Source of the DNA: a virus | Length of the DNA stretch: 64,000 nt | Virus record (IMG/VR): IMGVR_UViG_3300034682_000176 | Location: 160,811 to 224,810 of that record | Reading direction: 5' to 3' (one strand) | Shown: piece by piece, positions 1 through 64,000 of the stretch | Position numbering within the stretch: the first letter of the stretch is position 1 | Layout: each line of letters opens with the position of its first letter | Notes under the pieces: model-generated | Told to the model about the DNA's origin: nothing | The model's database searches: none | Seen by the model: only the letters and a program-made list of their open reading frames with translations | Translations under genes and position numbers: made by a program

Positions 1-487
1 ACTAACCAGTATTCTGAGTGTGGTGATTTAACCACACTTCGAGTATTTAGTGAGATCGCTTACCCACCCCAACCGGCATGCACTATACTCTTGCCAATCT
101 TCAGGCCGCAGCGTTGCGCCGGAGCCAAGTCAAAAGAAAGGAATTGGTGTGCTGAGGAGTATCTAGCCGTTAGGAGCGGCCATCCAGACCTTGTTACCAC
201 CTGATAGGCCCGCAGACACACTTGCATAGTGCCTTGGTACAAGTCAAGCTTCTATATAAGCATGGTTGTTGTGTACGACCTTTGTTATCGCGTGAAGCAC
301 GGACGTAGCTGTCCATTAAAACTGCTCTGTGTACCCGACTACAGGTTAGCGGGGGCTTGGGAACGTATCCACGGAAGACAGCCTACATCTCCACTGCGGG
401 ATGTAGGCTGGGCTTTTTCTTTTTTGCTGTTTCGATCCTGTGAGGTCAGAGAGGAATTGTCCCTATCGAAAAAGCAGGAGTCTGTGT
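1..487. other. intergenic stretch, no supported gene
   Basis: I see no convincing gene here. There is a hairpin near the left edge (AGTGTGGT / ACCACACT, about 18-37) with no following T run. A TATATAA-containing stretch sits near 251-262, and a strong intrinsic terminator near 379-425. Reading frames in both strands are short, lack ribosome binding sites and have unnatural composition. I looked for a tRNA T-arm and found none. The stretch could hold an untranslated leader or small RNA ending at the terminator; that is inference. Confidence 0.4.
379..425 (+). terminator. intrinsic terminator
   Basis: Stem AGCCTACATC / GATGTAGGCT with a loop of about 10 nt, followed by GGGC and a T-rich tail (TTTTTCTTTTTT). 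It has no coding gene upstream inside the window, so it ends either a transcript from left of the window or a non-coding one. Confidence 0.8.
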
Positions 488-1150
488 ATGTCTGTGTTGA
501 CGGTAAACAAAACGAATTTGCACGTGTTACAGCGTGTTTTGGACACGGGTGAGGGAAAGATACCAGCCAGCTACAAAGAGCTCTCTACGGCTCTTAGATC
601 GCGTTCTGAGCTGGTTGTGGTGGTGCGTCCTTGGATCACTGGACCGATTGATTTGGATGGGATGGTGCAAGCCATCGATTTCAAGACCAGCGACATCTTC
701 AAACCCCGCACTGATGCTTTGCCGGCTGATGAAGTATTCGGCTATGGCTACGTGCACGATCATACCCTGGCATATAGCGGGCGTATCGGTCTGAACCTGG
801 ACATCCCTAAAGAACCACAGATCAACTGCTGGACCTTGCAACAAACCTTGGGCAATGCCTGTAAAGCAAACACCCAGATGTTGACTGGTGTGGACATCTA
901 CCGCGAAATGGACACTTCTGTGTTGATGCAACCTAAAGTGTTGTTCACTCCCGAAAAGTTCAACAAGCGTGTGGTCAAGATCGAGTTGGCAGTGTGGTGG
1001 TGTATGTCACAATCCCAACTCAGTGGCTACATGTCCGCTTTGGCCAAGGCGTTTAGCAAACACAGCCCGCATCTACAACCCAAGCTGGAGACCGCCAACT
1101 TGGAGTCCTTTGGTTTCCAACACGCACACAGCTGCAAAGACTGTCTGTAA
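488..1150 (+). CDS. hypothetical protein, 220 aa
   Basis: Unrecognised. The ATG at 488 was chosen over the upstream in-frame ATG at 440 because AGGAG lies 9-14 nt before it. The protein is soluble-looking, with a Val-rich strand near residues 34-40 and a Cys/His-rich tail (HAHSCKDC) that could bind metal but matches no motif I know. It stands alone between a terminator at 379-425 and another at 1153-1204, so it is probably a single-gene transcript. It has no membrane segment or signal peptide. Function unknown. Confidence 0.8.
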   Translation: MSVLTVNKTNLHVLQRVLDTGEGKIPASYKELSTALRSRSELVVVVRPWITGPIDLDGMVQAIDFKTSDIFKPRTDALPADEVFGYGYVHDHTLAYSGRIGLNLDIPKEPQINCWTLQQTLGNACKANTQMLTGVDIYREMDTSVLMQPKVLFTPEKFNKRVVKIELAVWWCMSQSQLSGYMSALAKAFSKHSPHLQPKLETANLESFGFQHAHSCKDCL

Positions 1151-1152
1151 AT

Positions 1153-1204
1153 ATCATAGACCCTGCAGTCCTCATCGGCTGCAGGGTCTATGATGTACTT
1201 TTTG
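1153..1204 (+). terminator. intrinsic terminator
   Basis: Long stem TCATAGACCCTGCAG / CTGCAGGGTCTATGA with a 10-nt loop and a TTTTT run, directly after the stop codon of the gene ending at 1150. Confidence 0.9.
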
Positions 1205-1260
1205 CCTAAGAACCACAATCTCTTAGTGTGATGTCTGGGTCGTTTTTGACCCGACGATGA

Positions 1261-1273
1261 TTACACATATAAA
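1261..1273 (+). promoter_or_regulatory. putative phage promoter, variant motif TTACACATATAAA
   Basis: A one-base variant of the TTACATATATA element found at ten other plus-strand sites in this window. It lies after a terminator and about 45 bp before the start at 1310. CGATG follows at the place where CACGA occurs in other copies. It is the weakest match in the set. Confidence 0.5.
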
Positions 1274-1309
1274 AACCGATGTAACTACAATTCCAATAAC
1301 GGAGTGTCT

Positions 1310-1981
1310 ATGCAAAACCAAGCTGATAAAAACAACCTGAGTGTCAATGCCCGCCTCGAAGATGTCGAAGCCCTGCTGTTCGCCGGCCGCAAGAAGTTTG
1401 TGGCCAAGGCCTTGCCCTACACCGACGACAAATCCACAAACCTTCACACCGACTACTTGCCGTTGACCGCTACTGTGTTTGTCCGTGACACAGAAGTTGA
1501 CACCGATGGGGATTTGCGGTTCTTGGTGTTGGAAGTTCTGGACAACAACTGTTTTGCCGCCAAGCTGCAATACAACCCTGTTGGTCTGATGGTGCCGGAC
1601 GTCAAAGTGTCGGACATGATCCAAGGTCTGAACAAAGACCGTCACATCAACCCTGACGATACGTTGCGTGTCGACACGCTGCAGCTGATCCGTGGGGTCA
1701 TCCAAGCAACCAACGCGATTGCGACCGAGCTCGTTGGTGTGGCGATTTTGAACCACGCCATGGACTTTGGCGCTAACTTCAACTTGATGAACGAACCATC
1801 CATTTCGCTTCTCAAGGAAGGTATGATCAACCTCAACTTGATCGTGCGCTTGCAGCCCGCAGAACTCGATGCGTTGGTCAACACTTTGAACACCGCACCG
1901 CATTTGAACCCCAACGTGCGCTTTTCGGTGAAAACCCTCAACAAGCTGAACTATTCGGCAAATGCACCCACCCTCAACTAA
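1310..1981 (+). CDS. hypothetical protein, 223 aa
   Basis: Unrecognised. An in-frame GTG at 1304 exists, but the ATG at 1310 has ACGGAG at the right distance. It is first of three closely spaced genes (next starts 10 bp after its stop) downstream of the putative promoter at 1261. The sequence is rich in Asn, Asp and Leu, with alternating beta and helical stretches. There is no membrane segment, cysteine cluster or nucleotide-binding motif. Probably an intracellular or virion-associated phage protein; function unknown. Confidence 0.85.
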   Translation: MQNQADKNNLSVNARLEDVEALLFAGRKKFVAKALPYTDDKSTNLHTDYLPLTATVFVRDTEVDTDGDLRFLVLEVLDNNCFAAKLQYNPVGLMVPDVKVSDMIQGLNKDRHINPDDTLRVDTLQLIRGVIQATNAIATELVGVAILNHAMDFGANFNLMNEPSISLLKEGMINLNLIVRLQPAELDALVNTLNTAPHLNPNVRFSVKTLNKLNYSANAPTLN

Positions 1982-1991
1982 GGAGTCTCCC

Positions 1992-2534
1992 ATGTCTGAC
2001 CTCAAAACCATCTTCGTGGATCTGCAACAACTGCAAACCCCAAACCGTGAAGTGACCAAGCTGCGCTTTGCACCCAAGGGCAGCCCTGCGGTGGAAGGTG
2101 AAGTCGAAGTGACGATCATGTACGAAATGTGCAGTGAAGTCCGCCAGCTTGGTATGCACAACGAACGTGGCATTGACCCCATGTTGCTGTCGGCGCACAC
2201 CGAAATCAGCGACGAGTGCTTTGACTGTCTGGAGAACCCTCCTGAAGTCCAAGAAGACGGCTACCGCTACTTGACCAACGCCCACCTGCTGTTCCTGTGC
2301 GGTGTGTTGGCCAACAAGACGCTGCAGCGTTTTAACCTGCTCGCTGAACTCAACCACATTGCACGCAACGTCGGCGCGATCTCCATTTCCATGGACACCG
2401 ACCCGATCCCTGGTGTGAACATCTGCCCCATCTACGTGAACTATCTGGTGCCAGATGCCGACATCGAAAAAGCCATCCAGTACGCACCCACCATCCTGGT
2501 AGGTCTGCCTATCCCAGCTCCCAAGGTCGGCTAA
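1992..2534 (+). CDS. hypothetical protein, 180 aa
   Basis: Unrecognised. The start at 1992 has AAGGAGTCTCC just upstream, overlapping the end of the preceding gene, which suggests coupled translation. It is acidic, with a CFDCLENPPEV stretch around residues 77-87 and a long hydrophobic-alternating C-terminal half that reads as beta sheet. It is second gene of the 1310-3213 operon. Confidence 0.85.
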   Translation: MSDLKTIFVDLQQLQTPNREVTKLRFAPKGSPAVEGEVEVTIMYEMCSEVRQLGMHNERGIDPMLLSAHTEISDECFDCLENPPEVQEDGYRYLTNAHLLFLCGVLANKTLQRFNLLAELNHIARNVGAISISMDTDPIPGVNICPIYVNYLVPDADIEKAIQYAPTILVGLPIPAPKVG

Positions 2535-2571
2535 CTGCCTTCCACTTCCCTAACTTTCCACCCATTCCAAT

Positions 2572-3213
2572 ATGTCTGACGTCCAACATGAAAACGGTGT
2601 GTTCTTTGCGCGGCGCGTCAAGCTGACTAAGAACATCGACCGTAATAGCCAATTCACCCAGCTCAATACCGAACTCGATCAAATCGAGTTTGCGTGGATG
2701 AATATTTACAACCCACCTCAAGGTTTCGCCCCTAACCCGGTTGACTTCCAGCACTTTATCCAAGGCGCCTTTATGCAAGGCTTTGTGCCATTTGGGGTAC
2801 ATTGCAGCATCACCAGCCCAAACGCGAAAACCGTCCACGTCGCAACCAATCCGTCCGATGTGTTCAAACCACAATCGGTGCACGAGATGCTTCTGATGTG
2901 TGTCGAAGTAACTCACGCCGGTGTCTGGCAAATGAATGCCAAACACCCAACCCAGCTAATCAAAAATCTGATCGATGATGCGGTGGAGCAAAGTCCCATC
3001 TACAAAGCACTGAAAGATGCCGGTCTTGAACCGCAGAAAACATCAGTGCCGCTCGATTACCAACGTTCGGAAGAAGGCAACATTATAATGTTGCACGATC
3101 TGGTGTTGGTGATTGACGAAGCGCAGTACATGAACCGGTTTGGTGCTTTTGCCAAAATTGCCAAACAGTTCAACCTGCAAATCTTCGACCTCAACAAAAA
3201 GGCCGCAGCGTAA
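2572..3213 (+). CDS. hypothetical protein, 213 aa
   Basis: Unrecognised. The ATG at 2572 is the first usable start but has no clear Shine-Dalgarno sequence, so it may depend on the upstream gene. The protein is mixed alpha/beta, with a hydrophobic strand LVLVIDEAQ near residues 178-186 that resembles a Walker B end. There is no Walker A motif, so I do not call it an ATPase. It is last gene before a strong terminator at 3218-3264. Confidence 0.82.
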   Translation: MSDVQHENGVFFARRVKLTKNIDRNSQFTQLNTELDQIEFAWMNIYNPPQGFAPNPVDFQHFIQGAFMQGFVPFGVHCSITSPNAKTVHVATNPSDVFKPQSVHEMLLMCVEVTHAGVWQMNAKHPTQLIKNLIDDAVEQSPIYKALKDAGLEPQKTSVPLDYQRSEEGNIIMLHDLVLVIDEAQYMNRFGAFAKIAKQFNLQIFDLNKKAAA

Positions 3214-3217
3214 GCTA

Positions 3218-3264
3218 CAGATCCACACTACCGTAACTGGTAGTGTGGATCTGTATTTATTTTG
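3218..3264 (+). terminator. intrinsic terminator joined to a promoter
   Basis: Stem CAGATCCACACTACC / GGTAGTGTGGATCTG with a 6-nt loop and a T-rich tail. The promoter-like TTACATATATA follows within a few bases, so transcription of the next gene restarts here. Confidence 0.9.
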
Positions 3265-3265
3265 G

Positions 3266-3288
3266 TTACATATATACCACACGACAAG
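3266..3288 (+). promoter_or_regulatory. putative phage promoter TTACATATATA...CACGA
   Basis: Full-length copy of the recurrent element (TTACATATATACCACACGACA), located 75-85 bp before the ATG at 3351, directly behind a terminator. The CACGA element follows the TATATA core by 2-4 bp. Confidence 0.7.
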
Positions 3289-3350
3289 ACTGTGTGTTGT
3301 TTAGGTCTTTGATGTCAAAGACCCATACCGTCTTACAAAGGAGTTTCACC

Positions 3351-3926
3351 ATGAATTTCAATACACCCAAGCTGCTGATGATCAACGTGTTTGCGTTTGA
3401 TCCCAATGTGTTTACCGTGGTGCATCCAGAAGAAGCCGCGATGTTTCGTAACCACGGCTGGGCAACCATGTTGCTCAAGGATGTCGTTTACCAGCAAGAA
3501 GGGGACAAGCTGCGCATTGCGGTCACCAAGTTCCGCGAGCCTGGTAAAGTCTCGACCTACGCCAAACCCAGCGAAGAAGGTCTCAAGGAACTGGCACTGT
3601 CCAAGACCTTCTTGGAGTTTGAGCAAGCTTGCAAGAACTATTTCAGCACCGACAAGGCTGACGAAGACATTGTCCAAGTCTGGAAGAATCGCGAGCTCAG
3701 CGAGACACGCGCACGGGTGTTGGCAACTTTCCGCAAGGACAATGACTACCAACTGCCGGAAAACCACGAGTGGTTGGAAGTTGACCTGGGTGTCTTCGAT
3801 CTGCGCGAGCAGTTGGAAGAATACTTGGATTTGGGGGAATACCCACTCACCGTAGATCTGGACAAAGCCTTCCAAGTCGATCGTGATTTGATTGCCAACT
3901 TCATCCTGATCAAGCTGGCTAAGTAA
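3351..3926 (+). CDS. hypothetical protein, 191 aa
   Basis: Unrecognised. The ATG at 3351 follows a textbook phage leader (AAAGGAGTTTCACC), so the longer frame beginning at 3243 is not used. The protein is acidic and charged, with heptad-like Leu/Glu stretches in the second half (ELSETRARVL, LREQLEEYL) suggesting helices. It is the only gene between its own promoter (3266) and a shared bidirectional terminator, an arrangement seen for single early genes in this genome. Confidence 0.88.
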   Translation: MNFNTPKLLMINVFAFDPNVFTVVHPEEAAMFRNHGWATMLLKDVVYQQEGDKLRIAVTKFREPGKVSTYAKPSEEGLKELALSKTFLEFEQACKNYFSTDKADEDIVQVWKNRELSETRARVLATFRKDNDYQLPENHEWLEVDLGVFDLREQLEEYLDLGEYPLTVDLDKAFQVDRDLIANFILIKLAK

Positions 3927-3937
3927 TCAGCACCTGT

Positions 3938-3986
3938 GAAAAAACACCACCTCCGGCTTATGGCCAGGGTGGTGTTTTTTTTTTTC
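3938..3986. terminator. bidirectional intrinsic terminator
   Basis: AAAAAACACCACC ... GGTGGTG followed by a run of 13 T. The A run on one side and T run on the other let it stop both the plus-strand gene ending at 3926 and the minus-strand gene ending at 3987. Confidence 0.9.
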
Positions 3987-6143
3987 TTACAGACGGGACA
4001 AGGACGACAATACCGAGGCTGAGTCACCCAGGATGTTTTTCACCACCCCACCAAAGGGTACAGTGTTGACCGTCATGGCGGCAAAAGCAGCAGGGTCGGG
4101 GTTGACAATGGACTTGAGGTTCATCATCCGTTCAGCCAGCTTCAGGCGCAGCATGGGAATGCGGTACACCTGGGTATAAACGTCCACCGCTGCTACCGAG
4201 TTCAAGTAGGTTGTCAGTGGGCTGTCCGAGAAGTTGGGAGAGAGGTTGGCCATAGCCTTGGTGAGTACGCCATTGCTAGAGACATCCATCGACACAATCT
4301 CATCGAGGTTAGTCACCGACAGGTCCACGTCAATAGCGTTGGGGTGGCCGGCACGGGTGAATGCCAGGTTGGCTGTACCACGAGTCAGTTGTAGGGAAGA
4401 GATCATCCCCAGATGGATGTTGGAGCGGCCGCGGTCGAAACACTGGCAAAAGAACGGGGCTGCGTAAGACGACGCACCTGTGGAGCGAGGTAATGCGCCG
4501 GCCAAGAGCATCGACATGGGTAAGTAGATGTTGAACAGCTGGCTGTAGGCATTGCCGTACGGCGAGATCAGCTTGATTTTGTAGTTGGCTTGAGGGAGGG
4601 TGGCAGAAGACGACTCCCACACCTTTGGCATGGTCACGTTCACACCGTAGGCCAGCGCCAACAGTGGGTTGGCCAAACCAAACGAAGCGTTCGACAACAG
4701 CGTAGCGCCAGCATCAGCTGCCAACTTCATGGCGTCACCGATGATTGGCACTTCGGTAGCCGAAGACAACAGCGAGGTGATGTTACGGGCTTTGGCCGAC
4801 AGCGAGTTGAAGGTGGACTCGATGGGGTTGGCACCGAAGGACGAAGAAAAGGACTCTCCGATAGAGCCGCTGTTCTCCACGTTGAAGACTGCAAAGGCTG
4901 CACCTTCCGATAGTTCTGCCAGTGCATACTCGGCATACTTTTTCAGGGAGTCGGCTTTCTTGTTGGCGTTGGACATCAGTTTGTTGTCCAGCGAGTCTTG
5001 CGGGTTGTTGGGGTCCAGCGAGACGTCGATGGGGTTGCCTTCATCGTCGGTGAACATAGGGTCGTAACCGATGATAGAGCTTTGGCTGATGGTGTTTTCA
5101 TCCAAGCTCTCCAGTTGGCTGTCCTTGCCACCCATCATGGTTTCATGGGCTTTCTTGAACAGCTTGTCGATGAAGGTCTTGCCACCCGAGGTGAGATTAG
5201 ACTGGGTCAGGTTGGCAGTGATCTGATAGTCTTCCATGTCGGCTGTAGCGCCTTGAATGGACTCGGTGCTACCTTGGTCCAGCTCTTGGCGTTTGAGGCT
5301 GTTCAAGGCCGCCTGAGCACGCAGAGCAATGGCAAACACACTGATGCGACCTGTCTCAGGATCGACGATGTCTGGAATGTACGAGCTCAGCGATGCCACA
5401 AAGCTCTCACTGATACCTTGGGTGTTACCAACCGGCTGACCCAGCTTGTACGTATAGTCTTGCAAGATGTACGGCAGCATGGTGCGCCGTGACACCAACT
5501 GGTTCAAGGTGTTCTCCACCGTGGCCCAGTAGGTGTACATGGTCTCACGGATCGAATAGAACCGGGTGTTGGAGACCACCACACTCAAAGCAAACATCCC
5601 CACTGCCAACAGTGGAGCCGCTGCCACGGCAAAAATCTTGGCAACCAACCCAACTGCTTCCAAGAACGTGCTGGTGATGACGCCGCGTCCATGCAAGATG
5701 GCTTTGTCAATATCAAAGCTCTTGTTGATCCACAGCGGCAGTGGGATGTACTGCGGCACACCAAAGCGGAAGAAGACACGCTGTTGGTTGTCATCGATGG
5801 CTTGGGAGTAGTACCCACCCATCCCCAATCCAACCGGATGGCTGGTGGTGCCAGGTGTGATGTCGGGGCGCTCATGGATGCGACCCTTGGAGCGAACATC
5901 ACAGTAGCGAGTGAACTGTGGTTTAGGGTTGACCGCCATGCTCATGCCAGGCGATGTCGAGGAGAACTTGTTGTCGGCGGATGTCTTGTAGCGGTTCTTG
6001 CGAATCCAGGTTGCGTACTGTTGCATCTCACCGTTGTCTTGGATTTCCGACTCGGTGATGATGAAGGTGCTCTTGACCCAATCGCGGTCGAAGAACTCCC
6101 CTGGCTTGTCATTGATAGAGTTGCGAAACAGAAGTTCAGTCAT
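3987..6143 (-). CDS. virion structural-type protein, 718 aa
   Basis: Not assigned to a family with certainty. GGAG lies 10-15 bp before the ATG on the minus strand. A strongly hydrophobic, alanine-rich stretch at about residues 160-195 could cross a membrane. The middle (roughly 280-430) is polar and Asn/Ser/Asp-rich. The C-terminal 230 residues look like beta structure with spaced glycines and a RGRSNIHLG-type segment, of the kind common in tail or baseplate proteins. Length and composition fit a virion component, possibly one that meets the membrane during DNA entry. It is one of seven minus-strand genes. Confidence 0.6.
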   Translation of the reverse strand: MTELLFRNSINDKPGEFFDRDWVKSTFIITESEIQDNGEMQQYATWIRKNRYKTSADNKFSSTSPGMSMAVNPKPQFTRYCDVRSKGRIHERPDITPGTTSHPVGLGMGGYYSQAIDDNQQRVFFRFGVPQYIPLPLWINKSFDIDKAILHGRGVITSTFLEAVGLVAKIFAVAAAPLLAVGMFALSVVVSNTRFYSIRETMYTYWATVENTLNQLVSRRTMLPYILQDYTYKLGQPVGNTQGISESFVASLSSYIPDIVDPETGRISVFAIALRAQAALNSLKRQELDQGSTESIQGATADMEDYQITANLTQSNLTSGGKTFIDKLFKKAHETMMGGKDSQLESLDENTISQSSIIGYDPMFTDDEGNPIDVSLDPNNPQDSLDNKLMSNANKKADSLKKYAEYALAELSEGAAFAVFNVENSGSIGESFSSSFGANPIESTFNSLSAKARNITSLLSSATEVPIIGDAMKLAADAGATLLSNASFGLANPLLALAYGVNVTMPKVWESSSATLPQANYKIKLISPYGNAYSQLFNIYLPMSMLLAGALPRSTGASSYAAPFFCQCFDRGRSNIHLGMISSLQLTRGTANLAFTRAGHPNAIDVDLSVTNLDEIVSMDVSSNGVLTKAMANLSPNFSDSPLTTYLNSVAAVDVYTQVYRIPMLRLKLAERMMNLKSIVNPDPAAFAAMTVNTVPFGGVVKNILGDSASVLSSLSRL

Positions 6144-6309
6144 GTCGTCACCATCTCCAGGTGTATGTAATCAAAAAATCCGGCTTAGGTCCAGTCTCCT
6201 AGGATTACGTTTGGTCGTGTTCTACCTCTCTATCATTTATCTTCGAGTAAGATCTTACGAATTTCACTGATGGTATGGTAAGTACACTACGGCCCTCCTA
6301 GGTGTAGAT

Positions 6310-6348
6310 CAGAAGAAAACAAGAAAAAGAAAAAGAAAAAGAAAGAAC
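6310..6348 (+). repeat. GAAAAA-type purine repeat
   Basis: About four tandem copies of a GAAAAA/AGAAAA unit inside the large intergenic region; a direct tract of A and G only, broken by one C. Confidence 0.7.
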
Positions 6349-6582
6349 AGCGTAAGAGCCCTCCCGCCAATCGAGAGAGCCCACCCGTAACGTAAACGCC
6401 TCTAAGGGGCTAAAGCCCCTTAGAGCTATATTTTCCAATAAGAACGCAAATACTTTTATCGATTCAAAAAAGCGTAAAAGTGACGACAAAAGTGACAGTT
6501 TCTGCGACATAGCGTTAGACAGTGAATAAGACCGTTTGAGAGCCATCTCCACTCCAGTACACGCTTTTGTGTACTGGAGTGG

Positions 6583-6738
6583 ATGAGCTTCTTTACACAG
6601 ACAAACAACCATCAAAGAAAAGAAACAAAGAAAGCTAGGACGATAGTCCAAAGCGGTATTAACAGCGTGTTATGGGCGCGCCGCGCGGCGCTCGCGGTTG
6701 TCTCCTATGGTGCCAAATGGCATTTTGTTAGCAAGTGA
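6583..6738 (+). CDS. possible small protein, 51 aa
   Basis: A short reading frame starting ATGAGCTTCTTT. GGAG lies 4-6 bp upstream, but it is buried in the 3' arm of the 16-bp hairpin at 6548-6583. Translation would therefore need the hairpin to open. The product would be basic (KETKKAR, WARRAAL). The frame also runs through the GC palindrome at 6678. It may be only chance. Confidence 0.25.
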   Translation: MSFFTQTNNHQRKETKKARTIVQSGINSVLWARRAALAVVSYGAKWHFVSK

Positions 6739-6857
6739 CATCCTGTGTTTATCTTCACAGACAGTTGCAAAAAAGACCTTCCAGGACTTGCTGCAAGATG
6801 CCTGTGACAGCTGGTAGACACATCGCTTTTTGTTTCGTTGTGGTTTGCTTTTGGGTG

Positions 6858-6899
6858 ATGCCAAGTGTGGACCATCTTTACCTTGTTAGAACAGAATGA
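6858..6899 (+). CDS. possible 13-residue leader peptide of the reductase
   Basis: A frame of 13 codons starting at ATG 6858 ends in TGA at 6897-6899, overlapping the reductase ATG (6896) in an ATGA arrangement. The reductase itself has no visible Shine-Dalgarno sequence, so coupling from this leader is a plausible explanation. The leader also has only a weak GGGTG upstream. Confidence 0.25.
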   Translation: MPSVDHLYLVRTE

Positions 6900-9328
6900 C
6901 AACCTTGAACCCCCAACCCATCAGCCAAGATGTCTTGGCAGAGAAGTACCTGGCCGCAGGTGAAACCACTGCCGAAGATCTGTTCCGTCGTGTGAGTCGC
7001 GCACTGGCTGCTCAAGAAAATCCAGCAATCCAAGCTGAGTGGGAAGAGCGCTTTTTCAAGAACATGCAAACTGGTGCTATCGGTGCTGGTCGCATCATGG
7101 CCGCTGCTGGGTTGGACACCAAAGCCACGCTGATCAACTGCTTTGTGCAGCCTGTGGCTGATGCCACCAACGGCTACGACGAAGATGGCAACCCTGGCAT
7201 CTACGTGGCCCTGGCACAAGCAGCCGAGACCATGCGCCGCGGTGGTGGTGTGGGGTACGACTTCTCCAACCTGCGTCCCAAGAACTCCATGGTCAAGGGC
7301 ACCAACTCGTTCGCCTCGGGTCCCTGCTCGTTCATCAACGTGTTCGACGCTTCGTGCACAACGGTGGAATCGGCCGGCGCGCGCCGTGGTGCCCAAATGG
7401 GTGTACTGCGCATCGACCATCCAGACATCTTGGATTTCATCACCGCCAAGCGTGAAAAGGGTCGCTGGAATAACTTCAACGTCTCGGTGGGTGTGACCAC
7501 GGCTTTCATGCAGGCTGTGGAAAACAACCAGTCCTGGGATCTGGTGCATCCGGCTGAGCCTTCGCAAGGCCAAAAGGACGGCGGCGCTTACCAACGTGAA
7601 GACGGCGTGTGGGTGTACCGCACTGTGCAAGCGCAGGATCTGTGGAAGACCATCATGAAGTCGGCCTACGATTTCGCTGAGCCCGGCATCCTGTTCCTGG
7701 ACAACATCAACGACGACAACAACCTGCACTACGCCGAGAAGATTGCTGCCACGAATCCTTGCGGTGAGCAACCCCTGCCTGCGTACGGCTGCTGTGACCT
7801 GGGTCCGATCATTCTGACCAAGTTCGTTCGCCATCCCTTCACCCCTGAAGCTTACTTTGACTCCAAGGCCTTCGTCGAGGCTGTTGGTATCCAAGTGCGC
7901 ATGCTGGACAACGTGCTCGATGCCACCGTCTGGCCACTGCCAGAGCAGCACCGCGAATCGCAAAGCAAGCGTCGCATTGGTGTGGGCTTTACCGGTCTGG
8001 GTGACACCCTGATCATGCTGGGTCTGAAGTACAACAGCCCGGAAGGTGTGAGCATGGGTGAGTTGATCGCGTGTCAAATGCGCGATGCGGCTTACACAGC
8101 TTCGGTACAACTGGCCGTCGAAAAGGGTCCCTTCCCGCTGTTCAATGCTGACCAGTATCTGGAAAGCGGTTTCACCAAGCGCCTGCCAGAAGAAATCCGT
8201 GATTCGATCCGTAAGTACGGTATCCGCAACAGCCACCTGTTGTCGATCGCTCCTACTGGCACGGTGTCGCTGGCTTTTGCTGACAACGCCTCCAACGGCA
8301 TTGAACCACCCTTCTCGTGGACCTACAACCGCAAGAAGCGTACCGTCGACGGCGGCAGTGCCCACTACACCGTGGAAGACCACGCCTACCGTGTTTTCAA
8401 GTCCATGTTTGGTGAGGATGCGCCTCTGCCCGAGAGCTTCGTCAGCGCCATGGACATGACTGCCACCGAACACGTCGCCATGATGCGTGCCGTGCAGCCG
8501 TACATCGATACGGCCATCTCCAAGACCGTGAATGTGCCTGCGGACTACCCGTTCGAGGACTTCATGAACCTGTACATGGAAAGCTGGAAGGCCGGCCTCA
8601 AGGGTTGTGCGACGTACCGTCCCAACGACACGCTGGGTGCTGTGCTGTCCGTGCAAGAACCTGCCAAGCCTGCTGAAACGCCAGCGGCTCCTGCTCCTGC
8701 TCCAACACCCGTGGCTGCTACCCCAACCCCCGTGGCTGCTGCTGTGGGTTCGTTGATGGTGGAACGTCGCCCTGAAGGTCCTCTGGACGCGGTGGTGGAC
8801 AAGATCGAGTACTACGCCCATGACGGCGCACGTCGCTTGTACCTGGTGGTGAGCTTCATGAACGTCAACGGTGTGGAACGTCCGATCGAGTTCTTCATGC
8901 CTGTCGGCCAGACTGGTGAAAGCCAGCAATGGATCACCGCGGCCATGCGTTCGCTGTCGTTGGCTGCCCGTGGTGGTTTCCTGGAGAAAGCTCTGGAAGA
9001 CCTGCGCAAGGTGGCTTGGGACCGCGGCGCCATCCGTTACGGTTGGCACACCAAGGACGACGGCTCGCGCGTGCCTCTGTGGCATGAAAGCGAAGTTGCT
9101 CTGATGGCCTATGCCATCCAATCCATCATCAAGTCCCGTGCCGAGCAATCGGTCGAGCACATCTACCAAACCGGAAAGGGCGTCACTGCCTATGCCGATA
9201 GTGTCCTCAAGGACGTACAACAAAAGGCCACTGGCAAGAAGTGTCCAGACTGCGGTGCGCCATCCCTGATCAAGAAAGATGGCTGCACGTTCTGCGAATC
9301 CTGCGGCTACCTGGGTAGCTGCGGCTAA
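6896..9328 (+). CDS. nrdJ: adenosylcobalamin-dependent (class II) ribonucleoside-diphosphate reductase, 810 aa
   Basis: Reduces ribonucleotides to deoxyribonucleotides using coenzyme B12, supplying DNA precursors for phage replication. The N-terminal catalytic barrel (about 1-590) shows the redox cysteine region (INCFVQPVAD), GGGVGYDFSNLRP, the active-site finger NPCGEQPL near residue 284 and the SIAPTGT loop. A Pro/Ala-rich linker (about 593-622) leads to a C-terminal domain of the TSCPD type. It ends in a zinc-ribbon tail CPDCG...CTFCESCG that would carry the swivelling cysteines. No NrdB-type partner is nearby, as expected for class II. The ORF is intact, and its codon use is more G/C-ending than most neighbours, compatible with acquisition from a host. 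It lacks a clear ribosome binding site. Confidence 0.95.
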   Translation: MTTLNPQPISQDVLAEKYLAAGETTAEDLFRRVSRALAAQENPAIQAEWEERFFKNMQTGAIGAGRIMAAAGLDTKATLINCFVQPVADATNGYDEDGNPGIYVALAQAAETMRRGGGVGYDFSNLRPKNSMVKGTNSFASGPCSFINVFDASCTTVESAGARRGAQMGVLRIDHPDILDFITAKREKGRWNNFNVSVGVTTAFMQAVENNQSWDLVHPAEPSQGQKDGGAYQREDGVWVYRTVQAQDLWKTIMKSAYDFAEPGILFLDNINDDNNLHYAEKIAATNPCGEQPLPAYGCCDLGPIILTKFVRHPFTPEAYFDSKAFVEAVGIQVRMLDNVLDATVWPLPEQHRESQSKRRIGVGFTGLGDTLIMLGLKYNSPEGVSMGELIACQMRDAAYTASVQLAVEKGPFPLFNADQYLESGFTKRLPEEIRDSIRKYGIRNSHLLSIAPTGTVSLAFADNASNGIEPPFSWTYNRKKRTVDGGSAHYTVEDHAYRVFKSMFGEDAPLPESFVSAMDMTATEHVAMMRAVQPYIDTAISKTVNVPADYPFEDFMNLYMESWKAGLKGCATYRPNDTLGAVLSVQEPAKPAETPAAPAPAPTPVAATPTPVAAAVGSLMVERRPEGPLDAVVDKIEYYAHDGARRLYLVVSFMNVNGVERPIEFFMPVGQTGESQQWITAAMRSLSLAARGGFLEKALEDLRKVAWDRGAIRYGWHTKDDGSRVPLWHESEVALMAYAIQSIIKSRAEQSVEHIYQTGKGVTAYADSVLKDVQQKATGKKCPDCGAPSLIKKDGCTFCESCGYLGSCG

Positions 9329-9344
9329 GCCCATAACCTAGAAT

Positions 9345-9390
9345 GACACAGACCACCTGGATTACCTCCGGTGGTCTGTGTCTTCTTTCT
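9345..9390 (+). terminator. intrinsic terminator
   Basis: Stem GACACAGACCACC / GGTGGTCTGTGTC with a 12-nt loop, then TTCTTTCTG. It ends the reductase transcript. Confidence 0.85.
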
Positions 9391-9633
9391 GTTGTGATTA
9401 AAAATATTTCTTTGAGATTATAGAGTGGTCGCGCTGTTACATCTACACAGAACTTCAACCAGCGAATAGACCGTTTTTGACTGCAGAGTCACGCTGGTAT
9501 AGAAAGAGAATAAAAAGCGCGTGGAGGTGTGTTAAAACACCTGCAAGCATGATTCTTTACTCTCCTCTAAGAACTGGTTACGATGCTGCGCATGTCTTGA
9601 GCTATCAACTGCCAAACGCAAGGAGAGTAAGAA
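9391..9633 (+). promoter_or_regulatory. untranslated leader with possible RBS-sequestering pairing
   Basis: Non-coding stretch before the gene at 9634. TTACTCTCC (9557-9565) is an exact complement of GGAGAGTAA (9622-9630), which contains the ribosome binding site of the gene at 9634. A small hairpin AGGTGT / ACACCT lies just upstream (about 9523-9541). The pairing could hide the binding site; this is inference from complementarity only. Confidence 0.35.
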
Positions 9634-10008
9634 ATGGAGAGCGTGATCAGTGCGAAAGTGAAAAAGGCGATAGAACTGTTCGATGGGTTTGACCTTCACA
9701 ACCGTGACGACCAAATCGATCTGATGGCAGCGGTGACGTTCTTGCGATTGAAAGATCCAGAACGTGTGAAACCGCTGATGATGGTGGGTGCTCGGCTGTA
9801 CGCTGCTTATTTCAATGCCCGGTTGGAAAAGCTTTCGGTCAAACCCGAAGACAATAGCGATTACGCCAATTGTCTGCGCAAGTCGTTTGCCGAGCAAGAC
9901 ATCGGTCAAGCCAACCAAGTCTTGACAGATATGTTGAGACCACCCAAACCGACTTGGGGTCAGCTGATAGCTAAACCAACAATGTTTAGCGTGTGGCTGA
10001 ATAGCTAA
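9634..10008 (+). CDS. hypothetical protein, 124 aa
   Basis: Unrecognised small, mostly helical protein with balanced charge. AAGGAGAG lies 6-13 bp before the ATG. It is followed after 10 bp by the gene at 10019, so the two are co-transcribed. No motif, membrane segment or cysteine cluster. Confidence 0.82.
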   Translation: MESVISAKVKKAIELFDGFDLHNRDDQIDLMAAVTFLRLKDPERVKPLMMVGARLYAAYFNARLEKLSVKPEDNSDYANCLRKSFAEQDIGQANQVLTDMLRPPKPTWGQLIAKPTMFSVWLNS

Positions 10009-10018
10009 GGAGTCTGTT

Positions 10019-10369
10019 ATGCACACCCCTGCCTACCAATGTGCGATGGCTCAGCTGAACCAGCTGGACCCTTCCAACATCGAAGACCTGTACCAGATGG
10101 TAGCGGCGTGTGTAGCAATCGGTCTGACTCACCCTCAGAAATCGATGATCTTAACCGGCATTACCGGTGTGTATATCGAGATAATGCGTCAACGCCGTGT
10201 CTACCGCTGGCACGGTGGGTCGTTTGGTGTCCACATCAACTACATCAAACTGCTTGAGCGCATCCACGACCGCATCGACCAAGATGCCGTGATTCGTCGT
10301 GTCCCGATGATGCGCCGGGCTATGGAACGCATCCAGTTCTTTAAGTCCCTTGATGACGATTTCACGTGA
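10019..10369 (+). CDS. hypothetical protein, 116 aa
   Basis: Unrecognised. AAGGAGTCTGTT precedes the ATG and overlaps the end of the gene at 9634. The sequence is helical, with hydrophobic first half and an Arg-rich middle (MRQRRVYRWHGG, about residues 56-67) that might contact nucleic acid. It is last gene before the terminator at 10372. Confidence 0.82.
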   Translation: MHTPAYQCAMAQLNQLDPSNIEDLYQMVAACVAIGLTHPQKSMILTGITGVYIEIMRQRRVYRWHGGSFGVHINYIKLLERIHDRIDQDAVIRRVPMMRRAMERIQFFKSLDDDFT

Positions 10370-10371
10370 AA

Positions 10372-10421
10372 CATCTCTCTACAGATGGCTTTGGCTGTCT
10401 GTAGAGAGGTATATTTTTTAC
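10372..10421 (+). terminator. intrinsic terminator
   Basis: Stem ATCTCTCTACAGA / TCTGTAGAGAGGT around a 12-nt loop with a TATATTTTTT tail, right after the stop of the gene ending at 10369. Confidence 0.85.
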
Positions 10422-10507
10422 AAAACTGTGAGGACACCGCATCCTTTAAGTTTAGATGTGGGTATACCACACCTGTGTTTGTAACCGTTCGTAAAAGGAA
10501 AGTCATA

Positions 10508-10930
10508 ATGACTAAGTTCCGTGTTTGGCTGTACTCGTTGTTTGAGCCTGTCCTGCTCAACTTTCTGATGCTGACCTTTCCTGGTGTCCGCCAGGATACG
10601 GTCCACTCTCTGATCACAGGGGCATCGGAAGAGCCTGAGCAAAAACCACGTGGTGGTGATTTGCAATCGATCTACAACAACGCTCGCAATCCGCAAGCGT
10701 CGTTTCGGATCTTTCACCTGCGGGTCAAGTACTTTGGATGGGATATCAACCACGCGTTGAAAACACCGGATCGCAAAGATGAGATCCGTGTGGCTGGGTA
10801 CGTCTACAATCTGCGGGAAATTTTCAACAACGCTCCCATGAAGAAGATCAGCTACCACACGTTCCACCGACGTGTGACTCAACAAGGCTGGGACCCTCGT
10901 AAGGCGTTGGAAACTCCTCCAAACAAGTAA
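10508..10930 (+). CDS. module-repeat protein A (2 HTH-like repeats), 140 aa
   Basis: The ATG at 10508 is chosen because AAAGGAAAG lies just upstream and the longer frame runs through a terminator. The N-terminal 25 residues are hydrophobic and could form an amphipathic or membrane helix. Two copies of a roughly 37-residue module follow (about 51-87 and 102-137). Both fit the pattern (L)xx(I/F)Y/F...F-h-x-R-V-xxx-G-W-D-xxx-A-L-x-T-P. The same module builds the proteins at 14569, 15351, 15835 and 16201. It resembles the helix-turn-helix-like segment next to the nuclease in many phage HNH/GIY-YIG homing endonucleases, but no nuclease residues are present. DNA binding is inferred, not shown. Confidence 0.85.
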   Translation: MTKFRVWLYSLFEPVLLNFLMLTFPGVRQDTVHSLITGASEEPEQKPRGGDLQSIYNNARNPQASFRIFHLRVKYFGWDINHALKTPDRKDEIRVAGYVYNLREIFNNAPMKKISYHTFHRRVTQQGWDPRKALETPPNK

Positions 10931-10977
10931 ACCACGTTTGTGGCTGTATAGACCATGAAAACCTTGAGTGTCCAGCC

Positions 10978-11022
10978 ATCACCACCGCCTCCCGATATGG
11001 GTAGGCGGTGGTGATATTTGTT
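10978..11022 (+). terminator. intrinsic terminator
   Basis: ATCACCACCGCCT / AGGCGGTGGTGAT stem with a 12-nt loop, followed by ATTTGTTT. It separates the repeat protein gene from the gene at 11092. Confidence 0.8.
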
Positions 11023-11091
11023 TCATAGGTCTTTATATGCGGTGACTGTCTAACGCTGTACAGACCCCTTTTCCACTTTTGAAAGATTGTT

Positions 11092-11841
11092 ATGCTAGAC
11101 TTTTTCTCCTTCTCCAAGTTCTTGACGATCTTGAACCTGTGTGCAGCTTTGCTGATTGGTGTTGCCATCGGTGTTTACATTGGTTACCACAATGGTCGGC
11201 GGTCTCGCAACCATTACGTCGAGAAAGCTTACCGTTACGCCACTGCGGTTGAAGAGTTCAGTCAGTGGTGTGCGCATATGCACCCAGCATACCGTTTGAT
11301 TGCACGCCAGCTGCGTGCGGTCGGTGAAGGCGAAGCACTCAACGCTGGTTCTCCAGCTGGCTCTGAACCCTGCACTGTGAGTGGTTTGCGAACACAATTG
11401 GAACGCTTGGCCAATCTGTCCAAGAACCCTGAATACATGATCAATGAAGCTTTGCAGAAACTACGCTTCAAGATCGAAGGCATGCAAGACCAACGCAAAA
11501 ACAAGCGTGGTGGTGGAATCGATGCCGGCAGCGCCGTGATCACCAAAACCGACGTGCAAGACGCCATCACATCTGTGGCGCAAGAGCTGTTCATCAACCG
11601 CATGATCGACCAACACACTGCAGCTGAATTGGCTATCCCACAAGACCAGCTGCACCGCTTTGACGCTTTGACCCTACTCAAGCGCAAGGTCGAACGTCGC
11701 ACTGGTCAAAACTTCAACTTCATGGGTAAGCGAACTACTTATATTGCTAAGGACCAAGTGTTGGAGCTGATTGATGATGCGCTGGACCACGCCAGCTTCA
11801 AGCAACCGCAAAATCAGCAAGGTGTGACCCACTCTTCGTAA
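11092..11841 (+). CDS. membrane-anchored hypothetical protein, 249 aa
   Basis: One N-terminal transmembrane helix (about residues 11-33, LTILNLCAALLIGVAIGVYIG) is followed by a short basic stretch (GRRSRNH), predicting an inner-membrane anchor with the bulk in the cytoplasm. The rest is helical and charged, with a basic glycine patch (KNKRGGG, about 139-145). It is an unrecognised family. No good Shine-Dalgarno sequence is visible; the first ATG fits the membrane segment. Could act at the host membrane during infection. Confidence 0.8.
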   Translation: MLDFFSFSKFLTILNLCAALLIGVAIGVYIGYHNGRRSRNHYVEKAYRYATAVEEFSQWCAHMHPAYRLIARQLRAVGEGEALNAGSPAGSEPCTVSGLRTQLERLANLSKNPEYMINEALQKLRFKIEGMQDQRKNKRGGGIDAGSAVITKTDVQDAITSVAQELFINRMIDQHTAAELAIPQDQLHRFDALTLLKRKVERRTGQNFNFMGKRTTYIAKDQVLELIDDALDHASFKQPQNQQGVTHSS

Positions 11842-11909
11842 AAATTAAATACATTTGCATATTCTGCGAAGAGCAAAACTGCTCCAACCATCCACAAGAA
11901 GAACACTTC

Positions 11910-12179
11910 ATGAACGAACTGTTTTACCTCATTACCATCGCCTTGATTGTTCGGCTCACGCCAAGCAACGGTGTTGTGGGACTCATCTGCGACAACCGTG
12001 CAGAGTCGTTCAGCTTGCTGCCACAAACTCCCTTTGTGGAGTACGGCATGCAGCAGACTTTCTGCACTTTGTACAACCTTACCCGCTCCCGTTTTTCGCT
12101 TGTCAAAAAGCTTCTTCCTACCAATCTGGGTGATACCGACGCCTCGAAGTCACGAAAGTGTCTTGTGTACGTTTGTTAG
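11910..12179 (+). CDS. small hypothetical membrane-type protein, 89 aa
   Basis: Plausible but weaker gene. It starts with a hydrophobic stretch (LFYLITIALIVRL) that could be a signal anchor. A purine-rich AAGAAGAA lies upstream as a possible binding site. It follows the membrane protein at 11092 by 68 bp. No known motif. Confidence 0.45.
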   Translation: MNELFYLITIALIVRLTPSNGVVGLICDNRAESFSLLPQTPFVEYGMQQTFCTLYNLTRSRFSLVKKLLPTNLGDTDASKSRKCLVYVC

Positions 12180-12250
12180 TTATCTTACACCACCACCGTC
12201 CAATGTACCCCGTCCATTTCGTGTAAATTGCGAGGACGCACAGTGCTGCA

Positions 12251-12281
12251 CCACCATCCGCTCCTGGAGGGCGGATGGTGG
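12251..12281. terminator. hairpin between convergent genes
   Basis: CCACCATCCGC / GCGGATGGTGG stem with a 9-nt loop between the plus-strand gene ending at 12179 and the minus-strand RNAP gene ending at 12304. There is no strong T run on either side, so termination may be inefficient or rely on another factor. Confidence 0.5.
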
Positions 12282-12303
12282 GCAGACTGGTTTATGCTTT
12301 ACT

Positions 12304-13926
12304 TTATGCCGTCATGAAAGCCAAAGTGGCATCCAAGATGTCGGTGCTGTTGCTGAAACGGATCTTGCGTTCGTTGTCCAGGTAGTAGGCTTTGTTTTTC
12401 AAAAGCTTGCGCACCTCTTCGATGGCTTCGTCCGACAGCACAGCTTGCAGCGACATGGTGTCACCGTCAAAGTCAGCACCTAGCAAAGCCATGTGAGACT
12501 GGTGAACGATCAAGCCGTTCACAAATGTGCTGTCCTTGTCGGGGAAGCTATGAAGCACTTCATCCGTGGGGTTCCACTGTTCATCCAGCTCCCGCACTTG
12601 CTTGTACTTGACTGTGGTGAACAGCTTCATGAACGCCGGGTAGATACCACCATAACCCTGGATGGGGTAGCGGGTCACAAACCCTGGCAACTTGCCGGAC
12701 AAGCGCGCCACACTCAGGTACAGCAGTTCCGTCATGGTGATCGGGGCTACGTGCTTTTTGTCCAAGTGTGCTGGCAGGTCACGGATGTCCTGGAAGAACT
12801 TCACGTACTTGCCGTCGTTGTACAGCAGTCCCATGCAGTGCTTGGAGCGGTTGGTAAACACGGGCAGGTGACGAGTGTCTTGCCGTGCGAAGTTGGCAAT
12901 CACGGTCTCCAAGCCGTCGGTGGTCATCCAGCGATCGTAGTCCTTTTGGACGTGGCTGTTGAGGACTTCTTCCTTTTGCCAGGTCTTGAGGTTGGTCATG
13001 TAGGCAAAGGTGTTGTTCTCGCTGAACACCTGTTGCACATAACGGGTACGGATCTCGAACAACGTCTTAGGAGACGCGGCACGCAAGAACTGGTGCAGAC
13101 CGACACCGATGTCGTTCATACAGACCCGGTTGGGGTCAGAGATGTGGGTGGGCTCGTTGACCGAAGCCGTGATCACGTTTCGGGTCGAGTTGAACGTCTT
13201 GCGACTGAGCCACTTCCCCAGGATCAGTTTGTGCTTGCCTTCCAGCAGGCTTTGGATGTAGTCGTACAGCTCCAGAATACTCTTTTGCAGGTTGCTGTAG
13301 ACATTGTCGTAGGAGTAAGGTGTGCGTCGTGCGATGTCGGCATCCACCAGCTGAGACTGCGCAAGGATGCGGCGGTAGAAGGTGTTGACTTCATCTTCTT
13401 CCGGCTTACCGTTCGGGCTGATGGTGTAGTCCCGCAAACCGGCCGGCATGACCAACATGTAGCGCAGCAAGTGCTTGTCCTCACCGACGGCCTTGTTGAA
13501 GAACTTGATGTTCTCGGTACGCTTGTCTGAAGCATTGGACTCAAAGCTCAAATCCGCCACGTGCTTCAAAAAGAACGTGTAGCCAGTTTGTGCGGTGGGT
13601 TCGTTGCTCTTTTCAAACTGACGCAGTTTGGGATTCCAGATGGCGGAGATCGAGCCATCCATGATGCCTTTGTAAAAAGACTTCAAGGTGATGATGGTCT
13701 TGTACACCAAGGGGTGCAAGATGGGGTAGCGCAGATCGATGTAGCCAAACATGCGGGTGCGATGCTCGCTGCCAATCGGACCAAAGATCTGGGTCGAGAA
13801 CAAACCATCTTGGTGGAAGTTGCTACCCTGACCAAAGATCTGCAGCTCCTTGATCTGACCCAAGCGCGATAGGTCAGAATCCTTGACACGCAACAGCGCG
13901 ATGTTAACCGGTGGGAGTGAAGACAT
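12304..13926 (-). CDS. phage multisubunit RNA polymerase, beta'-like N-terminal subunit (zinc ribbon missing), 540 aa
   Basis: Part of a phiKZ-type RNA polymerase. The N-terminus carries DGLFSTQIFGP, matching the DGLFxxxIFGP signature of bacterial beta'. The catalytic magnesium loop is GADFDGDTMS near residues 483-492 (bacterial NADFDGD). In bacteria a four-cysteine zinc ribbon separates IFGP from the GHIELA segment. Here IFGP is followed after about 10 residues by MFGYIDLRYPILHP, so the ribbon is gone. The chain stops soon after the catalytic loop, so the rest of beta' must be a separate gene outside this window. Position beside virion genes suggests the virion polymerase (phiKZ gp180-like), but this assignment is inference; the other fragment at 38930 would then be the non-virion one. 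Confidence 0.88.
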   Translation of the reverse strand: MSSLPPVNIALLRVKDSDLSRLGQIKELQIFGQGSNFHQDGLFSTQIFGPIGSEHRTRMFGYIDLRYPILHPLVYKTIITLKSFYKGIMDGSISAIWNPKLRQFEKSNEPTAQTGYTFFLKHVADLSFESNASDKRTENIKFFNKAVGEDKHLLRYMLVMPAGLRDYTISPNGKPEEDEVNTFYRRILAQSQLVDADIARRTPYSYDNVYSNLQKSILELYDYIQSLLEGKHKLILGKWLSRKTFNSTRNVITASVNEPTHISDPNRVCMNDIGVGLHQFLRAASPKTLFEIRTRYVQQVFSENNTFAYMTNLKTWQKEEVLNSHVQKDYDRWMTTDGLETVIANFARQDTRHLPVFTNRSKHCMGLLYNDGKYVKFFQDIRDLPAHLDKKHVAPITMTELLYLSVARLSGKLPGFVTRYPIQGYGGIYPAFMKLFTTVKYKQVRELDEQWNPTDEVLHSFPDKDSTFVNGLIVHQSHMALLGADFDGDTMSLQAVLSDEAIEEVRKLLKNKAYYLDNERKIRFSNSTDILDATLAFMTA

Positions 13927-14069
13927 GTCGAAGCTCTCAAGATAGGATTAAAGGGTTCACAAAATCTAACCGACAGTGTGGTAAGACAAGTCAGGACTTG
14001 TCGAAGTGCTATTGTTTTTTCAAAATTATTGTACCTCTATGATGGGAGACTCGTTTGACCTGTATTTGG
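13927..14069. other. divergent intergenic region
   Basis: Contains the minus-strand start region of the RNAP gene and leads into the promoter-like element at 14070 for the plus strand. A T-rich stretch TTGTTTTTTCAAAATT lies near 14010-14026. No gene is supported. Confidence 0.4.
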
Positions 14070-14091
14070 TTACATATATAGATCACGATGC
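14070..14091 (+). promoter_or_regulatory. putative phage promoter TTACATATATA...CACGA
   Basis: TTACATATATAGATCACGATG, a full match to the recurrent element including the downstream CACGA, about 60 bp before the ATG at 14131. Confidence 0.7.
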
Positions 14092-14130
14092 GTACTGTCA
14101 ACCACAACCTTTCACGGAAGGAACCTCTCT

Positions 14131-14310
14131 ATGTCTTCTACCACCACCGTCCCAGCCGCTTCCGGCTCTCAAGCGCTCAGCGCCTACGAAACCCTCTACC
14201 AACTCCATGTAGAGAAACCGCAACCTTCAGCGGAACCCAAAAACGTTGCGGCGACCCAACAGCCGCGCGCCGTCCTGCGTCGTCGCTATCGTCGTACGGT
14301 GACCCGCTAA
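14131..14310 (+). CDS. small basic protein, 59 aa
   Basis: A short intact frame with GGAAGGAA 8-12 bp upstream and its own promoter copy at 14070. The first half is Ser/Thr/Ala-rich and flexible. The C-terminus is strongly basic (LRRRYRRTVTR) and likely binds nucleic acid or an acidic partner. Small early phage proteins of this type often act on host machinery; nothing identifies this one. It sits just before the module-repeat gene cluster. Confidence 0.6.
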   Translation: MSSTTTVPAASGSQALSAYETLYQLHVEKPQPSAEPKNVAATQQPRAVLRRRYRRTVTR

Positions 14311-14568
14311 TTCCTGGGGATGTAATTCCTATAGCAACATAACCTATCAGTAAGCCTCAGGACTCTTGTCCGGGCTGTGATATCACGCTGCGTTTAACAC
14401 GCAGACCACATTGACAGTACGCGCACCGGGGTGCTTGACTCTTACGCAGGTCTGCACCCCACCCATCACAATCGAGCATCCGTATAGCGACTATGTCGGT
14501 CGTCGGAGTCTAGGTTGTTTCACTGTTTAGAGGGCAGTGAGCCGTTAGTAACAAAAAGGAGTATCAAC
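14311..14568 (+). other. structured intergenic leader
   Basis: 258 bp without a supported gene. It holds short inverted repeats (CTGCGT / ACGCAG near 14388-14404 and GCACC / GGGTGC near 14422-14433) that may fold in RNA, but no T-tailed terminator and no tRNA signature. It is the leader of the module-repeat gene cluster. Confidence 0.35.
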
Positions 14569-15327
14569 GTGAGAGCACCGGTTAATCAAGAGCTGATTAA
14601 AAGCTATCATCAATTCAACACCAAGAACGTGCCGCTGAGCGTGTTCTTGATGCGTGTCAACAATCTGCGCTGGGACGTCAAAAGAGCTGGCGAAACCCCT
14701 TACGTACCACGAACGGGCGGGCTTGTTGCACAATACAAAGAACTCTACGATCGCATCGAATCTCCAACTGTGGGGTTCGATGTGTTCTGCCGCCGAATGC
14801 GCAACGGCCGTGATGTCGAAGAAGCAGCCAAAGCTCCGAAGATTGAACCTTCTGAGCTGTACAGCTACTACCACCAATACCAAGACAAACCAGCGGTAGG
14901 GTACACCACCTTCTTTAACCGCGTGGTGTCTTTGAATTGGGAGCGCATCAAAGCCATCACCACACCACCGACGCGCAAAATGAAACCGCGCAAAGAGGTA
15001 CGTTCCAACACGTACCTGGCCATGTGGTTCAACAAAAACATTGAACGCGCCAAAGTCGATTGGAGCTGTTTTTCCCAACGTGTCTTCAAAGGCGGGTGGG
15101 ACAAAGAAAGAGCTCTGACGACACCTTCCATGGCCGAGAATGAATCTCAGCTGCGCGCCTTCTACAACCAACACCCTGACTGTCCAGTCAACTACATGAC
15201 GTTCCACCGTCGTGTGTATGCCCTGGGGTGGGATATGCAGCGTGCAATCTCTACCCCAGTTCGTGACAACACCCGTTCGCAGCGTGAGCGCGTCGTTGTG
15301 AGTTCCCGACCATCCAAGTACAACTAA
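14569..15327 (+). CDS. module-repeat protein B (5 HTH-like repeats), 252 aa
   Basis: The start is a GTG at 14569, chosen because AAAAAGGAGTATCAAC directly precedes it. Five copies of the module fill nearly the whole protein (about 9-44, 55-90, 97-133, 149-186, 195-230), spaced at about 46 residues. Each ends in a GWD/NWE-xxx-A-(I/L)-T-TP-like block; repeat 2 has lost the Trp (NGRDVEEA). Linkers are basic and rich in Pro. There is no nuclease, ATPase or membrane segment. It is first of four adjacent genes of the same type (gaps of 23, 16 and 18 bp), so they form one operon. A tandem array of DNA-binding modules is the natural reading, but binding is unproven. Confidence 0.88.
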   Translation: MRAPVNQELIKSYHQFNTKNVPLSVFLMRVNNLRWDVKRAGETPYVPRTGGLVAQYKELYDRIESPTVGFDVFCRRMRNGRDVEEAAKAPKIEPSELYSYYHQYQDKPAVGYTTFFNRVVSLNWERIKAITTPPTRKMKPRKEVRSNTYLAMWFNKNIERAKVDWSCFSQRVFKGGWDKERALTTPSMAENESQLRAFYNQHPDCPVNYMTFHRRVYALGWDMQRAISTPVRDNTRSQRERVVVSSRPSKYN

Positions 15328-15350
15328 TCCACCCCGTAAAGCGTATAGTC

Positions 15351-15818
15351 ATGACCACTACTTTGCGTATTTTGAAGACCGCTCCTTACATCACACCCAT
15401 CGAACAACTGTTGCGTGAGTATCAAGAATTTGCCAACCTGAGTCTTCCCAAAGACGTCTACATCAGCCGTGGTGGTGTTCAAGCCAAAACACCTCAGTTG
15501 AGTGCTGCCAGCTACATCCCTGACAGTCTGGAAGACCGTTCGCTACTCAAGCAGTTTGAACAGATCGAAGGACGTGTCGTAGATTTTGGCACCTTCCGCC
15601 GCCGTGTGCGCGGCGGTATGGAAACCATGCCAGCAGCCAAGACTCCGCTGCGCAAACGCAATCGTTCGTCCTACCAGAGCCACAACAAAAGTGGCATTCG
15701 TCTGGCGTACGAGCATGCTCCATCGACTCCGGCCGTTCCATTCAGCACGTACTACGTGCGTGTGAAAGTGCTGAGCTGGCCTATCCAAAAAGCTCTGTAC
15801 ACCCCTTTGCATCATTGA
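15351..15818 (+). CDS. module-repeat protein C (2 clear and 1 degenerate repeat), 155 aa
   Basis: The ATG at 15351 follows the stop of protein B by 23 bp; the binding site is weak (GTAAAGCG). The first repeat (about 19-48) is degenerate and lacks the GWD block but keeps the Leu/Tyr helix and TP end. Repeats at about 64-99 and 116-152 are clearer, with FGTFRRRV and FSTYYVRV as core strings. The linker RKRNRSSYQSHNK is very basic. It has the same family and operon as its neighbours. Confidence 0.82.
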   Translation: MTTTLRILKTAPYITPIEQLLREYQEFANLSLPKDVYISRGGVQAKTPQLSAASYIPDSLEDRSLLKQFEQIEGRVVDFGTFRRRVRGGMETMPAAKTPLRKRNRSSYQSHNKSGIRLAYEHAPSTPAVPFSTYYVRVKVLSWPIQKALYTPLHH

Positions 15819-15834
15819 CCCCTTTGTTTTTGAA

Positions 15835-16182
15835 ATGAGTATGTTGGACCAACCCACACCACAAATCGACAAGACCACTTTTAAGTCTCCGAAAGACATT
15901 CGGGAACAACTGGAGCAAATCTATCGTGACCATCCCAATCCACCGATTCCATACTCGGTGTTTTACTCGCGTGTGCAGTACCTGGGTTGGGACGTCATCA
16001 GTGCGTTGACCACGGCCATTGCCAAGGAGTTCAGCCATCGCCCACGTGGCGAGATCCGTCAGTTCTACGACGACAATGTAGCGCGCGCTCAAGTCAACCT
16101 GAACGTATACAACGGTCGGGTGCGTATGGGTGGTTGGGACAAAGAAAAAGCGTTGACGACACCTGTTGGCGCTCGTGCTTGA
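15835..16182 (+). CDS. module-repeat protein D (2 repeats), 115 aa
   Basis: Two modules (about 26-60 and 74-110) after a 25-residue unstructured leader. Repeat 1 reads YSVFYSRVQYLGWD, repeat 2 YNGRVRMGGWDKEKALTTP. The ATG at 15835 is followed in frame by another at 15841. No good ribosome binding site is seen, so translation may be coupled to the gene at 15351. It is the smallest member of the cluster. Confidence 0.82.
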   Translation: MSMLDQPTPQIDKTTFKSPKDIREQLEQIYRDHPNPPIPYSVFYSRVQYLGWDVISALTTAIAKEFSHRPRGEIRQFYDDNVARAQVNLNVYNGRVRMGGWDKEKALTTPVGARA

Positions 16183-16200
16183 TATAAAAAGGAGTTTCAG

Positions 16201-17202
16201 ATGAGTCAGAAAAAACCATCTCAGTACAACCGTGATGAGTTGATCAACTACTACAACAAAGTAGACAACCCAGCGGTACCGCTGGGTCGCTTCTTGCAAC
16301 GGGTCAGCCAAAGCGGCTGGACCTTGGAGCGTGCAGCCACTGCTACGGCTTACCGCAGCGGTGGTACTGCCCACCGCTGTACCGAGTACTACAACGCAGT
16401 TCCTCCAGAGGAGCGCGGTGTGACGTTCGATACGTTCTACAGCCGTGTGATGCGGGGGTGGGACATGCACCGCGCTGCCCGTGAAAAGCCACGGGAAAAA
16501 GCAGCACCCTACCGTGAGTTCTACGACAAACACCCCAACCCCCAAGTGGACTTCGCCATTTTTTATGTGCGGGTCCACTCCAACAATTGGGAACTAGAGC
16601 GCGCCATTACCACACCGGTCGTACCTATGGCCGATGGTCGTGACTGGTGCCAGGAACGGGTGTTCTACGAAGCCAACCGCCATCGCGCCAAGGTTGATCT
16701 GGCCTTGTTCCACAACCGCGTGAAAATGCGCAAGTGGGACATGGAAACTGCATTGGTCACACCGAAGCGTGACAGCGCAACGCGAAACGAAAGCCTGCGC
16801 AGCTACTTTGACAACCACCCCAATCCACAAGTCAGCTACAAGACTTTTGTCAGCCGTGCGGGTCGTGGTGGTTGGACCAAAGAGTCAGCCATCACAGCCC
16901 AGCCACGTCCAGTGACAGCCCGTCGTAACGGCGCCAAGTCGGACATGCCTTTGACACCTCGTCAGCAACGCTTTGCCGATGCGCGGGAGTTCTTCAAAGA
17001 GCACAAGGACTTGGCGGTTGTGGATGTGCAAACGTTCTTGCGTCGTGTGTGTTCAGACAACTGGGACCCAATGCAGGCCATCACTACCGAACTGGCGGAC
17101 ACCAAACCCACACGGGCTGAAACTGGTGCAATGACCAATTCGTTGCAATCGGCATTCATGAACTTCTGTCGTCCGGCTGTGTCGTCATCAGCTCACTCAT
17201 AA
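16201..17202 (+). CDS. module-repeat protein E (6 repeats), 333 aa
   Basis: Largest member. AAAAAGGAGTTTCAG precedes the ATG. Six modules lie at about 13-50, 61-97, 104-139, 153-188, 199-235 and 261-296, and a Ser-rich tail follows. Repeats 3 and 5 share the string DxHPNPQVxxxxF and otherwise differ mostly before and within the R-V helix, as expected for units that read different targets. Basic linkers (RRNGAK) separate later repeats. No catalytic domain. It is the last gene of the cluster, followed by a terminator. Confidence 0.88.
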   Translation: MSQKKPSQYNRDELINYYNKVDNPAVPLGRFLQRVSQSGWTLERAATATAYRSGGTAHRCTEYYNAVPPEERGVTFDTFYSRVMRGWDMHRAAREKPREKAAPYREFYDKHPNPQVDFAIFYVRVHSNNWELERAITTPVVPMADGRDWCQERVFYEANRHRAKVDLALFHNRVKMRKWDMETALVTPKRDSATRNESLRSYFDNHPNPQVSYKTFVSRAGRGGWTKESAITAQPRPVTARRNGAKSDMPLTPRQQRFADAREFFKEHKDLAVVDVQTFLRRVCSDNWDPMQAITTELADTKPTRAETGAMTNSLQSAFMNFCRPAVSSSAHS

Positions 17203-17211
17203 TTGACTGTC

Positions 17212-17247
17212 AGCCATCTAAGCGTCCTCACGGATGCTTAGATGGTT
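17212..17247 (+). terminator. terminator-like hairpin
   Basis: GCCATCTAAGC / GCTTAGATGGT stem with a 12-nt loop at the end of the module-repeat operon; the T run is weak (TTTGATG). Confidence 0.6.
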
Positions 17248-17278
17248 TGATGTCACATTTGACTAAGGGGTATTTTTT

Positions 17279-20200
17279 ATGGCCGGAAAGAAAACTAAAA
17301 AGGACGGGGTCGACGAGTTGGATTTTGGTGATCTTGACGATCTGGATATGGATGAGGTCAATTTTGACGATTCCAGTCTTGATGATCCCGACCGCGCTCC
17401 GTCTCGTTCTGAAGTTGCCAAGGACATGGCCAAACAAGCCAGCACAGGCTTTGTGGAATCCATGGCCAAGAAGACAGCAGAAAAGGCACTGCCGCCGGAG
17501 TACGCCAGCAACTATAGCGATGTCATGGACCTGGCAGGATTTGCCACTGACGTCGTGGATCGCAATAAGCAGCAGCTGGACAAATCCATGTTCAAGCTGG
17601 GCAAAGAAGTCAAGAAGCTGTTGCCCATGCAAATTGGGTTGCTGGACAAATACCTCGCCAAAAAGGAAGAGGAGTTTGCCGAGTTCAAACAGCAGTCCGA
17701 AGAAGAGATGCGCAATGCCTCGATTTCTTCGGAGCTCAGCTCGATCTTTGACCAACAGCTCGATATCCAAAAGGCACTGGAAGCTAAGCGTTCTGCAGAG
17801 GGTCGCGTTGAGACCAAAGAGCGCCTGATCGCTACCAAGCTCAATTTGGATGTACTGCGTAGCATCGATGCCAATGTGGCAACCAGTGCTGCGTTTGAGA
17901 CGCAAATCTCCAAGCAGTTCTTCCGCAAGTCGTTGGAGTTGCAGTACAAGTCGTTCTTCGTGCAAGCAGACATGCTGCGCACGATGCGGGACAGCTACAA
18001 GGGCTTTACGCTGTTGTTGACCAACATCGAAAAGAACTCGGCGCTGCCTGACTACGTCAAACTCAAGAACACTGAGCGACTGGCTGACATTGCTCGCACC
18101 AACGCGACACAAGCGGTATATTCCCAATTGTTCAGCCGCAACAAGTACATCCAAACAGTCAAGGACCGTTTAGGGCGTGCTGTCAACGACAAGGTCACAT
18201 CGATCACCGACTCCATGGGAGACATCACTGATGCCCTGTCGATGATGAACGATGGTGGCAAAGGTGCGGGTTTGCGTGCACTGGGTGGTATTGCTGCTGG
18301 TATTGGTGGTGACACTTTGGGTGAGATGGCAGGTACTCGCTTGGGAGGTAAACTGCAAGAGCGCTTGAAGGACAACAAGTATCTCAACACCGGCGCCAAC
18401 TACCTCAAAGCCTTTGCAGCTTCTCCAGCCACGCTGATGCGGTCTTTGCGCGACAAGGCGGCCGAGCGTGAACAAGAAGCGGAAGGCCGTGGCAGCTGGA
18501 GCTCTAAGCTGTACGGCATGGCCCGTGCAGGTTTGGATTTGACAGCCGAAGATCGTCCTAACATCGGTGTCAAACGGGACAATTACCTGGACCACAACCA
18601 GCCAGCCATCTTTGACAACAAGGCGCACCGTTCGATCACGGAAGCCATTCCCATGCTGCTGTCGCGTATCTTGCAAAAGAACAGCGACATGAACCAGATG
18701 TACTACCAGGCTAACCAACACATCGTTAGCCCACCCAACTCACCGTTGCTGATGTACGACTACCAAGGTCGTAAGCTGGACAGCGGCGAAAGCATCAAAG
18801 CCAAACTGCAAGACAGTGTGTTCTCCCAGCGTTCGACCAAGAACCGCACGACGGCCATTGCCTCGAACACGCTGACCAAGTCCAAGGCCAACATCTCCCG
18901 CAATACGGCGATGACCAAGGACCAAAAGAAACAGCTCAACGCCACCTTGAACGCCAAAGGCGCGCAAGACGCATTGGCTGAGTACTACGCCCGAGCATCG
19001 TCGATCAAGGGGATCAACCTCGATCACGACACACTCATCGTCAATGCCGGTAAGAACAAAGACTTGGCGGCCTTGATCAACGCTAACCCTCAACTTGCAA
19101 AGGTCATTGATGTACTTCGCCAAAATTCAGACAAAGACAATTCATACATCGACCAAAGCCTTGCTGACGTCCAGAACCCTTATCCTATCGAGGCGATTAA
19201 AAACCTCTTTACAGATTCCTCGAAACTCACCAGTGCCAAGCAACCTAACCTTGTCACGGACAAAAACGCAAACGCCATCTCCAAAGCGCTGAGTCGTTTC
19301 ATCCTCAACCGTGGTGAAGACATCACGGCCAACAACATCTTGTCGCGGCTGGCATTCAGCTACTTCCGACCTGATGAGTTCAATGAGCAAGTCAAGCAAA
19401 ACATCGCGGTGTTGATCGACGATGTCAAACGCATCACCTCGCACGGCGATATCGTTTTGCAAAGCTCACTGATGGCCTTGTTGGCACTGGTCAACCAGTC
19501 GCTCAAAGCCAACTTCGAGATTGACCCTGCGGTCTTTAGCAATATCCGCGAACTGTACCCCGACTTTGTCAAGCAGTCCCGACTGACCATTGAAAATCTG
19601 GCCGAAGGCAAGATAGATGCTGGTGTCGACGAGTACATGAACTTCATGGACATCAAGGACGCTACCAAGGTGTCTAACCGCGAAGTCGGTTTGATTCGTG
19701 AGCAGGTGTTTGCGACTTCTGGGGTTGATCGCATTCTCTCTCGCGCCAAGAGCAAGGGTGAAGAGTTCAAGAAAGGACTCACAGCGGCCAGCAGTTCTCC
19801 GACAGCCATGGCTGAGTTCCTGCTGCAACAAGCCAAGAGCTTCAAGTCAACGGTCGCCGCCTCGCTGACCAAGACGTCCAATGAAATCCAGCAAGGATTT
19901 ACCAAGCTGGGTAACCACGTCGATACCTTGGTCAAGGAAGGTTCTGCCAAAGCCCTGGGGTTGATGGTCCAAGAACTCTCTGCCCTGGATCAAAAACTGG
20001 AAAACTACATCGTGCTGACACAGAACGATTTGGCCCAGCGTACTGAAGAGCTGCAAAACGCCAAAGACAGCGTGGTTGAAGTCACTACCCAAACCAAGCT
20101 GCAGCGTGCCGCCACCCGTGAACTTGAACTGTTTGTGCGCATGGGGGAGAAGAACCTCAACGCACTGGTCAAGCTGCGCGAGACCGTCCAACGCAACACC

Positions 20201-20362
20201 CAGTCCATCCGCCAGATGGCACAAAACCCAACCACTCCTCCAACCGAAGCTTTGCGCAAAATGGGCACGGCCATCCGTGACGTGTTGGACCAAGCCAAGA
20301 AACAGTTGGCAGAGCTGGAAGCCGCAGGGGCTTCTGAGCGCGCGGCCGCAGTAGCGGCGTGA
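17279..20362 (+). CDS. large virion-type protein, 1027 aa
   Basis: Not identified. AAGGGG precedes the ATG. The N-terminus has a basic start (AGKKTKK) and then an acidic Asp/Leu stretch (about 13-45). Long helical and coiled-coil-like stretches cover about 100-320. A glycine/alanine-rich hydrophobic patch (LRALGGIAAGIGG, about 335-347) interrupts them. The C-terminal 250 residues are again coiled-coil-like with repeated Gln/Glu/Lys. It sits next to the muralytic protein at 20440 and ahead of a terminator. Composition and position fit an internal virion, tail-tube or tape-measure-type protein. Confidence 0.65.
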   Translation: MAGKKTKKDGVDELDFGDLDDLDMDEVNFDDSSLDDPDRAPSRSEVAKDMAKQASTGFVESMAKKTAEKALPPEYASNYSDVMDLAGFATDVVDRNKQQLDKSMFKLGKEVKKLLPMQIGLLDKYLAKKEEEFAEFKQQSEEEMRNASISSELSSIFDQQLDIQKALEAKRSAEGRVETKERLIATKLNLDVLRSIDANVATSAAFETQISKQFFRKSLELQYKSFFVQADMLRTMRDSYKGFTLLLTNIEKNSALPDYVKLKNTERLADIARTNATQAVYSQLFSRNKYIQTVKDRLGRAVNDKVTSITDSMGDITDALSMMNDGGKGAGLRALGGIAAGIGGDTLGEMAGTRLGGKLQERLKDNKYLNTGANYLKAFAASPATLMRSLRDKAAEREQEAEGRGSWSSKLYGMARAGLDLTAEDRPNIGVKRDNYLDHNQPAIFDNKAHRSITEAIPMLLSRILQKNSDMNQMYYQANQHIVSPPNSPLLMYDYQGRKLDSGESIKAKLQDSVFSQRSTKNRTTAIASNTLTKSKANISRNTAMTKDQKKQLNATLNAKGAQDALAEYYARASSIKGINLDHDTLIVNAGKNKDLAALINANPQLAKVIDVLRQNSDKDNSYIDQSLADVQNPYPIEAIKNLFTDSSKLTSAKQPNLVTDKNANAISKALSRFILNRGEDITANNILSRLAFSYFRPDEFNEQVKQNIAVLIDDVKRITSHGDIVLQSSLMALLALVNQSLKANFEIDPAVFSNIRELYPDFVKQSRLTIENLAEGKIDAGVDEYMNFMDIKDATKVSNREVGLIREQVFATSGVDRILSRAKSKGEEFKKGLTAASSSPTAMAEFLLQQAKSFKSTVAASLTKTSNEIQQGFTKLGNHVDTLVKEGSAKALGLMVQELSALDQKLENYIVLTQNDLAQRTEELQNAKDSVVEVTTQTKLQRAATRELELFVRMGEKNLNALVKLRETVQRNTQSIRQMAQNPTTPPTEALRKMGTAIRDVLDQAKKQLAELEAAGASERAAAVAA

Positions 20363-20378
20363 TTGTCCTACCCTGACC

Positions 20379-20429
20379 CACCCACCGGTCCCGTAAAGAC
20401 TGGTGGGTGTGGTGGTCTTTTTTCTTTTT
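20379..20429 (+). terminator. intrinsic terminator
   Basis: CACCCACCGGTC / GACTGGTGGGTG stem, 7-nt loop, then GGTGGTCTTTTTTCTTTTT. It lies between the two large virion genes and just ahead of the ribosome binding site of the second. Confidence 0.85.
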
Positions 20430-20439
20430 AGGAGAAGGT

Positions 20440-23400
20440 ATGAATCCCGCAGAACTTATCCAGCAATTTCAGAACATCACGACAGGTGCCCTCAAGCAAA
20501 ATGAGAATACCGGAGTGGTCAAGTTTCTGCGCGCAACGGTCAAGACTCTGGAGGGTGTGACCAAGAAGATCGATGGGTTCTTGAAGAGTAAGAACATCGA
20601 TGTCTCGGAACGCTTGAAACAGTTGTCGGAATCGACCACTGGGGCGGCCGATAAAGCGCGCGGTGTCTTGGGCAGTTACAAGGACGAGATCAAAAACAAG
20701 GGCTTTCGTGGTTTCCTCAAGTCCAAAGCAAATGACGTGCAGTCCATGTTGACTGAGAAGTTTGCTTCGGACACAGAAACCAGTGGAGCACCCCCTGACG
20801 ATCAAAACCCCTCCATCATTGCCAAACTCCAGGATTCGATCAACACCCTCACTGACTCGATCGAAAACCTTGCCAAGAAGTCCTTGCCTGCCGGTTTTGC
20901 TGGTGGTGCAGAAGACGTTGGTGTCACCACTTCCCGCAGCTCCAACTCCAGCGATTACGCCGATGCTTTGCGCAAAGCCAAAGAACGTGCCGAAACCCGC
21001 AAGAAAGAGATCGAGCAAGAGAAAGAAGCCGTCCGCAACAAGAACAAACCAGGAGGTGCCAAACAACCCAGTTGGCTCTCTAAGATCTTGGGTGCTGTGG
21101 GGCGTATTGGTCCTTTCATTGTCGGTGGTCTGGGTCGCGTAATTACCGCCGCTATTCCTGCCTTGGTAGGATTGACCGGAAAGATGATGGGTGGTATCCT
21201 GACCCGACTGACCCCTAAGTTGGCAGGATTGATCGCACGAGGTACCAGCAAACTGGTGACTGGTGGTGCCAAGATGGCCGGACGTGGTCTGTGGGGTGCT
21301 GCCAAGTTCGCTGCGACCCGTGCTGCACCCGCTTTGCTGGCTGGAGCCAAAGCCTTGGGTGGTGCCTTGGTGACTACTGTTGGTACAGCGGGTCTGGCCA
21401 TCGGTGGTGCTGTGGTCGGTGCAGGTCTGCTCATCTACGGTGGCTACAAGCTCTACAAGTACCTCAACCGCAACAACGTTGCCAACGATATCTTCGGACA
21501 GCTGACCCGTCTGCGTCTGTTGATGTACGGTTTCAATGACACCAAGAAAGAGCACTACTACCGGCTGATGGAGCTGGAGATGATGATGAAAGACTACGTC
21601 CAGGTCAAAGACGGACGGGTCTCGATGGTCAAGCTCGACACCAAACTCAAAGACAAGGTCAAGGACTTGTTCGAGGTCAAAGCGGACGAAAAGGAAAAGT
21701 ACGCCATCTTGAACACGTGGTTTGCACGCCGATTTATGCCCGCTTTCAAGGCGTTCATGGATGCGTTCATGCCGCTGGGTCCGAACCTGTACCTGGACAA
21801 GATCGACAAGCTGACAAACGACCAAGTGTTGACGTTGGCTTCCAAGTTGATCGCTCCCACTACCATCTACGACATCAAGCAAGTGCCGACGTTTGACGAT
21901 CCGAAAACCACGGTGGTCAAGCAAGAAGTCGACGACATGCTGGCGGCTATCCGCAACAAGGCCAAAACTGGCTCGACCCAACTCAACGGCCAAGATCCAC
22001 AAAAGGTCAAGGAAAACGTAGACAAACAAACTGGCGCTGCTTCGACGATTGCAACTGCCAAGGCCAACCAAATCACCCAAGCAGGTATTCCTAAGGGTGG
22101 TGCGGGTGAATCTACCCCCCAAGCTTCGATGAACCGTTTTGCCCCAGGCGGTGCTAAATCCCTGGCCAAGATGGAAACCCCGAACCAAGAAGGTGAAGTC
22201 CCTGTGCGAGACACACCGGGTCGCCCACCAGTGCCTATCCCTTCTGGAGCACCTTCAGAAGCCACCAAACTCAACGTTGCGCCGGGTAAACTGCAACCGG
22301 GCGACAAGTCGTTGCAAGGCATCACCATTGGTCCTAAGGGGGACAGCAGCCGACTGATGGGTCTGCACCCGAAAGTCTTCTCGCTGTTTACCGGCATGGC
22401 CAAGGAGTTCAACACCCTCACAGGCAAGAACATCACGGTCAACGAATCGTTCCGCACGTACGACGACCAGATGGCTTTGCGCCAGAAGTACCCTGGCAAG
22501 GCTGCCAAACCCGGCAACTCGATCCACGAATTTGGCATGGCGCTGGACGTCAACAGTCCTGAGGCCAACCTGCTTGATGAAATGGGTCTGCTGCGTAAGT
22601 ACGGTTTCACTCGCCCTGTGGGTGGGGAAACATGGCACTTGGAGCCAGCTGGTGTGGCTGTCAACCCTCAAGCCGCTAAGTCCAACCCCCAAGCCCGTGA
22701 GCAAGCCCTGGATTCTTCGCCAGGTCGCGGTGGTGGTGGGTATGGTGCTTCCAAGTCCACACCTCTGGGTAAACGTAACCTGGAACTGCAAGCCAAGTTG
22801 TTTAGCGAAGGCTCGGCCTCTACGGTCGATACGGCTGCTATCAGCGATGGCGTCAAAGACACTCCATCCTTCTCCGGTCCTGGTAATATCCCAGCTGCCT
22901 CGACCTCCAACACCTTTGCTGCCACCAACTCGGGTGGGCAGACATCGCCATCCTCCGGCGGTGGTTATGCGGGGTCGGTCGCTAAGACTTCGACCCAAAA
23001 CTCCTTGAGTCGCTCGGGTGTCAGTGTCACAGCTGCCAACAGTCTGGATACCCCTTCGGCAAAATCTTCCAATGCAAACTTGGACCCCGGTGCTATTGGT
23101 ACCAAAGATCTGTCTCCTGCCCAAGCCGTGCGTAAGGCGGCCAGCGTGGTGGGAATGGACCCTGAAGCCATGGTGACCTTTGCCAAGCTGGAATCCAGCC
23201 TGGACCCTAAAGCCGGTGCTTCGACCAGCTCCGCCAAGGGCTTGTTCCAAATCACCAAACCCACTTGGAACGGACTGCTTCCCAAGGAAGGTCCTAAGTA
23301 CAACGTTCCTGAAAATGCGGACATCTTCGATCCGTACTACAACTCGGTCATTGGTATCTCGTACGCCAAGCAAAATGCCGAGTCGGTGCTGCCGTTGGGT

Positions 23401-24144
23401 CGCCAAGCTGGCTTGCCCGATGAAGTCTCTTTGTACCTGGCTCACCACTTTGGACCTTCGGGTTCTAAGCGCTTGATCCAAGCATACATGAGCAACCCCA
23501 ACCAACCAACCCAAGACGCTGTCTCTAGCTCGACGTTTAGTGCCAACCAAGCAGCTTTGGCTGGCAAGACCGTGGGTCAGTACATCCAAGGCTTGATGAC
23601 CAAGATGGGCAACGCTGCCAATACGCCTGAAACAGCCTACAAGGGCATGAAAGGCTATAACCAAGGTCAGAGTACCAATAGCGAGTCGAACGCCGCTACA
23701 GACGCTTCTGCGGACGTTCAAACGTCCAGCGTGTACACCCCTTCGGCCAAGCCTGTTTCTTTGCCACCACCCGGTGCGCGGATGCAGCGCTCCGAGTTGC
23801 CGACGCCGGCACCAACGACGTCTTACCCAGTCCAACAACCTACTGCACGACCAACGATGCTGCCTCCACAGCCATCGATGACGCAGTCCATGGACCCCAC
23901 CAACGAGATCTTGACCAACCAACTGAGTGTGCTGACTGACATCAAGCGCATCTTGGAAGGCTTTGCGGGTCAGGTACCTCGCTCAGCAGCGACGCCGACG
24001 ACCCCTGTTGTACCCAATGCGACACAGGGCACTCCGGCCGCTACTCCCACTGCACCTGCACAACCCCAATCGCCCATTGCGGCTCCTATGAACCGAACTC
24101 CTAGCAGTTCTTCGGTGAGCATGTCTCGCCGGCAAATGACGTAA
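20440..24144 (+). CDS. virion-associated muralytic protein with M15 peptidase-like and lytic transglycosylase domains, 1234 aa
   Basis: Probably cuts the peptidoglycan during DNA entry. The ATG at 20440 has AGGAGAAGGT in front; the longer frame starts inside a terminator. Order: coiled-coil/charged N-terminus (1-215); long hydrophobic Gly/Ala stretch (about 220-345) that could insert in a membrane; Pro/Ser-rich linkers; a D-Ala-D-Ala carboxypeptidase-like domain (about 640-735) with SFRTYDDQ, HEFGMALDVN and WHLE, the metal and catalytic residues of the M15/VanY fold. After another linker comes an SLT-type transglycosylase domain (about 890-1030) with catalytic-looking Glu in AKLESSLDP and KGLFQIT. 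The C-terminus is Pro/Ser/Thr-rich. It may correspond to the large SLT-bearing virion protein of phiKZ (gp181), by domain only. Confidence 0.85.
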   Translation: MNPAELIQQFQNITTGALKQNENTGVVKFLRATVKTLEGVTKKIDGFLKSKNIDVSERLKQLSESTTGAADKARGVLGSYKDEIKNKGFRGFLKSKANDVQSMLTEKFASDTETSGAPPDDQNPSIIAKLQDSINTLTDSIENLAKKSLPAGFAGGAEDVGVTTSRSSNSSDYADALRKAKERAETRKKEIEQEKEAVRNKNKPGGAKQPSWLSKILGAVGRIGPFIVGGLGRVITAAIPALVGLTGKMMGGILTRLTPKLAGLIARGTSKLVTGGAKMAGRGLWGAAKFAATRAAPALLAGAKALGGALVTTVGTAGLAIGGAVVGAGLLIYGGYKLYKYLNRNNVANDIFGQLTRLRLLMYGFNDTKKEHYYRLMELEMMMKDYVQVKDGRVSMVKLDTKLKDKVKDLFEVKADEKEKYAILNTWFARRFMPAFKAFMDAFMPLGPNLYLDKIDKLTNDQVLTLASKLIAPTTIYDIKQVPTFDDPKTTVVKQEVDDMLAAIRNKAKTGSTQLNGQDPQKVKENVDKQTGAASTIATAKANQITQAGIPKGGAGESTPQASMNRFAPGGAKSLAKMETPNQEGEVPVRDTPGRPPVPIPSGAPSEATKLNVAPGKLQPGDKSLQGITIGPKGDSSRLMGLHPKVFSLFTGMAKEFNTLTGKNITVNESFRTYDDQMALRQKYPGKAAKPGNSIHEFGMALDVNSPEANLLDEMGLLRKYGFTRPVGGETWHLEPAGVAVNPQAAKSNPQAREQALDSSPGRGGGGYGASKSTPLGKRNLELQAKLFSEGSASTVDTAAISDGVKDTPSFSGPGNIPAASTSNTFAATNSGGQTSPSSGGGYAGSVAKTSTQNSLSRSGVSVTAANSLDTPSAKSSNANLDPGAIGTKDLSPAQAVRKAASVVGMDPEAMVTFAKLESSLDPKAGASTSSAKGLFQITKPTWNGLLPKEGPKYNVPENADIFDPYYNSVIGISYAKQNAESVLPLGRQAGLPDEVSLYLAHHFGPSGSKRLIQAYMSNPNQPTQDAVSSSTFSANQAALAGKTVGQYIQGLMTKMGNAANTPETAYKGMKGYNQGQSTNSESNAATDASADVQTSSVYTPSAKPVSLPPPGARMQRSELPTPAPTTSYPVQQPTARPTMLPPQPSMTQSMDPTNEILTNQLSVLTDIKRILEGFAGQVPRSAATPTTPVVPNATQGTPAATPTAPAQPQSPIAAPMNRTPSSSSVSMSRRQMT

Positions 24145-24148
24145 GTCA

Positions 24149-24190
24149 CGCACCCACCTGCCGCCAGCAATGGACGGCAGGTGGGTGTGC
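24149..24190. terminator. terminator between convergent genes
   Basis: GCACCCACCTGCCG / CGGCAGGTGGGTGTGC stem with an 11-nt loop between the plus-strand gene ending at 24144 and the minus-strand gene ending at 24192. Confidence 0.75.
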
Positions 24191-24191
24191 T

Positions 24192-25412
24192 TTAGCTGGT
24201 GAAAGCTGTCAAGACCACGTACAGGTACAAGCCGTTGCGCACGCTTTTGAGTGTGCGATCCGACAGGGAGTCTTTGTGGTGTTTGTAGACCGCCTTGATC
24301 AATTGCTCACCTTCGTTCTTGACACGGTGAACACTGACTTCGGTGCCTCGGGCATACAAGACGTTACCCACAATGGAGTTCATGATGTCCAGCACATTGG
24401 TCTTGCTGTGCAGGTAGACTTCATTGCGCTGCAAGTACTCCATGGCGTTGACCAAGATGTCCTTGAAATGCGCGTGAACGCGGTCGTGGGCCTTGCGGCT
24501 GGAGAACGCAAACTCAAACAGGTGGTCTAGGCATTCATGCATGTCCCGGTACGACAGGTTCGAGAGGATGTCGACCACTACGGTGATGTGGTCTTTCTTG
24601 ATCATCACGGTCTTGTCCGACAGCATGGTGTCCACACGGCCGGTATAGCGCTGCACCGAATCGATGCGGTCTGCCAACTGCATGTTGCCTTCACCGTCCT
24701 TGACCGTGGCTTGCCGAGACTTGATCACTTCATCGCTTTCCAGCATTTCAGTGAACTCGCCGTAGATGTTCTTGATGGTGTCCTTGGTACGGCCAAACAA
24801 GTCGGTGATTGCATTGGGCAGCTCATCGTCACTGTCCATCTTGCGCAACAGCGTCAAGAACTTGCTGTCCAGGTATTCGTCGCTGCGGTACTGGCAGTAT
24901 TCGTTCCAGTTCTTGAGCTTCTTGATGATGTACTTGTTGGACAAGCGCTCGGACATCGAGGTGGCTTTGTCTTCACTGATGGGGTAGATGAAGTACGTGC
25001 TACTGAGCAACACCAAGGTGCGGTAGTTGAAGTAGTTGAGCGCTTCGCGGGCATACGCCATCTGTTGCTTTTCATCCAAATCAGGATTGCTCAAAAAGCG
25101 GTGGGCGATGTAAAAGCACATCAGGTTGACGTCGTCACGGGCAATCTTGAAGTGCTTGGGGATCGAAGAGATCTTTTCGATCTCATCGCTGATGTCGTCA
25201 AACTCCAACCCAAACAGGTTGTTGTAGAAGATGTTCTTGTCGTACTGGGTGTACTTGATGAAGTAGCAACCGATGTTGCGTCCGCTGAACAGTTGCGCGC
25301 GTTCTTCGTTACCGCTGATGTATTCAATGTTGTTTTGCGTCAAACGACGAAACAGCTTGTCGTCAAACTTCACATTGGCAAAGTACGCATCCAACGCTTG
25401 TTTTACCTGCAT
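24192..25412 (-). CDS. hypothetical protein, 406 aa
   Basis: Unrecognised, mostly helical, rich in Asp, Tyr and Lys, with repeated Leu/Tyr stretches and no cysteine cluster or nucleotide-binding loop. It begins 15 bp after the stop of the gene at 25428 on the same strand, so the two form a minus-strand operon (25892 to 24192). I prefer this frame over the long opposite-strand frame (24537-25964) because its composition is natural and the partner has a ribosome binding site; the opposite frame is His/Val/Gln-rich, typical of antisense frames. Confidence 0.82.
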   Translation of the reverse strand: MQVKQALDAYFANVKFDDKLFRRLTQNNIEYISGNEERAQLFSGRNIGCYFIKYTQYDKNIFYNNLFGLEFDDISDEIEKISSIPKHFKIARDDVNLMCFYIAHRFLSNPDLDEKQQMAYAREALNYFNYRTLVLLSSTYFIYPISEDKATSMSERLSNKYIIKKLKNWNEYCQYRSDEYLDSKFLTLLRKMDSDDELPNAITDLFGRTKDTIKNIYGEFTEMLESDEVIKSRQATVKDGEGNMQLADRIDSVQRYTGRVDTMLSDKTVMIKKDHITVVVDILSNLSYRDMHECLDHLFEFAFSSRKAHDRVHAHFKDILVNAMEYLQRNEVYLHSKTNVLDIMNSIVGNVLYARGTEVSVHRVKNEGEQLIKAVYKHHKDSLSDRTLKSVRNGLYLYVVLTAFTS

Positions 25413-25427
25413 GGTCGTTCCTTACGC

Positions 25428-25892
25428 TTATGCCAAGGTCTTTTGGACATACTTGACAAAACTGCCAACGGTGTAAAACGTCTTGATCCCTCGGTTTTGC
25501 AAGGTGGTCAAGAACCATTCTTCCTGCGCTGTCTTGAAACCATCGTTCAAGATCAACACGCACTTGGAGCTGCCCAAGCTGGCCAAGGCGTCCACTGGGC
25601 AGCGGTTGATCTCTTCGGTCGAGACCACCTTGGTAGCGCCATCTTGCTGGCCTTCTTTTTTCGCCTGCTCTTCGTCCAACACCCGTTCGGTGATGTCGAT
25701 GTTGGGCATGGCTTTGTACAGGGCCTGGGCCACAATCTTGGAGATCGAGTCCGAGGCACTGATTTCGATCATCTGTGCCTTTTCTTCCGTCTTCTCAGCT
25801 TGTTGGGTAGCCGCTTGGTTGGTGTGGTCACCAGAAACTTGACCTTTGTCTTGGTCAGTGGGTTCGTACTTCTTCAATACAAAAGTCGGCAT
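25428..25892 (-). CDS. hypothetical protein, 154 aa
   Basis: The start at 25892 has GGAGAG 6-11 bp upstream on the minus strand; the longer frame to 25937 is not needed. The N-terminal 60 residues are polar and Gln/Lys/Glu-rich (disordered). The C-terminal part looks like a small alpha/beta fold (CVLILNDGF, KTFYTVGSFVKYV). Unknown function; translated ahead of and probably with the gene at 24192. Confidence 0.8.
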   Translation of the reverse strand: MPTFVLKKYEPTDQDKGQVSGDHTNQAATQQAEKTEEKAQMIEISASDSISKIVAQALYKAMPNIDITERVLDEEQAKKEGQQDGATKVVSTEEINRCPVDALASLGSSKCVLILNDGFKTAQEEWFLTTLQNRGIKTFYTVGSFVKYVQKTLA

Positions 25893-25986
25893 ATTCGCTC
25901 TCCGCAGTCTTGGTTGATCACACGATCTTTTTCCCACTCAAATATCCTTACTATGAAGAACTAATTTCTAAGAAGAGGAACACTGT

Positions 25987-26538
25987 ATGCCGCTGTACTA
26001 TACCGGGGTGGGAAGCCGTGAGACACCACCTGAGATCTTGACCGTGATGACGCGGCTGGGTGTCTACCTGGCGCAGCGTGGACTGGTGTTGCGCTCGGGT
26101 GGTGCCGATGGTGCTGATGCGGCATTTGAGGAAGGTTGCGACAAAGTCAACCGCAAACTCAAGCAGATCTTCTTGCCCTGGAACAACTTCAACAAACGCA
26201 CTGACCGTGAGTCTGGGGTGATTGTCAAAGTTGACCCCCATGTGGAAAAGCAGGCAGCCAAGATTGCTGAAGAGATTCACCCTGCTTGGAACACTGCCTT
26301 GACCCAAGGCGCCAAGAAGTTGCACACCCGCAATGTCTTCCAAGTCTTGGGTCCGACCATCAACGAGCCTTCCAACTTTTTGGTCGGTTATGCGACTTTG
26401 GACAAGAACGGCCAGCCCAAAGGCGGCACCCGTACCGCCATCAAACTGGCAGAGAAGTTCAACGTCCGCAACTACAACCTGTTCAAGCAAGAAGACTTGG
26501 ACCGCGTGTTGAAGCTGCTGGAGGATTCCGGCATTTGA
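25987..26538 (+). CDS. SLOG-superfamily (DprA/YAcAr-like) nucleotide-binding protein, 183 aa
   Basis: Rossmann-like fold of the SLOG/DprA-related group: GVGSRETPPEI at about 7-17 and SGGADGADAAFE at about 36-47 form the typical ligand-binding loops, with a further strand-helix near FQVLGPTINEP. In known relatives these bind nucleotides or nucleotide-derived ligands, and some recognise DNA. It lacks the rest of DprA, so it is a single-domain protein. AAGAGGAAC precedes the ATG. It is located just before phuZ. The role in the phage is unknown; a ligand sensor or sponge is conjecture. Confidence 0.8.
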   Translation: MPLYYTGVGSRETPPEILTVMTRLGVYLAQRGLVLRSGGADGADAAFEEGCDKVNRKLKQIFLPWNNFNKRTDRESGVIVKVDPHVEKQAAKIAEEIHPAWNTALTQGAKKLHTRNVFQVLGPTINEPSNFLVGYATLDKNGQPKGGTRTAIKLAEKFNVRNYNLFKQEDLDRVLKLLEDSGI

Positions 26539-26549
26539 ATTCCTGTGGA

Positions 26550-26571
26550 GCACATATATACTCCACGACAA
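26550..26571 (+). promoter_or_regulatory. putative phage promoter GCACATATATA...CACGA
   Basis: CACATATATACTCCACGACA, about 60 bp ahead of the phuZ ATG. It shares the core and downstream CACGA with the copies at 3266, 14070 and 60941. A short inverted repeat TGTGGAG / CTCCACG brackets the core. Confidence 0.7.
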
Positions 26572-26611
26572 CAACCGTTTGTTTTTCTGTAACCCTAAAG
26601 GAGTCTCATCC

Positions 26612-27532
26612 ATGGCCATGACTATTTACGCTTGCGGCGGCGCTGGTATCAACGTCGTCAAGCAAATCAAAGACCTGGACATCAACATCAACTACATCGA
26701 CACCTCGGCCAGCAACCTGAAGGCGGTCAAGAGCGAGAACATCTACCTGGTCGAAGACATGGACGGCGCCGGCAAGAACCGCGTGGTGGCGTACGAAAAC
26801 TTCAAGGGCAATGCTGCCGATGTGTTGGTGCGCTTCAAGCCCTCGGAACAGCTGAACATCGTGATCAGCTCGCTGACCGGCGGCTCTGGTGCCATCCTGG
26901 CATCCCTGATCACCAAGGAACTGGTGGACCAAGGCCACAACACCATCGTCATCGGACTGGACTCGGACGGCTCTTTGATCGAGCTGTCCAATTCGGTCAA
27001 GACCCTGAAGACCTACCGCGCCATCAGCAAGCAGATCAGCAAGCCGATTCCGCTGTACTACGTTAACCAAGCCACACGCTCCGACGCCGACCGCCAAGCC
27101 CTGGGTTTCATCACCCTGATGGCGCTGGTGATCGACAAGAAGCGCACGGCTGAGTTCGACAACTCCGATCTGAACTCGTTCCTGTACTTCGACAAGACCA
27201 CGGTCAACGATCCCTCGGTGTCGGTGATCGAAGTCACCCCCAACGAAGAAATCGTGGCCGAAAAGAACACCTCGGTCGTGGGCACGATCTTTGTGACCAC
27301 TTCCAAGGACACCACGATCAAGCCGGTCAAGCCCGAGTACCTGGCCACCTGTCTGGTGACCGACACCGAGTACCAAAACGAGGACTCGCGCATCAACGCC
27401 GTGCTGGGCAAACTGCCGCTGATCATCAGCTCCCTGGAAGCCGACATCAAGGAACTGGAAGACAGCAAGCGCATCAACCGTGTCAACGACGTCGAAGTCC
27501 TGGACTCCAACGCTGACGGCATCGTGATCTAA
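26612..27532 (+). CDS. phuZ: tubulin/FtsZ-like GTPase PhuZ, 306 aa
   Basis: Phage tubulin that in phiKZ-like phages forms filaments which centre the phage nucleus and carry capsids. The N-terminal glycine loop CGGAGIN (about 8-14), the T3-like loop DMDGAGKNR (about 49-57) and the tubulin signature SLTGGSGA (87-94) are all visible, the last being a variant of GGGTGSG. NSVKTLKTY at 127-135 fits the T5-to-H6 region. Length matches the roughly 310-residue PhuZ family. AAAGGAGTCTC precedes the ATG, and a promoter copy lies at 26550. A terminator follows at 27547, so it is a monocistronic transcript. G/C-ending codons are frequent, suggesting high expression. Confidence 0.85.
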   Translation: MAMTIYACGGAGINVVKQIKDLDININYIDTSASNLKAVKSENIYLVEDMDGAGKNRVVAYENFKGNAADVLVRFKPSEQLNIVISSLTGGSGAILASLITKELVDQGHNTIVIGLDSDGSLIELSNSVKTLKTYRAISKQISKPIPLYYVNQATRSDADRQALGFITLMALVIDKKRTAEFDNSDLNSFLYFDKTTVNDPSVSVIEVTPNEEIVAEKNTSVVGTIFVTTSKDTTIKPVKPEYLATCLVTDTEYQNEDSRINAVLGKLPLIISSLEADIKELEDSKRINRVNDVEVLDSNADGIVI

Positions 27533-27546
27533 ACGCATCGCGTGAG

Positions 27547-27590
27547 ACAGACACCTGGACTTTGGTCCAGGTGTCTTTTTCTTTCCTTTA
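27547..27590 (+). terminator. intrinsic terminator
   Basis: AGACACCTGGAC / GTCCAGGTGTCT with a 4-nt loop and TTTTTCTTTCC. It ends the phuZ transcript. Confidence 0.92.
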
Positions 27591-27602
27591 CCAATTAGCA
27601 GT

Positions 27603-28085
27603 ATGCCTCAAGCTCATCTCTCTACCTCGGATCTGATCATCACTCCAAAAGGAATGCTGATCAACAGCCAAATCTTGAAGCTGTGTGAAAAGATCAAAGT
27701 GTTGGGTTCGTCCAACATGTACGGTCTGGACTTGTACAGCCGCACCAACATGCACCACATGCTGGAGTTGATCAGCAACCGTCACATTCAAGAGTCTTGT
27801 AGTCATGACCTGTCCCAACAGCTGGAGCGGGTAAATCGTACCCTGTACAAAAAGCTCACAGCCTGTCGGTTCGCTTTCTTCGGGCCTGAAGATGACGTGG
27901 TCTGTTTCATCGTCTTTAAGGGTGCCAGCTTTGCTTCACTGCCGGGTGATGAACGCAGTGAAGATAGTCCGAACGATCCCTTTGTCACTTGGGTGACCAA
28001 GCGCTATGCCGCGGAACAAGCCCCGCAAGGTTGTGAAGCTACTCACACCTGGGTTCCGTATAAACCACTTGAAACTGCGGGTTGA
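27603..28085 (+). CDS. hypothetical protein, 160 aa
   Basis: Unrecognised soluble protein. The ATG at 27603 is close behind the phuZ terminator and has no Shine-Dalgarno sequence, so the promoter is unclear. A central hydrophobic strand CRFAFFGPEDDVVCFIVF (about 87-104) suggests an alpha/beta core. It shares its transcript with the gene at 28126, 40 bp downstream. Confidence 0.8.
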   Translation: MPQAHLSTSDLIITPKGMLINSQILKLCEKIKVLGSSNMYGLDLYSRTNMHHMLELISNRHIQESCSHDLSQQLERVNRTLYKKLTACRFAFFGPEDDVVCFIVFKGASFASLPGDERSEDSPNDPFVTWVTKRYAAEQAPQGCEATHTWVPYKPLETAG

Positions 28086-28125
28086 CACTATCTAGTTCAA
28101 AAACGTTTATGAGGGAGTTTCTCAA

Positions 28126-28431
28126 ATGTCACAGACCACATTGCTAACCGATGAATTGCAATCCTTGATTGAGTCGACCAACTGCTTTACCGCAGCCAGT
28201 GGTGTGCGTGGGTCCCCACAAACCACCCACGCTACCAAAGTGAACCCACGGCTGTACGATGTGGTGATTGCTGTGGTCGCACTCAAGAATGGGGAGGTGT
28301 TTACAGGCAGCACTGTTTGCAGCAAAAATGCTGCTCGCAACTTTGATCTGGCAAGCCAGAAGGCCATCGACAAAGCTATGCGTAAGTTCCGTGAACACTA
28401 CAGCAAACATCGTCAAGGCACCTTGATCTGA
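28126..28431 (+). CDS. hypothetical protein, 101 aa
   Basis: GAGGGAGTTTCTCAA precedes the ATG. The middle part DVVIAVVALKNGEVFTG and the end AARNFDLASQKAIDKAMRKF weakly recall a small phage family in which a conserved strand pair is followed by an N-F-D-containing helix, but I do not claim it. It is last gene before a strong terminator. Confidence 0.82.
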   Translation: MSQTTLLTDELQSLIESTNCFTAASGVRGSPQTTHATKVNPRLYDVVIAVVALKNGEVFTGSTVCSKNAARNFDLASQKAIDKAMRKFREHYSKHRQGTLI

Positions 28432-28433
28432 TG

Positions 28434-28480
28434 ACACCACCACACTCCCATTGGTGAGAGTGTGGTGGTTTTTCTTTTTG
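28434..28480 (+). terminator. intrinsic terminator
   Basis: ACACCACCACACTCCCA / TGAGAGTGTGGTGGT hairpin with TTTTCTTTTTG tail. It is followed within 20 bp by a promoter copy. Confidence 0.9.
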
Positions 28481-28498
28481 TCTCTGAATCAGGTTCGG

Positions 28499-28520
28499 TT
28501 ACATATATACCCATTGAGTT
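28499..28520 (+). promoter_or_regulatory. putative phage promoter TTACATATATA
   Basis: Exact TTACATATATAC core about 80 bp before the GTG start at 28580; the downstream CACGA block is absent here (CCCATTGAG instead). Confidence 0.65.
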
Positions 28521-28579
28521 CAGTAGTTGAAATCTTTGCGAAGTTGCAAAGGTGGCTCTGACCCAACAAGGAGTTTCAA

Positions 28580-29062
28580 GTGATCGTTGTCAAACCCAAT
28601 CTGATCATCGCCCGCAACATGGTGATGACCCCTTCCAATTCTTGCCTGTCCAGCGAGAACGGACATATCAAAATTTCGGTGTCTGGAAACTTGGAAGTGT
28701 GCGCTGCATTTGACAAGCTGTGCAAACAAACCACTCAAGCTTTCAACGTGGACCCCATGACGGTTCAAGAAGCCAAGAAGGTCTACGACCAATACTACAA
28801 GCTGTGGGCTGAATTCCGTCGCAAGTACCGCCATGAAGTGTTTGTCATCGTCAAGGCTGGCGGTGTGGTCGTGGTGGTGGAAGTGGACAACCTCTACCTC
28901 AACAAGAAGTCCGTCAACACCGGAATACTGCAGTGGAGCTATGGCGCCCAACACGTTGCGCTGGCTAACTTGAATGACTGGGACCCAGTCAAAATACCAC
29001 CATTTTGGTCACTGAACACTTGGGAAACAGTGTACAGCTTGGCATCTCCTTTGGAAGCTTAA
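28580..29062 (+). CDS. hypothetical protein, 160 aa
   Basis: The start codon is GTG at 28580, set by CAAGGAGTTTCAA immediately upstream. The protein has an alpha/beta look, with a Val-rich strand (AGGVVVVVEVDNLYL, about 94-108). Unrecognised. The gene at 29067 follows after only 4 bp, so it is cotranslated. Confidence 0.82.
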   Translation: MIVVKPNLIIARNMVMTPSNSCLSSENGHIKISVSGNLEVCAAFDKLCKQTTQAFNVDPMTVQEAKKVYDQYYKLWAEFRRKYRHEVFVIVKAGGVVVVVEVDNLYLNKKSVNTGILQWSYGAQHVALANLNDWDPVKIPPFWSLNTWETVYSLASPLEA

Positions 29063-29066
29063 ACCT

Positions 29067-29702
29067 ATGTTGCACCAATTCAATCACCCGCCTTTTTCTA
29101 CGTTTGTTCTGATCTACCAGAACCACCTGATCGCGCCGGCCGTGGCGGCGACTGCCACCTACGAACTGGGTGACACGCAGATCTATCCGTTAGTTGATGG
29201 TATCATGCATGTCCCCTTACTACACACCCAGTTGGTCGAAAAGACAAACGCTGTTTCTTTGGCTGAAGTGTTACCAACACCAGTTACCCCAGAAGTAGGT
29301 GACTTGCTACACAAGTGGGCCAAACATCGTACATACTGCGCATCGCAGTTTGCTTCCTGGGTGGCAGTGTCTTCCAAGTCTAACACCCTGCGCCTGTACA
29401 CACCCGCTGAAACCACCAATTTCATCCACCACCTTACCACCAATGGACTCAAGTTGATCAATGAGTACATTGAGGTTGAACTTCCAGCCAAGAACCAGCG
29501 CGGTGTGATGGTGGTAGCTCCGCACTATCTCCCGATCCCAGAAACCATGGTCAACATCTTGGAAGCTGACATTCTGTCTCCCAACCTGGTGGCCGAACGC
29601 GTGATTCCCAAGATCGCACCGTTGGCTGGGAAGTACGTAGCCATTGCACTGCCTGTTGCGCCAGACACGGACAATGATGTGATTTCAGCCGCCACGACGT
29701 GA
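29067..29702 (+). CDS. hypothetical protein, 211 aa
   Basis: Unrecognised. It is the second gene of a two-gene unit beginning at 28580, with only a weak binding site (GGAAGC). A hydrophobic beta-rich N-terminal part and a C-terminal helix pair (VNILEADILSPNLVAERVI) can be seen. A Ser/Thr-poor, Val/Ala-rich end suggests a compact fold. Confidence 0.82.
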   Translation: MLHQFNHPPFSTFVLIYQNHLIAPAVAATATYELGDTQIYPLVDGIMHVPLLHTQLVEKTNAVSLAEVLPTPVTPEVGDLLHKWAKHRTYCASQFASWVAVSSKSNTLRLYTPAETTNFIHHLTTNGLKLINEYIEVELPAKNQRGVMVVAPHYLPIPETMVNILEADILSPNLVAERVIPKIAPLAGKYVAIALPVAPDTDNDVISAATT

Positions 29703-29786
29703 GTCGCCAATTGTACTGAAATCCTCCTTTGACAGAGCGCGCCACGCTTTGTTGACGGTAGTTGATCAGAAGCTCCAAGGAAAGCT

Positions 29787-29828
29787 CCACCACCTGAGGC
29801 AACTCGGGTGGTGGCGTTTTTTCTTTTT
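29787..29828 (+). terminator. intrinsic terminator
   Basis: CCACCACCTGAG / CTCGGGTGGTGG hairpin with GCGTTTTTTCTTTTT tail. Confidence 0.9.
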
Positions 29829-29850
29829 GGGTATTTGGTTTATTTTCAAT

Positions 29851-29872
29851 CGCACATATAACCTGTGAGATC
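29851..29872 (+). promoter_or_regulatory. putative phage promoter, short core CACATATA
   Basis: CGCACATATAACCTGTGAG, about 50 bp before the ATG at 29904. It is two bases shorter than the full core; the leader of the next gene is short. Confidence 0.5.
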
Positions 29873-29903
29873 AATTGTGGTTTCATGTAAAAGGAGTGTT
29901 ACC

Positions 29904-30242
29904 ATGCGCAAAGCTACCTCTACCAGTTCCAAAAAAATCGATGTCGATTCTGTAGCCAAACTCAAAGAAAGTTTGCTGGCGGCCAAGGAAAAGGCCAAAA
30001 CAACCAAGCCGTCTTTCAAGGTAGTCAAAGACCTGCAGGATAAGTTGTTTGTCGCAGCTCGCACAAAAACACTGACCAGCAGTGTTCAATCGGAATTGAT
30101 TTTACTACTGGCAGAAGTGGCCGTGATGCGCTACTACCCTTTGTTCAAAAAAGCTAAAAGTCCAGAAGAAGTAGTGATGAAGTATGAAAAAATACATGAA
30201 ATTTCGATGCAAATCGAAATGAACCTCATGTTGCACTTGTGA
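29904..30242 (+). CDS. small basic hypothetical protein, 112 aa
   Basis: AAAAGGAGTGTTACC leads into the ATG. The protein is Lys-rich and almost all helix, with an N-terminal Lys/Ser/Thr tail and long amphipathic helices (EEVVMKYEKIHEISMQIEMNL). It may be a DNA- or protein-binding factor, but there is no recognised family. Its promoter copy is at 29851. Confidence 0.82.
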   Translation: MRKATSTSSKKIDVDSVAKLKESLLAAKEKAKTTKPSFKVVKDLQDKLFVAARTKTLTSSVQSELILLLAEVAVMRYYPLFKKAKSPEEVVMKYEKIHEISMQIEMNLMLHL

Positions 30243-30270
30243 CGCATAGCTCAATCTTTCCAACAAAACA

Positions 30271-30298
30271 TCACTGTAGGCGTTAACGCCTACAGTGA
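30271..30298. repeat. perfect 28-bp palindrome
   Basis: TCACTGTAGGCG TTAA CGCCTACAGTGA, with no mismatch. It lies between the gene ending at 30242 and the ribosome binding site at 30303 and has no T run. It may act as an operator, an RNA stem near the binding site, or a factor-dependent terminator. Confidence 0.8.
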
Positions 30299-30316
30299 CT
30301 CAAAGGAGTATCAAAC

Positions 30317-30649
30317 GTGTTCACTTTCGTATCCGGCAATCAAACCCACGCAGCCAGCTCTGCCCGTCTGTTGATCAATCTTGCCATTTTGACAGAAAAC
30401 CAACAAAAGAGCGGCAAGAACATTTCGATGTTGCAGCTGGTCAAGGACCCGTTGTTTGCGTTGCCAGCCAAGGGCAACTACCGCATGACGATCGACAACT
30501 TCAAAGACAATGGTCCTGAAGACCGTCCTTGTGTATTTGACGGCAACTCCTCGCATGTGGACTGGGTCCAAACCCTGCGCTATCAAAGCCTGATCTTGAT
30601 GGGGTTGAAGCACATCAAAGAACCTACTCCACAAACCGTCGCCGCCTGA
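30317..30649 (+). CDS. hypothetical protein, 110 aa, paralogue of the next gene
   Basis: The start codon is GTG at 30317 after CAAAGGAGTATCAAAC. It shares with the protein at 30673 the block LPxxGxYRxTIxN, then an acidic turn and W-containing strand, and an identical VAA end, so the two look like a tandem duplication. The N-terminus is polar (FTFVSGNQTHAASSARLL). Unknown function. Confidence 0.8.
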   Translation: MFTFVSGNQTHAASSARLLINLAILTENQQKSGKNISMLQLVKDPLFALPAKGNYRMTIDNFKDNGPEDRPCVFDGNSSHVDWVQTLRYQSLILMGLKHIKEPTPQTVAA

Positions 30650-30672
30650 TTGCCACTTCTGTTGAGACTGAC

Positions 30673-31047
30673 ATGAATTTCCTGTTTGGACACTATGCCG
30701 GTAGCCGCAATGCCACAACCAAGGCCATTGCCACGTTGCAAGAAATTGAAGCGATGTTCCGCGCCCATACACCGCGATCGGTGATTGGGCCGCAGAACCT
30801 GAGTAGCTTGGTGCGTTGGCGCCAAAAGCTCGATCGTGGTCTGCCGCAAGGTGACTATCGCTTTACCATCCGCAATGCGTCCGATCTGTCCAAGGTGTAC
30901 ATTTACAACGGTCAGTTCTCCAAAGTCAATTGGGGAGCTTCGCTCAGTGCGTGCCGCTTGGTGTTTGAAGAGTTGGTAGAAGTCTCTCCTACCAGCCTTT
31001 ACTTACCAAGCAAAAAGAAACCCAAGCAGCACTCTGTTGCTGCGTAA
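30673..31047 (+). CDS. hypothetical protein, 124 aa, paralogue of the previous gene
   Basis: Compared with 30317: YRFTIRNASDLSKVYIYNGQFSKVNW aligns to YRMTIDNFKDNGPEDRPCVFDGNSSHVDW. It has a longer C-terminus with a basic stretch (SKKKPKQHS). The ATG at 30673 has only a weak binding site (GAGAC). It is cotranscribed with its paralogue and the gene at 31059. Confidence 0.8.
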   Translation: MNFLFGHYAGSRNATTKAIATLQEIEAMFRAHTPRSVIGPQNLSSLVRWRQKLDRGLPQGDYRFTIRNASDLSKVYIYNGQFSKVNWGASLSACRLVFEELVEVSPTSLYLPSKKKPKQHSVAA

Positions 31048-31058
31048 CCACAGTCCAT

Positions 31059-31307
31059 ATGTCTACTTTCTTGACACGTCCATTTCCACCCTTTTATCTA
31101 CAAGGGTGGTCTGCCCGTAAGCTGCTGCAAGTTGAGTTGAACGTCGGTCGTATTTTCCGACCCATCCATGGGACTCGTGCCAGCCGACTCCACACCTACC
31201 AAGACCAAGCTATCCAATGGCTTGAAGCCGGCGGGGTTATCCCTGGCGACATAGTGATGCATGCCACCATGACTCAAAATGCCAAATCCAAAATCAACCA
31301 TGCGTGA
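31059..31307 (+). CDS. hypothetical protein, 82 aa
   Basis: A small soluble protein with an aromatic N-terminus (FPPFYLQGW) and a basic middle. Its last codons overlap the start of the next gene (the ATG at 31300 lies in GCGTGA). No recognised family. There is no clear binding site in front of the ATG at 31059. Confidence 0.7.
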   Translation: MSTFLTRPFPPFYLQGWSARKLLQVELNVGRIFRPIHGTRASRLHTYQDQAIQWLEAGGVIPGDIVMHATMTQNAKSKINHA

Positions 31308-31797
31308 AGATCGCCGCCCGACCCATCGGCACACAGCCCAAGGTCCGGTGGAGATTCCTTACATTGCACTGTCCTTGATTCGTACATTGACTGTTGAAGA
31401 ACGTGCCATTGTGCGAAAAACAGTCAGCATAGCGCAAGCTGATTTCCATCGGCCTTTGTCGTTCGATGAACCTTTCGAGGTCCACTACACCAACGGCATG
31501 GACATCTTGGGTGCGTACGTTTACCACACCCATGCACGCCCCATCATCTTGCTTGACCCCGCGTTGATCAAGACCAATGCCGCCACCAACAACCTCAACT
31601 TTGCAAACGAAGTAGCGATCACTTTGGCACATGAAATTGCTCATGCGTACCAAGATCGCATTGGGGTGTTGGATGAAACCGAAGACGTTGAAGCAGCCGC
31701 TGAAACCTTTGCCAAAATCTGGCTCGACCGTGGTGAGGTGTGTGTCGATATCCTGACACCGCGTCCCATCGACTTCTTTTCCAAACCTCCTTTCTGA
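31300..31797 (+). CDS. zincin-like metallopeptidase-type protein, 165 aa
   Basis: Contains VAITLAHEIAHAYQD (about residues 106-120), a typical HExxH zinc site, followed by EDVEAAAETF that supplies the Glu third ligand in many zincins. This predicts a compact zinc-dependent hydrolase or a catalytically simple relative, such as the WSS1/SprT-like or ImmA-like group; which one is not decided. The start may be 31279 or 31300. I list 31300 because it overlaps the previous gene's stop, but neither has a strong binding site. Substrate unknown. Confidence 0.72.
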   Translation: MREDRRPTHRHTAQGPVEIPYIALSLIRTLTVEERAIVRKTVSIAQADFHRPLSFDEPFEVHYTNGMDILGAYVYHTHARPIILLDPALIKTNAATNNLNFANEVAITLAHEIAHAYQDRIGVLDETEDVEAAAETFAKIWLDRGEVCVDILTPRPIDFFSKPPF

Positions 31798-31808
31798 AAG
31801 CGACCACC

Positions 31809-32159
31809 ATGTCTGCATATTCCAATTTCCTCGTCAACTGCCCCCAAGACCAAAGCGTGGCGATCCATGCTGCTGGTGTTCTGGAAGCCCTGGCAGAAGC
31901 TTTTGAAACCTTCCGTGACAAACCCCAGCTGGACGCTGTCAAAGACGTCCACACGGCGCTGCTGAACTGGGAAGAGCTGCAAGAAGGCTATGACCCATCC
32001 ACCGGCACCGACATCACAATCACGGTCACCACGGAAGAGCAGTCCTGGTTCCTGGACTTGGCCACATCGGAATGGATCCTGGATCTGCGCATGTCGATCT
32101 TCCACGGCCGGCTGATCTTCATGCTCAACACAGACTCGCAAAATGGCGAAGCAGGTTAA
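31809..32159 (+). CDS. hypothetical protein, 116 aa
   Basis: Acidic, mainly helical, with DITITVTTEEQSWFLDLATSE (about 72-92) as a likely beta-helix-beta part. The start at 31809 is 11 bp after the metallopeptidase stop. No recognised family. Its end overlaps the beginning of the gene at 32143. Confidence 0.78.
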   Translation: MSAYSNFLVNCPQDQSVAIHAAGVLEALAEAFETFRDKPQLDAVKDVHTALLNWEELQEGYDPSTGTDITITVTTEEQSWFLDLATSEWILDLRMSIFHGRLIFMLNTDSQNGEAG

Positions 32160-32397
32160 ACCAGCTACAGCGGGATTGCAGGCAGAGTGGGTTGCCATTC
32201 ACAAAAACTACAACCGCACAGAGATCGCAATGGACCGTATTTCTAGCATGTTTGACCCAAGCGTTCATGCATGCTGTCCAACGTGTGCCTTTCCGCAGTT
32301 CCAGCAACTACTCACCCGCAATCAAAACCGCGAAATACGCATTCGTCAAATTGCACCAAGAATTTCTCAAAAGGAAATTGATAATGTCAAAGTCTGA
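32143..32397 (+). CDS. small Cys-containing protein, 84 aa
   Basis: Overlaps the gene at 31809 by 17 bp in another frame. The motif CCPTCAFPQFQ (about 44-54) could be half of a metal site or a redox pair. The rest is basic and helical (RNQNREIRIRQIAPRI). A real gene is likely because of tight packing, but the evidence is modest. Confidence 0.55.
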   Translation: MAKQVKPATAGLQAEWVAIHKNYNRTEIAMDRISSMFDPSVHACCPTCAFPQFQQLLTRNQNREIRIRQIAPRISQKEIDNVKV

Positions 32398-32590
32398 ATA
32401 TTCGTCACTAGCGGGTGCTCCGTCCGGCGGCTACATGCTTGGTGTTGAGTCAAAAGTACCGGACCAGATCAAGAATCTGACTCTGGCTGAGTTTGTGAAA
32501 CGCAATATTGGATTGCGTGCACAGGCCAAAGCTAAACTGTCGGCATCTAAAGTAACCCGACAGCTTGGGACGGATACAAACAAAAACTAA
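32384..32590 (+). CDS. hypothetical protein, 68 aa
   Basis: The ATG at 32384 follows AAAAGGAAATTG and overlaps the preceding gene by 14 bp. The frame is open further upstream, but there it coincides with other genes and has no binding site. A basic C-terminal helix (FVKRNIGLRAQAKAKLSASKVTRQL) suggests nucleic-acid contact. Unknown. Confidence 0.65.
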   Translation: MSKSEYSSLAGAPSGGYMLGVESKVPDQIKNLTLAEFVKRNIGLRAQAKAKLSASKVTRQLGTDTNKN

Positions 32591-32595
32591 GTGTG

Positions 32596-32647
32596 ACAGA
32601 CACCCTAGGTATTTCCTAGGGTGTCTGTTAGTGCTTTTTTCTTTTTG
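32596..32647 (+). terminator. intrinsic terminator
   Basis: ACAGACACCCTAGG / CCTAGGGTGTCTGT with a 5-nt loop, then a TTTTTTCTTTTT tail. Confidence 0.92.
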
Positions 32648-32694
32648 TGAAAAATGCAGTGTCGCTCTGTCCTACCATCAACTACCACACTGCC

Positions 32695-33720
32695 ATGAAA
32701 CAATTGACCGTTGCATATCTGAGCATGGACCAAATCAACAACCACGAACTGTTGTTGCCATCCATCGAGATCACCACACATATCCTCCAAGACCCGATCC
32801 AGGTGGTCGTCCACCGTGATCCGATCTGTCAGATGACTGGTAGCAAGGTGTTGACCAACTACGACTTTGTGGTTAGCACACAACCTCAACACCATCTTAT
32901 ACGCAACGTGGTGTTAGAGCGCTACTGCAAACTGACGCAGGCCGCACGTATGAACGAGGCAGTCCGCGCTGCTGGTCGTTTCCCGAACTTCGTCCCGATC
33001 AGCTGCTGGGACAATCGTTTCTCGACGCACAATGACGCAGAGTCCTTCCGTATCGACAAGGTGGTCATCAAGGCGCTGCATGGTGCCCGTGGGATTTGCC
33101 AGTTGCTGGTGAGTGATGTCGCCAAAATCAACAAAGCCACTTTGTTGCTCGACTTTCAAAAGGTCTTGAACGCATTCAACGCTCTGCCAAACATCGCCAA
33201 CAACGCCGAAGAATACAACGAAGCTTTCCGCCAACACCTCAAAGCCAATTTTCCTTACAACGCTCTGTGGTCCGGTTTGGAGCAAGTCGACTTCGTCAAT
33301 GCAGACACCTTGATGCGTTCAGGGGAATACTTCATGCAGGAGTACCGCCAGAACATCTTGAAGGAGTACCGCGTCTTGGTGGGTATGGACAAAGAGTTGT
33401 ACTGCTTTGAGCGGGGTCTGCGAACAGACCGTCCATTTGCACAGGCCACCGGCACCAACGCATCCATTTATACCAAGAGCATCCCGGCGCTGTCGGAGAA
33501 ATCCGAACAAGAGCTGGTGGACTTCCTCACAACGGTGATCCCGGGCATGAACTCGGTCGACTTGGTTTTGTTTGAGACCCCTGCCGGTATCCAGTACGGT
33601 GTCTTTGAGTACTGCAACCAGTTTGGTATGGATGTGGACGATCCTGCCATCTTCAAGAAGCTGCACAGCGACTTCATCTTGCACTACGCAAAGATCTACC
33701 GTCCTGATCTGTTCGTGTAA
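32695..33720 (+). CDS. ATP-grasp-like protein, 341 aa
   Basis: The fold is suggested by three spaced blocks: VVIKALHGARGICQ (about 123-136), matching the KPxxGxxG lysine loop; KEYRVLVG (about 240-247); and VFEYCNQFG (about 306-314), like the late Mg-binding E-x-N strand of ATP-grasp ligases. Such enzymes join a carboxylate to an amine or thiol using ATP. The first frame start at 32647 is a GTG inside a terminator tail, so I use the ATG at 32695. There is no clear binding site. The zincin-like gene lies about 0.9 kb upstream. A peptide-modifying role is possible but unproven. Confidence 0.55.
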   Translation: MKQLTVAYLSMDQINNHELLLPSIEITTHILQDPIQVVVHRDPICQMTGSKVLTNYDFVVSTQPQHHLIRNVVLERYCKLTQAARMNEAVRAAGRFPNFVPISCWDNRFSTHNDAESFRIDKVVIKALHGARGICQLLVSDVAKINKATLLLDFQKVLNAFNALPNIANNAEEYNEAFRQHLKANFPYNALWSGLEQVDFVNADTLMRSGEYFMQEYRQNILKEYRVLVGMDKELYCFERGLRTDRPFAQATGTNASIYTKSIPALSEKSEQELVDFLTTVIPGMNSVDLVLFETPAGIQYGVFEYCNQFGMDVDDPAIFKKLHSDFILHYAKIYRPDLFV

Positions 33721-33727
33721 CGACAAA

Positions 33728-33771
33728 AGCATAGAGCTACCTAAGGGTTTCCCCCTAGGTAGCTCTATGCT
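33728..33771. terminator. bidirectional terminator between convergent genes
   Basis: GCATAGAGCTACCTAAGGG / CCCTAGGTAGCTCTATGC stem with a short loop. The minus-strand gene's stop at 33765 lies in one arm. Confidence 0.8.
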
Positions 33772-34850
33772 GCGTCAATCACCTTCTGCAGTTTTTCTTT
33801 GAAGGCTTTAGCACTGTCGTAGGAGAAGAACTCATCGATCCGGTTGTCTCGCAACGTGCGCTCACACAACCGTTTCCAGTCGTTGAGGTGTTGGCGACTC
33901 AGACCTTTGTTCTTGGCAATGTCGATCAAGAAACACATGTGGTCGATGCGGGTAGACAGCAGTGCCACACGAGACTGGCGCGTTGCACCAAACTCCGGCA
34001 ACACCAACAAGTTGGCAGCGTCGTCATGGAACACCAGTTTGATGTGTCGCAGCATGGCAACAAAGTCCAAAGACTTCGATTGCAACATATCGATCGTGTC
34101 ATCCACATAACGGTCAACTTGCGTGGATGGCTCGAAGATTTTGAAGCGATGTTTCTTGGTGGGTTCCACCACTGCACGGCCATAGAAACGATCCATCACC
34201 TTGTTGAGCAAGGTGTGGTCAATCACCGTGTCCATACAGGTGTTCAAGACGTACTTGATCACAAAGTGGTTCTTGGTCAGCTGCACGTCTGCACCCACTT
34301 GCATGCGGATGAATTCGCGCCATTTAACGGCCAGCTTAGGGATGTCTACGTACAGGCTAGACAGACCACCCAGATTGCCGTCATCGCTTCCCAGAGGCAG
34401 TAGAAAGCGATTGTCGTTACGGTGGTGTTGTAGTGCAAAGATACACGGTGCACTTTTCCAATTGCTGACGAACTCACTGACGTTGAAGTTCTCATACCCA
34501 GCAAACAAAATCTCTTCCCCATCATTGCCGAAGAAGTAAGGAGGGTGCAACACCCCTTCTTCCAGGTCGCTGGTGAAACGAAAGTGTTTGGCCAGATACA
34601 CAAGCTTGCTGTCCACATACTCCAAGTAGCGATGGGTGTCCAGGCTCAAGTGGGGTGGAAGGTGCTCGATAATCCGGCTGATGATGTTGGTGTTTTTGAC
34701 CGAGAAGTTACGGCTGTGGTAATACTCGTAGATAGCGTCTCGGTTGAAGATGTACAGGCGACGGATATAGTCGATATCGCGTTGCTGGCTGACCCCTGCG
34801 CGAGGAGTTCTTTGAATGTAACCGTTATCAAACAGGTCTAAATAAATCAT
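33765..34850 (-). CDS. hypothetical protein, 361 aa
   Basis: Unrecognised. The ATG at 34850 has AGAGG 8-12 bp upstream; the longer frame from 34880 is not needed. The protein is mixed alpha/beta and Asp/Arg/Tyr-rich. There is a His/Asp-rich middle but no recognised nuclease, kinase or protease motif. It is a lone minus-strand gene between two plus-strand blocks, divergent from the promoter at 34917. Confidence 0.8.
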   Translation of the reverse strand: MIYLDLFDNGYIQRTPRAGVSQQRDIDYIRRLYIFNRDAIYEYYHSRNFSVKNTNIISRIIEHLPPHLSLDTHRYLEYVDSKLVYLAKHFRFTSDLEEGVLHPPYFFGNDGEEILFAGYENFNVSEFVSNWKSAPCIFALQHHRNDNRFLLPLGSDDGNLGGLSSLYVDIPKLAVKWREFIRMQVGADVQLTKNHFVIKYVLNTCMDTVIDHTLLNKVMDRFYGRAVVEPTKKHRFKIFEPSTQVDRYVDDTIDMLQSKSLDFVAMLRHIKLVFHDDAANLLVLPEFGATRQSRVALLSTRIDHMCFLIDIAKNKGLSRQHLNDWKRLCERTLRDNRIDEFFSYDSAKAFKEKLQKVIDAA

Positions 34851-34916
34851 TGTGCAAGCCTCTGCAGTTGACCAAACCATGCTGGCTCAAGCTGCGTGCA
34901 TTTGAAATTCGATAAA

Positions 34917-34938
34917 CCACATATATACCTTGTGCACT
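34917..34938 (+). promoter_or_regulatory. putative phage promoter CCACATATATA
   Basis: CCACATATATACCTTGTGCAC, about 60 bp before the ATG at 34981, in the gap between the divergent genes 33765 and 34981. Confidence 0.65.
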
Positions 34939-34980
34939 TACCGCACAAATGAGTTTCAGATTTGCCCTTAGGAGTATTTG

Positions 34981-35487
34981 ATGTCCAACCAGTTTCCCAT
35001 TCACCGTCCTGTCAACGTGATGCAAAACATCATCATGGAGTTCTTGGACGGCGCGCCGTTTACCGAGCAGCTGTGTGACAAGGTCGTTGCAACGTACTGC
35101 ACCGACTTCACCGGTGCCAGCTACAAGCGCAACCTGGAATTCGTCAAGTCCGTCATCGACCGCGCCAATCGCTATCGTGTCGGCAATAACATCTACGCCG
35201 TGGAAACGGAGTTTGAGTTCAACGACTTGGAGATTGCGCTGGTGGTCCGCCTGCTCAATCTGTGTTACCATGGTGAGCGCATCCTCACCCTCAACAACTC
35301 CATCATCTATATCCCCAAGGAGCTGCACAACTACACAGAAGAAGAAATCCGTATCCACGTCTTCAAGTCCGTCCAAAACAAGAAGCCTGGCCGCCTGCGC
35401 CAGTTCTTCGGTCGTCTCAAGTCCAAGGTCCAAAGCAAGCGCCGTCACAAACTCGTGACTGTCGGCATGCACATGGCCTCGGCTTGA
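34981..35487 (+). CDS. hypothetical protein, 168 aa
   Basis: TTAGGAGTATTTG lies before the ATG at 34981. The C-terminal 35 residues are strongly basic (GRLRQFFGRLKSKVQSKRRHK). The middle reads as alpha/beta. It is likely a nucleic-acid-associated or anchoring protein; there is no recognised family. It precedes the chimallin candidate by 130 bp and has its own promoter copy. Confidence 0.82.
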   Translation: MSNQFPIHRPVNVMQNIIMEFLDGAPFTEQLCDKVVATYCTDFTGASYKRNLEFVKSVIDRANRYRVGNNIYAVETEFEFNDLEIALVVRLLNLCYHGERILTLNNSIIYIPKELHNYTEEEIRIHVFKSVQNKKPGRLRQFFGRLKSKVQSKRRHKLVTVGMHMASA

Positions 35488-35617
35488 TTCGTTAGTTTCC
35501 TGCGTAAAAATACCACTCGTATACCATTAGGTGATAGAGTACTACAGCCCGCAAGGTCTGTAGCCTCTGCCCACGGTTTATCTTTCCCTTACCACCCCAA
35601 CCTTCAAGGAGCTTCAA

Positions 35618-37468
35618 ATGGGTGTCAATCAACAAGCTTTCGCTACTTCCGCAACTGCCGCTGCCGCTGCTCAAACTGCCCAGTCTGCTGGCCGTCCCTC
35701 CAGCTTCACGCCTGGTCAGATGGGTCTGATGTCGCCCGTCGGTTCGGTGGGCTCCGGCGGTGAAATGTACGAGAAGCTGTACGCTGCTCTGCAAAACAAC
35801 GTGAAGATGCTGACCGAAGAGCGCAAGAGCGACTCCAGCTACTTCGTGGTCAAGCTGCTGAAGCAGACCGCCGGTCTGAACTACAGCAACATCATCCTGG
35901 TGGAAAAGCAAGAAGACTGCGTGGCCGCTCACGTGCTGATCGTCGAATCCACCGGCATGTACCCCGATGTGCGCATCGAGACCGCTGGCAACGTCCGCTA
36001 CGAAATCGTCCGCACTCCTGCTGACGCGCTGGACGAAAAGCTGGTGGAACAAGCGCAGATCGCCGTGGGCCAGGCGCTGAAGATGAACCCTGCGGAAGTC
36101 GTCATCGTCGACGGCACGCTGGTGCCTTCCGAATTCGCCGTCAGCGACGAACACCAAGTCAGCGCCCTGGTCATCAACACCTTCAACGCCACGTTCACCG
36201 AAATCCAAACCCGCGTGCACGACTACAAGGGCCAGAACGTCCAGGAACTGATCGCCAACAACCGCAACGGCAAGTTCCAGATCGGCGTGGCCTACAACGA
36301 GAACGATCTGATCTTCACGGACCAGACCGGCATGCCTGTTCGCCAGGACATCTGCATCTCGCTGTCCTACAAGCTGGGCAACTCCCAGAACGGCTGGTCG
36401 GTGCACCAAGGTGAAAACACGGTGGAAGTGGCCAAGACCTACGGCTACATCGACTTCGAGTACGTCGGCCCTCAGCTGGTGAACAACCAGCCTACCAGCC
36501 AGTGCTTCGTGCCCAACTTCATCATCACGCACATCGAAAGCCCCTTCGCTCCCACCCCTGACCTGGTGATGCGCGCAGTGCTGTCGGTGTTCGCGCTGAA
36601 CGAAGGCATGAACTGGCTGCCGGCATTCCGTGCTGCGATGACCAAGAAGGGCGAAATCGACCTGGCAGACATCGGCGCGCTGAACATCGAAGGCAACATC
36701 GAAGCCAACCCCGTGGGCTACGGCAAGAAGTACGACACCAAGTCCAAGAGCTTCAACAACATGGAGCTGACCCAGTTCGTGCAACGCCTGGTCTACCCTG
36801 GCAAGCTGGCTGTGTCGATGGACCTGCCCAAGGCCGGCCCCGAGACCTGGTACACCTCGCTGTTCCACGCGATCCAGTTCGAGCAAAATCCTGCCATCCG
36901 TCAGGGTGCCATGGACCGCCTGAACCGCTTCCTGATCCACTCGACCGGCAACGTGTTCCAGCCTGCCAACCTGCCCGTGTTCATCAACACCACCAACAAG
37001 ATCCACGGCGGCTTCTACCGTGACCCTGTCACCAAGACCTACCGTGATCTGCGTTGTGTGACCAACTACCTGGCCGTGGCCAACCACGTGGCTGACACCA
37101 ACCAGCCACCTGCCAAGATCAGCCAGTACACCAACACGCTGTACAGCCACGCTCTGCCGGCTGAACTGCGCGCTGCTGTGCGCCGCGACCAGTACGTGAC
37201 GGAGATGACCAACAACAGCGCTGTGATCAAGCGCTACTACGACCGCGTGACCTTCTCGCGTGACTACCTGCAGAACTACCTGAATGCGATGCAGTCCATC
37301 GGCTACGCTCCGATGTTCGCCAACATGGTGAACAACGAAGTGTTCGTCACCCGCGCCACCGGCGACTTCGCCAACGCGCTGTTCGGCCAAGACGCTCGTC
37401 TGATGGGCACCGCTCCCACGCAGTACGGCAACTACGGCCAGTTCAGCGCCTACCACCGCACCTACTAA
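35618..37468 (+). CDS. chmA: chimallin candidate (phage nucleus shell protein), 616 aa
   Basis: Would be the self-assembling shell protein that encloses phage DNA and excludes host nucleases. The support is indirect: length (phiKZ and 201phi2-1 chimallins are about 600-630 residues); a flexible Ala/Gln/Ser-rich N-terminal 45 residues; a mixed alpha/beta body; and a flexible C-terminal tail rich in Tyr/Gly/Gln (QYGNYGQF) like the tail that docks on neighbours. Strong G/C-ending codons and CAAGGAGCTTC before the ATG imply very high expression. PhuZ lies 8 kb upstream, as in other such phages. No capsid-maturation or protease signature is seen. The alternative is an abundant structural protein such as a capsid protein. 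Assignment awaits a profile search. Confidence 0.68.
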   Translation: MGVNQQAFATSATAAAAAQTAQSAGRPSSFTPGQMGLMSPVGSVGSGGEMYEKLYAALQNNVKMLTEERKSDSSYFVVKLLKQTAGLNYSNIILVEKQEDCVAAHVLIVESTGMYPDVRIETAGNVRYEIVRTPADALDEKLVEQAQIAVGQALKMNPAEVVIVDGTLVPSEFAVSDEHQVSALVINTFNATFTEIQTRVHDYKGQNVQELIANNRNGKFQIGVAYNENDLIFTDQTGMPVRQDICISLSYKLGNSQNGWSVHQGENTVEVAKTYGYIDFEYVGPQLVNNQPTSQCFVPNFIITHIESPFAPTPDLVMRAVLSVFALNEGMNWLPAFRAAMTKKGEIDLADIGALNIEGNIEANPVGYGKKYDTKSKSFNNMELTQFVQRLVYPGKLAVSMDLPKAGPETWYTSLFHAIQFEQNPAIRQGAMDRLNRFLIHSTGNVFQPANLPVFINTTNKIHGGFYRDPVTKTYRDLRCVTNYLAVANHVADTNQPPAKISQYTNTLYSHALPAELRAAVRRDQYVTEMTNNSAVIKRYYDRVTFSRDYLQNYLNAMQSIGYAPMFANMVNNEVFVTRATGDFANALFGQDARLMGTAPTQYGNYGQFSAYHRTY

Positions 37469-37498
37469 TTCTGCTTGCAGGGTTAGTTAAGCCGTGAG

Positions 37499-37542
37499 AA
37501 GAAACCGCCTGTCCTTAACGGGATGGGCGGTTTCTTTTTTAT
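37499..37542 (+). terminator. intrinsic terminator
   Basis: AGAAACCGCC / GGCGGTTTCT based hairpin with TTTTTATC, following the chimallin candidate. Confidence 0.88.
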
Positions 37543-37561
37543 CGTTCCAAGGAGTTTCAAG

Positions 37562-38002
37562 ATGAAAGAATCGTTCTTTGCCAAAAAGCACGAAATTGCT
37601 AAGCTCAGTGGGGATTTGTTGTACGCCGTCGCTGCGCATGCCCTGGGTTTGAATGCCCGTGTGACCCGAATCATCCGAACCAAAGAAGGCTTTGAGCCTG
37701 TGGAGGAGCTCAAAGTCTCTGTCCAAATGGGACCAGAGCAAGAGTACCTGCCAGTTGACCACAAAGCCCTGGAACAATTGGTCTGGAACGAATTGAAAGA
37801 TCTGGTGCGCTCCTTCGTTCAAGACTTAAAACCTCCATTTTTGGGCACCAACAAAAGCGAGAGCATTGAGATCTGTACCGGCAACGTTTCCATCAAAGTG
37901 CTGGGTGTCGATCAACACGAAGCGCGGATGCGCGCTTTCGCTATCTTTAAGTTGGGAATGTGGTATGCATTCCCTAGTCACACCAACCCCACCACACCCT
38001 GA
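37562..38002 (+). CDS. hypothetical protein, 146 aa
   Basis: CAAGGAGTTTCAAG leads into the ATG at 37562. The N-terminal half is helical and Ala/Leu-rich, the second half beta-like (ESIEICTGNVSIKVLGV). No recognised family. The next gene starts 2 bp after its stop. Confidence 0.85.
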   Translation: MKESFFAKKHEIAKLSGDLLYAVAAHALGLNARVTRIIRTKEGFEPVEELKVSVQMGPEQEYLPVDHKALEQLVWNELKDLVRSFVQDLKPPFLGTNKSESIEICTGNVSIKVLGVDQHEARMRAFAIFKLGMWYAFPSHTNPTTP

Positions 38003-38003
38003 C

Positions 38004-38453
38004 ATGAACACCGCTGTAAAACCTGAAATTACTGCAAACTTCGGTCTGTCCGAAGAGCAGATGAAGCTGATCCTCTCCAAGTGCATGAAGCCCGAAGAGA
38101 TTGCCGGCACCCCTGAACAGATCCAAGATCGGGTCCGTGAGCTGTTGCATTGGTTTGTACGGTTGGCCGAAGGCAAAGCCAATAAAATCTGGACTTTCCA
38201 GCACGCCATGGAGCTGGCCTACTACATCGCCTCCAATGCAGTCAACCAACATCTGGACTTGAGTGCCGTGCGTTGCAATGCCTACTCTGAAGGCATTGTG
38301 GCTTCAGAAAAAGATCGCCAGATCCTGAAGAACCACACAGACATCCCATTTGAGCCACCACTCAAACCCGAAGACTACGCTGGTCGCTTAGACCGCCTGG
38401 AGCGAGGGCTGGCACAAATGCGTCAGTTGTTGGTCGAAAAGACAAAGGCTTAA
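38004..38453 (+). CDS. hypothetical protein, 149 aa
   Basis: Starts 2 bp after the preceding stop, so it depends on reinitiation; no binding site of its own is seen. Helical throughout, with a charged C-terminal coiled-coil-like end (RLDRLERGLAQMRQLL). Unrecognised. Confidence 0.82.
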   Translation: MNTAVKPEITANFGLSEEQMKLILSKCMKPEEIAGTPEQIQDRVRELLHWFVRLAEGKANKIWTFQHAMELAYYIASNAVNQHLDLSAVRCNAYSEGIVASEKDRQILKNHTDIPFEPPLKPEDYAGRLDRLERGLAQMRQLLVEKTKA

Positions 38454-38463
38454 TTCCTTGCGC

Positions 38464-38497
38464 AAGACCACCTATCTTAACCAGATAGGTGGTATCT
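38464..38497 (+). terminator. terminator-like hairpin
   Basis: AAGACCACCTATCT / AGATAGGTGGTATCTT, 5-nt loop. Only a short T stretch follows, but it is placed right after the stop at 38453. Confidence 0.65.
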
Positions 38498-38542
38498 TGT
38501 GTCCACCCCTATCATCTTCCCCTTTTTATTTTGAGTGTCACC

Positions 38543-38647
38543 ATGTCTGAGCAACTCGCGGCTGCGATCTTGTACGGTTTGATTGTTGTGTTCAGCGTCG
38601 CCAACGCTGTGGTAGCTACGATCATTCGGGGAGGCATGATAGGATAA
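38543..38647 (+). CDS. possible 34-residue single-span membrane peptide
   Basis: A short frame (MSEQLAAAILYGLIVVFS...) made almost entirely of one hydrophobic helix and a short basic end (IIRGG). It sits between two hairpins with no clear Shine-Dalgarno sequence. Small phage membrane peptides of this type exist, but codon evidence is thin. Confidence 0.4.
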   Translation: MSEQLAAAILYGLIVVFSVANAVVATIIRGGMIG

Positions 38648-38650
38648 AGA

Positions 38651-38697
38651 CGATCTACACCTACCTGTCGGCTGTGCCAGACAGGTAGGTGTAGATT
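38651..38697 (+). terminator. intrinsic terminator-like hairpin
   Basis: ATCTACACCTACCTGTC / GACAGGTAGGTGTAGAT stem of 17 bp, loop about 10 nt. It is followed by TTCACAC and then a promoter copy. Confidence 0.75.
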
Positions 38698-38720
38698 TCA
38701 CACATCTGAACAAGATGTGG

Positions 38721-38742
38721 CAACATATATAAAAGACGAACC
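38721..38742 (+). promoter_or_regulatory. putative phage promoter CAACATATATA
   Basis: CAACATATATAAAAGACGA, with a GACGA block where other copies have CACGA. It is located about 200 bp before the RNAP gene at 38930, giving an unusually long leader. Confidence 0.6.
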
Positions 38743-38929
38743 CAGTTGTGTATACGATATCGTTTCACAACTACTTGTCAACCCAAAGGAGTTTAAGCTG
38801 TGCGAGATGTGGTAGAATAACGAAAAATCCCCTATATGGAAGTTTCAATTTAATTGCTATCAGTTGGGCTAAGATCCGACCGAACCAATAGTTGCAGAGG
38901 GATAGGGGTCTGTCCCCAAAAGGAGCATC
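38743..38929 (+). promoter_or_regulatory. long leader of the RNAP beta'-like gene with a mini-ORF
   Basis: A strong ribosome binding site AAAGGAGTTTAAGCT (about 38785-38799) is followed by GTG at 38800 and a TAA at 38818, i.e. a six-codon frame. Then come TCCCCTATA and, 80 nt later, GATAGGGG (long-range complement) and GGGG-TCTGT-CCCC. The gene's own binding site AAAAGGAGCATC follows. This arrangement could regulate RNAP synthesis by translation of the mini-ORF; that is inference. Confidence 0.4.
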
Positions 38930-40372
38930 ATGCATACCGTGCTAGTACTGAAGAGCTTCGATGAATTGTTTCATCGCCTGATGTCGGAAAAGTTCTTGAT
39001 CAATGAGATCGACATCTTCAACACCCAGAACAAGGAGATGCTCGACAACTTCATCATGAAGAATTACTCGGAAGACAACCTGACGTTGCTTCCGCAGTGC
39101 CAGATGGGTCACTTACCCGGTCACCTCAAGGGAAGCTACTACCTGGGTGACGTATGTCCACTGTGTAAGACCACAGTGACCAGCAGCATCGATGATGCGA
39201 TCTCGTTCTTGCTGTGGCTCAAGCAGCCGCAAAAAGTCGAGCGCTTCATCTCGCCCATCGTGATGGCGTTCTTGTTGCGTCGCTACCGTATCACCAAACC
39301 CCAGGTGTCTTTGGTGGAGTACATCATGCTCCCCAACATGAAGATCGACAAGAAGCAACAACGCCAGAACCAGGACAAGCTGGACAAGCTGGACTACCTG
39401 CTGTCGCGCAACAACATCGCCAAAGGCTACAACTCGTTTGTGCAGAACTTCTTCAAGATCATCGAGATCTTAGAGGCCGAGTTTGTCAAACACCCTCGCA
39501 GTAAGGACCCTTTGGAGTTCTTGAACTTCTTGCTCAAGAACCGCAACGAGATCTTCTCGTCGTACCTGCCATTTCCAAACAAGATGATCTTCACTATGGA
39601 GAGCAACGAGTTGGGTCGGTACTTCGACAAGTCCTTGGTGTCTCCGATCAACGTGATCCGTCGCTTGACCGGCATTGACATTCGCACGCTGCCAGCTTCT
39701 ATGAAGCAAGCTCGTGTGGCACGGTCACTGATCGATATGGCGTACTTCTACGAAGACTACCTGTCGACCAAGATCTTCTCCAAGCCCGGTCTGATTCGCC
39801 AGCACGTGACCAGCGAGCGCACGCACTTCACTGCTCGCGCAGTGATTGTGAGTATTGCTGGACCCCATGCGCACGATGAAGTCCATATCAACTGGTCGGG
39901 TGCCTGTACGCTGCTGCGTCCATACATCTTGAACCGGCTGTACAAGCGTGGTTATAGTTACAAGAACGCTGTCAACTTCCTGTTGTACCACAACCGGATT
40001 TACTCACCCATCCTCGATGAGATCTTCCAAGAAATCATTGCCGCCAGCCCTGGCGGACTGAAGGCGTTCTTCAACCGCAACCCTTCCCTGCACCGCGGCT
40101 CTATCCAGACCGTGCGGATCACCAAGGTCAAACCTGACCCTCTGGACCCCACGTTCTCGATGTCTGACCGCATCGGTCCGGCTTTCAACAGCGACCACGA
40201 CGGCGACGAGATGAACCTGTATTTGCTGACCACGCAAAAACTGTATCGCACTGCCAAGTACCTGGAGCCGTACAACAACATCTTGGGGTTGTCTGGACCT
40301 GACGAGTTCAGCAACAACATCAAGTTCCCCAAGACCATTGTCTCGACCCTTGCCAACTGGGCCAACGCGTAG
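38930..40372 (+). CDS. phage multisubunit RNA polymerase, beta'-like N-terminal subunit with zinc-site candidate, 480 aa
   Basis: The second beta'-type fragment of the window. FNSDHDGDEMNLYLL near residues 418-432 is the catalytic Mg loop (bacterial NADFDGDQM). An N-terminal C57-x3-H61 and C76-x2-C79 arrangement (QCQMGH...DVCPLC) is a plausible CHCC zinc site at the place of the beta' zinc ribbon. The chain stops soon after the catalytic loop, so the rest of beta' is encoded elsewhere, as in phiKZ-type enzymes. The gene lies 1.5 kb after the chimallin candidate, as RNAP genes do near it in phiKZ. I therefore favour the non-virion RNAP, by position only. AAAAGGAGCATC precedes the ATG. Confidence 0.88.
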   Translation: MHTVLVLKSFDELFHRLMSEKFLINEIDIFNTQNKEMLDNFIMKNYSEDNLTLLPQCQMGHLPGHLKGSYYLGDVCPLCKTTVTSSIDDAISFLLWLKQPQKVERFISPIVMAFLLRRYRITKPQVSLVEYIMLPNMKIDKKQQRQNQDKLDKLDYLLSRNNIAKGYNSFVQNFFKIIEILEAEFVKHPRSKDPLEFLNFLLKNRNEIFSSYLPFPNKMIFTMESNELGRYFDKSLVSPINVIRRLTGIDIRTLPASMKQARVARSLIDMAYFYEDYLSTKIFSKPGLIRQHVTSERTHFTARAVIVSIAGPHAHDEVHINWSGACTLLRPYILNRLYKRGYSYKNAVNFLLYHNRIYSPILDEIFQEIIAASPGGLKAFFNRNPSLHRGSIQTVRITKVKPDPLDPTFSMSDRIGPAFNSDHDGDEMNLYLLTTQKLYRTAKYLEPYNNILGLSGPDEFSNNIKFPKTIVSTLANWANA

Positions 40373-40390
40373 TAGGTAACAGGCCGATGC

Positions 40391-40427
40391 ACACCCACTC
40401 CTTACTGCAATGGGTAAGGAGTGGGTT
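40391..40427 (+). terminator. terminator-like hairpin joined to a promoter
   Basis: ACCCACTCCTTAC / GTAAGGAGTGGGT with a 7-nt loop, ending directly at the promoter-like TTACATATATA, so the two share bases. Confidence 0.7.
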
Positions 40428-40448
40428 ACATATATACTCGCTGAGTAC
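40427..40448 (+). promoter_or_regulatory. putative phage promoter TTACATATATA
   Basis: Exact core TTACATATATACTCG at the end of a hairpin, 28 bp from the end of the core to the TTG start at 40465. Confidence 0.65.
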
Positions 40449-40464
40449 ACAAAAGGAGTTTCAC

Positions 40465-40638
40465 TTGTCAGTTTATCCGGTTATCCGTATCAAAGGTTCC
40501 GCCAAAGCCATTGAAACGCTGTTCCTCAATGAAAAAACGATGGAGCTGATCATGTTTCGATCGTTGTTTAAACATGATGAACCGACCCCAATCAACCCAC
40601 CCAATCACCAGGAGCCAGCCCTTGCCGAGTTCCTTTAA
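40465..40638 (+). CDS. small hypothetical protein with TTG start, 57 aa
   Basis: The frame is open from 40387, but AAAAGGAGTTTCAC sits just before a TTG at 40465, which I take as the start; TTG starts are rare, so this needs care. The protein has a basic N-terminus and a Pro-rich tail (PTPINPPNHQEP). Unrecognised. It is followed 8 bp later by the gene at 40647. Confidence 0.7.
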   Translation: MSVYPVIRIKGSAKAIETLFLNEKTMELIMFRSLFKHDEPTPINPPNHQEPALAEFL

Positions 40639-40646
40639 GGAGTCTT

Positions 40647-41285
40647 ATGGCCAGTATTGTTAGAACGTCCACCGCTGGTGCGGACTATGCGTTATACGGC
40701 GACAAATCCCATATGGTTGCCAGCTACATCCAACAGCAGCTGCAAGCGATGCCGGTGTACGCATCACCGTACCACGACCGGATTCAGCAGTCGATGCAGT
40801 CCAGCTACAACTACCTGACCGACATGGCAGTCAAGCACGAAATCGTGCAGTCGCTGCGTGGTGCTGGTGTCGAGCTGGGCGAGAACTTCATCATGGAGTT
40901 GCGCACCTTCGAGGAGTTGCAAAACGCCAACCTCACCATGCAGCGTTGGGTGATGGCAGATCCGTTCACCCGCGAGCTGTACCTGAAGCAAAACATCGAC
41001 GGCTACAGCGACACCTATCTCAACACGTCGGATAAGTACGTGGGTCCCAAAGACTACCACTACCAACTGGCGATGAGTGGTGTACCTGTGGAAGTGGGTG
41101 ATGGCAAAACCATCACGTACTTCTACCACGCCGAGGAAGATCTGCGTGAAGGTGACCGCAAACTGTCCCATCACGACAAGATCGCTATCCAGCGCACTTG
41201 GGCAAATGCTCGTCACATTGCGCAGGAGATGGGGTTTGACTTTACCTGCAAGTCCGAAACCCCGACGAAGATCAATTTCGAGTAA
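40647..41285 (+). CDS. hypothetical protein, 212 aa
   Basis: AAGGAGTCTT before the ATG. The protein is rich in Tyr, Gln, Asp and His. The first half is helical, with a His-rich part (KLSHHDK, about 172-178) near the C-terminal end. No recognised motif. It ends at the terminator at 41289. Confidence 0.85.
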   Translation: MASIVRTSTAGADYALYGDKSHMVASYIQQQLQAMPVYASPYHDRIQQSMQSSYNYLTDMAVKHEIVQSLRGAGVELGENFIMELRTFEELQNANLTMQRWVMADPFTRELYLKQNIDGYSDTYLNTSDKYVGPKDYHYQLAMSGVPVEVGDGKTITYFYHAEEDLREGDRKLSHHDKIAIQRTWANARHIAQEMGFDFTCKSETPTKINFE

Positions 41286-41288
41286 CAC

Positions 41289-41320
41289 GACAGACAGTAG
41301 CTTGCGCTGCTGTCTGTTTT
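41289..41320 (+). terminator. intrinsic terminator
   Basis: ACAGACAGTAGC / GCTGCTGTCTGT with a 4-nt loop and TTTTTTTC. Confidence 0.92.
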
Positions 41321-41343
41321 TTTCAACACAAAAGAGTTTCAAT

Positions 41344-41856
41344 ATGACAGAGTACCTGAACACCAACCACATGGCGACTTTTTTGCACAACCGTCTGGTG
41401 ACCCTGACAGCCTCGAACAAAAACCCCAAAACCATACAGGCATTTTCCGCCTTGATCGGGTTGGTAGCGATTCCGCACAAAAAACAGGAGAAGATCAAAA
41501 CAGGTCGGTTGGATGTCGATCAACCACATTCCGACTTTGTGGCGATCATGGTGTTTGGTGAAGATGCCACTGTCTGTGATCCCGACATCAACAAGCCAGA
41601 GTTTGTTGTGATGTTTGTGGAAAGCAGCCGCATGCTGGAAATGCTGCTGTTGCGTGATCCTGAGGATCGGCCTGAGTTTCTGAATTTTGGACAAGACGTG
41701 CCGTTTGCGCCGGCAAGTCGCAGCTTGATGATGTTTCGCACAACTTCGCTGCAAGGCATCACCAATTACATCGTTGCGCCATCCATCCCAATGACCTTGA
41801 CCGAGGTGGTGGTTGCTGGGTTGGTGAATGCTGAATTCGTAGAAAAGGAAGACTGA
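41344..41856 (+). CDS. hypothetical protein, 170 aa
   Basis: The ATG at 41344 follows AAAAGAGTTTCAAT; the longer frame starting at 41077 overlaps the previous gene and is not used. A Leu/Val-rich alpha/beta protein with MLLLRDPEDRPEF-like helices. First of a run of genes spaced by 1-40 bp up to 46181. Unknown. Confidence 0.82.
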   Translation: MTEYLNTNHMATFLHNRLVTLTASNKNPKTIQAFSALIGLVAIPHKKQEKIKTGRLDVDQPHSDFVAIMVFGEDATVCDPDINKPEFVVMFVESSRMLEMLLLRDPEDRPEFLNFGQDVPFAPASRSLMMFRTTSLQGITNYIVAPSIPMTLTEVVVAGLVNAEFVEKED

Positions 41857-41857
41857 C

Positions 41858-42187
41858 ATGTCTGCTTACGTGACTTCGGTGCAACAGCGCGCCAATTCCA
41901 ACCAAACGGCGTTGGCTGTTCAGTACAAAGAGATCTCTCGCCGACCTGGTAAGTTTGCTCCTATCGTTGAGCGCAATACTGACCAGCTGGCCTCGATGTT
42001 TGGTAAGGTCATTACCCACGAGCTGACTTTGCCGAACGGGACCAAGGAAGGTCGTCCGGTTTTCATGGTTCGCCACAAAGGCCGTAAGCTGACCATGGAG
42101 CTGGGCGACTGGTTGGTGGTTGAGAACGAAGAGTTCAAGGTCCTCAAGCCTGAAGAATTCGGTGTCATGTACCAGCACCTTGTATAA
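41858..42187 (+). CDS. hypothetical protein, 109 aa
   Basis: Starts 1 bp after the preceding stop, with AAAAGGAAGAC in front of the ATG. It has a C-terminal beta-like half (GRKLTMELGDWLVVENEEFKVL) and a basic middle (KEISRRPGK). Unrecognised. Confidence 0.82.
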   Translation: MSAYVTSVQQRANSNQTALAVQYKEISRRPGKFAPIVERNTDQLASMFGKVITHELTLPNGTKEGRPVFMVRHKGRKLTMELGDWLVVENEEFKVLKPEEFGVMYQHLV

Positions 42188-42199
42188 AGGAGTTTCAGC

Positions 42200-42643
42200 A
42201 TGAGTCTGATCAAACCAGCGTACACCCAGATCACCCGGGAACGGGCGATCCAGATGTTCGGCATCAAAATGGTAAGTACCCTGGAGCGCACGCGCAAGAT
42301 GGTCTACCCCATGGAAGGTGAGTTGATCTACGGCCACACATCCAGCATGAAAAGCATGGCTGTGGCTGAAAAGAAGTACCGCCCACCGTTTTCTGCGGTG
42401 TGGTGGGACCCCTACAACTACATCGACCACAACTCGATGTTGGCCATTGCCAAAGAGCTGAACCAGGAGATCGACCACCACAGCCAAACGGTGACCGTAC
42501 ATAATCCGGTTACACGGTCCTTTGTGACCCGGCGCTGGGGTACGGTCGGCAGCTTGATGAACACCCGCAATCAAGCGTTGTGTTACGCCACCGTGGATGC
42601 AGCCATGGCCGAGATTGTCCAAGAAGAAAGCCATGTCAAGTGA
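42200..42643 (+). CDS. hypothetical protein, 147 aa
   Basis: AAAGGAGTTTCAGC before the ATG. The C-terminal part is rich in His and Thr (EIDHHSQTVTVHNP) and ends helical. The middle has two Trp-containing loops (FSAVWWDPYNYIDH). Unrecognised; part of the 41344-46181 gene run. Confidence 0.82.
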   Translation: MSLIKPAYTQITRERAIQMFGIKMVSTLERTRKMVYPMEGELIYGHTSSMKSMAVAEKKYRPPFSAVWWDPYNYIDHNSMLAIAKELNQEIDHHSQTVTVHNPVTRSFVTRRWGTVGSLMNTRNQALCYATVDAAMAEIVQEESHVK

Positions 42644-42682
42644 CAACAAAATCAAACTTTCTTCTCTGTAGAAAGGAAAACG

Positions 42683-43066
42683 ATGAAGTACATCTGGCAG
42701 CGTCGTGGTGGCTATGAGGTCAGCTCCAAAGGCGACAAACGTTTCAGCGCCCTCAATGCCGTCTTGCCAGACGGCAGAACGATTGAGCAGGTTTACCAGT
42801 GTGACATCAAAGGCTACCAGCCCGGCGGTGTTGACTGGCGCCTTGGCAAAGGCAAACCTCCTCTGAATCCCGCTACAGATCTGTGGGCGGAATACCTCAA
42901 GCTCTGGCGAGTTTGGGCATCCGTCAACCTGAGCCTGATGGAAGAGCTGCGCGATGCAGCCAAACGCCATCACGGCATCCTCAGTGACTGCTTTGCATCC
43001 ACCCCAGTAAACCAAGCGCACGCGCTGGCTACCATTCTCAACGAAACCAAGTCCATTTTCGAGTAA
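42683..43066 (+). CDS. hypothetical protein, 127 aa
   Basis: GAAAGGAAAACG precedes the ATG. The N-terminal half YEVSSKGDKRFSALNAVLPDGRTIEQVYQ and WRLGKGKPP have the look of a conserved small phage domain I have seen in other large phages, but I cannot give a function. The C-terminal half is a helical, amphipathic extension. Confidence 0.8.
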   Translation: MKYIWQRRGGYEVSSKGDKRFSALNAVLPDGRTIEQVYQCDIKGYQPGGVDWRLGKGKPPLNPATDLWAEYLKLWRVWASVNLSLMEELRDAAKRHHGILSDCFASTPVNQAHALATILNETKSIFE

Positions 43067-43071
43067 GCAAT

Positions 43072-43599
43072 ATGAATACCACGAACACCCCCAACATCGA
43101 GACAATCAAGCAAGCTGTCTTGAAGGCTGACGAAAACTGCGTCTACGACATCTACTACTACTGCAATTCAACGGGGGTCAAACACGCCGTTGGGATGCTG
43201 GGTGCTTTTGTTCGGCCGCGTATTGCGATCAACAGCATCACCATGCGGATGAACAATCCTGACTGGGCAAACATGGTGTCTCTTTCTGCTTGTGACCGCC
43301 GTGACGGTGAACAACGCATGGTGACCATCACCACCATGGACCAACTGAAAAAGATCCAGGAAAACCCGTTGGTTGGTTTGAACGAGATCACAAGCGTGGT
43401 GCCGGAAACGATGACGTTTTTGGTACCATCGACAAACAAGGGTGTTGGGATGTGGACCTACGGTCACAACAACGTAATTCTGGTGTCCAAACAGTCAAAT
43501 TCAATTGTGGACGCTATGGGGCGTATTTTGTTCGATTTTGACATTAATACAGATCCAACGTTGCTGTCGCAATTGAACCAACCAAGCTTTCAAGCATAA
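43072..43599 (+). CDS. hypothetical protein, 175 aa
   Basis: Starts 5 bp after the previous stop. A mainly beta protein, Asn/Thr/Val-rich with repeated ITMR, TITTM strands. No cysteine cluster that would suggest metal binding. Unrecognised. Confidence 0.8.
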   Translation: MNTTNTPNIETIKQAVLKADENCVYDIYYYCNSTGVKHAVGMLGAFVRPRIAINSITMRMNNPDWANMVSLSACDRRDGEQRMVTITTMDQLKKIQENPLVGLNEITSVVPETMTFLVPSTNKGVGMWTYGHNNVILVSKQSNSIVDAMGRILFDFDINTDPTLLSQLNQPSFQA

Positions 43600-43620
43600 C
43601 ACACACCACAGAGTAGCATT

Positions 43621-44490
43621 ATGATGCGCATTACTGAAAACGACAAAAAGTTCGGTCCGTTCATTTATGGACGAGGTTCTACGAACTCCTGGGGCATCTT
43701 CTTCAACACCAGCCAGTATGAAGAAGATGGCGACCGTCACACCAACCATCTGTGGATCAACCTGTTTGGCTGGATCGTCGTCTGGATTTTGCCGTTCTGG
43801 ATACACCCCCATCGCACCAAGATCTTCCCCAAAAGCTGGGACGAAGCCACGATCAAGCGTCTGGGTCGTAACTGGTACTGGCAATGCGACAACCGTCGTT
43901 GGGGCTTTTCCATACACGACAACTATTTCCAGTTGTTCTACGGCCGACAAAGCGACGACAGCACACTGGAAAAACGCAAGAGTTGGCACTTCCCGTGGAG
44001 CGAATGGACCATTGTGCGCCATGATCTGTTTCACGGTGACGGTACTCACCACTTCACTGAGAATTTTGTCAAGGGACGCAGTGTCGTGGATTGGAAAGAG
44101 ATGTCGGAGATCAAAAATAAGATCGTCAAGCAGACTGTCGATATCATGGACTACGATGGTACTCGCTTGGTGGCCATGCTCCACATTGAAGAGCTTGAAT
44201 GGGTGCGGGGTGTGCGAAGCTTTGCCTGGCTGAAATACATCTTCAAACCCATGATCCGCCGCAGTCTGCGGATTGAGTTTTCCGAAGAAGTCGGTAACCG
44301 AAAAGGTTCTTGGAAAGGCGGTCTGATGGGAACATCGATCGACATGCTGCCTGGTGAAGACAGTTTCCAAGCCTTCCGCCGCTATTGCGACACCCAGTCG
44401 GTCAGCCGTGACCGCAACCACAAGCTGACCATCATTGGCTTTAACCGTATTGATCTGACGTACAAGGAAATCACATGCCCGTCGAAATGA
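43621..44490 (+). CDS. hypothetical protein with one hydrophobic segment, 289 aa
   Basis: Two adjacent ATG codons (43621, 43624). A strongly hydrophobic tryptophan-rich stretch (LWINLFGWIVVWILPFWI, about 44-61) could lie in a membrane. The rest is basic and aromatic, with many Trp, Arg and His. Its end overlaps the gene at 44475 by 16 bp. Unrecognised. Confidence 0.8.
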   Translation: MMRITENDKKFGPFIYGRGSTNSWGIFFNTSQYEEDGDRHTNHLWINLFGWIVVWILPFWIHPHRTKIFPKSWDEATIKRLGRNWYWQCDNRRWGFSIHDNYFQLFYGRQSDDSTLEKRKSWHFPWSEWTIVRHDLFHGDGTHHFTENFVKGRSVVDWKEMSEIKNKIVKQTVDIMDYDGTRLVAMLHIEELEWVRGVRSFAWLKYIFKPMIRRSLRIEFSEEVGNRKGSWKGGLMGTSIDMLPGEDSFQAFRRYCDTQSVSRDRNHKLTIIGFNRIDLTYKEITCPSK

Positions 44491-44825
44491 ACGAACAGCA
44501 ACTGAAGGTCGTAGAAATGACCCACGTCGAAGTGCCTAGATCAGTTGTGACCGATCTGGTGCGCAAGGCCTATGACCTGTCAAAACCCGTTGGGATGGGG
44601 ATGATCCATTTCCAACCTGGCCCTATCCCAGAACCTATCGTGAGTGACCTCATCTCCGCCATGAACAAGACCGGCTACCTGTCCATGGACTACACCTTGG
44701 GTCGCCAGGTCAAGTTCACTATCCGCAAGATCGGCAACCGCTACTTCGTGCGCAAGACCTGGCAAGACCACACGAAGGAAGATCTGACCACGCTGCTGGC
44801 TTCGGTCGGTGTCCAACTCCCCTAA
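44475..44825 (+). CDS. hypothetical protein, 116 aa
   Basis: Starts inside the end of the preceding gene (GGAAATCAC before the ATG), implying coupled translation. A compact protein with VGMGMIHFQPGPIPEPIV (about 40-57) and a basic beta C-terminus. Unknown. Confidence 0.8.
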   Translation: MPVEMNEQQLKVVEMTHVEVPRSVVTDLVRKAYDLSKPVGMGMIHFQPGPIPEPIVSDLISAMNKTGYLSMDYTLGRQVKFTIRKIGNRYFVRKTWQDHTKEDLTTLLASVGVQLP

Positions 44826-44833
44826 GGAACCCC

Positions 44834-45433
44834 ATGACCAATACCGCAGACAACCACCCCATCGACACCTCCGTGTTCAAAGATGCCGATCTTGACACCC
44901 TGGCGGAGTTGTACCCCAACATGCTGAACCCGGTGGCCATGGCGTTGAAAAATGCGTTGTGGAGTCCTAAACTGTTGGACCCCAATAAACTGCAAGAGCT
45001 GCAGTTTTGTGTGCGTGACACCATCTTGATCAAGATGGTGCGTGCCAAAGAACAGCTGGATGAGTTGTTTCAAAAGGCTGGTTTCTCGAACCAAGTAATC
45101 GTGGTGCCTCCAGTAGGTAACGCCAGCTCGATCAACAACTTGGAAACTTTCCAACTGGGCTTCAAGCATCCCCAGGAAGTGGTTTTCAACATCGGTATTT
45201 GTGATTCGTGCTTTACTGAACCCAATCACGATACAGAAATCTGGGAACCGTGCCAGCCACCTGAAGGTTTCCCACTGAACCTCAAGTCGGCCGAGTTGTA
45301 CCGCAATCGTTACAACCACAACACGTTCTTTATTCAAACCGTCCACATTGGTGTGGCGACCGATATCATCTTGCAGTTGATGATGTATGACCTGGACAAC
45401 TGCAACATCACCTACAAACCCAAAGGAGCATAA
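44834..45433 (+). CDS. hypothetical protein, 199 aa
   Basis: CTAAGGAACCCC before the ATG. Acidic, helical N-terminal half; beta-like C-terminal half with four cysteines (CVRD, CDSCF, CQP) that could bind a metal but are not in a spacing I recognise. Part of the small-gene run. Confidence 0.8.
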   Translation: MTNTADNHPIDTSVFKDADLDTLAELYPNMLNPVAMALKNALWSPKLLDPNKLQELQFCVRDTILIKMVRAKEQLDELFQKAGFSNQVIVVPPVGNASSINNLETFQLGFKHPQEVVFNIGICDSCFTEPNHDTEIWEPCQPPEGFPLNLKSAELYRNRYNHNTFFIQTVHIGVATDIILQLMMYDLDNCNITYKPKGA

Positions 45434-45435
45434 GC

Positions 45436-45621
45436 ATGGCACTGAACAAATCTGAACTGGATGAACTGAACATCCTGCTCAAGGACAAGAAGATCGACAT
45501 TCCAGATTTCCGCCGCAACGTCGGCTCTGGTGGTCAAAATGGCGATTGGATCAAAAAGAAGATCGCCATCAAAAACCCCAACCTCCCCAAGCGCGTGACA
45601 GAACTGGTCGCCAAGATCTAA
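45436..45621 (+). CDS. small basic hypothetical protein, 61 aa
   Basis: Starts 2 bp after the previous stop with AAGGAGCATAAGC in front. Lys-rich (LKDKKIDIP, IKKKIAIK); helix-loop-helix by composition. Unknown, probably nucleic-acid or protein binding. Confidence 0.78.
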   Translation: MALNKSELDELNILLKDKKIDIPDFRRNVGSGGQNGDWIKKKIAIKNPNLPKRVTELVAKI

Positions 45622-45659
45622 GTCACCGTCTTTCCAATTTCCAATACCTTCCAAACACT

Positions 45660-46181
45660 ATGACTATCCCTAAACCCGTCAAGTCCCAAATTGAAATCAA
45701 CATACCAGCATCGCTGGGCAACTTCGTGGCCATTGGTGCTGGTGCAAACAACAAGACCGCCCAGCTGGCGATGGTGAACTTGTTCGGCTTGCATCGCCTG
45801 GCAGGCAAAGTCGTCACCCATCTGATCACAGATCCCACGGACTTGTACTGGGACAATGATGTCGTGACGATGTGGTGGTATGAAGACCATCCCGACCATC
45901 CGCTGAACGTTGGCAACGAAGACATCCGTCCAACTGCCGCGATCGAGGTGATGACCGACGAGGCATTTCAGGAGTTCTTGAAAGTACCAGGGTTTGCAGA
46001 TCGCCTTAACCTGCTGGTTGGTGATAATTCCAAGTTCATTGCAAACGGTGAGTTGGACGGCTGGCGTTACTTTGTGGCAAAGTGGAAAAATGCCCCAGAT
46101 ACCTACATGCATGTGGCGCCTGAAGGCGTTTGCTTGTATGAAGCTGTGGCGCAAGCTTTCGCCAAGGTAATCATCAAGTAA
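45660..46181 (+). CDS. hypothetical protein, 173 aa
   Basis: The ATG at 45660 lies after a pyrimidine-rich stretch without a strong binding site; the frame upstream (from 45546) overlaps the previous gene. Trp/Asp-rich middle (VTMWWYEDHPDHP) and an alpha/beta end. Last gene of the run before 46245. Confidence 0.8.
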   Translation: MTIPKPVKSQIEINIPASLGNFVAIGAGANNKTAQLAMVNLFGLHRLAGKVVTHLITDPTDLYWDNDVVTMWWYEDHPDHPLNVGNEDIRPTAAIEVMTDEAFQEFLKVPGFADRLNLLVGDNSKFIANGELDGWRYFVAKWKNAPDTYMHVAPEGVCLYEAVAQAFAKVIIK

Positions 46182-46244
46182 CTCCACCTTTCCTGATAGC
46201 CTGCACATGTAGGCTATCTTCCACCCCCAACTACAAATATCAAA

Positions 46245-46733
46245 ATGTCCGCTTTCCCTTCTGACGCTTTCGGTCTGTCCATTGGTTTGGACCATTTCTT
46301 TCACCCCAGCTTGTTCGACAAAGAACGTCTGCGCGACACCGAAATCCACTACAACGCAGCGGTGCGTGAATCGGTGGCAGCCAAAGACACTTTGATCGAG
46401 CTGGCCACAGCGCTGGGTGTCACTCTCCGTGATGTGCAAGCGTCCAATTTCGATGTACCTGGCTTCACCTATGAAGGTACTGGCAACGCTGCGGTCCGTC
46501 TGGTGCTCCATCTACCTGAACACCTCAAGTGTGCGTTCACCGTCATCTCTTCGACGTGGTCCAACGAAACTCCAGATCCGAGCATCTGGAAGGAATGTGT
46601 GGCAGTGGATGCAGGACTTCCGGCCATGCTCTCCAAGATCTACGTCCGTCACAACGACCCTGAGGAATTCCTGATCCCCATTGCGTATGGTCGCCGCATG
46701 TCTCTTGGCGCCATGAGTTTCTTCTTGAACTGA
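46245..46733 (+). CDS. hypothetical protein, 162 aa
   Basis: Unrecognised. No strong binding site before the ATG (CAAATATCAAA). A helical central part (AAKDTLIELATALGVTL, about 45-61) and a beta-like C-terminus. It precedes the DHH phosphoesterase gene by 24 bp and may be cotranscribed with it. Confidence 0.78.
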   Translation: MSAFPSDAFGLSIGLDHFFHPSLFDKERLRDTEIHYNAAVRESVAAKDTLIELATALGVTLRDVQASNFDVPGFTYEGTGNAAVRLVLHLPEHLKCAFTVISSTWSNETPDPSIWKECVAVDAGLPAMLSKIYVRHNDPEEFLIPIAYGRRMSLGAMSFFLN

Positions 46734-46757
46734 CCCCTTTCAACAAACGAGTTTCAT

Positions 46758-47954
46758 ATGACTGAAAAGATCCTGATTGCGTACCACGCCAGTTGCAACG
46801 ATGGCCAAATGGCTGCCTTTGTGGCGTGGAAGCATTTCGACCGTACACCCACTACGGTGGCGGTCAACTACGACACACACAAGTTGGCGTTCTCCGACCT
46901 GATGCTGAAGCTGACTGAAGGTCTGGTCTGTGGTGAAGACCTGCGAGACTACACCTTGATGATTGTGGATTTCAGCTTCAAGCCCGACACCCTGCTGCAG
47001 CTGGCCGGCGTCTTTGGCGAAGTCATCATGCTGGACCACCACGTCAGCGCCATGGAAGACTTGGCTCAAAGCAACTGGCGCACCATCATGGTGTCCAAGG
47101 GCGCGTGCCAAAAGGAAGACGTGATCAAGTACGTCACGCCGGCCAACAACCTGAATGTGTACTTCTGCATGGGTCAGTCGGGCGCACTGATGACCTGGCA
47201 CTTCCTGAAGGGTTACAACACAGAGCCCTTGGACTATATCAAGTACACCTCGGACCGTGATCTGTTCAAGTTCATGTACCCCGAGACCCGCAACTTTGCG
47301 GCCGGCATTAGCCGTCACCAACGCAAGTCCTGGCCCGAGTTTGAAAAGCTGCTGGAAAACACGGACAAGATCATCGATGAAGGTGAACTGGCCGAAGAAA
47401 TCCGCAACACCCGCATCAACAGCATCTTGTCGCGCAAGCCACAGCTGTTGCATGCCCGTGCAAACCTGGAAGACGCGGTGCGCATCGGTGTGTACAACGC
47501 ACCAGCGGAAATCACCTCGGACTTGCTGGCCAAGTACGTGACCACCAACGAAGAAGGCGTGGCCATCGGCATGACGTACATGATCGGTACCGACAACATC
47601 GTGTACTGCTCGCTGCGTTGCCGCAAGGACATCAGCTGCTTGGCAATTGCCAAGATGTTCGGTGGAGGTGGTCATGAGCAAGCTTGTGGTTTCACTATGT
47701 CGCTGGGCGACCTGCATCTGGTGTTGACCTCCGGCAGTCTGACCGACCACCTGTACAAGGATTCCAAGGTTCCACAGTGGGCTGCACGCCGCCATGGCTC
47801 GCCTCCTGAGCAAGGCTACACCTTGGTTTCGCGCTCCAATTCGGGTGACTCGGGCACACCGATTGCCTACCTGGGTGACGGTGAGTTGATCTCGCCCGCG
47901 GTCGACAACATCATCGCTGCGCATAACGACGCGATGAAGCAGTACTTCTCGTAA
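46758..47954 (+). CDS. DHH-DHHA1 family phosphoesterase, 398 aa
   Basis: Mn-dependent phosphodiesterase/phosphatase family (nanoRNase/pAp phosphatase or RecJ-like). The N-terminal motifs HASCNDG (10-16), VDFS (70-73) and LDHHVSA (92-98) bind the metal ions, and the C-terminal DHHA1 motif GGGGHEQACGF (302-312) binds substrate. Size and layout fit the small standalone DHH enzymes rather than full RecJ, so short oligonucleotides or dinucleotides are the likely substrate. ACGAGTTTCAT precedes the ATG. A terminator follows, then ligA, so both may serve DNA end metabolism. Confidence 0.9.
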   Translation: MTEKILIAYHASCNDGQMAAFVAWKHFDRTPTTVAVNYDTHKLAFSDLMLKLTEGLVCGEDLRDYTLMIVDFSFKPDTLLQLAGVFGEVIMLDHHVSAMEDLAQSNWRTIMVSKGACQKEDVIKYVTPANNLNVYFCMGQSGALMTWHFLKGYNTEPLDYIKYTSDRDLFKFMYPETRNFAAGISRHQRKSWPEFEKLLENTDKIIDEGELAEEIRNTRINSILSRKPQLLHARANLEDAVRIGVYNAPAEITSDLLAKYVTTNEEGVAIGMTYMIGTDNIVYCSLRCRKDISCLAIAKMFGGGGHEQACGFTMSLGDLHLVLTSGSLTDHLYKDSKVPQWAARRHGSPPEQGYTLVSRSNSGDSGTPIAYLGDGELISPAVDNIIAAHNDAMKQYFS

Positions 47955-47973
47955 GCGTACTTTCCCCAATGAG

Positions 47974-48018
47974 ACAGAGATCTGGTGAACCCAGATCTCT
48001 GTCCTTTTTCTTTTTTCA
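47974..48018 (+). terminator. intrinsic terminator
   Basis: CAGAGATCTGG / CCAGATCTCTG hairpin with a TCCTTTTTCTTTTTT tail, lying between the DHH gene and the ligase start. Confidence 0.9.
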
Positions 48019-48020
48019 TC

Positions 48021-49778
48021 ATGACCACTGAATCGACACGCCAATTGATCAGACGCTATACCGACCTGCTCAATGAAGCAGTCGATAGCTACTACCACCG
48101 CAACGTCTCTTTGATGAGTGACGATGCGTTCAACCAACTGTACGACACCCTGGCACAGTTGGAACAACAACACCCTGACTTGATTTGTCCAGACTCGCCA
48201 ATCACCAACGTTGGCTCTGATCTGGATATGGACTCCAAAGACCAGGTTCCTTACCAAGTCCCTATGCTGTCGATTGCCACCAAAACCGACAGCACGTTCA
48301 AACCCGCTGAAGACTTTGTCACCCGCATCCAAAAAGCTTTTCCTGACGTACAGGTGGACTTCATTGCGGAGCCTAAGTACGATGGCTTAGCGATCAATGC
48401 ACGGTACTTGGATTCCCGCTTGGTCAGCTTGTCCACCCGCGGCAACAAGATGATCGGTGAAAACGTCACCCACAACGTCGGGCTGGTGCAGCGGTTGCCT
48501 TTGCAGTTGCCTGAGCATGTTCCCGGTAAGTTGGATGTCCGTGGTGAAGTGGTGATACCTACAGCACTCATGGGACGTGTCAATGAAACTGTGTTCCAAG
48601 CCTGGCAACAAAACTACGCTACGCCTCGCCACATGGCATCTGCGCTGATTCGCTCTCGCAGTGGCATTCCAGAGACACTGATGAAACCATTGGTGTTCAT
48701 GGCGTATGGCTTGGGCGACAGCGAGTACTTTCACCCCGCCTCCCAAAGCGAGCTGTTGGAGTTGTTAGTCCGCTGGGGGTTCTACTACGAAGCTTCCTAT
48801 GTGGTCATGGGGCGTACCGCGCAAGAGCTGTACAGTCACCACCAACACCTCATACACAACCGTGACAAGTTGGGGTACGAGATCGACGGGGTGGTCTACA
48901 AGGTCAACAACTTCGAGTTGCAACGCCAGTTGGGAGTCAGTGGTAAAGAGCCTCGCTGGGCGATTGCCCACAAGTTCCCAGCAGCAGCCAAGCAGTCGGT
49001 GGTGTTGGACATTCAGTACCAGGTTGGTAAGAATGGTGGTATCACTCCGGTGGTGTACATCGAGCCGGTGGGGATTAACGGCATCACGGTCAACAAGCTG
49101 AACGGACACAATCTGTTCAAGCTGCGTGAAAAACGCGTCCGTGTGGGTTCTCCGGTGATGGTGGAATTGGCAGGCGATGTCATTCCTGCAATCAGCATGT
49201 CGCTGCCGATCTCTACGTACTTACCCAACCCCAAAATCCCGCACCAGTGCCCAGCTTGCGGTGCTAAAGTCGTTCGCCCCAAAGGAGCGATGAAGTACAC
49301 TTGCACCAACACGCTCGATTGCCTGCCTCAAGTGCTTGGAAAGCTGGACTACTTCACCGGACGCGATTGCGCCAACATCACCCATCTGGGAACAGCGGTC
49401 AATCAGCTGCTGATCACGGAGTGTGGTGTAAAGCACCCGGCAGACTTGTTCAAGTTGACCAAAGAAACTTTGAGCACCAAGCTGCACTTCACGACCGATA
49501 AGATCGACAAGATCTACAACGCCATTCAATCGGTCCAGACTTTGCCACTGGAGAAAATCTTGGCAGGGTTAGGAGTCCACGGTCTGGCAGAGGCAACCGC
49601 CAAACAGCTGGTTGAAGCAGGCATGGCTTATGTTTTGCCTGCGTTGAGTGTGGCAGAGTTGGTCAACATCCCGGGTGTGGATGAAAAGACCGCACACGCG
49701 ATCTTCCAGCACTTCCAACTACCGATCAATGCGTACAACTACCAAGACCTGTTGCGGCGTTTAGCACCCAAGAGTTGA
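48021..49778 (+). CDS. ligA: NAD-dependent DNA ligase, 585 aa, without BRCT domain
   Basis: Seals DNA nicks using NAD. The ATG at 48021 is used because the longer frame from 47985 runs through a terminator. The N-terminal Ia-like part leads to the adenylation lysine in EPKYDGLA (K119). The KxDGVVYKV motif is seen as EIDGVVYKVNN, and then the OB fold (RVGSPVMVELAGDVIPAI). A four-Cys zinc finger (CPACG...CTNTLDC, about 408-430) and helix-hairpin-helix repeats (GLGVHGLAEATA, VNIPGVDEKTAHAI) follow. Bacterial LigA is about 670 residues and ends in BRCT; this one ends right after the HhH region, so BRCT is missing. Functional phage ligases without BRCT are known. Confidence 0.95.
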   Translation: MTTESTRQLIRRYTDLLNEAVDSYYHRNVSLMSDDAFNQLYDTLAQLEQQHPDLICPDSPITNVGSDLDMDSKDQVPYQVPMLSIATKTDSTFKPAEDFVTRIQKAFPDVQVDFIAEPKYDGLAINARYLDSRLVSLSTRGNKMIGENVTHNVGLVQRLPLQLPEHVPGKLDVRGEVVIPTALMGRVNETVFQAWQQNYATPRHMASALIRSRSGIPETLMKPLVFMAYGLGDSEYFHPASQSELLELLVRWGFYYEASYVVMGRTAQELYSHHQHLIHNRDKLGYEIDGVVYKVNNFELQRQLGVSGKEPRWAIAHKFPAAAKQSVVLDIQYQVGKNGGITPVVYIEPVGINGITVNKLNGHNLFKLREKRVRVGSPVMVELAGDVIPAISMSLPISTYLPNPKIPHQCPACGAKVVRPKGAMKYTCTNTLDCLPQVLGKLDYFTGRDCANITHLGTAVNQLLITECGVKHPADLFKLTKETLSTKLHFTTDKIDKIYNAIQSVQTLPLEKILAGLGVHGLAEATAKQLVEAGMAYVLPALSVAELVNIPGVDEKTAHAIFQHFQLPINAYNYQDLLRRLAPKS

Positions 49779-49817
49779 CACGGCCATATCCTGGTGAAGT
49801 ACGCCAATCAGTGAAGA

Positions 49818-49864
49818 TGATCACCACACCCTCTAAACGGGGTGTGGTGATCTTTTCTTTTTTG
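49818..49864 (+). terminator. intrinsic terminator
   Basis: GATCACCACACCC / GGGTGTGGTGATC with a 7-nt loop and a TTTTCTTTTTTG tail after ligA. Confidence 0.92.
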
Positions 49865-49927
49865 TCCTATAGTTTCCCTATACCTTTAGCGATAATATGA
49901 CTGAAGCCCTCTACAAGGCAATTTGCT

Positions 49928-50350
49928 ATGTTCAAAATTGGTTCTTTATCTGATCAAGGATGGATCAGTGATCCACGGGCCATCCTGGACTACATCCTGA
50001 GCTGTTACCTGCTGTCCGACGCTGGACAATCCCTGGTGTTCAAAGGCAACATCACCAGTTTGCCTCACACCTACCACCTGTACATCAACGAGCCAGAGAA
50101 AATGGCTACGGCGATGAACAGCGATCTGACCACTTTGATCCTGCGTAGCTTTGTACAAGCTAACGTCAGTTGCAAAGCCAAACAAATCCAAGGGTCGCAG
50201 TATGCGGTCTTGGTGCGAGCCACCGCCATCACGGAGACAAACGAGCGCATTGAGCTCGCTAAGGTCATGGAAGTCTCCTCGGACAACCTTCGCAAAATCA
50301 TCCAGACCAACAATTACGGCGACGCCCAAAACGTCTTTAACAACCTGTGA
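49928..50350 (+). CDS. hypothetical protein, 140 aa
   Basis: The ATG at 49928 is preceded by AAGGCA. An 18-codon frame beginning at 49897 overlaps it and could be a coupling leader. Alpha/beta composition with charged helices at the end. Unrecognised; cotranscribed with the gene at 50376. Confidence 0.75.
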   Translation: MFKIGSLSDQGWISDPRAILDYILSCYLLSDAGQSLVFKGNITSLPHTYHLYINEPEKMATAMNSDLTTLILRSFVQANVSCKAKQIQGSQYAVLVRATAITETNERIELAKVMEVSSDNLRKIIQTNNYGDAQNVFNNL

Positions 50351-50375
50351 ACTTATGCCTTAGAGAGTAAACATC

Positions 50376-50945
50376 ATGACACACCCCTTGCAAACCCAAG
50401 TCGAGGATATGCGCCAGATGATCTTCGATGACCTGAACAAAGGTCAAGCCAAGATCTTTGAAGGTCTGGTCCTGAACATCGAAGTCAAGAAACTGCCGGA
50501 AAAGATTTTCCGTGACTACTTCCTGCAAGGTTTCCTTGGCAAACACCCCAACCCACAGTGGGCTGCTGAATGGATCGGTGTGGCAGGCAGTCCCAGTGCT
50601 GAAGTGGCTATCATTGACCAAAATGGTCAAGAGCTGTTCCTGGTGCCACCTTTGGTGGCGTCGACCTCGATGCTGTTGAACAAGCACCAAATGGGTAGTG
50701 CTCGCATCAACGACATCATCAACCACTCCGGCAACCTGGCGCAAAACTCTCCGGCGCAGGCCATGGCGTTCATGACTTCGGCTTTGGGGCAAAAGTCCCA
50801 AGACTTGACAGGTCAGCATACGATCGATACAGTGCTGGTGCGCTGGCACCAGATCTTTCAACGCTACGGGGTGACCACAGATGTCCCACAATCGCAGGCC
50901 ACAACACTGGCACCCGGCGAAGACCCACTGTTTGACTACAGCTGA
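50376..50945 (+). CDS. hypothetical protein, 189 aa
   Basis: GAGAGTAAACATC before the ATG. Mainly helical, with hydrophobic helices in the middle (FLVPPLVASTSMLL) and Gln-rich stretches near the end. No motif recognised. Followed by a terminator and the structural gene at 51047. Confidence 0.82.
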   Translation: MTHPLQTQVEDMRQMIFDDLNKGQAKIFEGLVLNIEVKKLPEKIFRDYFLQGFLGKHPNPQWAAEWIGVAGSPSAEVAIIDQNGQELFLVPPLVASTSMLLNKHQMGSARINDIINHSGNLAQNSPAQAMAFMTSALGQKSQDLTGQHTIDTVLVRWHQIFQRYGVTTDVPQSQATTLAPGEDPLFDYS

Positions 50946-50948
50946 TCC

Positions 50949-51002
50949 ATCCCAGGCAAGAGGCTCCGAAAGGGTCTCTTGCCTGGGAAAGTCTATTTTT
51001 TG
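50949..51002 (+). terminator. intrinsic terminator
   Basis: TCCCAGGCAAGAGG / TCTCTTGCCTGGGA with an 11-nt loop, then AAGTCTATTTTTT. Confidence 0.9.
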
Positions 51003-51046
51003 ATTTTGGGATATGACCCAGAGACTCTTTTTATAAAGGACGCGAG

Positions 51047-52696
51047 ATGACGAACACTATCGGAATCGTGGGTACCGACGGCCACACCCCGATCTACCAA
51101 CCAGACGGCGCCTGGCGGATCTGGGGTCTGCATGAACTGTACCAAGGAGCAGACGGTAAAGGCAAGTTTGTGGGTAAGATCAACGACTGGGTGGCAGAGC
51201 AAGAGACGGGTCGTCTTTTCCGCATCACGACCATCAACCCAGTGACCTTGGTGCCTGACCTGACACCTTTGACCTTGAACAAGGAAGTGTCGGTCGAAGA
51301 AATTACCGCTGCCAGTACCGACAACTTCCGTCTGTACTTTGATCGCTCGATTTCGCCATACACCTTGAAGGTGGATGGGATGGTCCGCATCTATGGCTCT
51401 AGTGCCAGCTTTGCCCGGATCTACCAAGGCAACTTCATCGACGAAACCAAGATCATTTCCCAGCGTTTCAACAACTCGGGAGAGTTCATTGGGGTCGACA
51501 TCCCTCTGGAGTTGGTGGGGTTTAACTCCCATGACAACTATGCCATCAAGGCAGTACCTACCGCCAACACCAAAGTGGAACTGGTGGACGGTGAGACCGC
51601 CATCGTGGCGGTGTACGACGCCAGCGGCAAACTCATCTCCCGCATCAACTGCGTGTGTGAAGAAACCACCTTTGTGGACCAAGCGTTCGCTGAGCAGAAG
51701 TTCATCACGAACATCTACATGGAGTCGGCGTTCATCAACGACACCAACAGCGACCAGATCAGCTACCCAGTCAACCTGCCTGCGCAGTCGTTCAACCCGA
51801 TCGGTGTGGTACAGTACAACGATGGCTCCAAGGTCAAGTACCCTATCGACGGCGACAAGTTCAAGCTGTTCGGTATGGAGCAATTCGTCTCCTCGATCAT
51901 CGGTCACCGCGTGCCGCTGGTGCTGCAATACCGCATGTCGGCCAACGAGTCGGGTCTGGCGTCGGTCACGGTGCAAAACGAGCACTTCATCCAGCGTCCT
52001 TACGACTTGACGGTGACGTCCCCCAATACCAGCTACAACGCCAAGCTGTATGTCTACCCAGTGTGGGTGGATCGCCTGACGGGTTACCACTACAAGGTCT
52101 TCCTGATGAACCTGGATCGCAACATCCAGTTCGATGTGACTCACCTGGTGTCTTTGGCTGCCAACTCGCCATCGTTCAACCCCATGGGGTTTGGTCTGAC
52201 CCAACGTCTGATCTTCACCGTGGACCTCTCCCACGTCTCCTCGATGTTTGCCAGCTTCTTGCACGTGCAAACCGTGGACGTCATCCTGCGTGCTTCGCCG
52301 CTGGACGAAAACGCCCCCACCCTTTGGGAAGTGGCTTCGCAAGTCCCCACCCCCACTCCGTATTTTGGTACCAACTTGCGTGCCAAGGTGGACGCCGCTA
52401 CCCGCACCAAGGTGTCGTTTGACAACAATTTGGCAACCACAACCGACTTCCTCAACGCGGTCTACAAGACCACCAATCCGCTGTTCAACCCGATGACGGA
52501 AACGGCCGCACCACAGCCCACCCATCTGGAGCTGCACCACGGCAACGAGCGTGTCTTGGTGGACGTCAATTCCTTCAAGACTGCGGTGGCTTTCACCCAC
52601 CAAATCCCAGAGTTCGCCAACGTGGACATCACGTTCCTACGTCTGACCTCCAGCGGCTACATCAAGCTGGGCGTTGCCTCTATGGTGGTGCGCTAA
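51047..52696 (+). CDS. virion structural-type protein, 549 aa
   Basis: AAAGGACGCGAG precedes the ATG. Overwhelmingly beta by composition, with many Val/Thr/Asn/Tyr and regularly spaced short turns and almost no cysteine. Typical for a tail or sheath-type virion protein. It lies next to the terminase (convergent at 53101/53147), as in the structural block around the terminase of phiKZ-like phages. The exact role is not assigned. Confidence 0.62.
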   Translation: MTNTIGIVGTDGHTPIYQPDGAWRIWGLHELYQGADGKGKFVGKINDWVAEQETGRLFRITTINPVTLVPDLTPLTLNKEVSVEEITAASTDNFRLYFDRSISPYTLKVDGMVRIYGSSASFARIYQGNFIDETKIISQRFNNSGEFIGVDIPLELVGFNSHDNYAIKAVPTANTKVELVDGETAIVAVYDASGKLISRINCVCEETTFVDQAFAEQKFITNIYMESAFINDTNSDQISYPVNLPAQSFNPIGVVQYNDGSKVKYPIDGDKFKLFGMEQFVSSIIGHRVPLVLQYRMSANESGLASVTVQNEHFIQRPYDLTVTSPNTSYNAKLYVYPVWVDRLTGYHYKVFLMNLDRNIQFDVTHLVSLAANSPSFNPMGFGLTQRLIFTVDLSHVSSMFASFLHVQTVDVILRASPLDENAPTLWEVASQVPTPTPYFGTNLRAKVDAATRTKVSFDNNLATTTDFLNAVYKTTNPLFNPMTETAAPQPTHLELHHGNERVLVDVNSFKTAVAFTHQIPEFANVDITFLRLTSSGYIKLGVASMVVR

Positions 52697-52717
52697 ACCC
52701 TTCATAAAGTCCCAGTC

Positions 52718-53101
52718 ATGTTCCAGCGACTGAAACTTTATTTCCTTCAGAAGCTATATCGCGTTTTGGTCTTCAAGGTGTATACCGTTGACCGAAACGT
52801 GATGTCGCACTACAAGAAATACCTGACGTTTTGCGACTTGTCGTTTGAAACCAATCAGGGACGTTTCAATTTTTCCTTCAAGGAAGATCGTCGCTCCAAC
52901 CCTCGGGATTCCGTGACCCTCAAGCGCACTTTGAGCAGCTACCTGGTAGAGCTGGAGTGTCCGACCTTACCCAATCACAGCGACTGCCCTTTGCATGAGA
53001 AGGTGATTGTGGTGGTCATGATCCAGATCAAACGGGTCAACTACGAAGCCTTGGCGCGCGTGCTGCTGGACTTGTACATCGACCAGTTCCCCATGAAGTA
53101 A
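52718..53101 (+). CDS. hypothetical protein, 127 aa
   Basis: Starts 21 bp after the structural gene, without a strong binding site. The N-terminus is basic and aromatic, and the rest looks beta-alpha (VIVVVMIQIKRV). Unrecognised; likely part of the same transcript. Confidence 0.75.
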   Translation: MFQRLKLYFLQKLYRVLVFKVYTVDRNVMSHYKKYLTFCDLSFETNQGRFNFSFKEDRRSNPRDSVTLKRTLSSYLVELECPTLPNHSDCPLHEKVIVVVMIQIKRVNYEALARVLLDLYIDQFPMK

Positions 53102-53139
53102 ATACACCCCTCGTGCCGCAAGGACACGAGGGGTGTATC
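53102..53139. terminator. terminator between convergent genes
   Basis: ATACACCCCTCGTG / CACGAGGGGTGTAT with a 9-nt loop, between the plus-strand gene ending at 53101 and the terminase ending at 53147. Confidence 0.85.
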
Positions 53140-53146
53140 TTCATCG

Positions 53147-55288
53147 TTATCGACGGTGAGACTGCATGCGCTTTTCGCGCTGAATCGATTCGATCAGCTC
53201 CGAAGCGGACAGGATGTTGGTAGAAGCTGGCAACTCGTTGGCCAACTTGTGGATCTTCAACTCGATCTGGCGGGAGATGATTGGGTTGTTTTCCTTCTTG
53301 AGGTCTTCAAGCAGTTTGGCAAACTTGGCTTCCAACAACTGGGCTTCGTAGCGATCCATGTTGTCTTGGTCTGTCTTGTACTTCTCTTCCAGGTACACAG
53401 CAGAGCCGCGCAAAATCATGGAAGGGTTGATGCCGTAGACGCTGAGGTTGCGGCCTTCGGACAGCAGCCAGTAGCTGAGCAGGCTGGAGATCACCATGTC
53501 GTCGTTGCCACCTGGTGGGTGGTCGATGCGGCCATTGCGCTCTTCCAGGGCCGAAATCTGAGCGACCATCTTCTCATCACGCAGACCATAGCCGGTGTAC
53601 TTGAGCATGCTCATGAGGGTGCCGCTGTACAGCGAGGAGCGAGCCGTCACACCAGCGCCCGATGTGGCAAAGCCGATATGTTTCTTGTGCTTGATGAACA
53701 CGAACTCATCGCTCAAACGAGCGTGCATGACTTCGTTGTACACATCTTCCATCGAGTCCTTGTTTTGGACGATGGTGTTGTACATGCGCTTGTAAGGATT
53801 GATACCAGCTGCCAACAGCTTGGTGATCATGTAATCGATCATGGTTGCAGCGCTGCTCTTGCGCTCAATGATCATGGTCGAGTTGGGGTACCTGACCAAG
53901 AACGAAACAAAGAAGTCAGCCAAGGTAATCAGGTTGATTTCATTGAACGTGGCCGCTGCAATGATGTCCCCATCCACATGGTCTCGCACTGAGAAACCAA
54001 TATCGTCCCCACCGCTGCCGTCCGAGGTATCGACCCCCAGGATGAAACTGCGCTGCGCGGCAATGCGTGATTGGATTTCTTCGAGCGTAATGAACCACTT
54101 GATCAAGTAGTTGTGCGGTGCCCAGAACTCCGAGCGAGGTTGGTCGACCACATGGCGGTTGATGGTCTCGATGTACTGCTTGGGGATAGGCGACTTGGAA
54201 GAGCCCGACAGCCACTGGTTGAAAATGTCTCGCTTGATATTCTCAGGTGTCGAGATGTTTTCTTCCAGTTTCTTCTTGAGCCATTCTTCGTCGTAACCCA
54301 GCTGACGGTACGAAAAGCTGATGTTAACAATAGGGCGCTTGGTCTGGTTCTTGGTGGCCGAACTGTTGCGAAAGATCGCATCGTTCAGGTCTTTGACATC
54401 CACGCAATCCAAGAAGCGGTCGTCCCAGATGGTCGAGCCAGTGATCAGGGAGTAGATGTATGCCGCATCCCGATCGCTGGTGTTACCAGCCGTGGTCGCC
54501 AAGATGGTGCCCGAAGGGTTGCCGTTGCGTTCAGCTGCCGAGCGGGCCGCGTTACCAGTCATCAGCATAGCGCCCAAAGCGATAGCGATGTTTTCAATGA
54601 ACGCTGCCTCGTCCACCAAGTTGATAGGTGCGGTGAAACCACGACCGACCTTTTCAGCTTGTTTGGGAGATGCCGAAGACAAGTTGCCCTTGAACGTGTT
54701 GCTCAGGTCCTTGAGCTTGACTTCATCGCTGTTGAAGATGTCTTTCTTGGTAGAGAAGTTCAGGTAGTCAGGAAACTCTTCGTAGAACGCCTTGACCTTG
54801 GCCAAGGTTTCAGCTTTCAGACCTTCGGACTTGGTCAACAAGTTGATGAAGGTGTTCATCGCCCCAAAGTTCAGCAGGTACTTGACCAGCTCCACCAACA
54901 TGGTGGTTTTACCAGTCTGACGCAGAATCGTCACGATGGTCATCACGCGGTTCCAGAACAGCCAGTACATCGCAATGTTGGAGCGATTGGCTTGGAATGG
55001 CACGGCCACCATGCTACCGGACTCAGGGATGCGGGAGATCTCTCGCAGGTAGTACCAGAAGTTGAGTTTGCACTCTCTGGCAATCTTGGCCTGCATGATC
55101 AATGGAAGATCTTGACGGAAGGGATCGACCCCTTGCAAGTCGGGGTCCAGCAACGTCAAGTGGAAAGCACAGTTCTTGATACCCATGTGGTAGTACACAT
55201 CGGCCAAGTGAATGAAGCTTTGGTTGGTGGTTTGTGTGTCGTAGATCGCACCGGGATATTTCGCCCAGTCATTTTGAAACAAGATCAT
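53147..55288 (-). CDS. terL: large terminase subunit (ATPase and nuclease), 713 aa
   Basis: Packs phage DNA into capsids. The ATG at 55288 is preferred over the frame from 55339 because the upstream gene ends at 55291. Its binding site is weak, so it is probably coupled to that gene. ATPase: Walker A-like RQTGKTT (about 123-129), Walker B LVDEAAF (224-230), and the coupling-type motif TTAGNTS near 265-271. Nuclease: GVDTSDG (D420), IIERKSS (E475) and GGNDDM (D596-597) form the RNase H-like metal site. The N-terminal 110 residues are lineage-specific. Minus strand, with the DUF2493 gene. Confidence 0.93.
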   Translation of the reverse strand: MILFQNDWAKYPGAIYDTQTTNQSFIHLADVYYHMGIKNCAFHLTLLDPDLQGVDPFRQDLPLIMQAKIARECKLNFWYYLREISRIPESGSMVAVPFQANRSNIAMYWLFWNRVMTIVTILRQTGKTTMLVELVKYLLNFGAMNTFINLLTKSEGLKAETLAKVKAFYEEFPDYLNFSTKKDIFNSDEVKLKDLSNTFKGNLSSASPKQAEKVGRGFTAPINLVDEAAFIENIAIALGAMLMTGNAARSAAERNGNPSGTILATTAGNTSDRDAAYIYSLITGSTIWDDRFLDCVDVKDLNDAIFRNSSATKNQTKRPIVNISFSYRQLGYDEEWLKKKLEENISTPENIKRDIFNQWLSGSSKSPIPKQYIETINRHVVDQPRSEFWAPHNYLIKWFITLEEIQSRIAAQRSFILGVDTSDGSGGDDIGFSVRDHVDGDIIAAATFNEINLITLADFFVSFLVRYPNSTMIIERKSSAATMIDYMITKLLAAGINPYKRMYNTIVQNKDSMEDVYNEVMHARLSDEFVFIKHKKHIGFATSGAGVTARSSLYSGTLMSMLKYTGYGLRDEKMVAQISALEERNGRIDHPPGGNDDMVISSLLSYWLLSEGRNLSVYGINPSMILRGSAVYLEEKYKTDQDNMDRYEAQLLEAKFAKLLEDLKKENNPIISRQIELKIHKLANELPASTNILSASELIESIQREKRMQSHRR

Positions 55289-55290
55289 AG

Positions 55291-55635
55291 TCAATCCAAC
55301 GGACGTGTGAACAAGGGTTTGGACCAGTTCATCGCACACTGCGCCATAGTGACACTGTAGCTGCAGTCACGGCGGGTGAAAATAGCACAGGCTTCAACAC
55401 TTTGCATCATGGCAATATTGCGGATGCGACAAGCGTGCTGTTTGTAGCGCTCCCACATCGTTGGTAAGACCAGCAATTCAATGCCGTTCTTCTTGGCCCA
55501 ACGCCGCGCCCAGGCATCAACACCTGTGCGATCGCTGGTGACCACCGTAGTGATCTCCAGCGGTAGTTGTCGAATCAGGTATTCCAGTTTCGTTACGTCT
55601 TCATTTTGACGCACCCCAGTGATAAGTATCCGCAT
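55291..55635 (-). CDS. DUF2493-type SLOG protein, 114 aa
   Basis: MRILITGVRQNEDVT at the N-terminus, then TGVDAWARRWAKKNGI and RYKQHACRIRNIAMM match the compact Rossmann-like fold of the DUF2493/YspA-like SLOG group, usually taken to bind a nucleotide-type ligand. It is the second SLOG protein in this window (the other is at 25987). Its stop is 2 bp from the terminase start, so both are probably read from one minus-strand transcript. Role unknown. Confidence 0.75.
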   Translation of the reverse strand: MRILITGVRQNEDVTKLEYLIRQLPLEITTVVTSDRTGVDAWARRWAKKNGIELLVLPTMWERYKQHACRIRNIAMMQSVEACAIFTRRDCSYSVTMAQCAMNWSKPLFTRPLD

Positions 55636-55711
55636 AGGTAAAGCCTTGTAATTGTAAATTCATCAAAGCATCTTTAGGACTCTTTGAAATCAGAATTTGC
55701 TTTTATTTCAG
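55636..55711. other. divergent intergenic region
   Basis: Between the minus-strand terminase operon and the plus-strand gene at 55802. It is AT-rich and includes the start region of the minus-strand operon. Nothing further is seen before the promoter element at 55712. Confidence 0.4.
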
Positions 55712-55733
55712 TTACATATATACAAAGTGATAT
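55712..55733 (+). promoter_or_regulatory. putative phage promoter TTACATATATA
   Basis: Exact core TTACATATATACAAAGTGATATG, about 80-90 bp before the ATG at 55802. Confidence 0.65.
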
Positions 55734-55801
55734 GGATGTCTTAGTTTCTAGATTGAAGTGTTTTCAATCGGCTAAGTCTTATACAAAAAGGAGTATCAAA
55801 A

Positions 55802-56380
55802 ATGAACGCAATCAACACAACCGCACAAACCCTCTTGGTCAACATCGAAGATGGTTACCCCCTCTTTAAGGCCGTGAGTTATGACGAAGCACACGTGCTT
55901 CGTCAGTCTGGCGAATGGGCCAGCTACCTCTTCAAGACTATGAAGTATTCGTTAGACGGCACGGTGCTGACCCTGTATCACACCTCCCCTGCTCACGAAG
56001 AAGAAGTATCCCCGTACTTCAAACCTTCAACGGAACTGCTCGAGAAGATGGCAGAATGCCAAGCATTGCTGACTCCGGCTCGCGTGTTGTCTGAAAGCAT
56101 CGGGGTGACAGATGGTGTTTACCACACTACGAGGAACTTCGATAGTCAGACTGTGCGCCCACGCTCAGTTGGTATCTTCTCGCCTCTTTTGAATAAAGCT
56201 GAGGTCGATGGTTATAGCGAAACAACCATCGACCTCAAAGAGGTGGACCCAGCTGAGCTGAGCGGGTATTTTGAAGGACGCGGATACCCACAAGGAGTAA
56301 ACCTACACAACTTCTTTGAAGTCGAGCGAGACCACGTGGTCTCGTTCCTTCGCCAGATCCGACGTAAAGTCGTGAACTGA
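55802..56380 (+). CDS. hypothetical protein, 192 aa
   Basis: AAAAAGGAGTATCAAAA precedes the ATG; promoter copy at 55712. Soluble, acidic protein with a basic C-terminal helix (FLRQIRRKVVN). A Tyr/Glu/Val-rich alpha/beta body. Unrecognised. Ends at a strong terminator, so monocistronic. Confidence 0.85.
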   Translation: MNAINTTAQTLLVNIEDGYPLFKAVSYDEAHVLRQSGEWASYLFKTMKYSLDGTVLTLYHTSPAHEEEVSPYFKPSTELLEKMAECQALLTPARVLSESIGVTDGVYHTTRNFDSQTVRPRSVGIFSPLLNKAEVDGYSETTIDLKEVDPAELSGYFEGRGYPQGVNLHNFFEVERDHVVSFLRQIRRKVVN

Positions 56381-56381
56381 T

Positions 56382-56430
56382 AAATAAACCCACACCGCTG
56401 TAATGGCAGTGTGGGTTTATTTTTTTTTTC
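56382..56430 (+). terminator. intrinsic terminator
   Basis: ATAAACCCACAC / GTGTGGGTTTAT stem with a TTTTTTTTTTC tail; also has an A-rich 5' side. Confidence 0.92.
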
Positions 56431-56482
56431 TATAATTACAAGACCAGGGCTATCCTGTGAATTTTAATACCAGAGGTGAACC

Positions 56483-59400
56483 ATGCTTATCACTTACGGT
56501 CAGTTTGAGCTGCGTCAAGCAGTAAAAAGTTCTGCCCATTTGTTGCAACCCCGCACCGTGTTGCAAGAAAACATGAAGATGCCTCAGGGCTCTTTGATCC
56601 ACTACCTGACACTCAAAGACGACGAGAAGTTTCCCCAACGCAACATGGTCTACCTGGCCGGTGTTCCAGCAAACAAACGCGTCCCCATTTTCCACGTCAA
56701 GGACTTGACCACCAAGACCGAAGTGATGATGTTGGAAAACCGCTACATGGAAAAAGACATCCGTGTCTGGCAGCGTGAACACATGCAGTCTTTTCGGGCT
56801 TGGGAGTTGCTGGAAGTTCCTAACCCCGACCGGCTGACCAACGGCGTGATCAACTACAACTTGCTCAAGGGTTTGTACAAGTACAAGTCCACCATGACAT
56901 CTGGCTACAGCCGGTACATGGACCTGATGCGCACGTACTGGACCACCGTGGCACAAGCCATTGACAAAGATCCCAAGATCAACCACTTTGTCACGCTGCC
57001 TATCCCGAAGGCTCTTCCTTCGCGGATGATGATCAACAAGATCTTGGAGTTCTCGCCAGCGCGTTATGCCCGAGTTGTTACGAGTTCTGAGCTCAACGGT
57101 ATCATTCAGTTGTACCGTTACCTCAATCCCCAAACCCGTGCTGACAGCACGATGGTGACCTTGCCTGAAACGGCGACTGAGCACTTGGCAGTGGAGTTCA
57201 CCTACGACGGCTACAGCGTCTTTTGCAAATTGTCGTACCTGATGAGCTTGCACAAGGACTCGGTACTGGAGAGCAAAACCAAAGTCTCTACAGAACGACT
57301 GCACCAGATCTTCTTGCTGATGCTGCTCAAGATCCAGAACATCGTCGAAGAAAAGCGCAAAGGCAACAACCCTGAGTTGCTGCTCGAAGACCAAATGGAT
57401 GCCAAGGTTGAAGGCACTGAAGTGACGGTGGTCGATGACGGCGACAACTTGGACGATTTGGAAGACAACCCAACCGTTCAACCTGATGCTGTGCAAGATG
57501 CTCAGCTGGCGCAGTTTGAGCGCACGATGGTGCAAGACGCAATCCAAAAACCATCGACCGGTCCAACCACCCCAATCCCACTACCCAAGTTCGATGAGAA
57601 CACAGCGTTCGACGATGAACAAACCGGCTCGGCTTCTTGGGACAAACTGATCGACAGCGGTCTCAGTGAGTTTGAAGGGGCGTCGGACGACTTGTTTGTC
57701 AAGGCGGTTCAAAGCGCCATGCAGCGTCCCGAGGTTGAGCCAGATACGGAGGAAACCACTGACGACAATGCCGTCAGTTCGATCCACCAAATCGACTACT
57801 CCCGGGACCACATCAAACAGGTATTGAAAGACCCAACCCTGCAAGAGAAGTTCGATGCGTACATCGAGCAAGCCAAGGGGTTTGATGCCATCAGCACGGC
57901 CGAAGCCCGCACCCTGCGCAAGACGTTTGAAAAGCGTCAGCTCCTGAAGTCACCCTACAGCGACGTGCCAATTGACAAGTTCAAGGTGCGGACTCCTGAA
58001 GATCTGGCATTGCCGGATACAAAGATCCCCATCCGCAACAGCTTGGTGCCGGACTACCTGAAAGAAGAACGCTTGTTCAACATGGACAAGAAGTACGTTC
58101 AAACCACCTTGCGCAAACACCTGACGGCTTGCGTGACGGCCTTGGAGTCCAACGATCTGATCATCAAGGACTACCAGGTCGAAGAGGTGACACAAAGCAC
58201 AGGCAAGTACGAAATCCACAAACTGGTGCTCAAACCCCTGCGCGGCAAAGAGTCGCCGGTGTATTTCCGCATTCCGGTGATCAATGACGAAGGCGAATAT
58301 GTCGCCGGCGGTGTGCGCTACCGCATGCGTCGCCAAAAGTCCCAGATCCCAATTTACAAAATGTCCCCGACCAAGGTGGGCGTTGCTTCCAACTACAACA
58401 AGCTCTTTGTGTTCCGCACGGAACGTAAAGCGTTTGACCCCTATACCAACATCGTTGAGCAGATCAAGACCAACTACCTGGATGGCAAAGGCAACATCAC
58501 CAAGATTGCGCCGGCCAACCGGTTTGACAACCTGCTGCGTGTGCCCAATATCTACGCAGCGATGTCGCAAAACTTCAACGACATCACCACACCCAAATAC
58601 CGCTTCTTCTTTAACCACAAGGAAATCGGTAACCACATCGACGAAAAGGTCGTCAAGGACTTGCAGAGTAAGGACCTGGTGTTCGTTGGCTACGACCAGC
58701 AAAAGCACATTCTGGTCATGAACCAAGATGAAAACATCTTGGACTACTCGGACTCCATGAAAGAGCTGGGGCCGCTGGAATTGCTGCTGGAGTTGGATAT
58801 CGCCAAAATCCCACAAGCGTTCTCTGCTATCAAGATCCTGGGTGACGCTATCCCTCTGGGTGTGATGTTGGGGTACTACATGGGTCTGAAAGACCTGATG
58901 GCAATCACCAACAGCACCATCCAAATCTACCCACCCAACTCCCGTACCGGTTCGACCACCAAGAACGGGGTGTTCCTGAAGTTTGCCGATGCACGGGTGG
59001 TGATCGAGTGTCCCAACCAAAACGCCACACTGCTGTTTGCAGGCTTTAACTTCTACAAGAACTTCCTCAAGACGCAAAACTTGGAGAGCTTTTACTCCAA
59101 GAATGTGTACCTGGACCTGCTGGAGTCCCGTGACGCCGGACTCATGCATCTGAAGGAAATGGACACTTTGCGTGACAGCTTCTTGGACCCCATCACCAAG
59201 GACGCTCTGGAGGAAATGAACGAGCCTACCGAGTTCTTGCCTCTGATGCTGCGTGCCAACCAGCTGTTGGAAGACTTCCACCACCTGGACGTCAACTCTC
59301 CTGCGCTGACTCGTATCCGTGGCTATGACCGTGTCCCTGGCTTGGTCTACCGCGCTTTGTCCGAATCCATCCGCGCGCACCGCATGAAGGGTGGTAAAGG

Positions 59401-60886
59401 CAAGATCGAACTCGATCCCTACAAGGTCTGGAAGTACGTGACCCAAGACACCACTGTCAAGGTCGTGGAAGACAACAACCCCATTACCGATGTCAAGGAA
59501 GTGGAAACAGCGACCTTCTCTGGTCTGGACGGACTGTCTCGTACAGCCACCCCCGAGAAACTGCGTAAGTATCACCTCGATGACCCAGGTCTGATTAGCG
59601 AAGCAACCGTGGACTCCACCGACGTGGCGCTGATTACTTACCTGTCCCCTTACGCCAAGATCAAGTCGTTGCTCGGTACCGTGGACATGGAGTCCAACCT
59701 GCACAACGAACACCCTGATACGATCTTCTCCACATCCATCCAGCTGACCCCAATGGGTGAGTACGATGACCCGAAACGAATGAACTTCGTGTCCATTCAA
59801 AATGGCCACACCATCGCTTCGGCTGGGTATGAGCAACCTCGCCTGCGCACTGGTTATGAGTACCTCATGCCGTACAAGGTCGGTAAGCTGTACTGCATCA
59901 CCGCAGAAGAAGACGGCAAGATCACGGAAGTCACCGACAAACTCATGAAGGTGACTTACAAGTCTGGCAAACAGGTTTCGTATCGCATCGGTGCGACCTA
60001 CGGCCGTATGGAAGGCTCGGTGTACAAGCACGAGATTGTCACATACCACAAAGCGGGTATGACATTCAAGCATGGTGACTGGCTGGCGTACAACAACGGG
60101 TTCTTTGAGCCCGACTGGTTGGACAAGAGCCGTCTGATCATGAAGTTTGGCAAAGTCATCACGGTGGCCTTTGCCCGCACCGATGAGGTGTACGAAGACT
60201 CTTCGGCTATCTCGCCCGAGCTCAGTAAAGCGATGTCGTCGACACACATCGATGAGAAGAAATTCATCATCGAGTTTGGTAAACACATCGTCGACCTGCA
60301 CCCTGAAGGGCATGTCGTCACACCTACAGACTTGTTGTTTACGCTGGTGGATGAAAACACCGACTACAGCAACTTGTCGCAGTCCAGCATTGATCTGCTC
60401 AAGAGCGTGGCTAACACCTCGCCCAAGGCCAAGGTCGATGGCAAGATCTTCCGCTACGAGATCAAGTACAACGGTGACGTTGCCGACATGTCGCCTTCTT
60501 TGAAGAAACTGACCCAGCGACTAGATCGCCAGCTCTTTGAAGAAACCCAAGGCACGGACATGGAAGCCAAGAACAACAGTGTCAATGGCGACTACCTGTC
60601 CGACGGCAAGACCTTGATGCCAGGCACCTTGGAGCTGAAGATTTTCATCGAGTCTCAGTCCAACACCGGGGTGGCTGACAAGGGCGTATTTGGCGCACAG
60701 ATGAAGTCTGTGGTCTCCAAGATCTTTACCTCCAAGATCACTACCGAAAGCGGACATCGTGTTGACGCACTGTTCAGCTACACCAGCATGCTCAGCCGGA
60801 TTGTGTTGTCGCCTGTTTTGATGGGTACCACCAACCGACTGCTCAAGCACCTGTCGCCCAATGTGGCAGACGCTTACTTCAACTAA
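56483..60886 (+). CDS. phage multisubunit RNA polymerase, beta-like subunit, 1467 aa
   Basis: A single chain holding both halves of a beta subunit. The middle shows a rpoB-like segment VAGGVRYRMRRQKSQIP (about 610-626). A region near 1030-1055 (LISEATVDSTDVALITYLSPY) looks like the segment before the rifampicin region. The C-terminal ELKIFIESQSN...ADKGVFGAQMK...GHRVDALF (about 1385-1440) parallels bacterial GDKMAGRHGNKG and neighbouring strands, with Lys in both conserved places. A long acidic, low-complexity insertion (about 305-435) interrupts the N-terminal half. phiKZ has its virion beta (gp178) as one chain and the non-virion beta split, so the virion RNAP is favoured by inference. GAGGTGAACC precedes the ATG. 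Confidence 0.88.
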   Translation: MLITYGQFELRQAVKSSAHLLQPRTVLQENMKMPQGSLIHYLTLKDDEKFPQRNMVYLAGVPANKRVPIFHVKDLTTKTEVMMLENRYMEKDIRVWQREHMQSFRAWELLEVPNPDRLTNGVINYNLLKGLYKYKSTMTSGYSRYMDLMRTYWTTVAQAIDKDPKINHFVTLPIPKALPSRMMINKILEFSPARYARVVTSSELNGIIQLYRYLNPQTRADSTMVTLPETATEHLAVEFTYDGYSVFCKLSYLMSLHKDSVLESKTKVSTERLHQIFLLMLLKIQNIVEEKRKGNNPELLLEDQMDAKVEGTEVTVVDDGDNLDDLEDNPTVQPDAVQDAQLAQFERTMVQDAIQKPSTGPTTPIPLPKFDENTAFDDEQTGSASWDKLIDSGLSEFEGASDDLFVKAVQSAMQRPEVEPDTEETTDDNAVSSIHQIDYSRDHIKQVLKDPTLQEKFDAYIEQAKGFDAISTAEARTLRKTFEKRQLLKSPYSDVPIDKFKVRTPEDLALPDTKIPIRNSLVPDYLKEERLFNMDKKYVQTTLRKHLTACVTALESNDLIIKDYQVEEVTQSTGKYEIHKLVLKPLRGKESPVYFRIPVINDEGEYVAGGVRYRMRRQKSQIPIYKMSPTKVGVASNYNKLFVFRTERKAFDPYTNIVEQIKTNYLDGKGNITKIAPANRFDNLLRVPNIYAAMSQNFNDITTPKYRFFFNHKEIGNHIDEKVVKDLQSKDLVFVGYDQQKHILVMNQDENILDYSDSMKELGPLELLLELDIAKIPQAFSAIKILGDAIPLGVMLGYYMGLKDLMAITNSTIQIYPPNSRTGSTTKNGVFLKFADARVVIECPNQNATLLFAGFNFYKNFLKTQNLESFYSKNVYLDLLESRDAGLMHLKEMDTLRDSFLDPITKDALEEMNEPTEFLPLMLRANQLLEDFHHLDVNSPALTRIRGYDRVPGLVYRALSESIRAHRMKGGKGKIELDPYKVWKYVTQDTTVKVVEDNNPITDVKEVETATFSGLDGLSRTATPEKLRKYHLDDPGLISEATVDSTDVALITYLSPYAKIKSLLGTVDMESNLHNEHPDTIFSTSIQLTPMGEYDDPKRMNFVSIQNGHTIASAGYEQPRLRTGYEYLMPYKVGKLYCITAEEDGKITEVTDKLMKVTYKSGKQVSYRIGATYGRMEGSVYKHEIVTYHKAGMTFKHGDWLAYNNGFFEPDWLDKSRLIMKFGKVITVAFARTDEVYEDSSAISPELSKAMSSTHIDEKKFIIEFGKHIVDLHPEGHVVTPTDLLFTLVDENTDYSNLSQSSIDLLKSVANTSPKAKVDGKIFRYEIKYNGDVADMSPSLKKLTQRLDRQLFEETQGTDMEAKNNSVNGDYLSDGKTLMPGTLELKIFIESQSNTGVADKGVFGAQMKSVVSKIFTSKITTESGHRVDALFSYTSMLSRIVLSPVLMGTTNRLLKHLSPNVADAYFN

Positions 60887-60937
60887 GCCATAGACTCCTA
60901 CACCAGCATGTGCTGGTGTAGGAGTCTGGTTTTATTT
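60886..60937 (+). terminator. intrinsic terminator joined to a promoter
   Basis: ATAGACTCCTACACCAGCA / TGCTGGTGTAGGAGTCT hairpin with GGTTTTATTT tail, directly before the promoter copy at 60941. Confidence 0.9.
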
Positions 60938-60940
60938 CAG

Positions 60941-60962
60941 CTACATATATAAATCACGATGA
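60941..60962 (+). promoter_or_regulatory. putative phage promoter CTACATATATA...CACGA
   Basis: CTACATATATAAATCACGATG, one base from the consensus core, with CACGA at the conserved distance; about 80 bp before the ATG at 61022. Confidence 0.7.
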
Positions 60963-61021
60963 AACTGGTTGTGTTTAAAGGGCTCTGTGTTTAGAGACCG
61001 ACCAACCATTAAAGACCCAAC

Positions 61022-61657
61022 ATGAAAAAATCCAACTATCTCCCATACTTGCATCGAGAGCAAGACCTTTTTGAGATCCTAGAGTGTAGAAAACCTTCGA
61101 TTCCTCTGGTGTGGGTACACGAAACAGCGCCTCGTTTTAAAGACACGATAGGGTTGTTCGATCGGTTAATGTTCTCACTGTCGATTGATCTCACCAGTCG
61201 GGACACAACCATACATGTGTTCAAACAAAGGCGATCTGAACCATTGACCATTAAAGACTTTGTATTCAACGAAGCGGAAAAGGTGGACGGGGATACTGCA
61301 AAAGAAGCTGAAGACACCCAGCAAAAATTCTTCACCGAGGAATGTGATTACAAAGCTATCACAGACCTCTTAACTACACAGCTATACAAGCTGTATGGAA
61401 ACTTATTGCAACTAGATCGAAAGAAATCTAACTTTCGGTTCGTCCCTCCAACCGAATTTGACTGCACCGATGTCGCAGCTTTTTGGCTAATTAAGAGAGA
61501 GTTGATAACTCAGCAAGCCTTAGAACAAGTGAGATCAGCAGAAAATGCCCTCATTCATGGCAACAGGGTAGTGCTCTGCGCCTTTAGCGACTACGCTCTG
61601 CTTCGCAATTCTGCAGCAGAAAGAATTCTCTCAACATTCAAGCTGAAGAAACAATAA
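61022..61657 (+). CDS. hypothetical protein, 211 aa, AT-rich
   Basis: Unrecognised. Codon use is visibly more A/T-rich than its neighbours (for example, AAA/ATA/TTA codons and few G/C third positions), so it may be a recent acquisition. Helical and charged, with a Glu/Lys/Asp-rich stretch near 82-105 (EAEKVDGDTAKEAEDTQQK) and no motif. No strong binding site before the ATG at 61022. It is read from the promoter at 60941, followed by 61670. Confidence 0.8.
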   Translation: MKKSNYLPYLHREQDLFEILECRKPSIPLVWVHETAPRFKDTIGLFDRLMFSLSIDLTSRDTTIHVFKQRRSEPLTIKDFVFNEAEKVDGDTAKEAEDTQQKFFTEECDYKAITDLLTTQLYKLYGNLLQLDRKKSNFRFVPPTEFDCTDVAAFWLIKRELITQQALEQVRSAENALIHGNRVVLCAFSDYALLRNSAAERILSTFKLKKQ

Positions 61658-61669
61658 AGGAGTTTCATC

Positions 61670-62239
61670 ATGACGTTCATGGAAGCCATGCAAAACGTGT
61701 TGGGATCTTCGTTCCGTTCCGACAAACCTTTGTGGTTGGATCTGGTCAAGATCTACGAGCACTATGACACCCTGCTCAAACAAGAGTTGTCGACCAAAGA
61801 GCCTCTCAACCTGGAAGAGGTTTTGCTGCGCATTGCACGACTCGATCGCTCGGTGATTGCTAACCTAACTATCCACGATAGCATTGCTGCTGTGTTTCAA
61901 GCAAGCTTTCCTTCCCCAAATGTGCTTGAGGTTTTGTACTCAAGAGAGCTGGGTCGAATGATAGTTGAGGCTGTCAAACCCCACATCACCGAGTCCGATG
62001 TAAACCTAAATTACGCTACAGGAGGGTTTTCCACCACTCGCAACATCGGTGTGATGGTCAGCGCTAAGACCAACCGACCAATTGTTGCACATGTGTCATT
62101 CTTATTCCCACCCCAGGAAATCACAACCTTGGAACAGTTCTGTCAGAACCTGCGGGAAATGAGCCAAGGCTTCAAAGCCCGTGGTGTCCATTACAACCCA
62201 GACGTGTTTCATTTCTATAACCTGTCCAAGTGTCTCTAA
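61670..62239 (+). CDS. hypothetical protein, 189 aa
   Basis: ATAAAGGAGTTTCATC before the ATG. Helical, Leu/Val-rich, with an SSLRS-like turn and FHFYNLS near the end. No recognised family. Twelve bp after the previous stop, so same transcript. Confidence 0.82.
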   Translation: MTFMEAMQNVLGSSFRSDKPLWLDLVKIYEHYDTLLKQELSTKEPLNLEEVLLRIARLDRSVIANLTIHDSIAAVFQASFPSPNVLEVLYSRELGRMIVEAVKPHITESDVNLNYATGGFSTTRNIGVMVSAKTNRPIVAHVSFLFPPQEITTLEQFCQNLREMSQGFKARGVHYNPDVFHFYNLSKCL

Positions 62240-62250
62240 GGAGTTTCTAA

Positions 62251-62790
62251 ATGACAACAGTGTACCAAATCGCCACCTCCACCTTTCTGACTAAAGACCT
62301 GGTCTTTGGTTGGGTGTTGATCCACAACGATCAAGAGTTGGTTGTTGTGTCGACGATGTCAGTCAAACAACTACAGACGTTGATTGACACCATCCCCAAC
62401 ACACCCATTTACGAAGAAGTGCGCAAGTACGTCTTTACCCAAATAGCCCTCAAGCAACATGAAGAGCTTGCGCTCAAGACCCAGCAGTTGCTGCGGGACA
62501 ACTTGCAACAACTGCTGACTCAGCAGCAACAGGAATTGGTAGCCAAACAAAAGGAGGCTGACCGTCAACGCATCGAAGCTGCAAAACGCTTACAAGACCT
62601 GATGGACGATTGGTTTGAAAAGACCGACTGCACGAAGGTCTACGATGTCAAAGACGACAGCGGGCATGTGTATGCTCAGGTTGTCCCGGGTTTGGATTCG
62701 TACACCTTGATCAAGCCAAATGGGTCGGTGGTTGCTGCTGAAAGCAAGACATCCCACATCGTCACCGCTATCTTCAAGCGCTGGTGGTAA
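62251..62790 (+). CDS. hypothetical Gln-rich coiled-coil protein, 179 aa
   Basis: TAAGGAGTTTCTAA precedes the ATG. A long Gln/Leu/Lys-rich helical part (about 68-125, QQLLRDNLQQLLTQQQQ) predicts a coiled coil and self-association. The C-terminal third is alpha/beta (VYDVKDDSGHVYAQVV). Function unknown; possibly a scaffold or virion-associated protein. Ends at a terminator. Confidence 0.8.
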   Translation: MTTVYQIATSTFLTKDLVFGWVLIHNDQELVVVSTMSVKQLQTLIDTIPNTPIYEEVRKYVFTQIALKQHEELALKTQQLLRDNLQQLLTQQQQELVAKQKEADRQRIEAAKRLQDLMDDWFEKTDCTKVYDVKDDSGHVYAQVVPGLDSYTLIKPNGSVVAAESKTSHIVTAIFKRWW

Positions 62791-62797
62791 CACCAAA

Positions 62798-62836
62798 AGA
62801 AACCCTGGACTTCGGTCTGGGGTTTCTTTTTTCTTT
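62798..62836 (+). terminator. intrinsic terminator
   Basis: AGAAACCCTGGAC / GTCTGGGGTTTCT with a TTCG loop and a TTTTTCTTTG tail. Confidence 0.92.
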
Positions 62837-62885
62837 GTACTGAGTAAATAAAGCAATTTTCTGACTCTGTTACAAGGAAAGGCCC

Positions 62886-63893
62886 ATGACTCCATATCCC
62901 AACACTGACCTCTCCGGGGTCAGCCCTGACAATTTGGTGGAAAAAGAATTGCACACCACGACCGAAGCTCGCTTTCGTGACTACTTCTTCCTCATCCCCA
63001 ATTTCGCTCCGTTCTATATCGACAACTTCAAGATGTGGATCAAGAACGGTGAAGCCTTGATCCCACTGATCGAAGACAAGGATTTCAGCTTTGCATTGCC
63101 GTACGTGACGGGCACTCGTACGACTGGCAAACAGATGTACGGTGCAGTCACACTGCACAACCTGAACCTCAACGGGATCTTGGTGACTGACTACCAGACC
63201 ATCGGTGGGGATCAAATCGCAGACCGTCTGCACGTGTTGACGTACTTGGCTGACAAGGCCTATAACCCCCGCACGACCGTTTGGGACTTGATCACCAACG
63301 TTCCCAATGCACTGCCGCCGGTGCCGCACTACCAAGACTACGACACCATGTACGGCCAAGAACAATTGGTCGGCATGCTGGCGCAGGTCCGTGATGCGAT
63401 TGCTGCGAACTCGTCGTTCACTGCACAGACCATCCGTGACTTCTTGGAAGCCTACGGTGGTGAAAGCGGCGGTTTCTTGCTGCGTGCCGGTGATGCCATG
63501 ACAGGTCAGCTGACGCTGGCAGGCATGCCTACCGACCCCAACCACGCCGCCAACAAGCAGTACGTGGACCAACGCTTGGCTGACCAAAGCAGCTTGGTGG
63601 AGTTGCTCAGCCATTACGTCAAAGACACCGACTTTCACTTCAACCTGAATTTGAAGATCGACAAGGCCGGTGGGATCATGACGGGACCACTGTCGTTGCA
63701 CCAAGATCCTCAGCAAGACGACCAAGCGACCACCAAGCGCTACGTAGACGCAGTGCGCAGCGATCTCAACCAAAAGCTGGAACAAGTCAACACACTGCTG
63801 CAACAGCTGCAAAACCAAGTGGGCGGTGTGACCAAGCAGTATGTCGACAGCTTGGTCGATGACGTTGTGGCACGTTTTTCAACGTACAAGTAA
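62886..63893 (+). CDS. fibre-like virion protein with repeated motif, 335 aa
   Basis: ACAAGGAAAGGCCC before the ATG. The N-terminal 190 residues are beta-rich. Two copies of the tail-fibre-type unit follow: AGDAMTGQLTLAGMPTDP...NKQYVD (about 199-226) and AGGIMTGPLSLHQDPQQD...TKRYVD (about 262-290). A coiled-coil-like stretch (LEQVNTLLQQLQNQ) and a third partial KQYVD end the protein. This G-x-MTG-x-L-x-L repeat pattern is typical for trimeric phage fibres, and the first 60 residues may bind the tail. A virion role is likely; receptor binding is only possible. Confidence 0.78.
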   Translation: MTPYPNTDLSGVSPDNLVEKELHTTTEARFRDYFFLIPNFAPFYIDNFKMWIKNGEALIPLIEDKDFSFALPYVTGTRTTGKQMYGAVTLHNLNLNGILVTDYQTIGGDQIADRLHVLTYLADKAYNPRTTVWDLITNVPNALPPVPHYQDYDTMYGQEQLVGMLAQVRDAIAANSSFTAQTIRDFLEAYGGESGGFLLRAGDAMTGQLTLAGMPTDPNHAANKQYVDQRLADQSSLVELLSHYVKDTDFHFNLNLKIDKAGGIMTGPLSLHQDPQQDDQATTKRYVDAVRSDLNQKLEQVNTLLQQLQNQVGGVTKQYVDSLVDDVVARFSTYK

Positions 63894-63989
63894 TCTTTTT
63901 TACCCCGGTGTGACCTTCCAAATCTAATGGCGGAAGGTTCCCGGTCCCCGTGAATTTTTCTCTCAACACTGTTGTTTGTAGGAGCGCAC
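63894..63989 (+). other. short intergenic gap with a weak hairpin
   Basis: An imperfect inverted repeat (GTGTGACCTTCC / GGAAGGTTCCCGG region, about 63909-63945) follows a T run, so it is a poor terminator candidate. The ribosome binding site AGGAG of the next gene lies at 63980-63984. Confidence 0.4.
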
Positions 63990-64000
63990 ATGAAACTGAA
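63990..64000 (+). CDS. start of a further gene, cut by the window edge
   Basis: ATG at 63990 with AGGAG 6-10 bp upstream; only four codons are visible. Cannot be identified. Confidence 0.5.

What the first reader, a model, noticed from the sequence alone, without database searches (positions are those of the whole stretch)
14569..17202. Four adjacent genes made of arrays of a roughly 37-residue HTH-like module
Proteins B, C, D and E contain 5, 3 (one degenerate), 2 and 6 copies of a module that ends in F/Y-x-x-R-V-x-x-x-G-W-D/E-x-x-x-A-(L/I)-T-T-P. The module resembles the DNA-binding segment attached to many phage HNH/GIY-YIG homing endonucleases, yet no nuclease domain is present. I know no described system built only from such arrays. 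Tandem arrays that vary between copies suggest modular nucleic-acid recognition. Possible roles: masking phage DNA, silencing or blocking host targets, positioning phage-nucleus contents, or countering homing enzymes.
Basis: partly seen in the sequence, partly recalled or inferred. Interest (0 to 1): 0.88.

Follow-up and report, generated by a model that had tools for sequence, protein, structure and literature searches.

The report
Nuclease-less DNA-binding arrays in jumbo phage
A giant bacterial virus carries five neighbouring genes built almost entirely from repeated copies of a small helical module that in other viruses steers DNA-cutting "homing" enzymes to their targets, but here without the cutter, so the proteins probably bind DNA to regulate or block it rather than cut it.

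Summary
A profile built only from these copies finds no others in the 224.8-kb genome. The same module occurs at the C-terminus of phage HNH endonucleases and in GIY-YIG endonucleases. It also forms small nuclease-less proteins of 2-3 modules (PHROG 1065, unknown function) in Bacillus, Paenibacillus, Geobacillus, Acetoanaerobium and Pectobacterium phages. So 'built only from arrays' is not unprecedented; the 5- and 6-module lengths and the four-gene paralogous operon are the unusual part. AlphaFold predicts three helices per module. The operon fills a 3.35-kb gap between the virion RNA-polymerase beta-type gene and the tail-endolysin gene; in relatives that junction measures about 30-180 bp. 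It carries a copy of the phage-wide promoter-like motif TTACATATATA. The phage is phiKZ-like and encodes PhuZ and a separate zinc-finger-array homing endonuclease. Best explanation: homing-endonuclease-derived, nuclease-less multi-HTH proteins acting as DNA-binding regulators or site-blockers, as I-TevI autorepression and CapR do. The family assignment is strong; the function is inferred. Novelty: new variant of a known kind.

The parts
14569..15327 (+). Gene B, 252 aa, 5 modules, no other domain
   Evidence: PHROG 1065 E=3e-30; pI 9.95
15351..15818 (+). Gene C, 155 aa, 2 modules plus one degenerate N-terminal module
   Evidence: PHROG 1065 E=3.2e-4
15835..16182 (+). Gene D, 115 aa, 2 modules
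   Evidence: AlphaFold pLDDT 88, three helices per module
16201..17202 (+). Gene E, 333 aa, 6 modules
   Evidence: PHROG 1065 E=2.5e-32 and PHROG 3377 HNH endonuclease E=2.7e-8; AlphaFold pLDDT 79, pTM 0.31
10508..10930 (+).
   Evidence: PHROG 1065 E=2.7e-8, PHROG 3377 E=5.2e-7
14070..14080 (+). TTACATATATA, copy of a phage-wide promoter-like motif heading the B-E insert
   Evidence: 10-mer TACATATATA in 11 upstream regions against 0.05 expected; sites listed; window scan 7 against 0.09 expected
14131..14310 (+). Small ORF (59 aa) between the motif and gene B; no family match; may or may not be a gene
17214..17245 (+). Hairpin CCATCTAAGCGTCC-TCAC-GGATGCTTAGATGG just after gene E; possible terminator, but without a T run and not flagged by the scan
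   Evidence: sequence read; one search did not list it
12304..13926 (-). Virion RNA polymerase beta-type subunit gene (phiKZ gp180 homologue), flanked by A and by B-E
   Evidence: PHROG 2986 full length E=6e-170
17279..20362 (+). First half of the tail-endolysin/tail-fibre gene (phiKZ gp181-like), right-hand neighbour of the insert
13927..17278 (.). 3.35-kb insert (B-E and leader) at a junction of about 30-180 bp in relatives
   Evidence: named phages; five IMG/VR relatives

Best explanation
A-E are nuclease-less descendants, or relatives, of phage homing endonucleases. Each is a 'beads on a string' protein of two to six three-helix HTH-type modules that should bind a long, composite DNA site, one module per short stretch. 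B-E form one operon-like row of divergent paralogues placed beside the virion RNA polymerase gene under a phage-type promoter motif. The most likely job is sequence-specific DNA binding that represses or tunes transcription, their own and perhaps that of neighbouring or competing DNA, as I-TevI's DNA-binding part does for its own promoter and CapR does for a phage capsid operon. Shown: the module family, the arrays, absence of a nuclease, the insertion, the motif. Predicted: the three-helix fold. Inferred: DNA binding and the regulatory role.
For: Profile and PHROG links to HNH endonuclease C-termini and presence in GIY-YIG proteins. No nuclease in A-E. Basic proteins, pI 9.3-10.1, and highest helix entropy at helix-2 position 30, with position 23 also high, against an invariant R/V/F/A/W scaffold. 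Three helices per module; best structural neighbours are small Bacillus phage proteins, one annotated 'putative transcriptional regulatory protein', and PVL ORF-50-like proteins (none below E=0.001). Array-only relatives lie in early replication/regulation operons next to repressors, DnaD, polymerase or primase genes. Phage-wide promoter-like motif ahead of the insert. Precedents: I-TevI autorepression (PMC2988022) and CapR from a homing-endonuclease DNA-binding domain (PMC10448857).
Against: No binding data and no operator found: the two upstream regions share nothing longer than 9 bases. No solved structure resembles the model. Sequence matches to curated HTH families are sub-threshold and only in relatives. 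No orthologue of the window genes was found in the public collections, so selection could not be measured. 'Transcriptional repressor' and 'HNH endonuclease' labels on array-only relatives are untested annotations.
Confidence: 0.48

Rival explanations
1. Homing-site shields or weapons: the arrays occupy homing-endonuclease target sites around the virion RNA polymerase gene, or equivalent sites in a co-infecting phage, blocking cleavage or expression in phage-phage competition.
For: A and B-E bracket an RNA polymerase gene. PhiPA3 gp210, an HNH enzyme, nicks the vRNAP gene gp178 of a co-infecting phage (PMC11620839). LucasX carries an HNH protein with these modules directly beside an RNA polymerase gene. 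This genome has a DUF723-array homing endonuclease of its own.
Against: No target site or competing phage identified; a nuclease-free blocker of this kind is not described in the papers read. The array modules are not closely related to any particular endonuclease found.
Confidence: 0.22
2. Decaying homing endonuclease remnants or a selfish insert: the nuclease was lost and the DNA-binding halves multiplied without present function.
For: The insert sits at a junction that is tight in relatives; one degenerate module in C; a fragmenting relative L050.
Against: Five intact frames; scaffold residues kept in 17 of 17 or 15 of 17 copies at 16-42% mutual identity, which is not expected of decaying sequence; a promoter-like motif of the phage's own type is in place.
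Confidence: 0.13
3. DNA-architectural or packaging proteins: basic multi-HTH proteins coat or organise phage DNA with little sequence specificity, possibly inside the phage nucleus or virion.
For: pI 9.3-10.1; neighbours are virion genes; PhuZ homologue present.
Against: Sporadic distribution: absent from all other phiKZ-like genomes tested except HNH-fused copies in LucasX. Module relatives are in site-specific endonucleases. PhiPA3 chimallin had no detectable match here.
Confidence: 0.1
4. The modules bind RNA or protein rather than DNA.
For: No direct DNA-binding evidence; fold matches weak.
Against: The module relatives that carry a recognisable second domain are mostly DNA endonucleases.
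Confidence: 0.07

Closest known systems
PHROG 1065 array-only phage proteins (e.g. Paenibacillus phage Wanderer gp65, Bacillus phage poppyseed Plant_35, Geobacillus PK3.5 gp37, Pectobacterium PcaP2EGY ORF56)
   Same: Consist almost only of the same module, no nuclease, small proteins
   Different: 2-3 modules against 5 and 6 here; no clusters of several paralogues seen; the ones examined in Firmicutes phages sit in early replication/regulation operons, not beside a virion RNA polymerase
Phage HNH endonucleases of PHROG 3377 / 374 (Moonbeam gp129, LucasX LUCX_77 and LUCX_96)
   Same: C-terminal tandem copies of the module; LUCX_77 also lies next to an RNA polymerase gene
   Different: Carry the HNH domain; A-E do not
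CapR, phage-satellite repressor derived from T5orf172 homing-endonuclease DNA-binding domains (PMC10448857)
   Same: Homing-endonuclease DNA-binding part without nuclease; repetitive DNA-binding arrays known in the parent enzymes
   Different: Zinc finger, not this helical module; satellite-encoded; repression demonstrated
I-TevI autorepressor activity (PMC2988022)
   Same: DNA-binding part of a homing endonuclease acting as repressor
   Different: Nuclease still attached; GIY-YIG enzyme with a different DNA-binding region
Pfam PF07768 PVL ORF-50-like family
   Same: Weak sequence match to array-only relatives and weak structural match to D
   Different: Below Pfam cut-off; not matched by the window proteins; function unknown

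Membership tests
PHROG 1065 (array-only module proteins) | Significant match to the family profile | tested here: met
   E=2.5e-32 (E), 3e-30 (B), 7.3e-9 (D), 2.7e-8 (A), 3.2e-4 (C)
PHROG 1065 (array-only module proteins) | Tandem modules without a nuclease domain | tested here: met
HNH homing endonuclease | HNH nuclease domain | tested here: not met
   Only the C-terminal part (positions 104-193 of 196) of PHROG 3377 is matched; no nuclease family hit in Pfam, NCBIfam or PHROGs
HNH homing endonuclease | C-terminal DNA-binding modules of this type | tested here: met
GIY-YIG homing endonuclease | GIY-YIG catalytic domain | tested here: not met
   Absent from A-E; present in survey proteins L136 and L148 that carry the same module
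Helix-turn-helix DNA-binding protein | Tri-helical HTH fold | tested here: inconclusive
   Three helices per module, pLDDT 88; no significant PDB match; sub-threshold HTH Pfam hits in relatives
Helix-turn-helix DNA-binding protein | Binds DNA | not testable with these tools
   No binding assay or protein-DNA docking available
CapR-type repressor | T5orf172-associated zinc-finger domain | tested here: not met
   No DUF723/DUF4379 match in B-E; those domains occur in a separate gene at genome 24931-26415
Transcriptional repressor (any) | Operator in its own or another promoter | tested here: inconclusive
   No shared site longer than 9 bases between the A and B upstream regions

The most novel reading that the evidence does not exclude
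The modules form a combinatorial DNA-recognition array, each module reading a short stretch through its variable helix-2 surface, so that one phage deploys five nuclease-less, differently programmed DNA binders (a natural analogue of TALE or zinc-finger arrays) to silence chosen sites in itself, its host or rival phages.
Probability: 0.15. Interest if true: 0.85.

Novelty: new variant of a known kind. Interest (0 to 1): 0.5.

Why it matters
It ties an uncharacterised phage protein family (PHROG 1065) to the DNA-recognition half of homing endonucleases and gives its most elaborate example found here: five genes and up to six modules. If the modules read DNA additively, the arrays offer a natural set from which a recognition code could be worked out, and they would be another case, after AP2 factors and CapR, of homing-enzyme parts recruited as regulators. 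Their place beside the virion RNA polymerase gene makes a link to phage-phage competition testable.

Tried and rejected
Relatives of E and B in IMG/VR: none. The module alignment had no stretch conserved enough for a collection scan. Tandem-module DNA pattern: 7 viral loci but 0 in genome contigs; type-I module pattern: 0. PDB by sequence and by fold: nothing significant; Ltp (4eqq), a phage superinfection-exclusion protein, appeared at E=5.1 and was set aside as noise. Common operator upstream of A and B: nothing beyond 9 bases. Sigma-70 promoters: none found. The module tree is almost unresolved; only B4/D2/E4 group (89/94, below the tool's own star threshold). Array modules in other giant phages with related RNA polymerase genes: none in 20 IMG/VR records. 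No chimallin match by phmmer with PhiPA3 gp53, which does not exclude a divergent one: PhiPA3 gp39 also missed the PhuZ gene that the PHROG profile later found, so single-sequence negatives here are weak.

Full report
Observation. Genes B (14569-15327), C (15351-15818), D (15835-16182) and E (16201-17202) lie head to tail on the + strand with gaps of 16-23 bases. B and E have clear ribosome-binding sites; C and D do not. They contain 5, 2 plus one degenerate, 2 and 6 modules. A fifth gene, A (10508-10930), contains two more. A profile from these 17 clear copies finds each at E about 1e-13 to 1e-21, finds no further copy in the 224,810-base record of which the window is the last 64 kb, and finds nothing in shuffled frames (bases 160001-160810 were not fetched for the profile search but were covered by the protein search). 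Copies are 16-42% identical to one another yet keep R and A in 17/17, F/Y in 17/17, V in 15/17 and W in 15/17. This is an old, maintained repeat and not a sequence accident.

What the module is. PHROG 1065 (unknown function) matches E at 2.5e-32, B at 3e-30, and D, A and C more weakly. PHROG 3377 'HNH endonuclease' matches E (2.7e-8), A (5.2e-7) and D (0.0053), only over its C-terminal part. The profile built from the window alone picks up the HNH enzyme of Bacillus phage Moonbeam in addition to array-only proteins of several phages; a profile extended with those also picks up the HNH enzyme of Xanthomonas jumbo phage LucasX, and PHROG searches confirm both as HNH endonucleases with the module region at the C-terminus. 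A DNA pattern for GWDxxExALTTP found 61 viral loci. By a rough motif-based sorting, 32 of the proteins look like HNH nucleases with 1-3 modules, two are GIY-YIG proteins (Pfam-confirmed), 10 are array-only with 2-3 modules (some near-identical), and 17 are single-module or fragmentary. The survey is biased to the consensus and the sorting is mine. None of the surveyed nuclease-less proteins had more than three modules.

Fold. AlphaFold with an alignment of window and viral module pairs gives protein D pLDDT 88 with three helices per module (19-32, 40-48, 54-59; then 73-80, 89-98, 103-108). Protein E repeats the pattern with pLDDT 79 and pTM 0.31, as expected of independently moving beads. Foldseek finds nothing significant in the PDB. 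In BFVD the best matches are small Bacillus phage proteins (best E=3.5e-3, probability 1.00, annotated 'putative transcriptional regulatory protein'), with PVL ORF-50-like and HNH proteins weaker. By position, helix 2 (YxxFxxRV) corresponds to the part of array-only relatives that sub-threshold HTH models align to, and it contains very variable positions (23 and 30) beside the most conserved ones. That is suggestive of a fixed scaffold with a changing surface, but it is not a statistical test; the N-terminal end of helix 1 is as variable.

Genome setting. The phage is phiKZ-like: the RNA polymerase subunit at 12304-13926 matches PHROG 2986 over its full length and phiKZ-type phages at about 37% identity, and 26612-27532 encodes a PhuZ tubulin (E=7.7e-54). 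In the related phages examined, this subunit gene (phiKZ gp180) and the tail-endolysin gene (gp181-like) are divergent neighbours with about 30-90 bases between them in the named phages and 72-177 in five IMG/VR relatives. In the window the gap is 3,352 bases and holds B-E. On the other side, the gp178-type subunit that is adjacent in relatives has moved to about 56.5-60.9 kb, and gene A lies in the region that replaces it. The array genes therefore bracket one virion RNA polymerase gene, the kind of place where homing endonucleases sit: PhiPA3 gp210 (PMC11620839), LucasX LUCX_77, and the general bracketing of essential genes described in PMC10448857.

Expression. The 10-mer TACATATATA is, with pyrimidine runs, the strongest motif upstream of this phage's genes (11 upstream regions against 0.05 in shuffles). 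Seventeen sites of the broader motif were listed, all on the + strand; most are followed by a frame with a ribosome-binding site. One copy, TTACATATATA at 14070-14080, heads the insert; it precedes a 59-codon frame of uncertain status and then B-E. A hairpin follows E at 17214-17245. The insert thus looks wired into the phage's own transcription programme. That the motif is a promoter is inferred from its position and has not been shown.

Mechanism. The most economical reading is sequence-specific DNA binding without cutting. Several copies in series would give affinity and a long site; paralogues with different surfaces would give different sites. The homing-endonuclease precedents are I-TevI, whose DNA-binding part represses its own late promoter (PMC2988022), and CapR, a satellite repressor taken from the zinc-finger domains of T5orf172 endonucleases (PMC10448857). 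The array-only relatives in Gram-positive phages lie in early operons beside repressors, antirepressors, polymerase, primase and DnaD genes, which fits a regulator. I rate regulator or repressor first, site-shield or competition factor second, remnant third, architectural protein fourth. None has direct evidence.

Novelty. The module family and the nuclease-less state are both already present in public databases, unnamed in function. New here are the five- and six-module proteins, the four-gene row of paralogues plus a fifth gene, and their placement around a virion RNA polymerase gene. Hence new variant of a known kind, interest 0.5.

Noticed in passing
G000 genome 24931-26415 (locus L007:4931-6415), outside the window: A 494-aa protein with about five DUF723/DUF4379-type zinc-finger repeats and a C-terminal nuclease-like region (PHROG endonuclease and homing endonuclease matches), preceded by the same TACATATATA motif: an array-type homing endonuclease in the same phage.
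   Followed up: partly
window 26612-27532: PhuZ-type tubulin gene (PHROG 4733, E=7.7e-54), preceded by an ACATATATA motif copy.
   Followed up: partly
window 17279-24144: The phiKZ gp181-like tail-endolysin gene, one frame of 1914-2398 aa in relatives, is two frames here (17279-20362 and 20407-24144).
   Followed up: partly
window about 56480-60883: The gp178-type RNA polymerase subunit gene lies here, far from its usual partner gp180 (12304-13926), unlike in the relatives checked.
   Followed up: partly
all of G000; in window 3266, 14070, 26552, 28499, 34919, 40426, 55712, 60941: Phage-wide promoter-like motif TTACATATATA(C), all listed copies on the + strand of the record, often followed a few bases later by GTGACAT-like bases.
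   Followed up: partly
L136 and L148: GIY-YIG nucleases carrying the same module, L136 possibly with a further AP2-like C-terminus: the module is shared between unrelated nuclease classes.
   Followed up: partly
PP197248.1 CDS0056, NC_054985.1 gp65: Public records label array-only proteins without a detectable HNH domain as 'HNH endonuclease': likely misannotation.
   Followed up: yes
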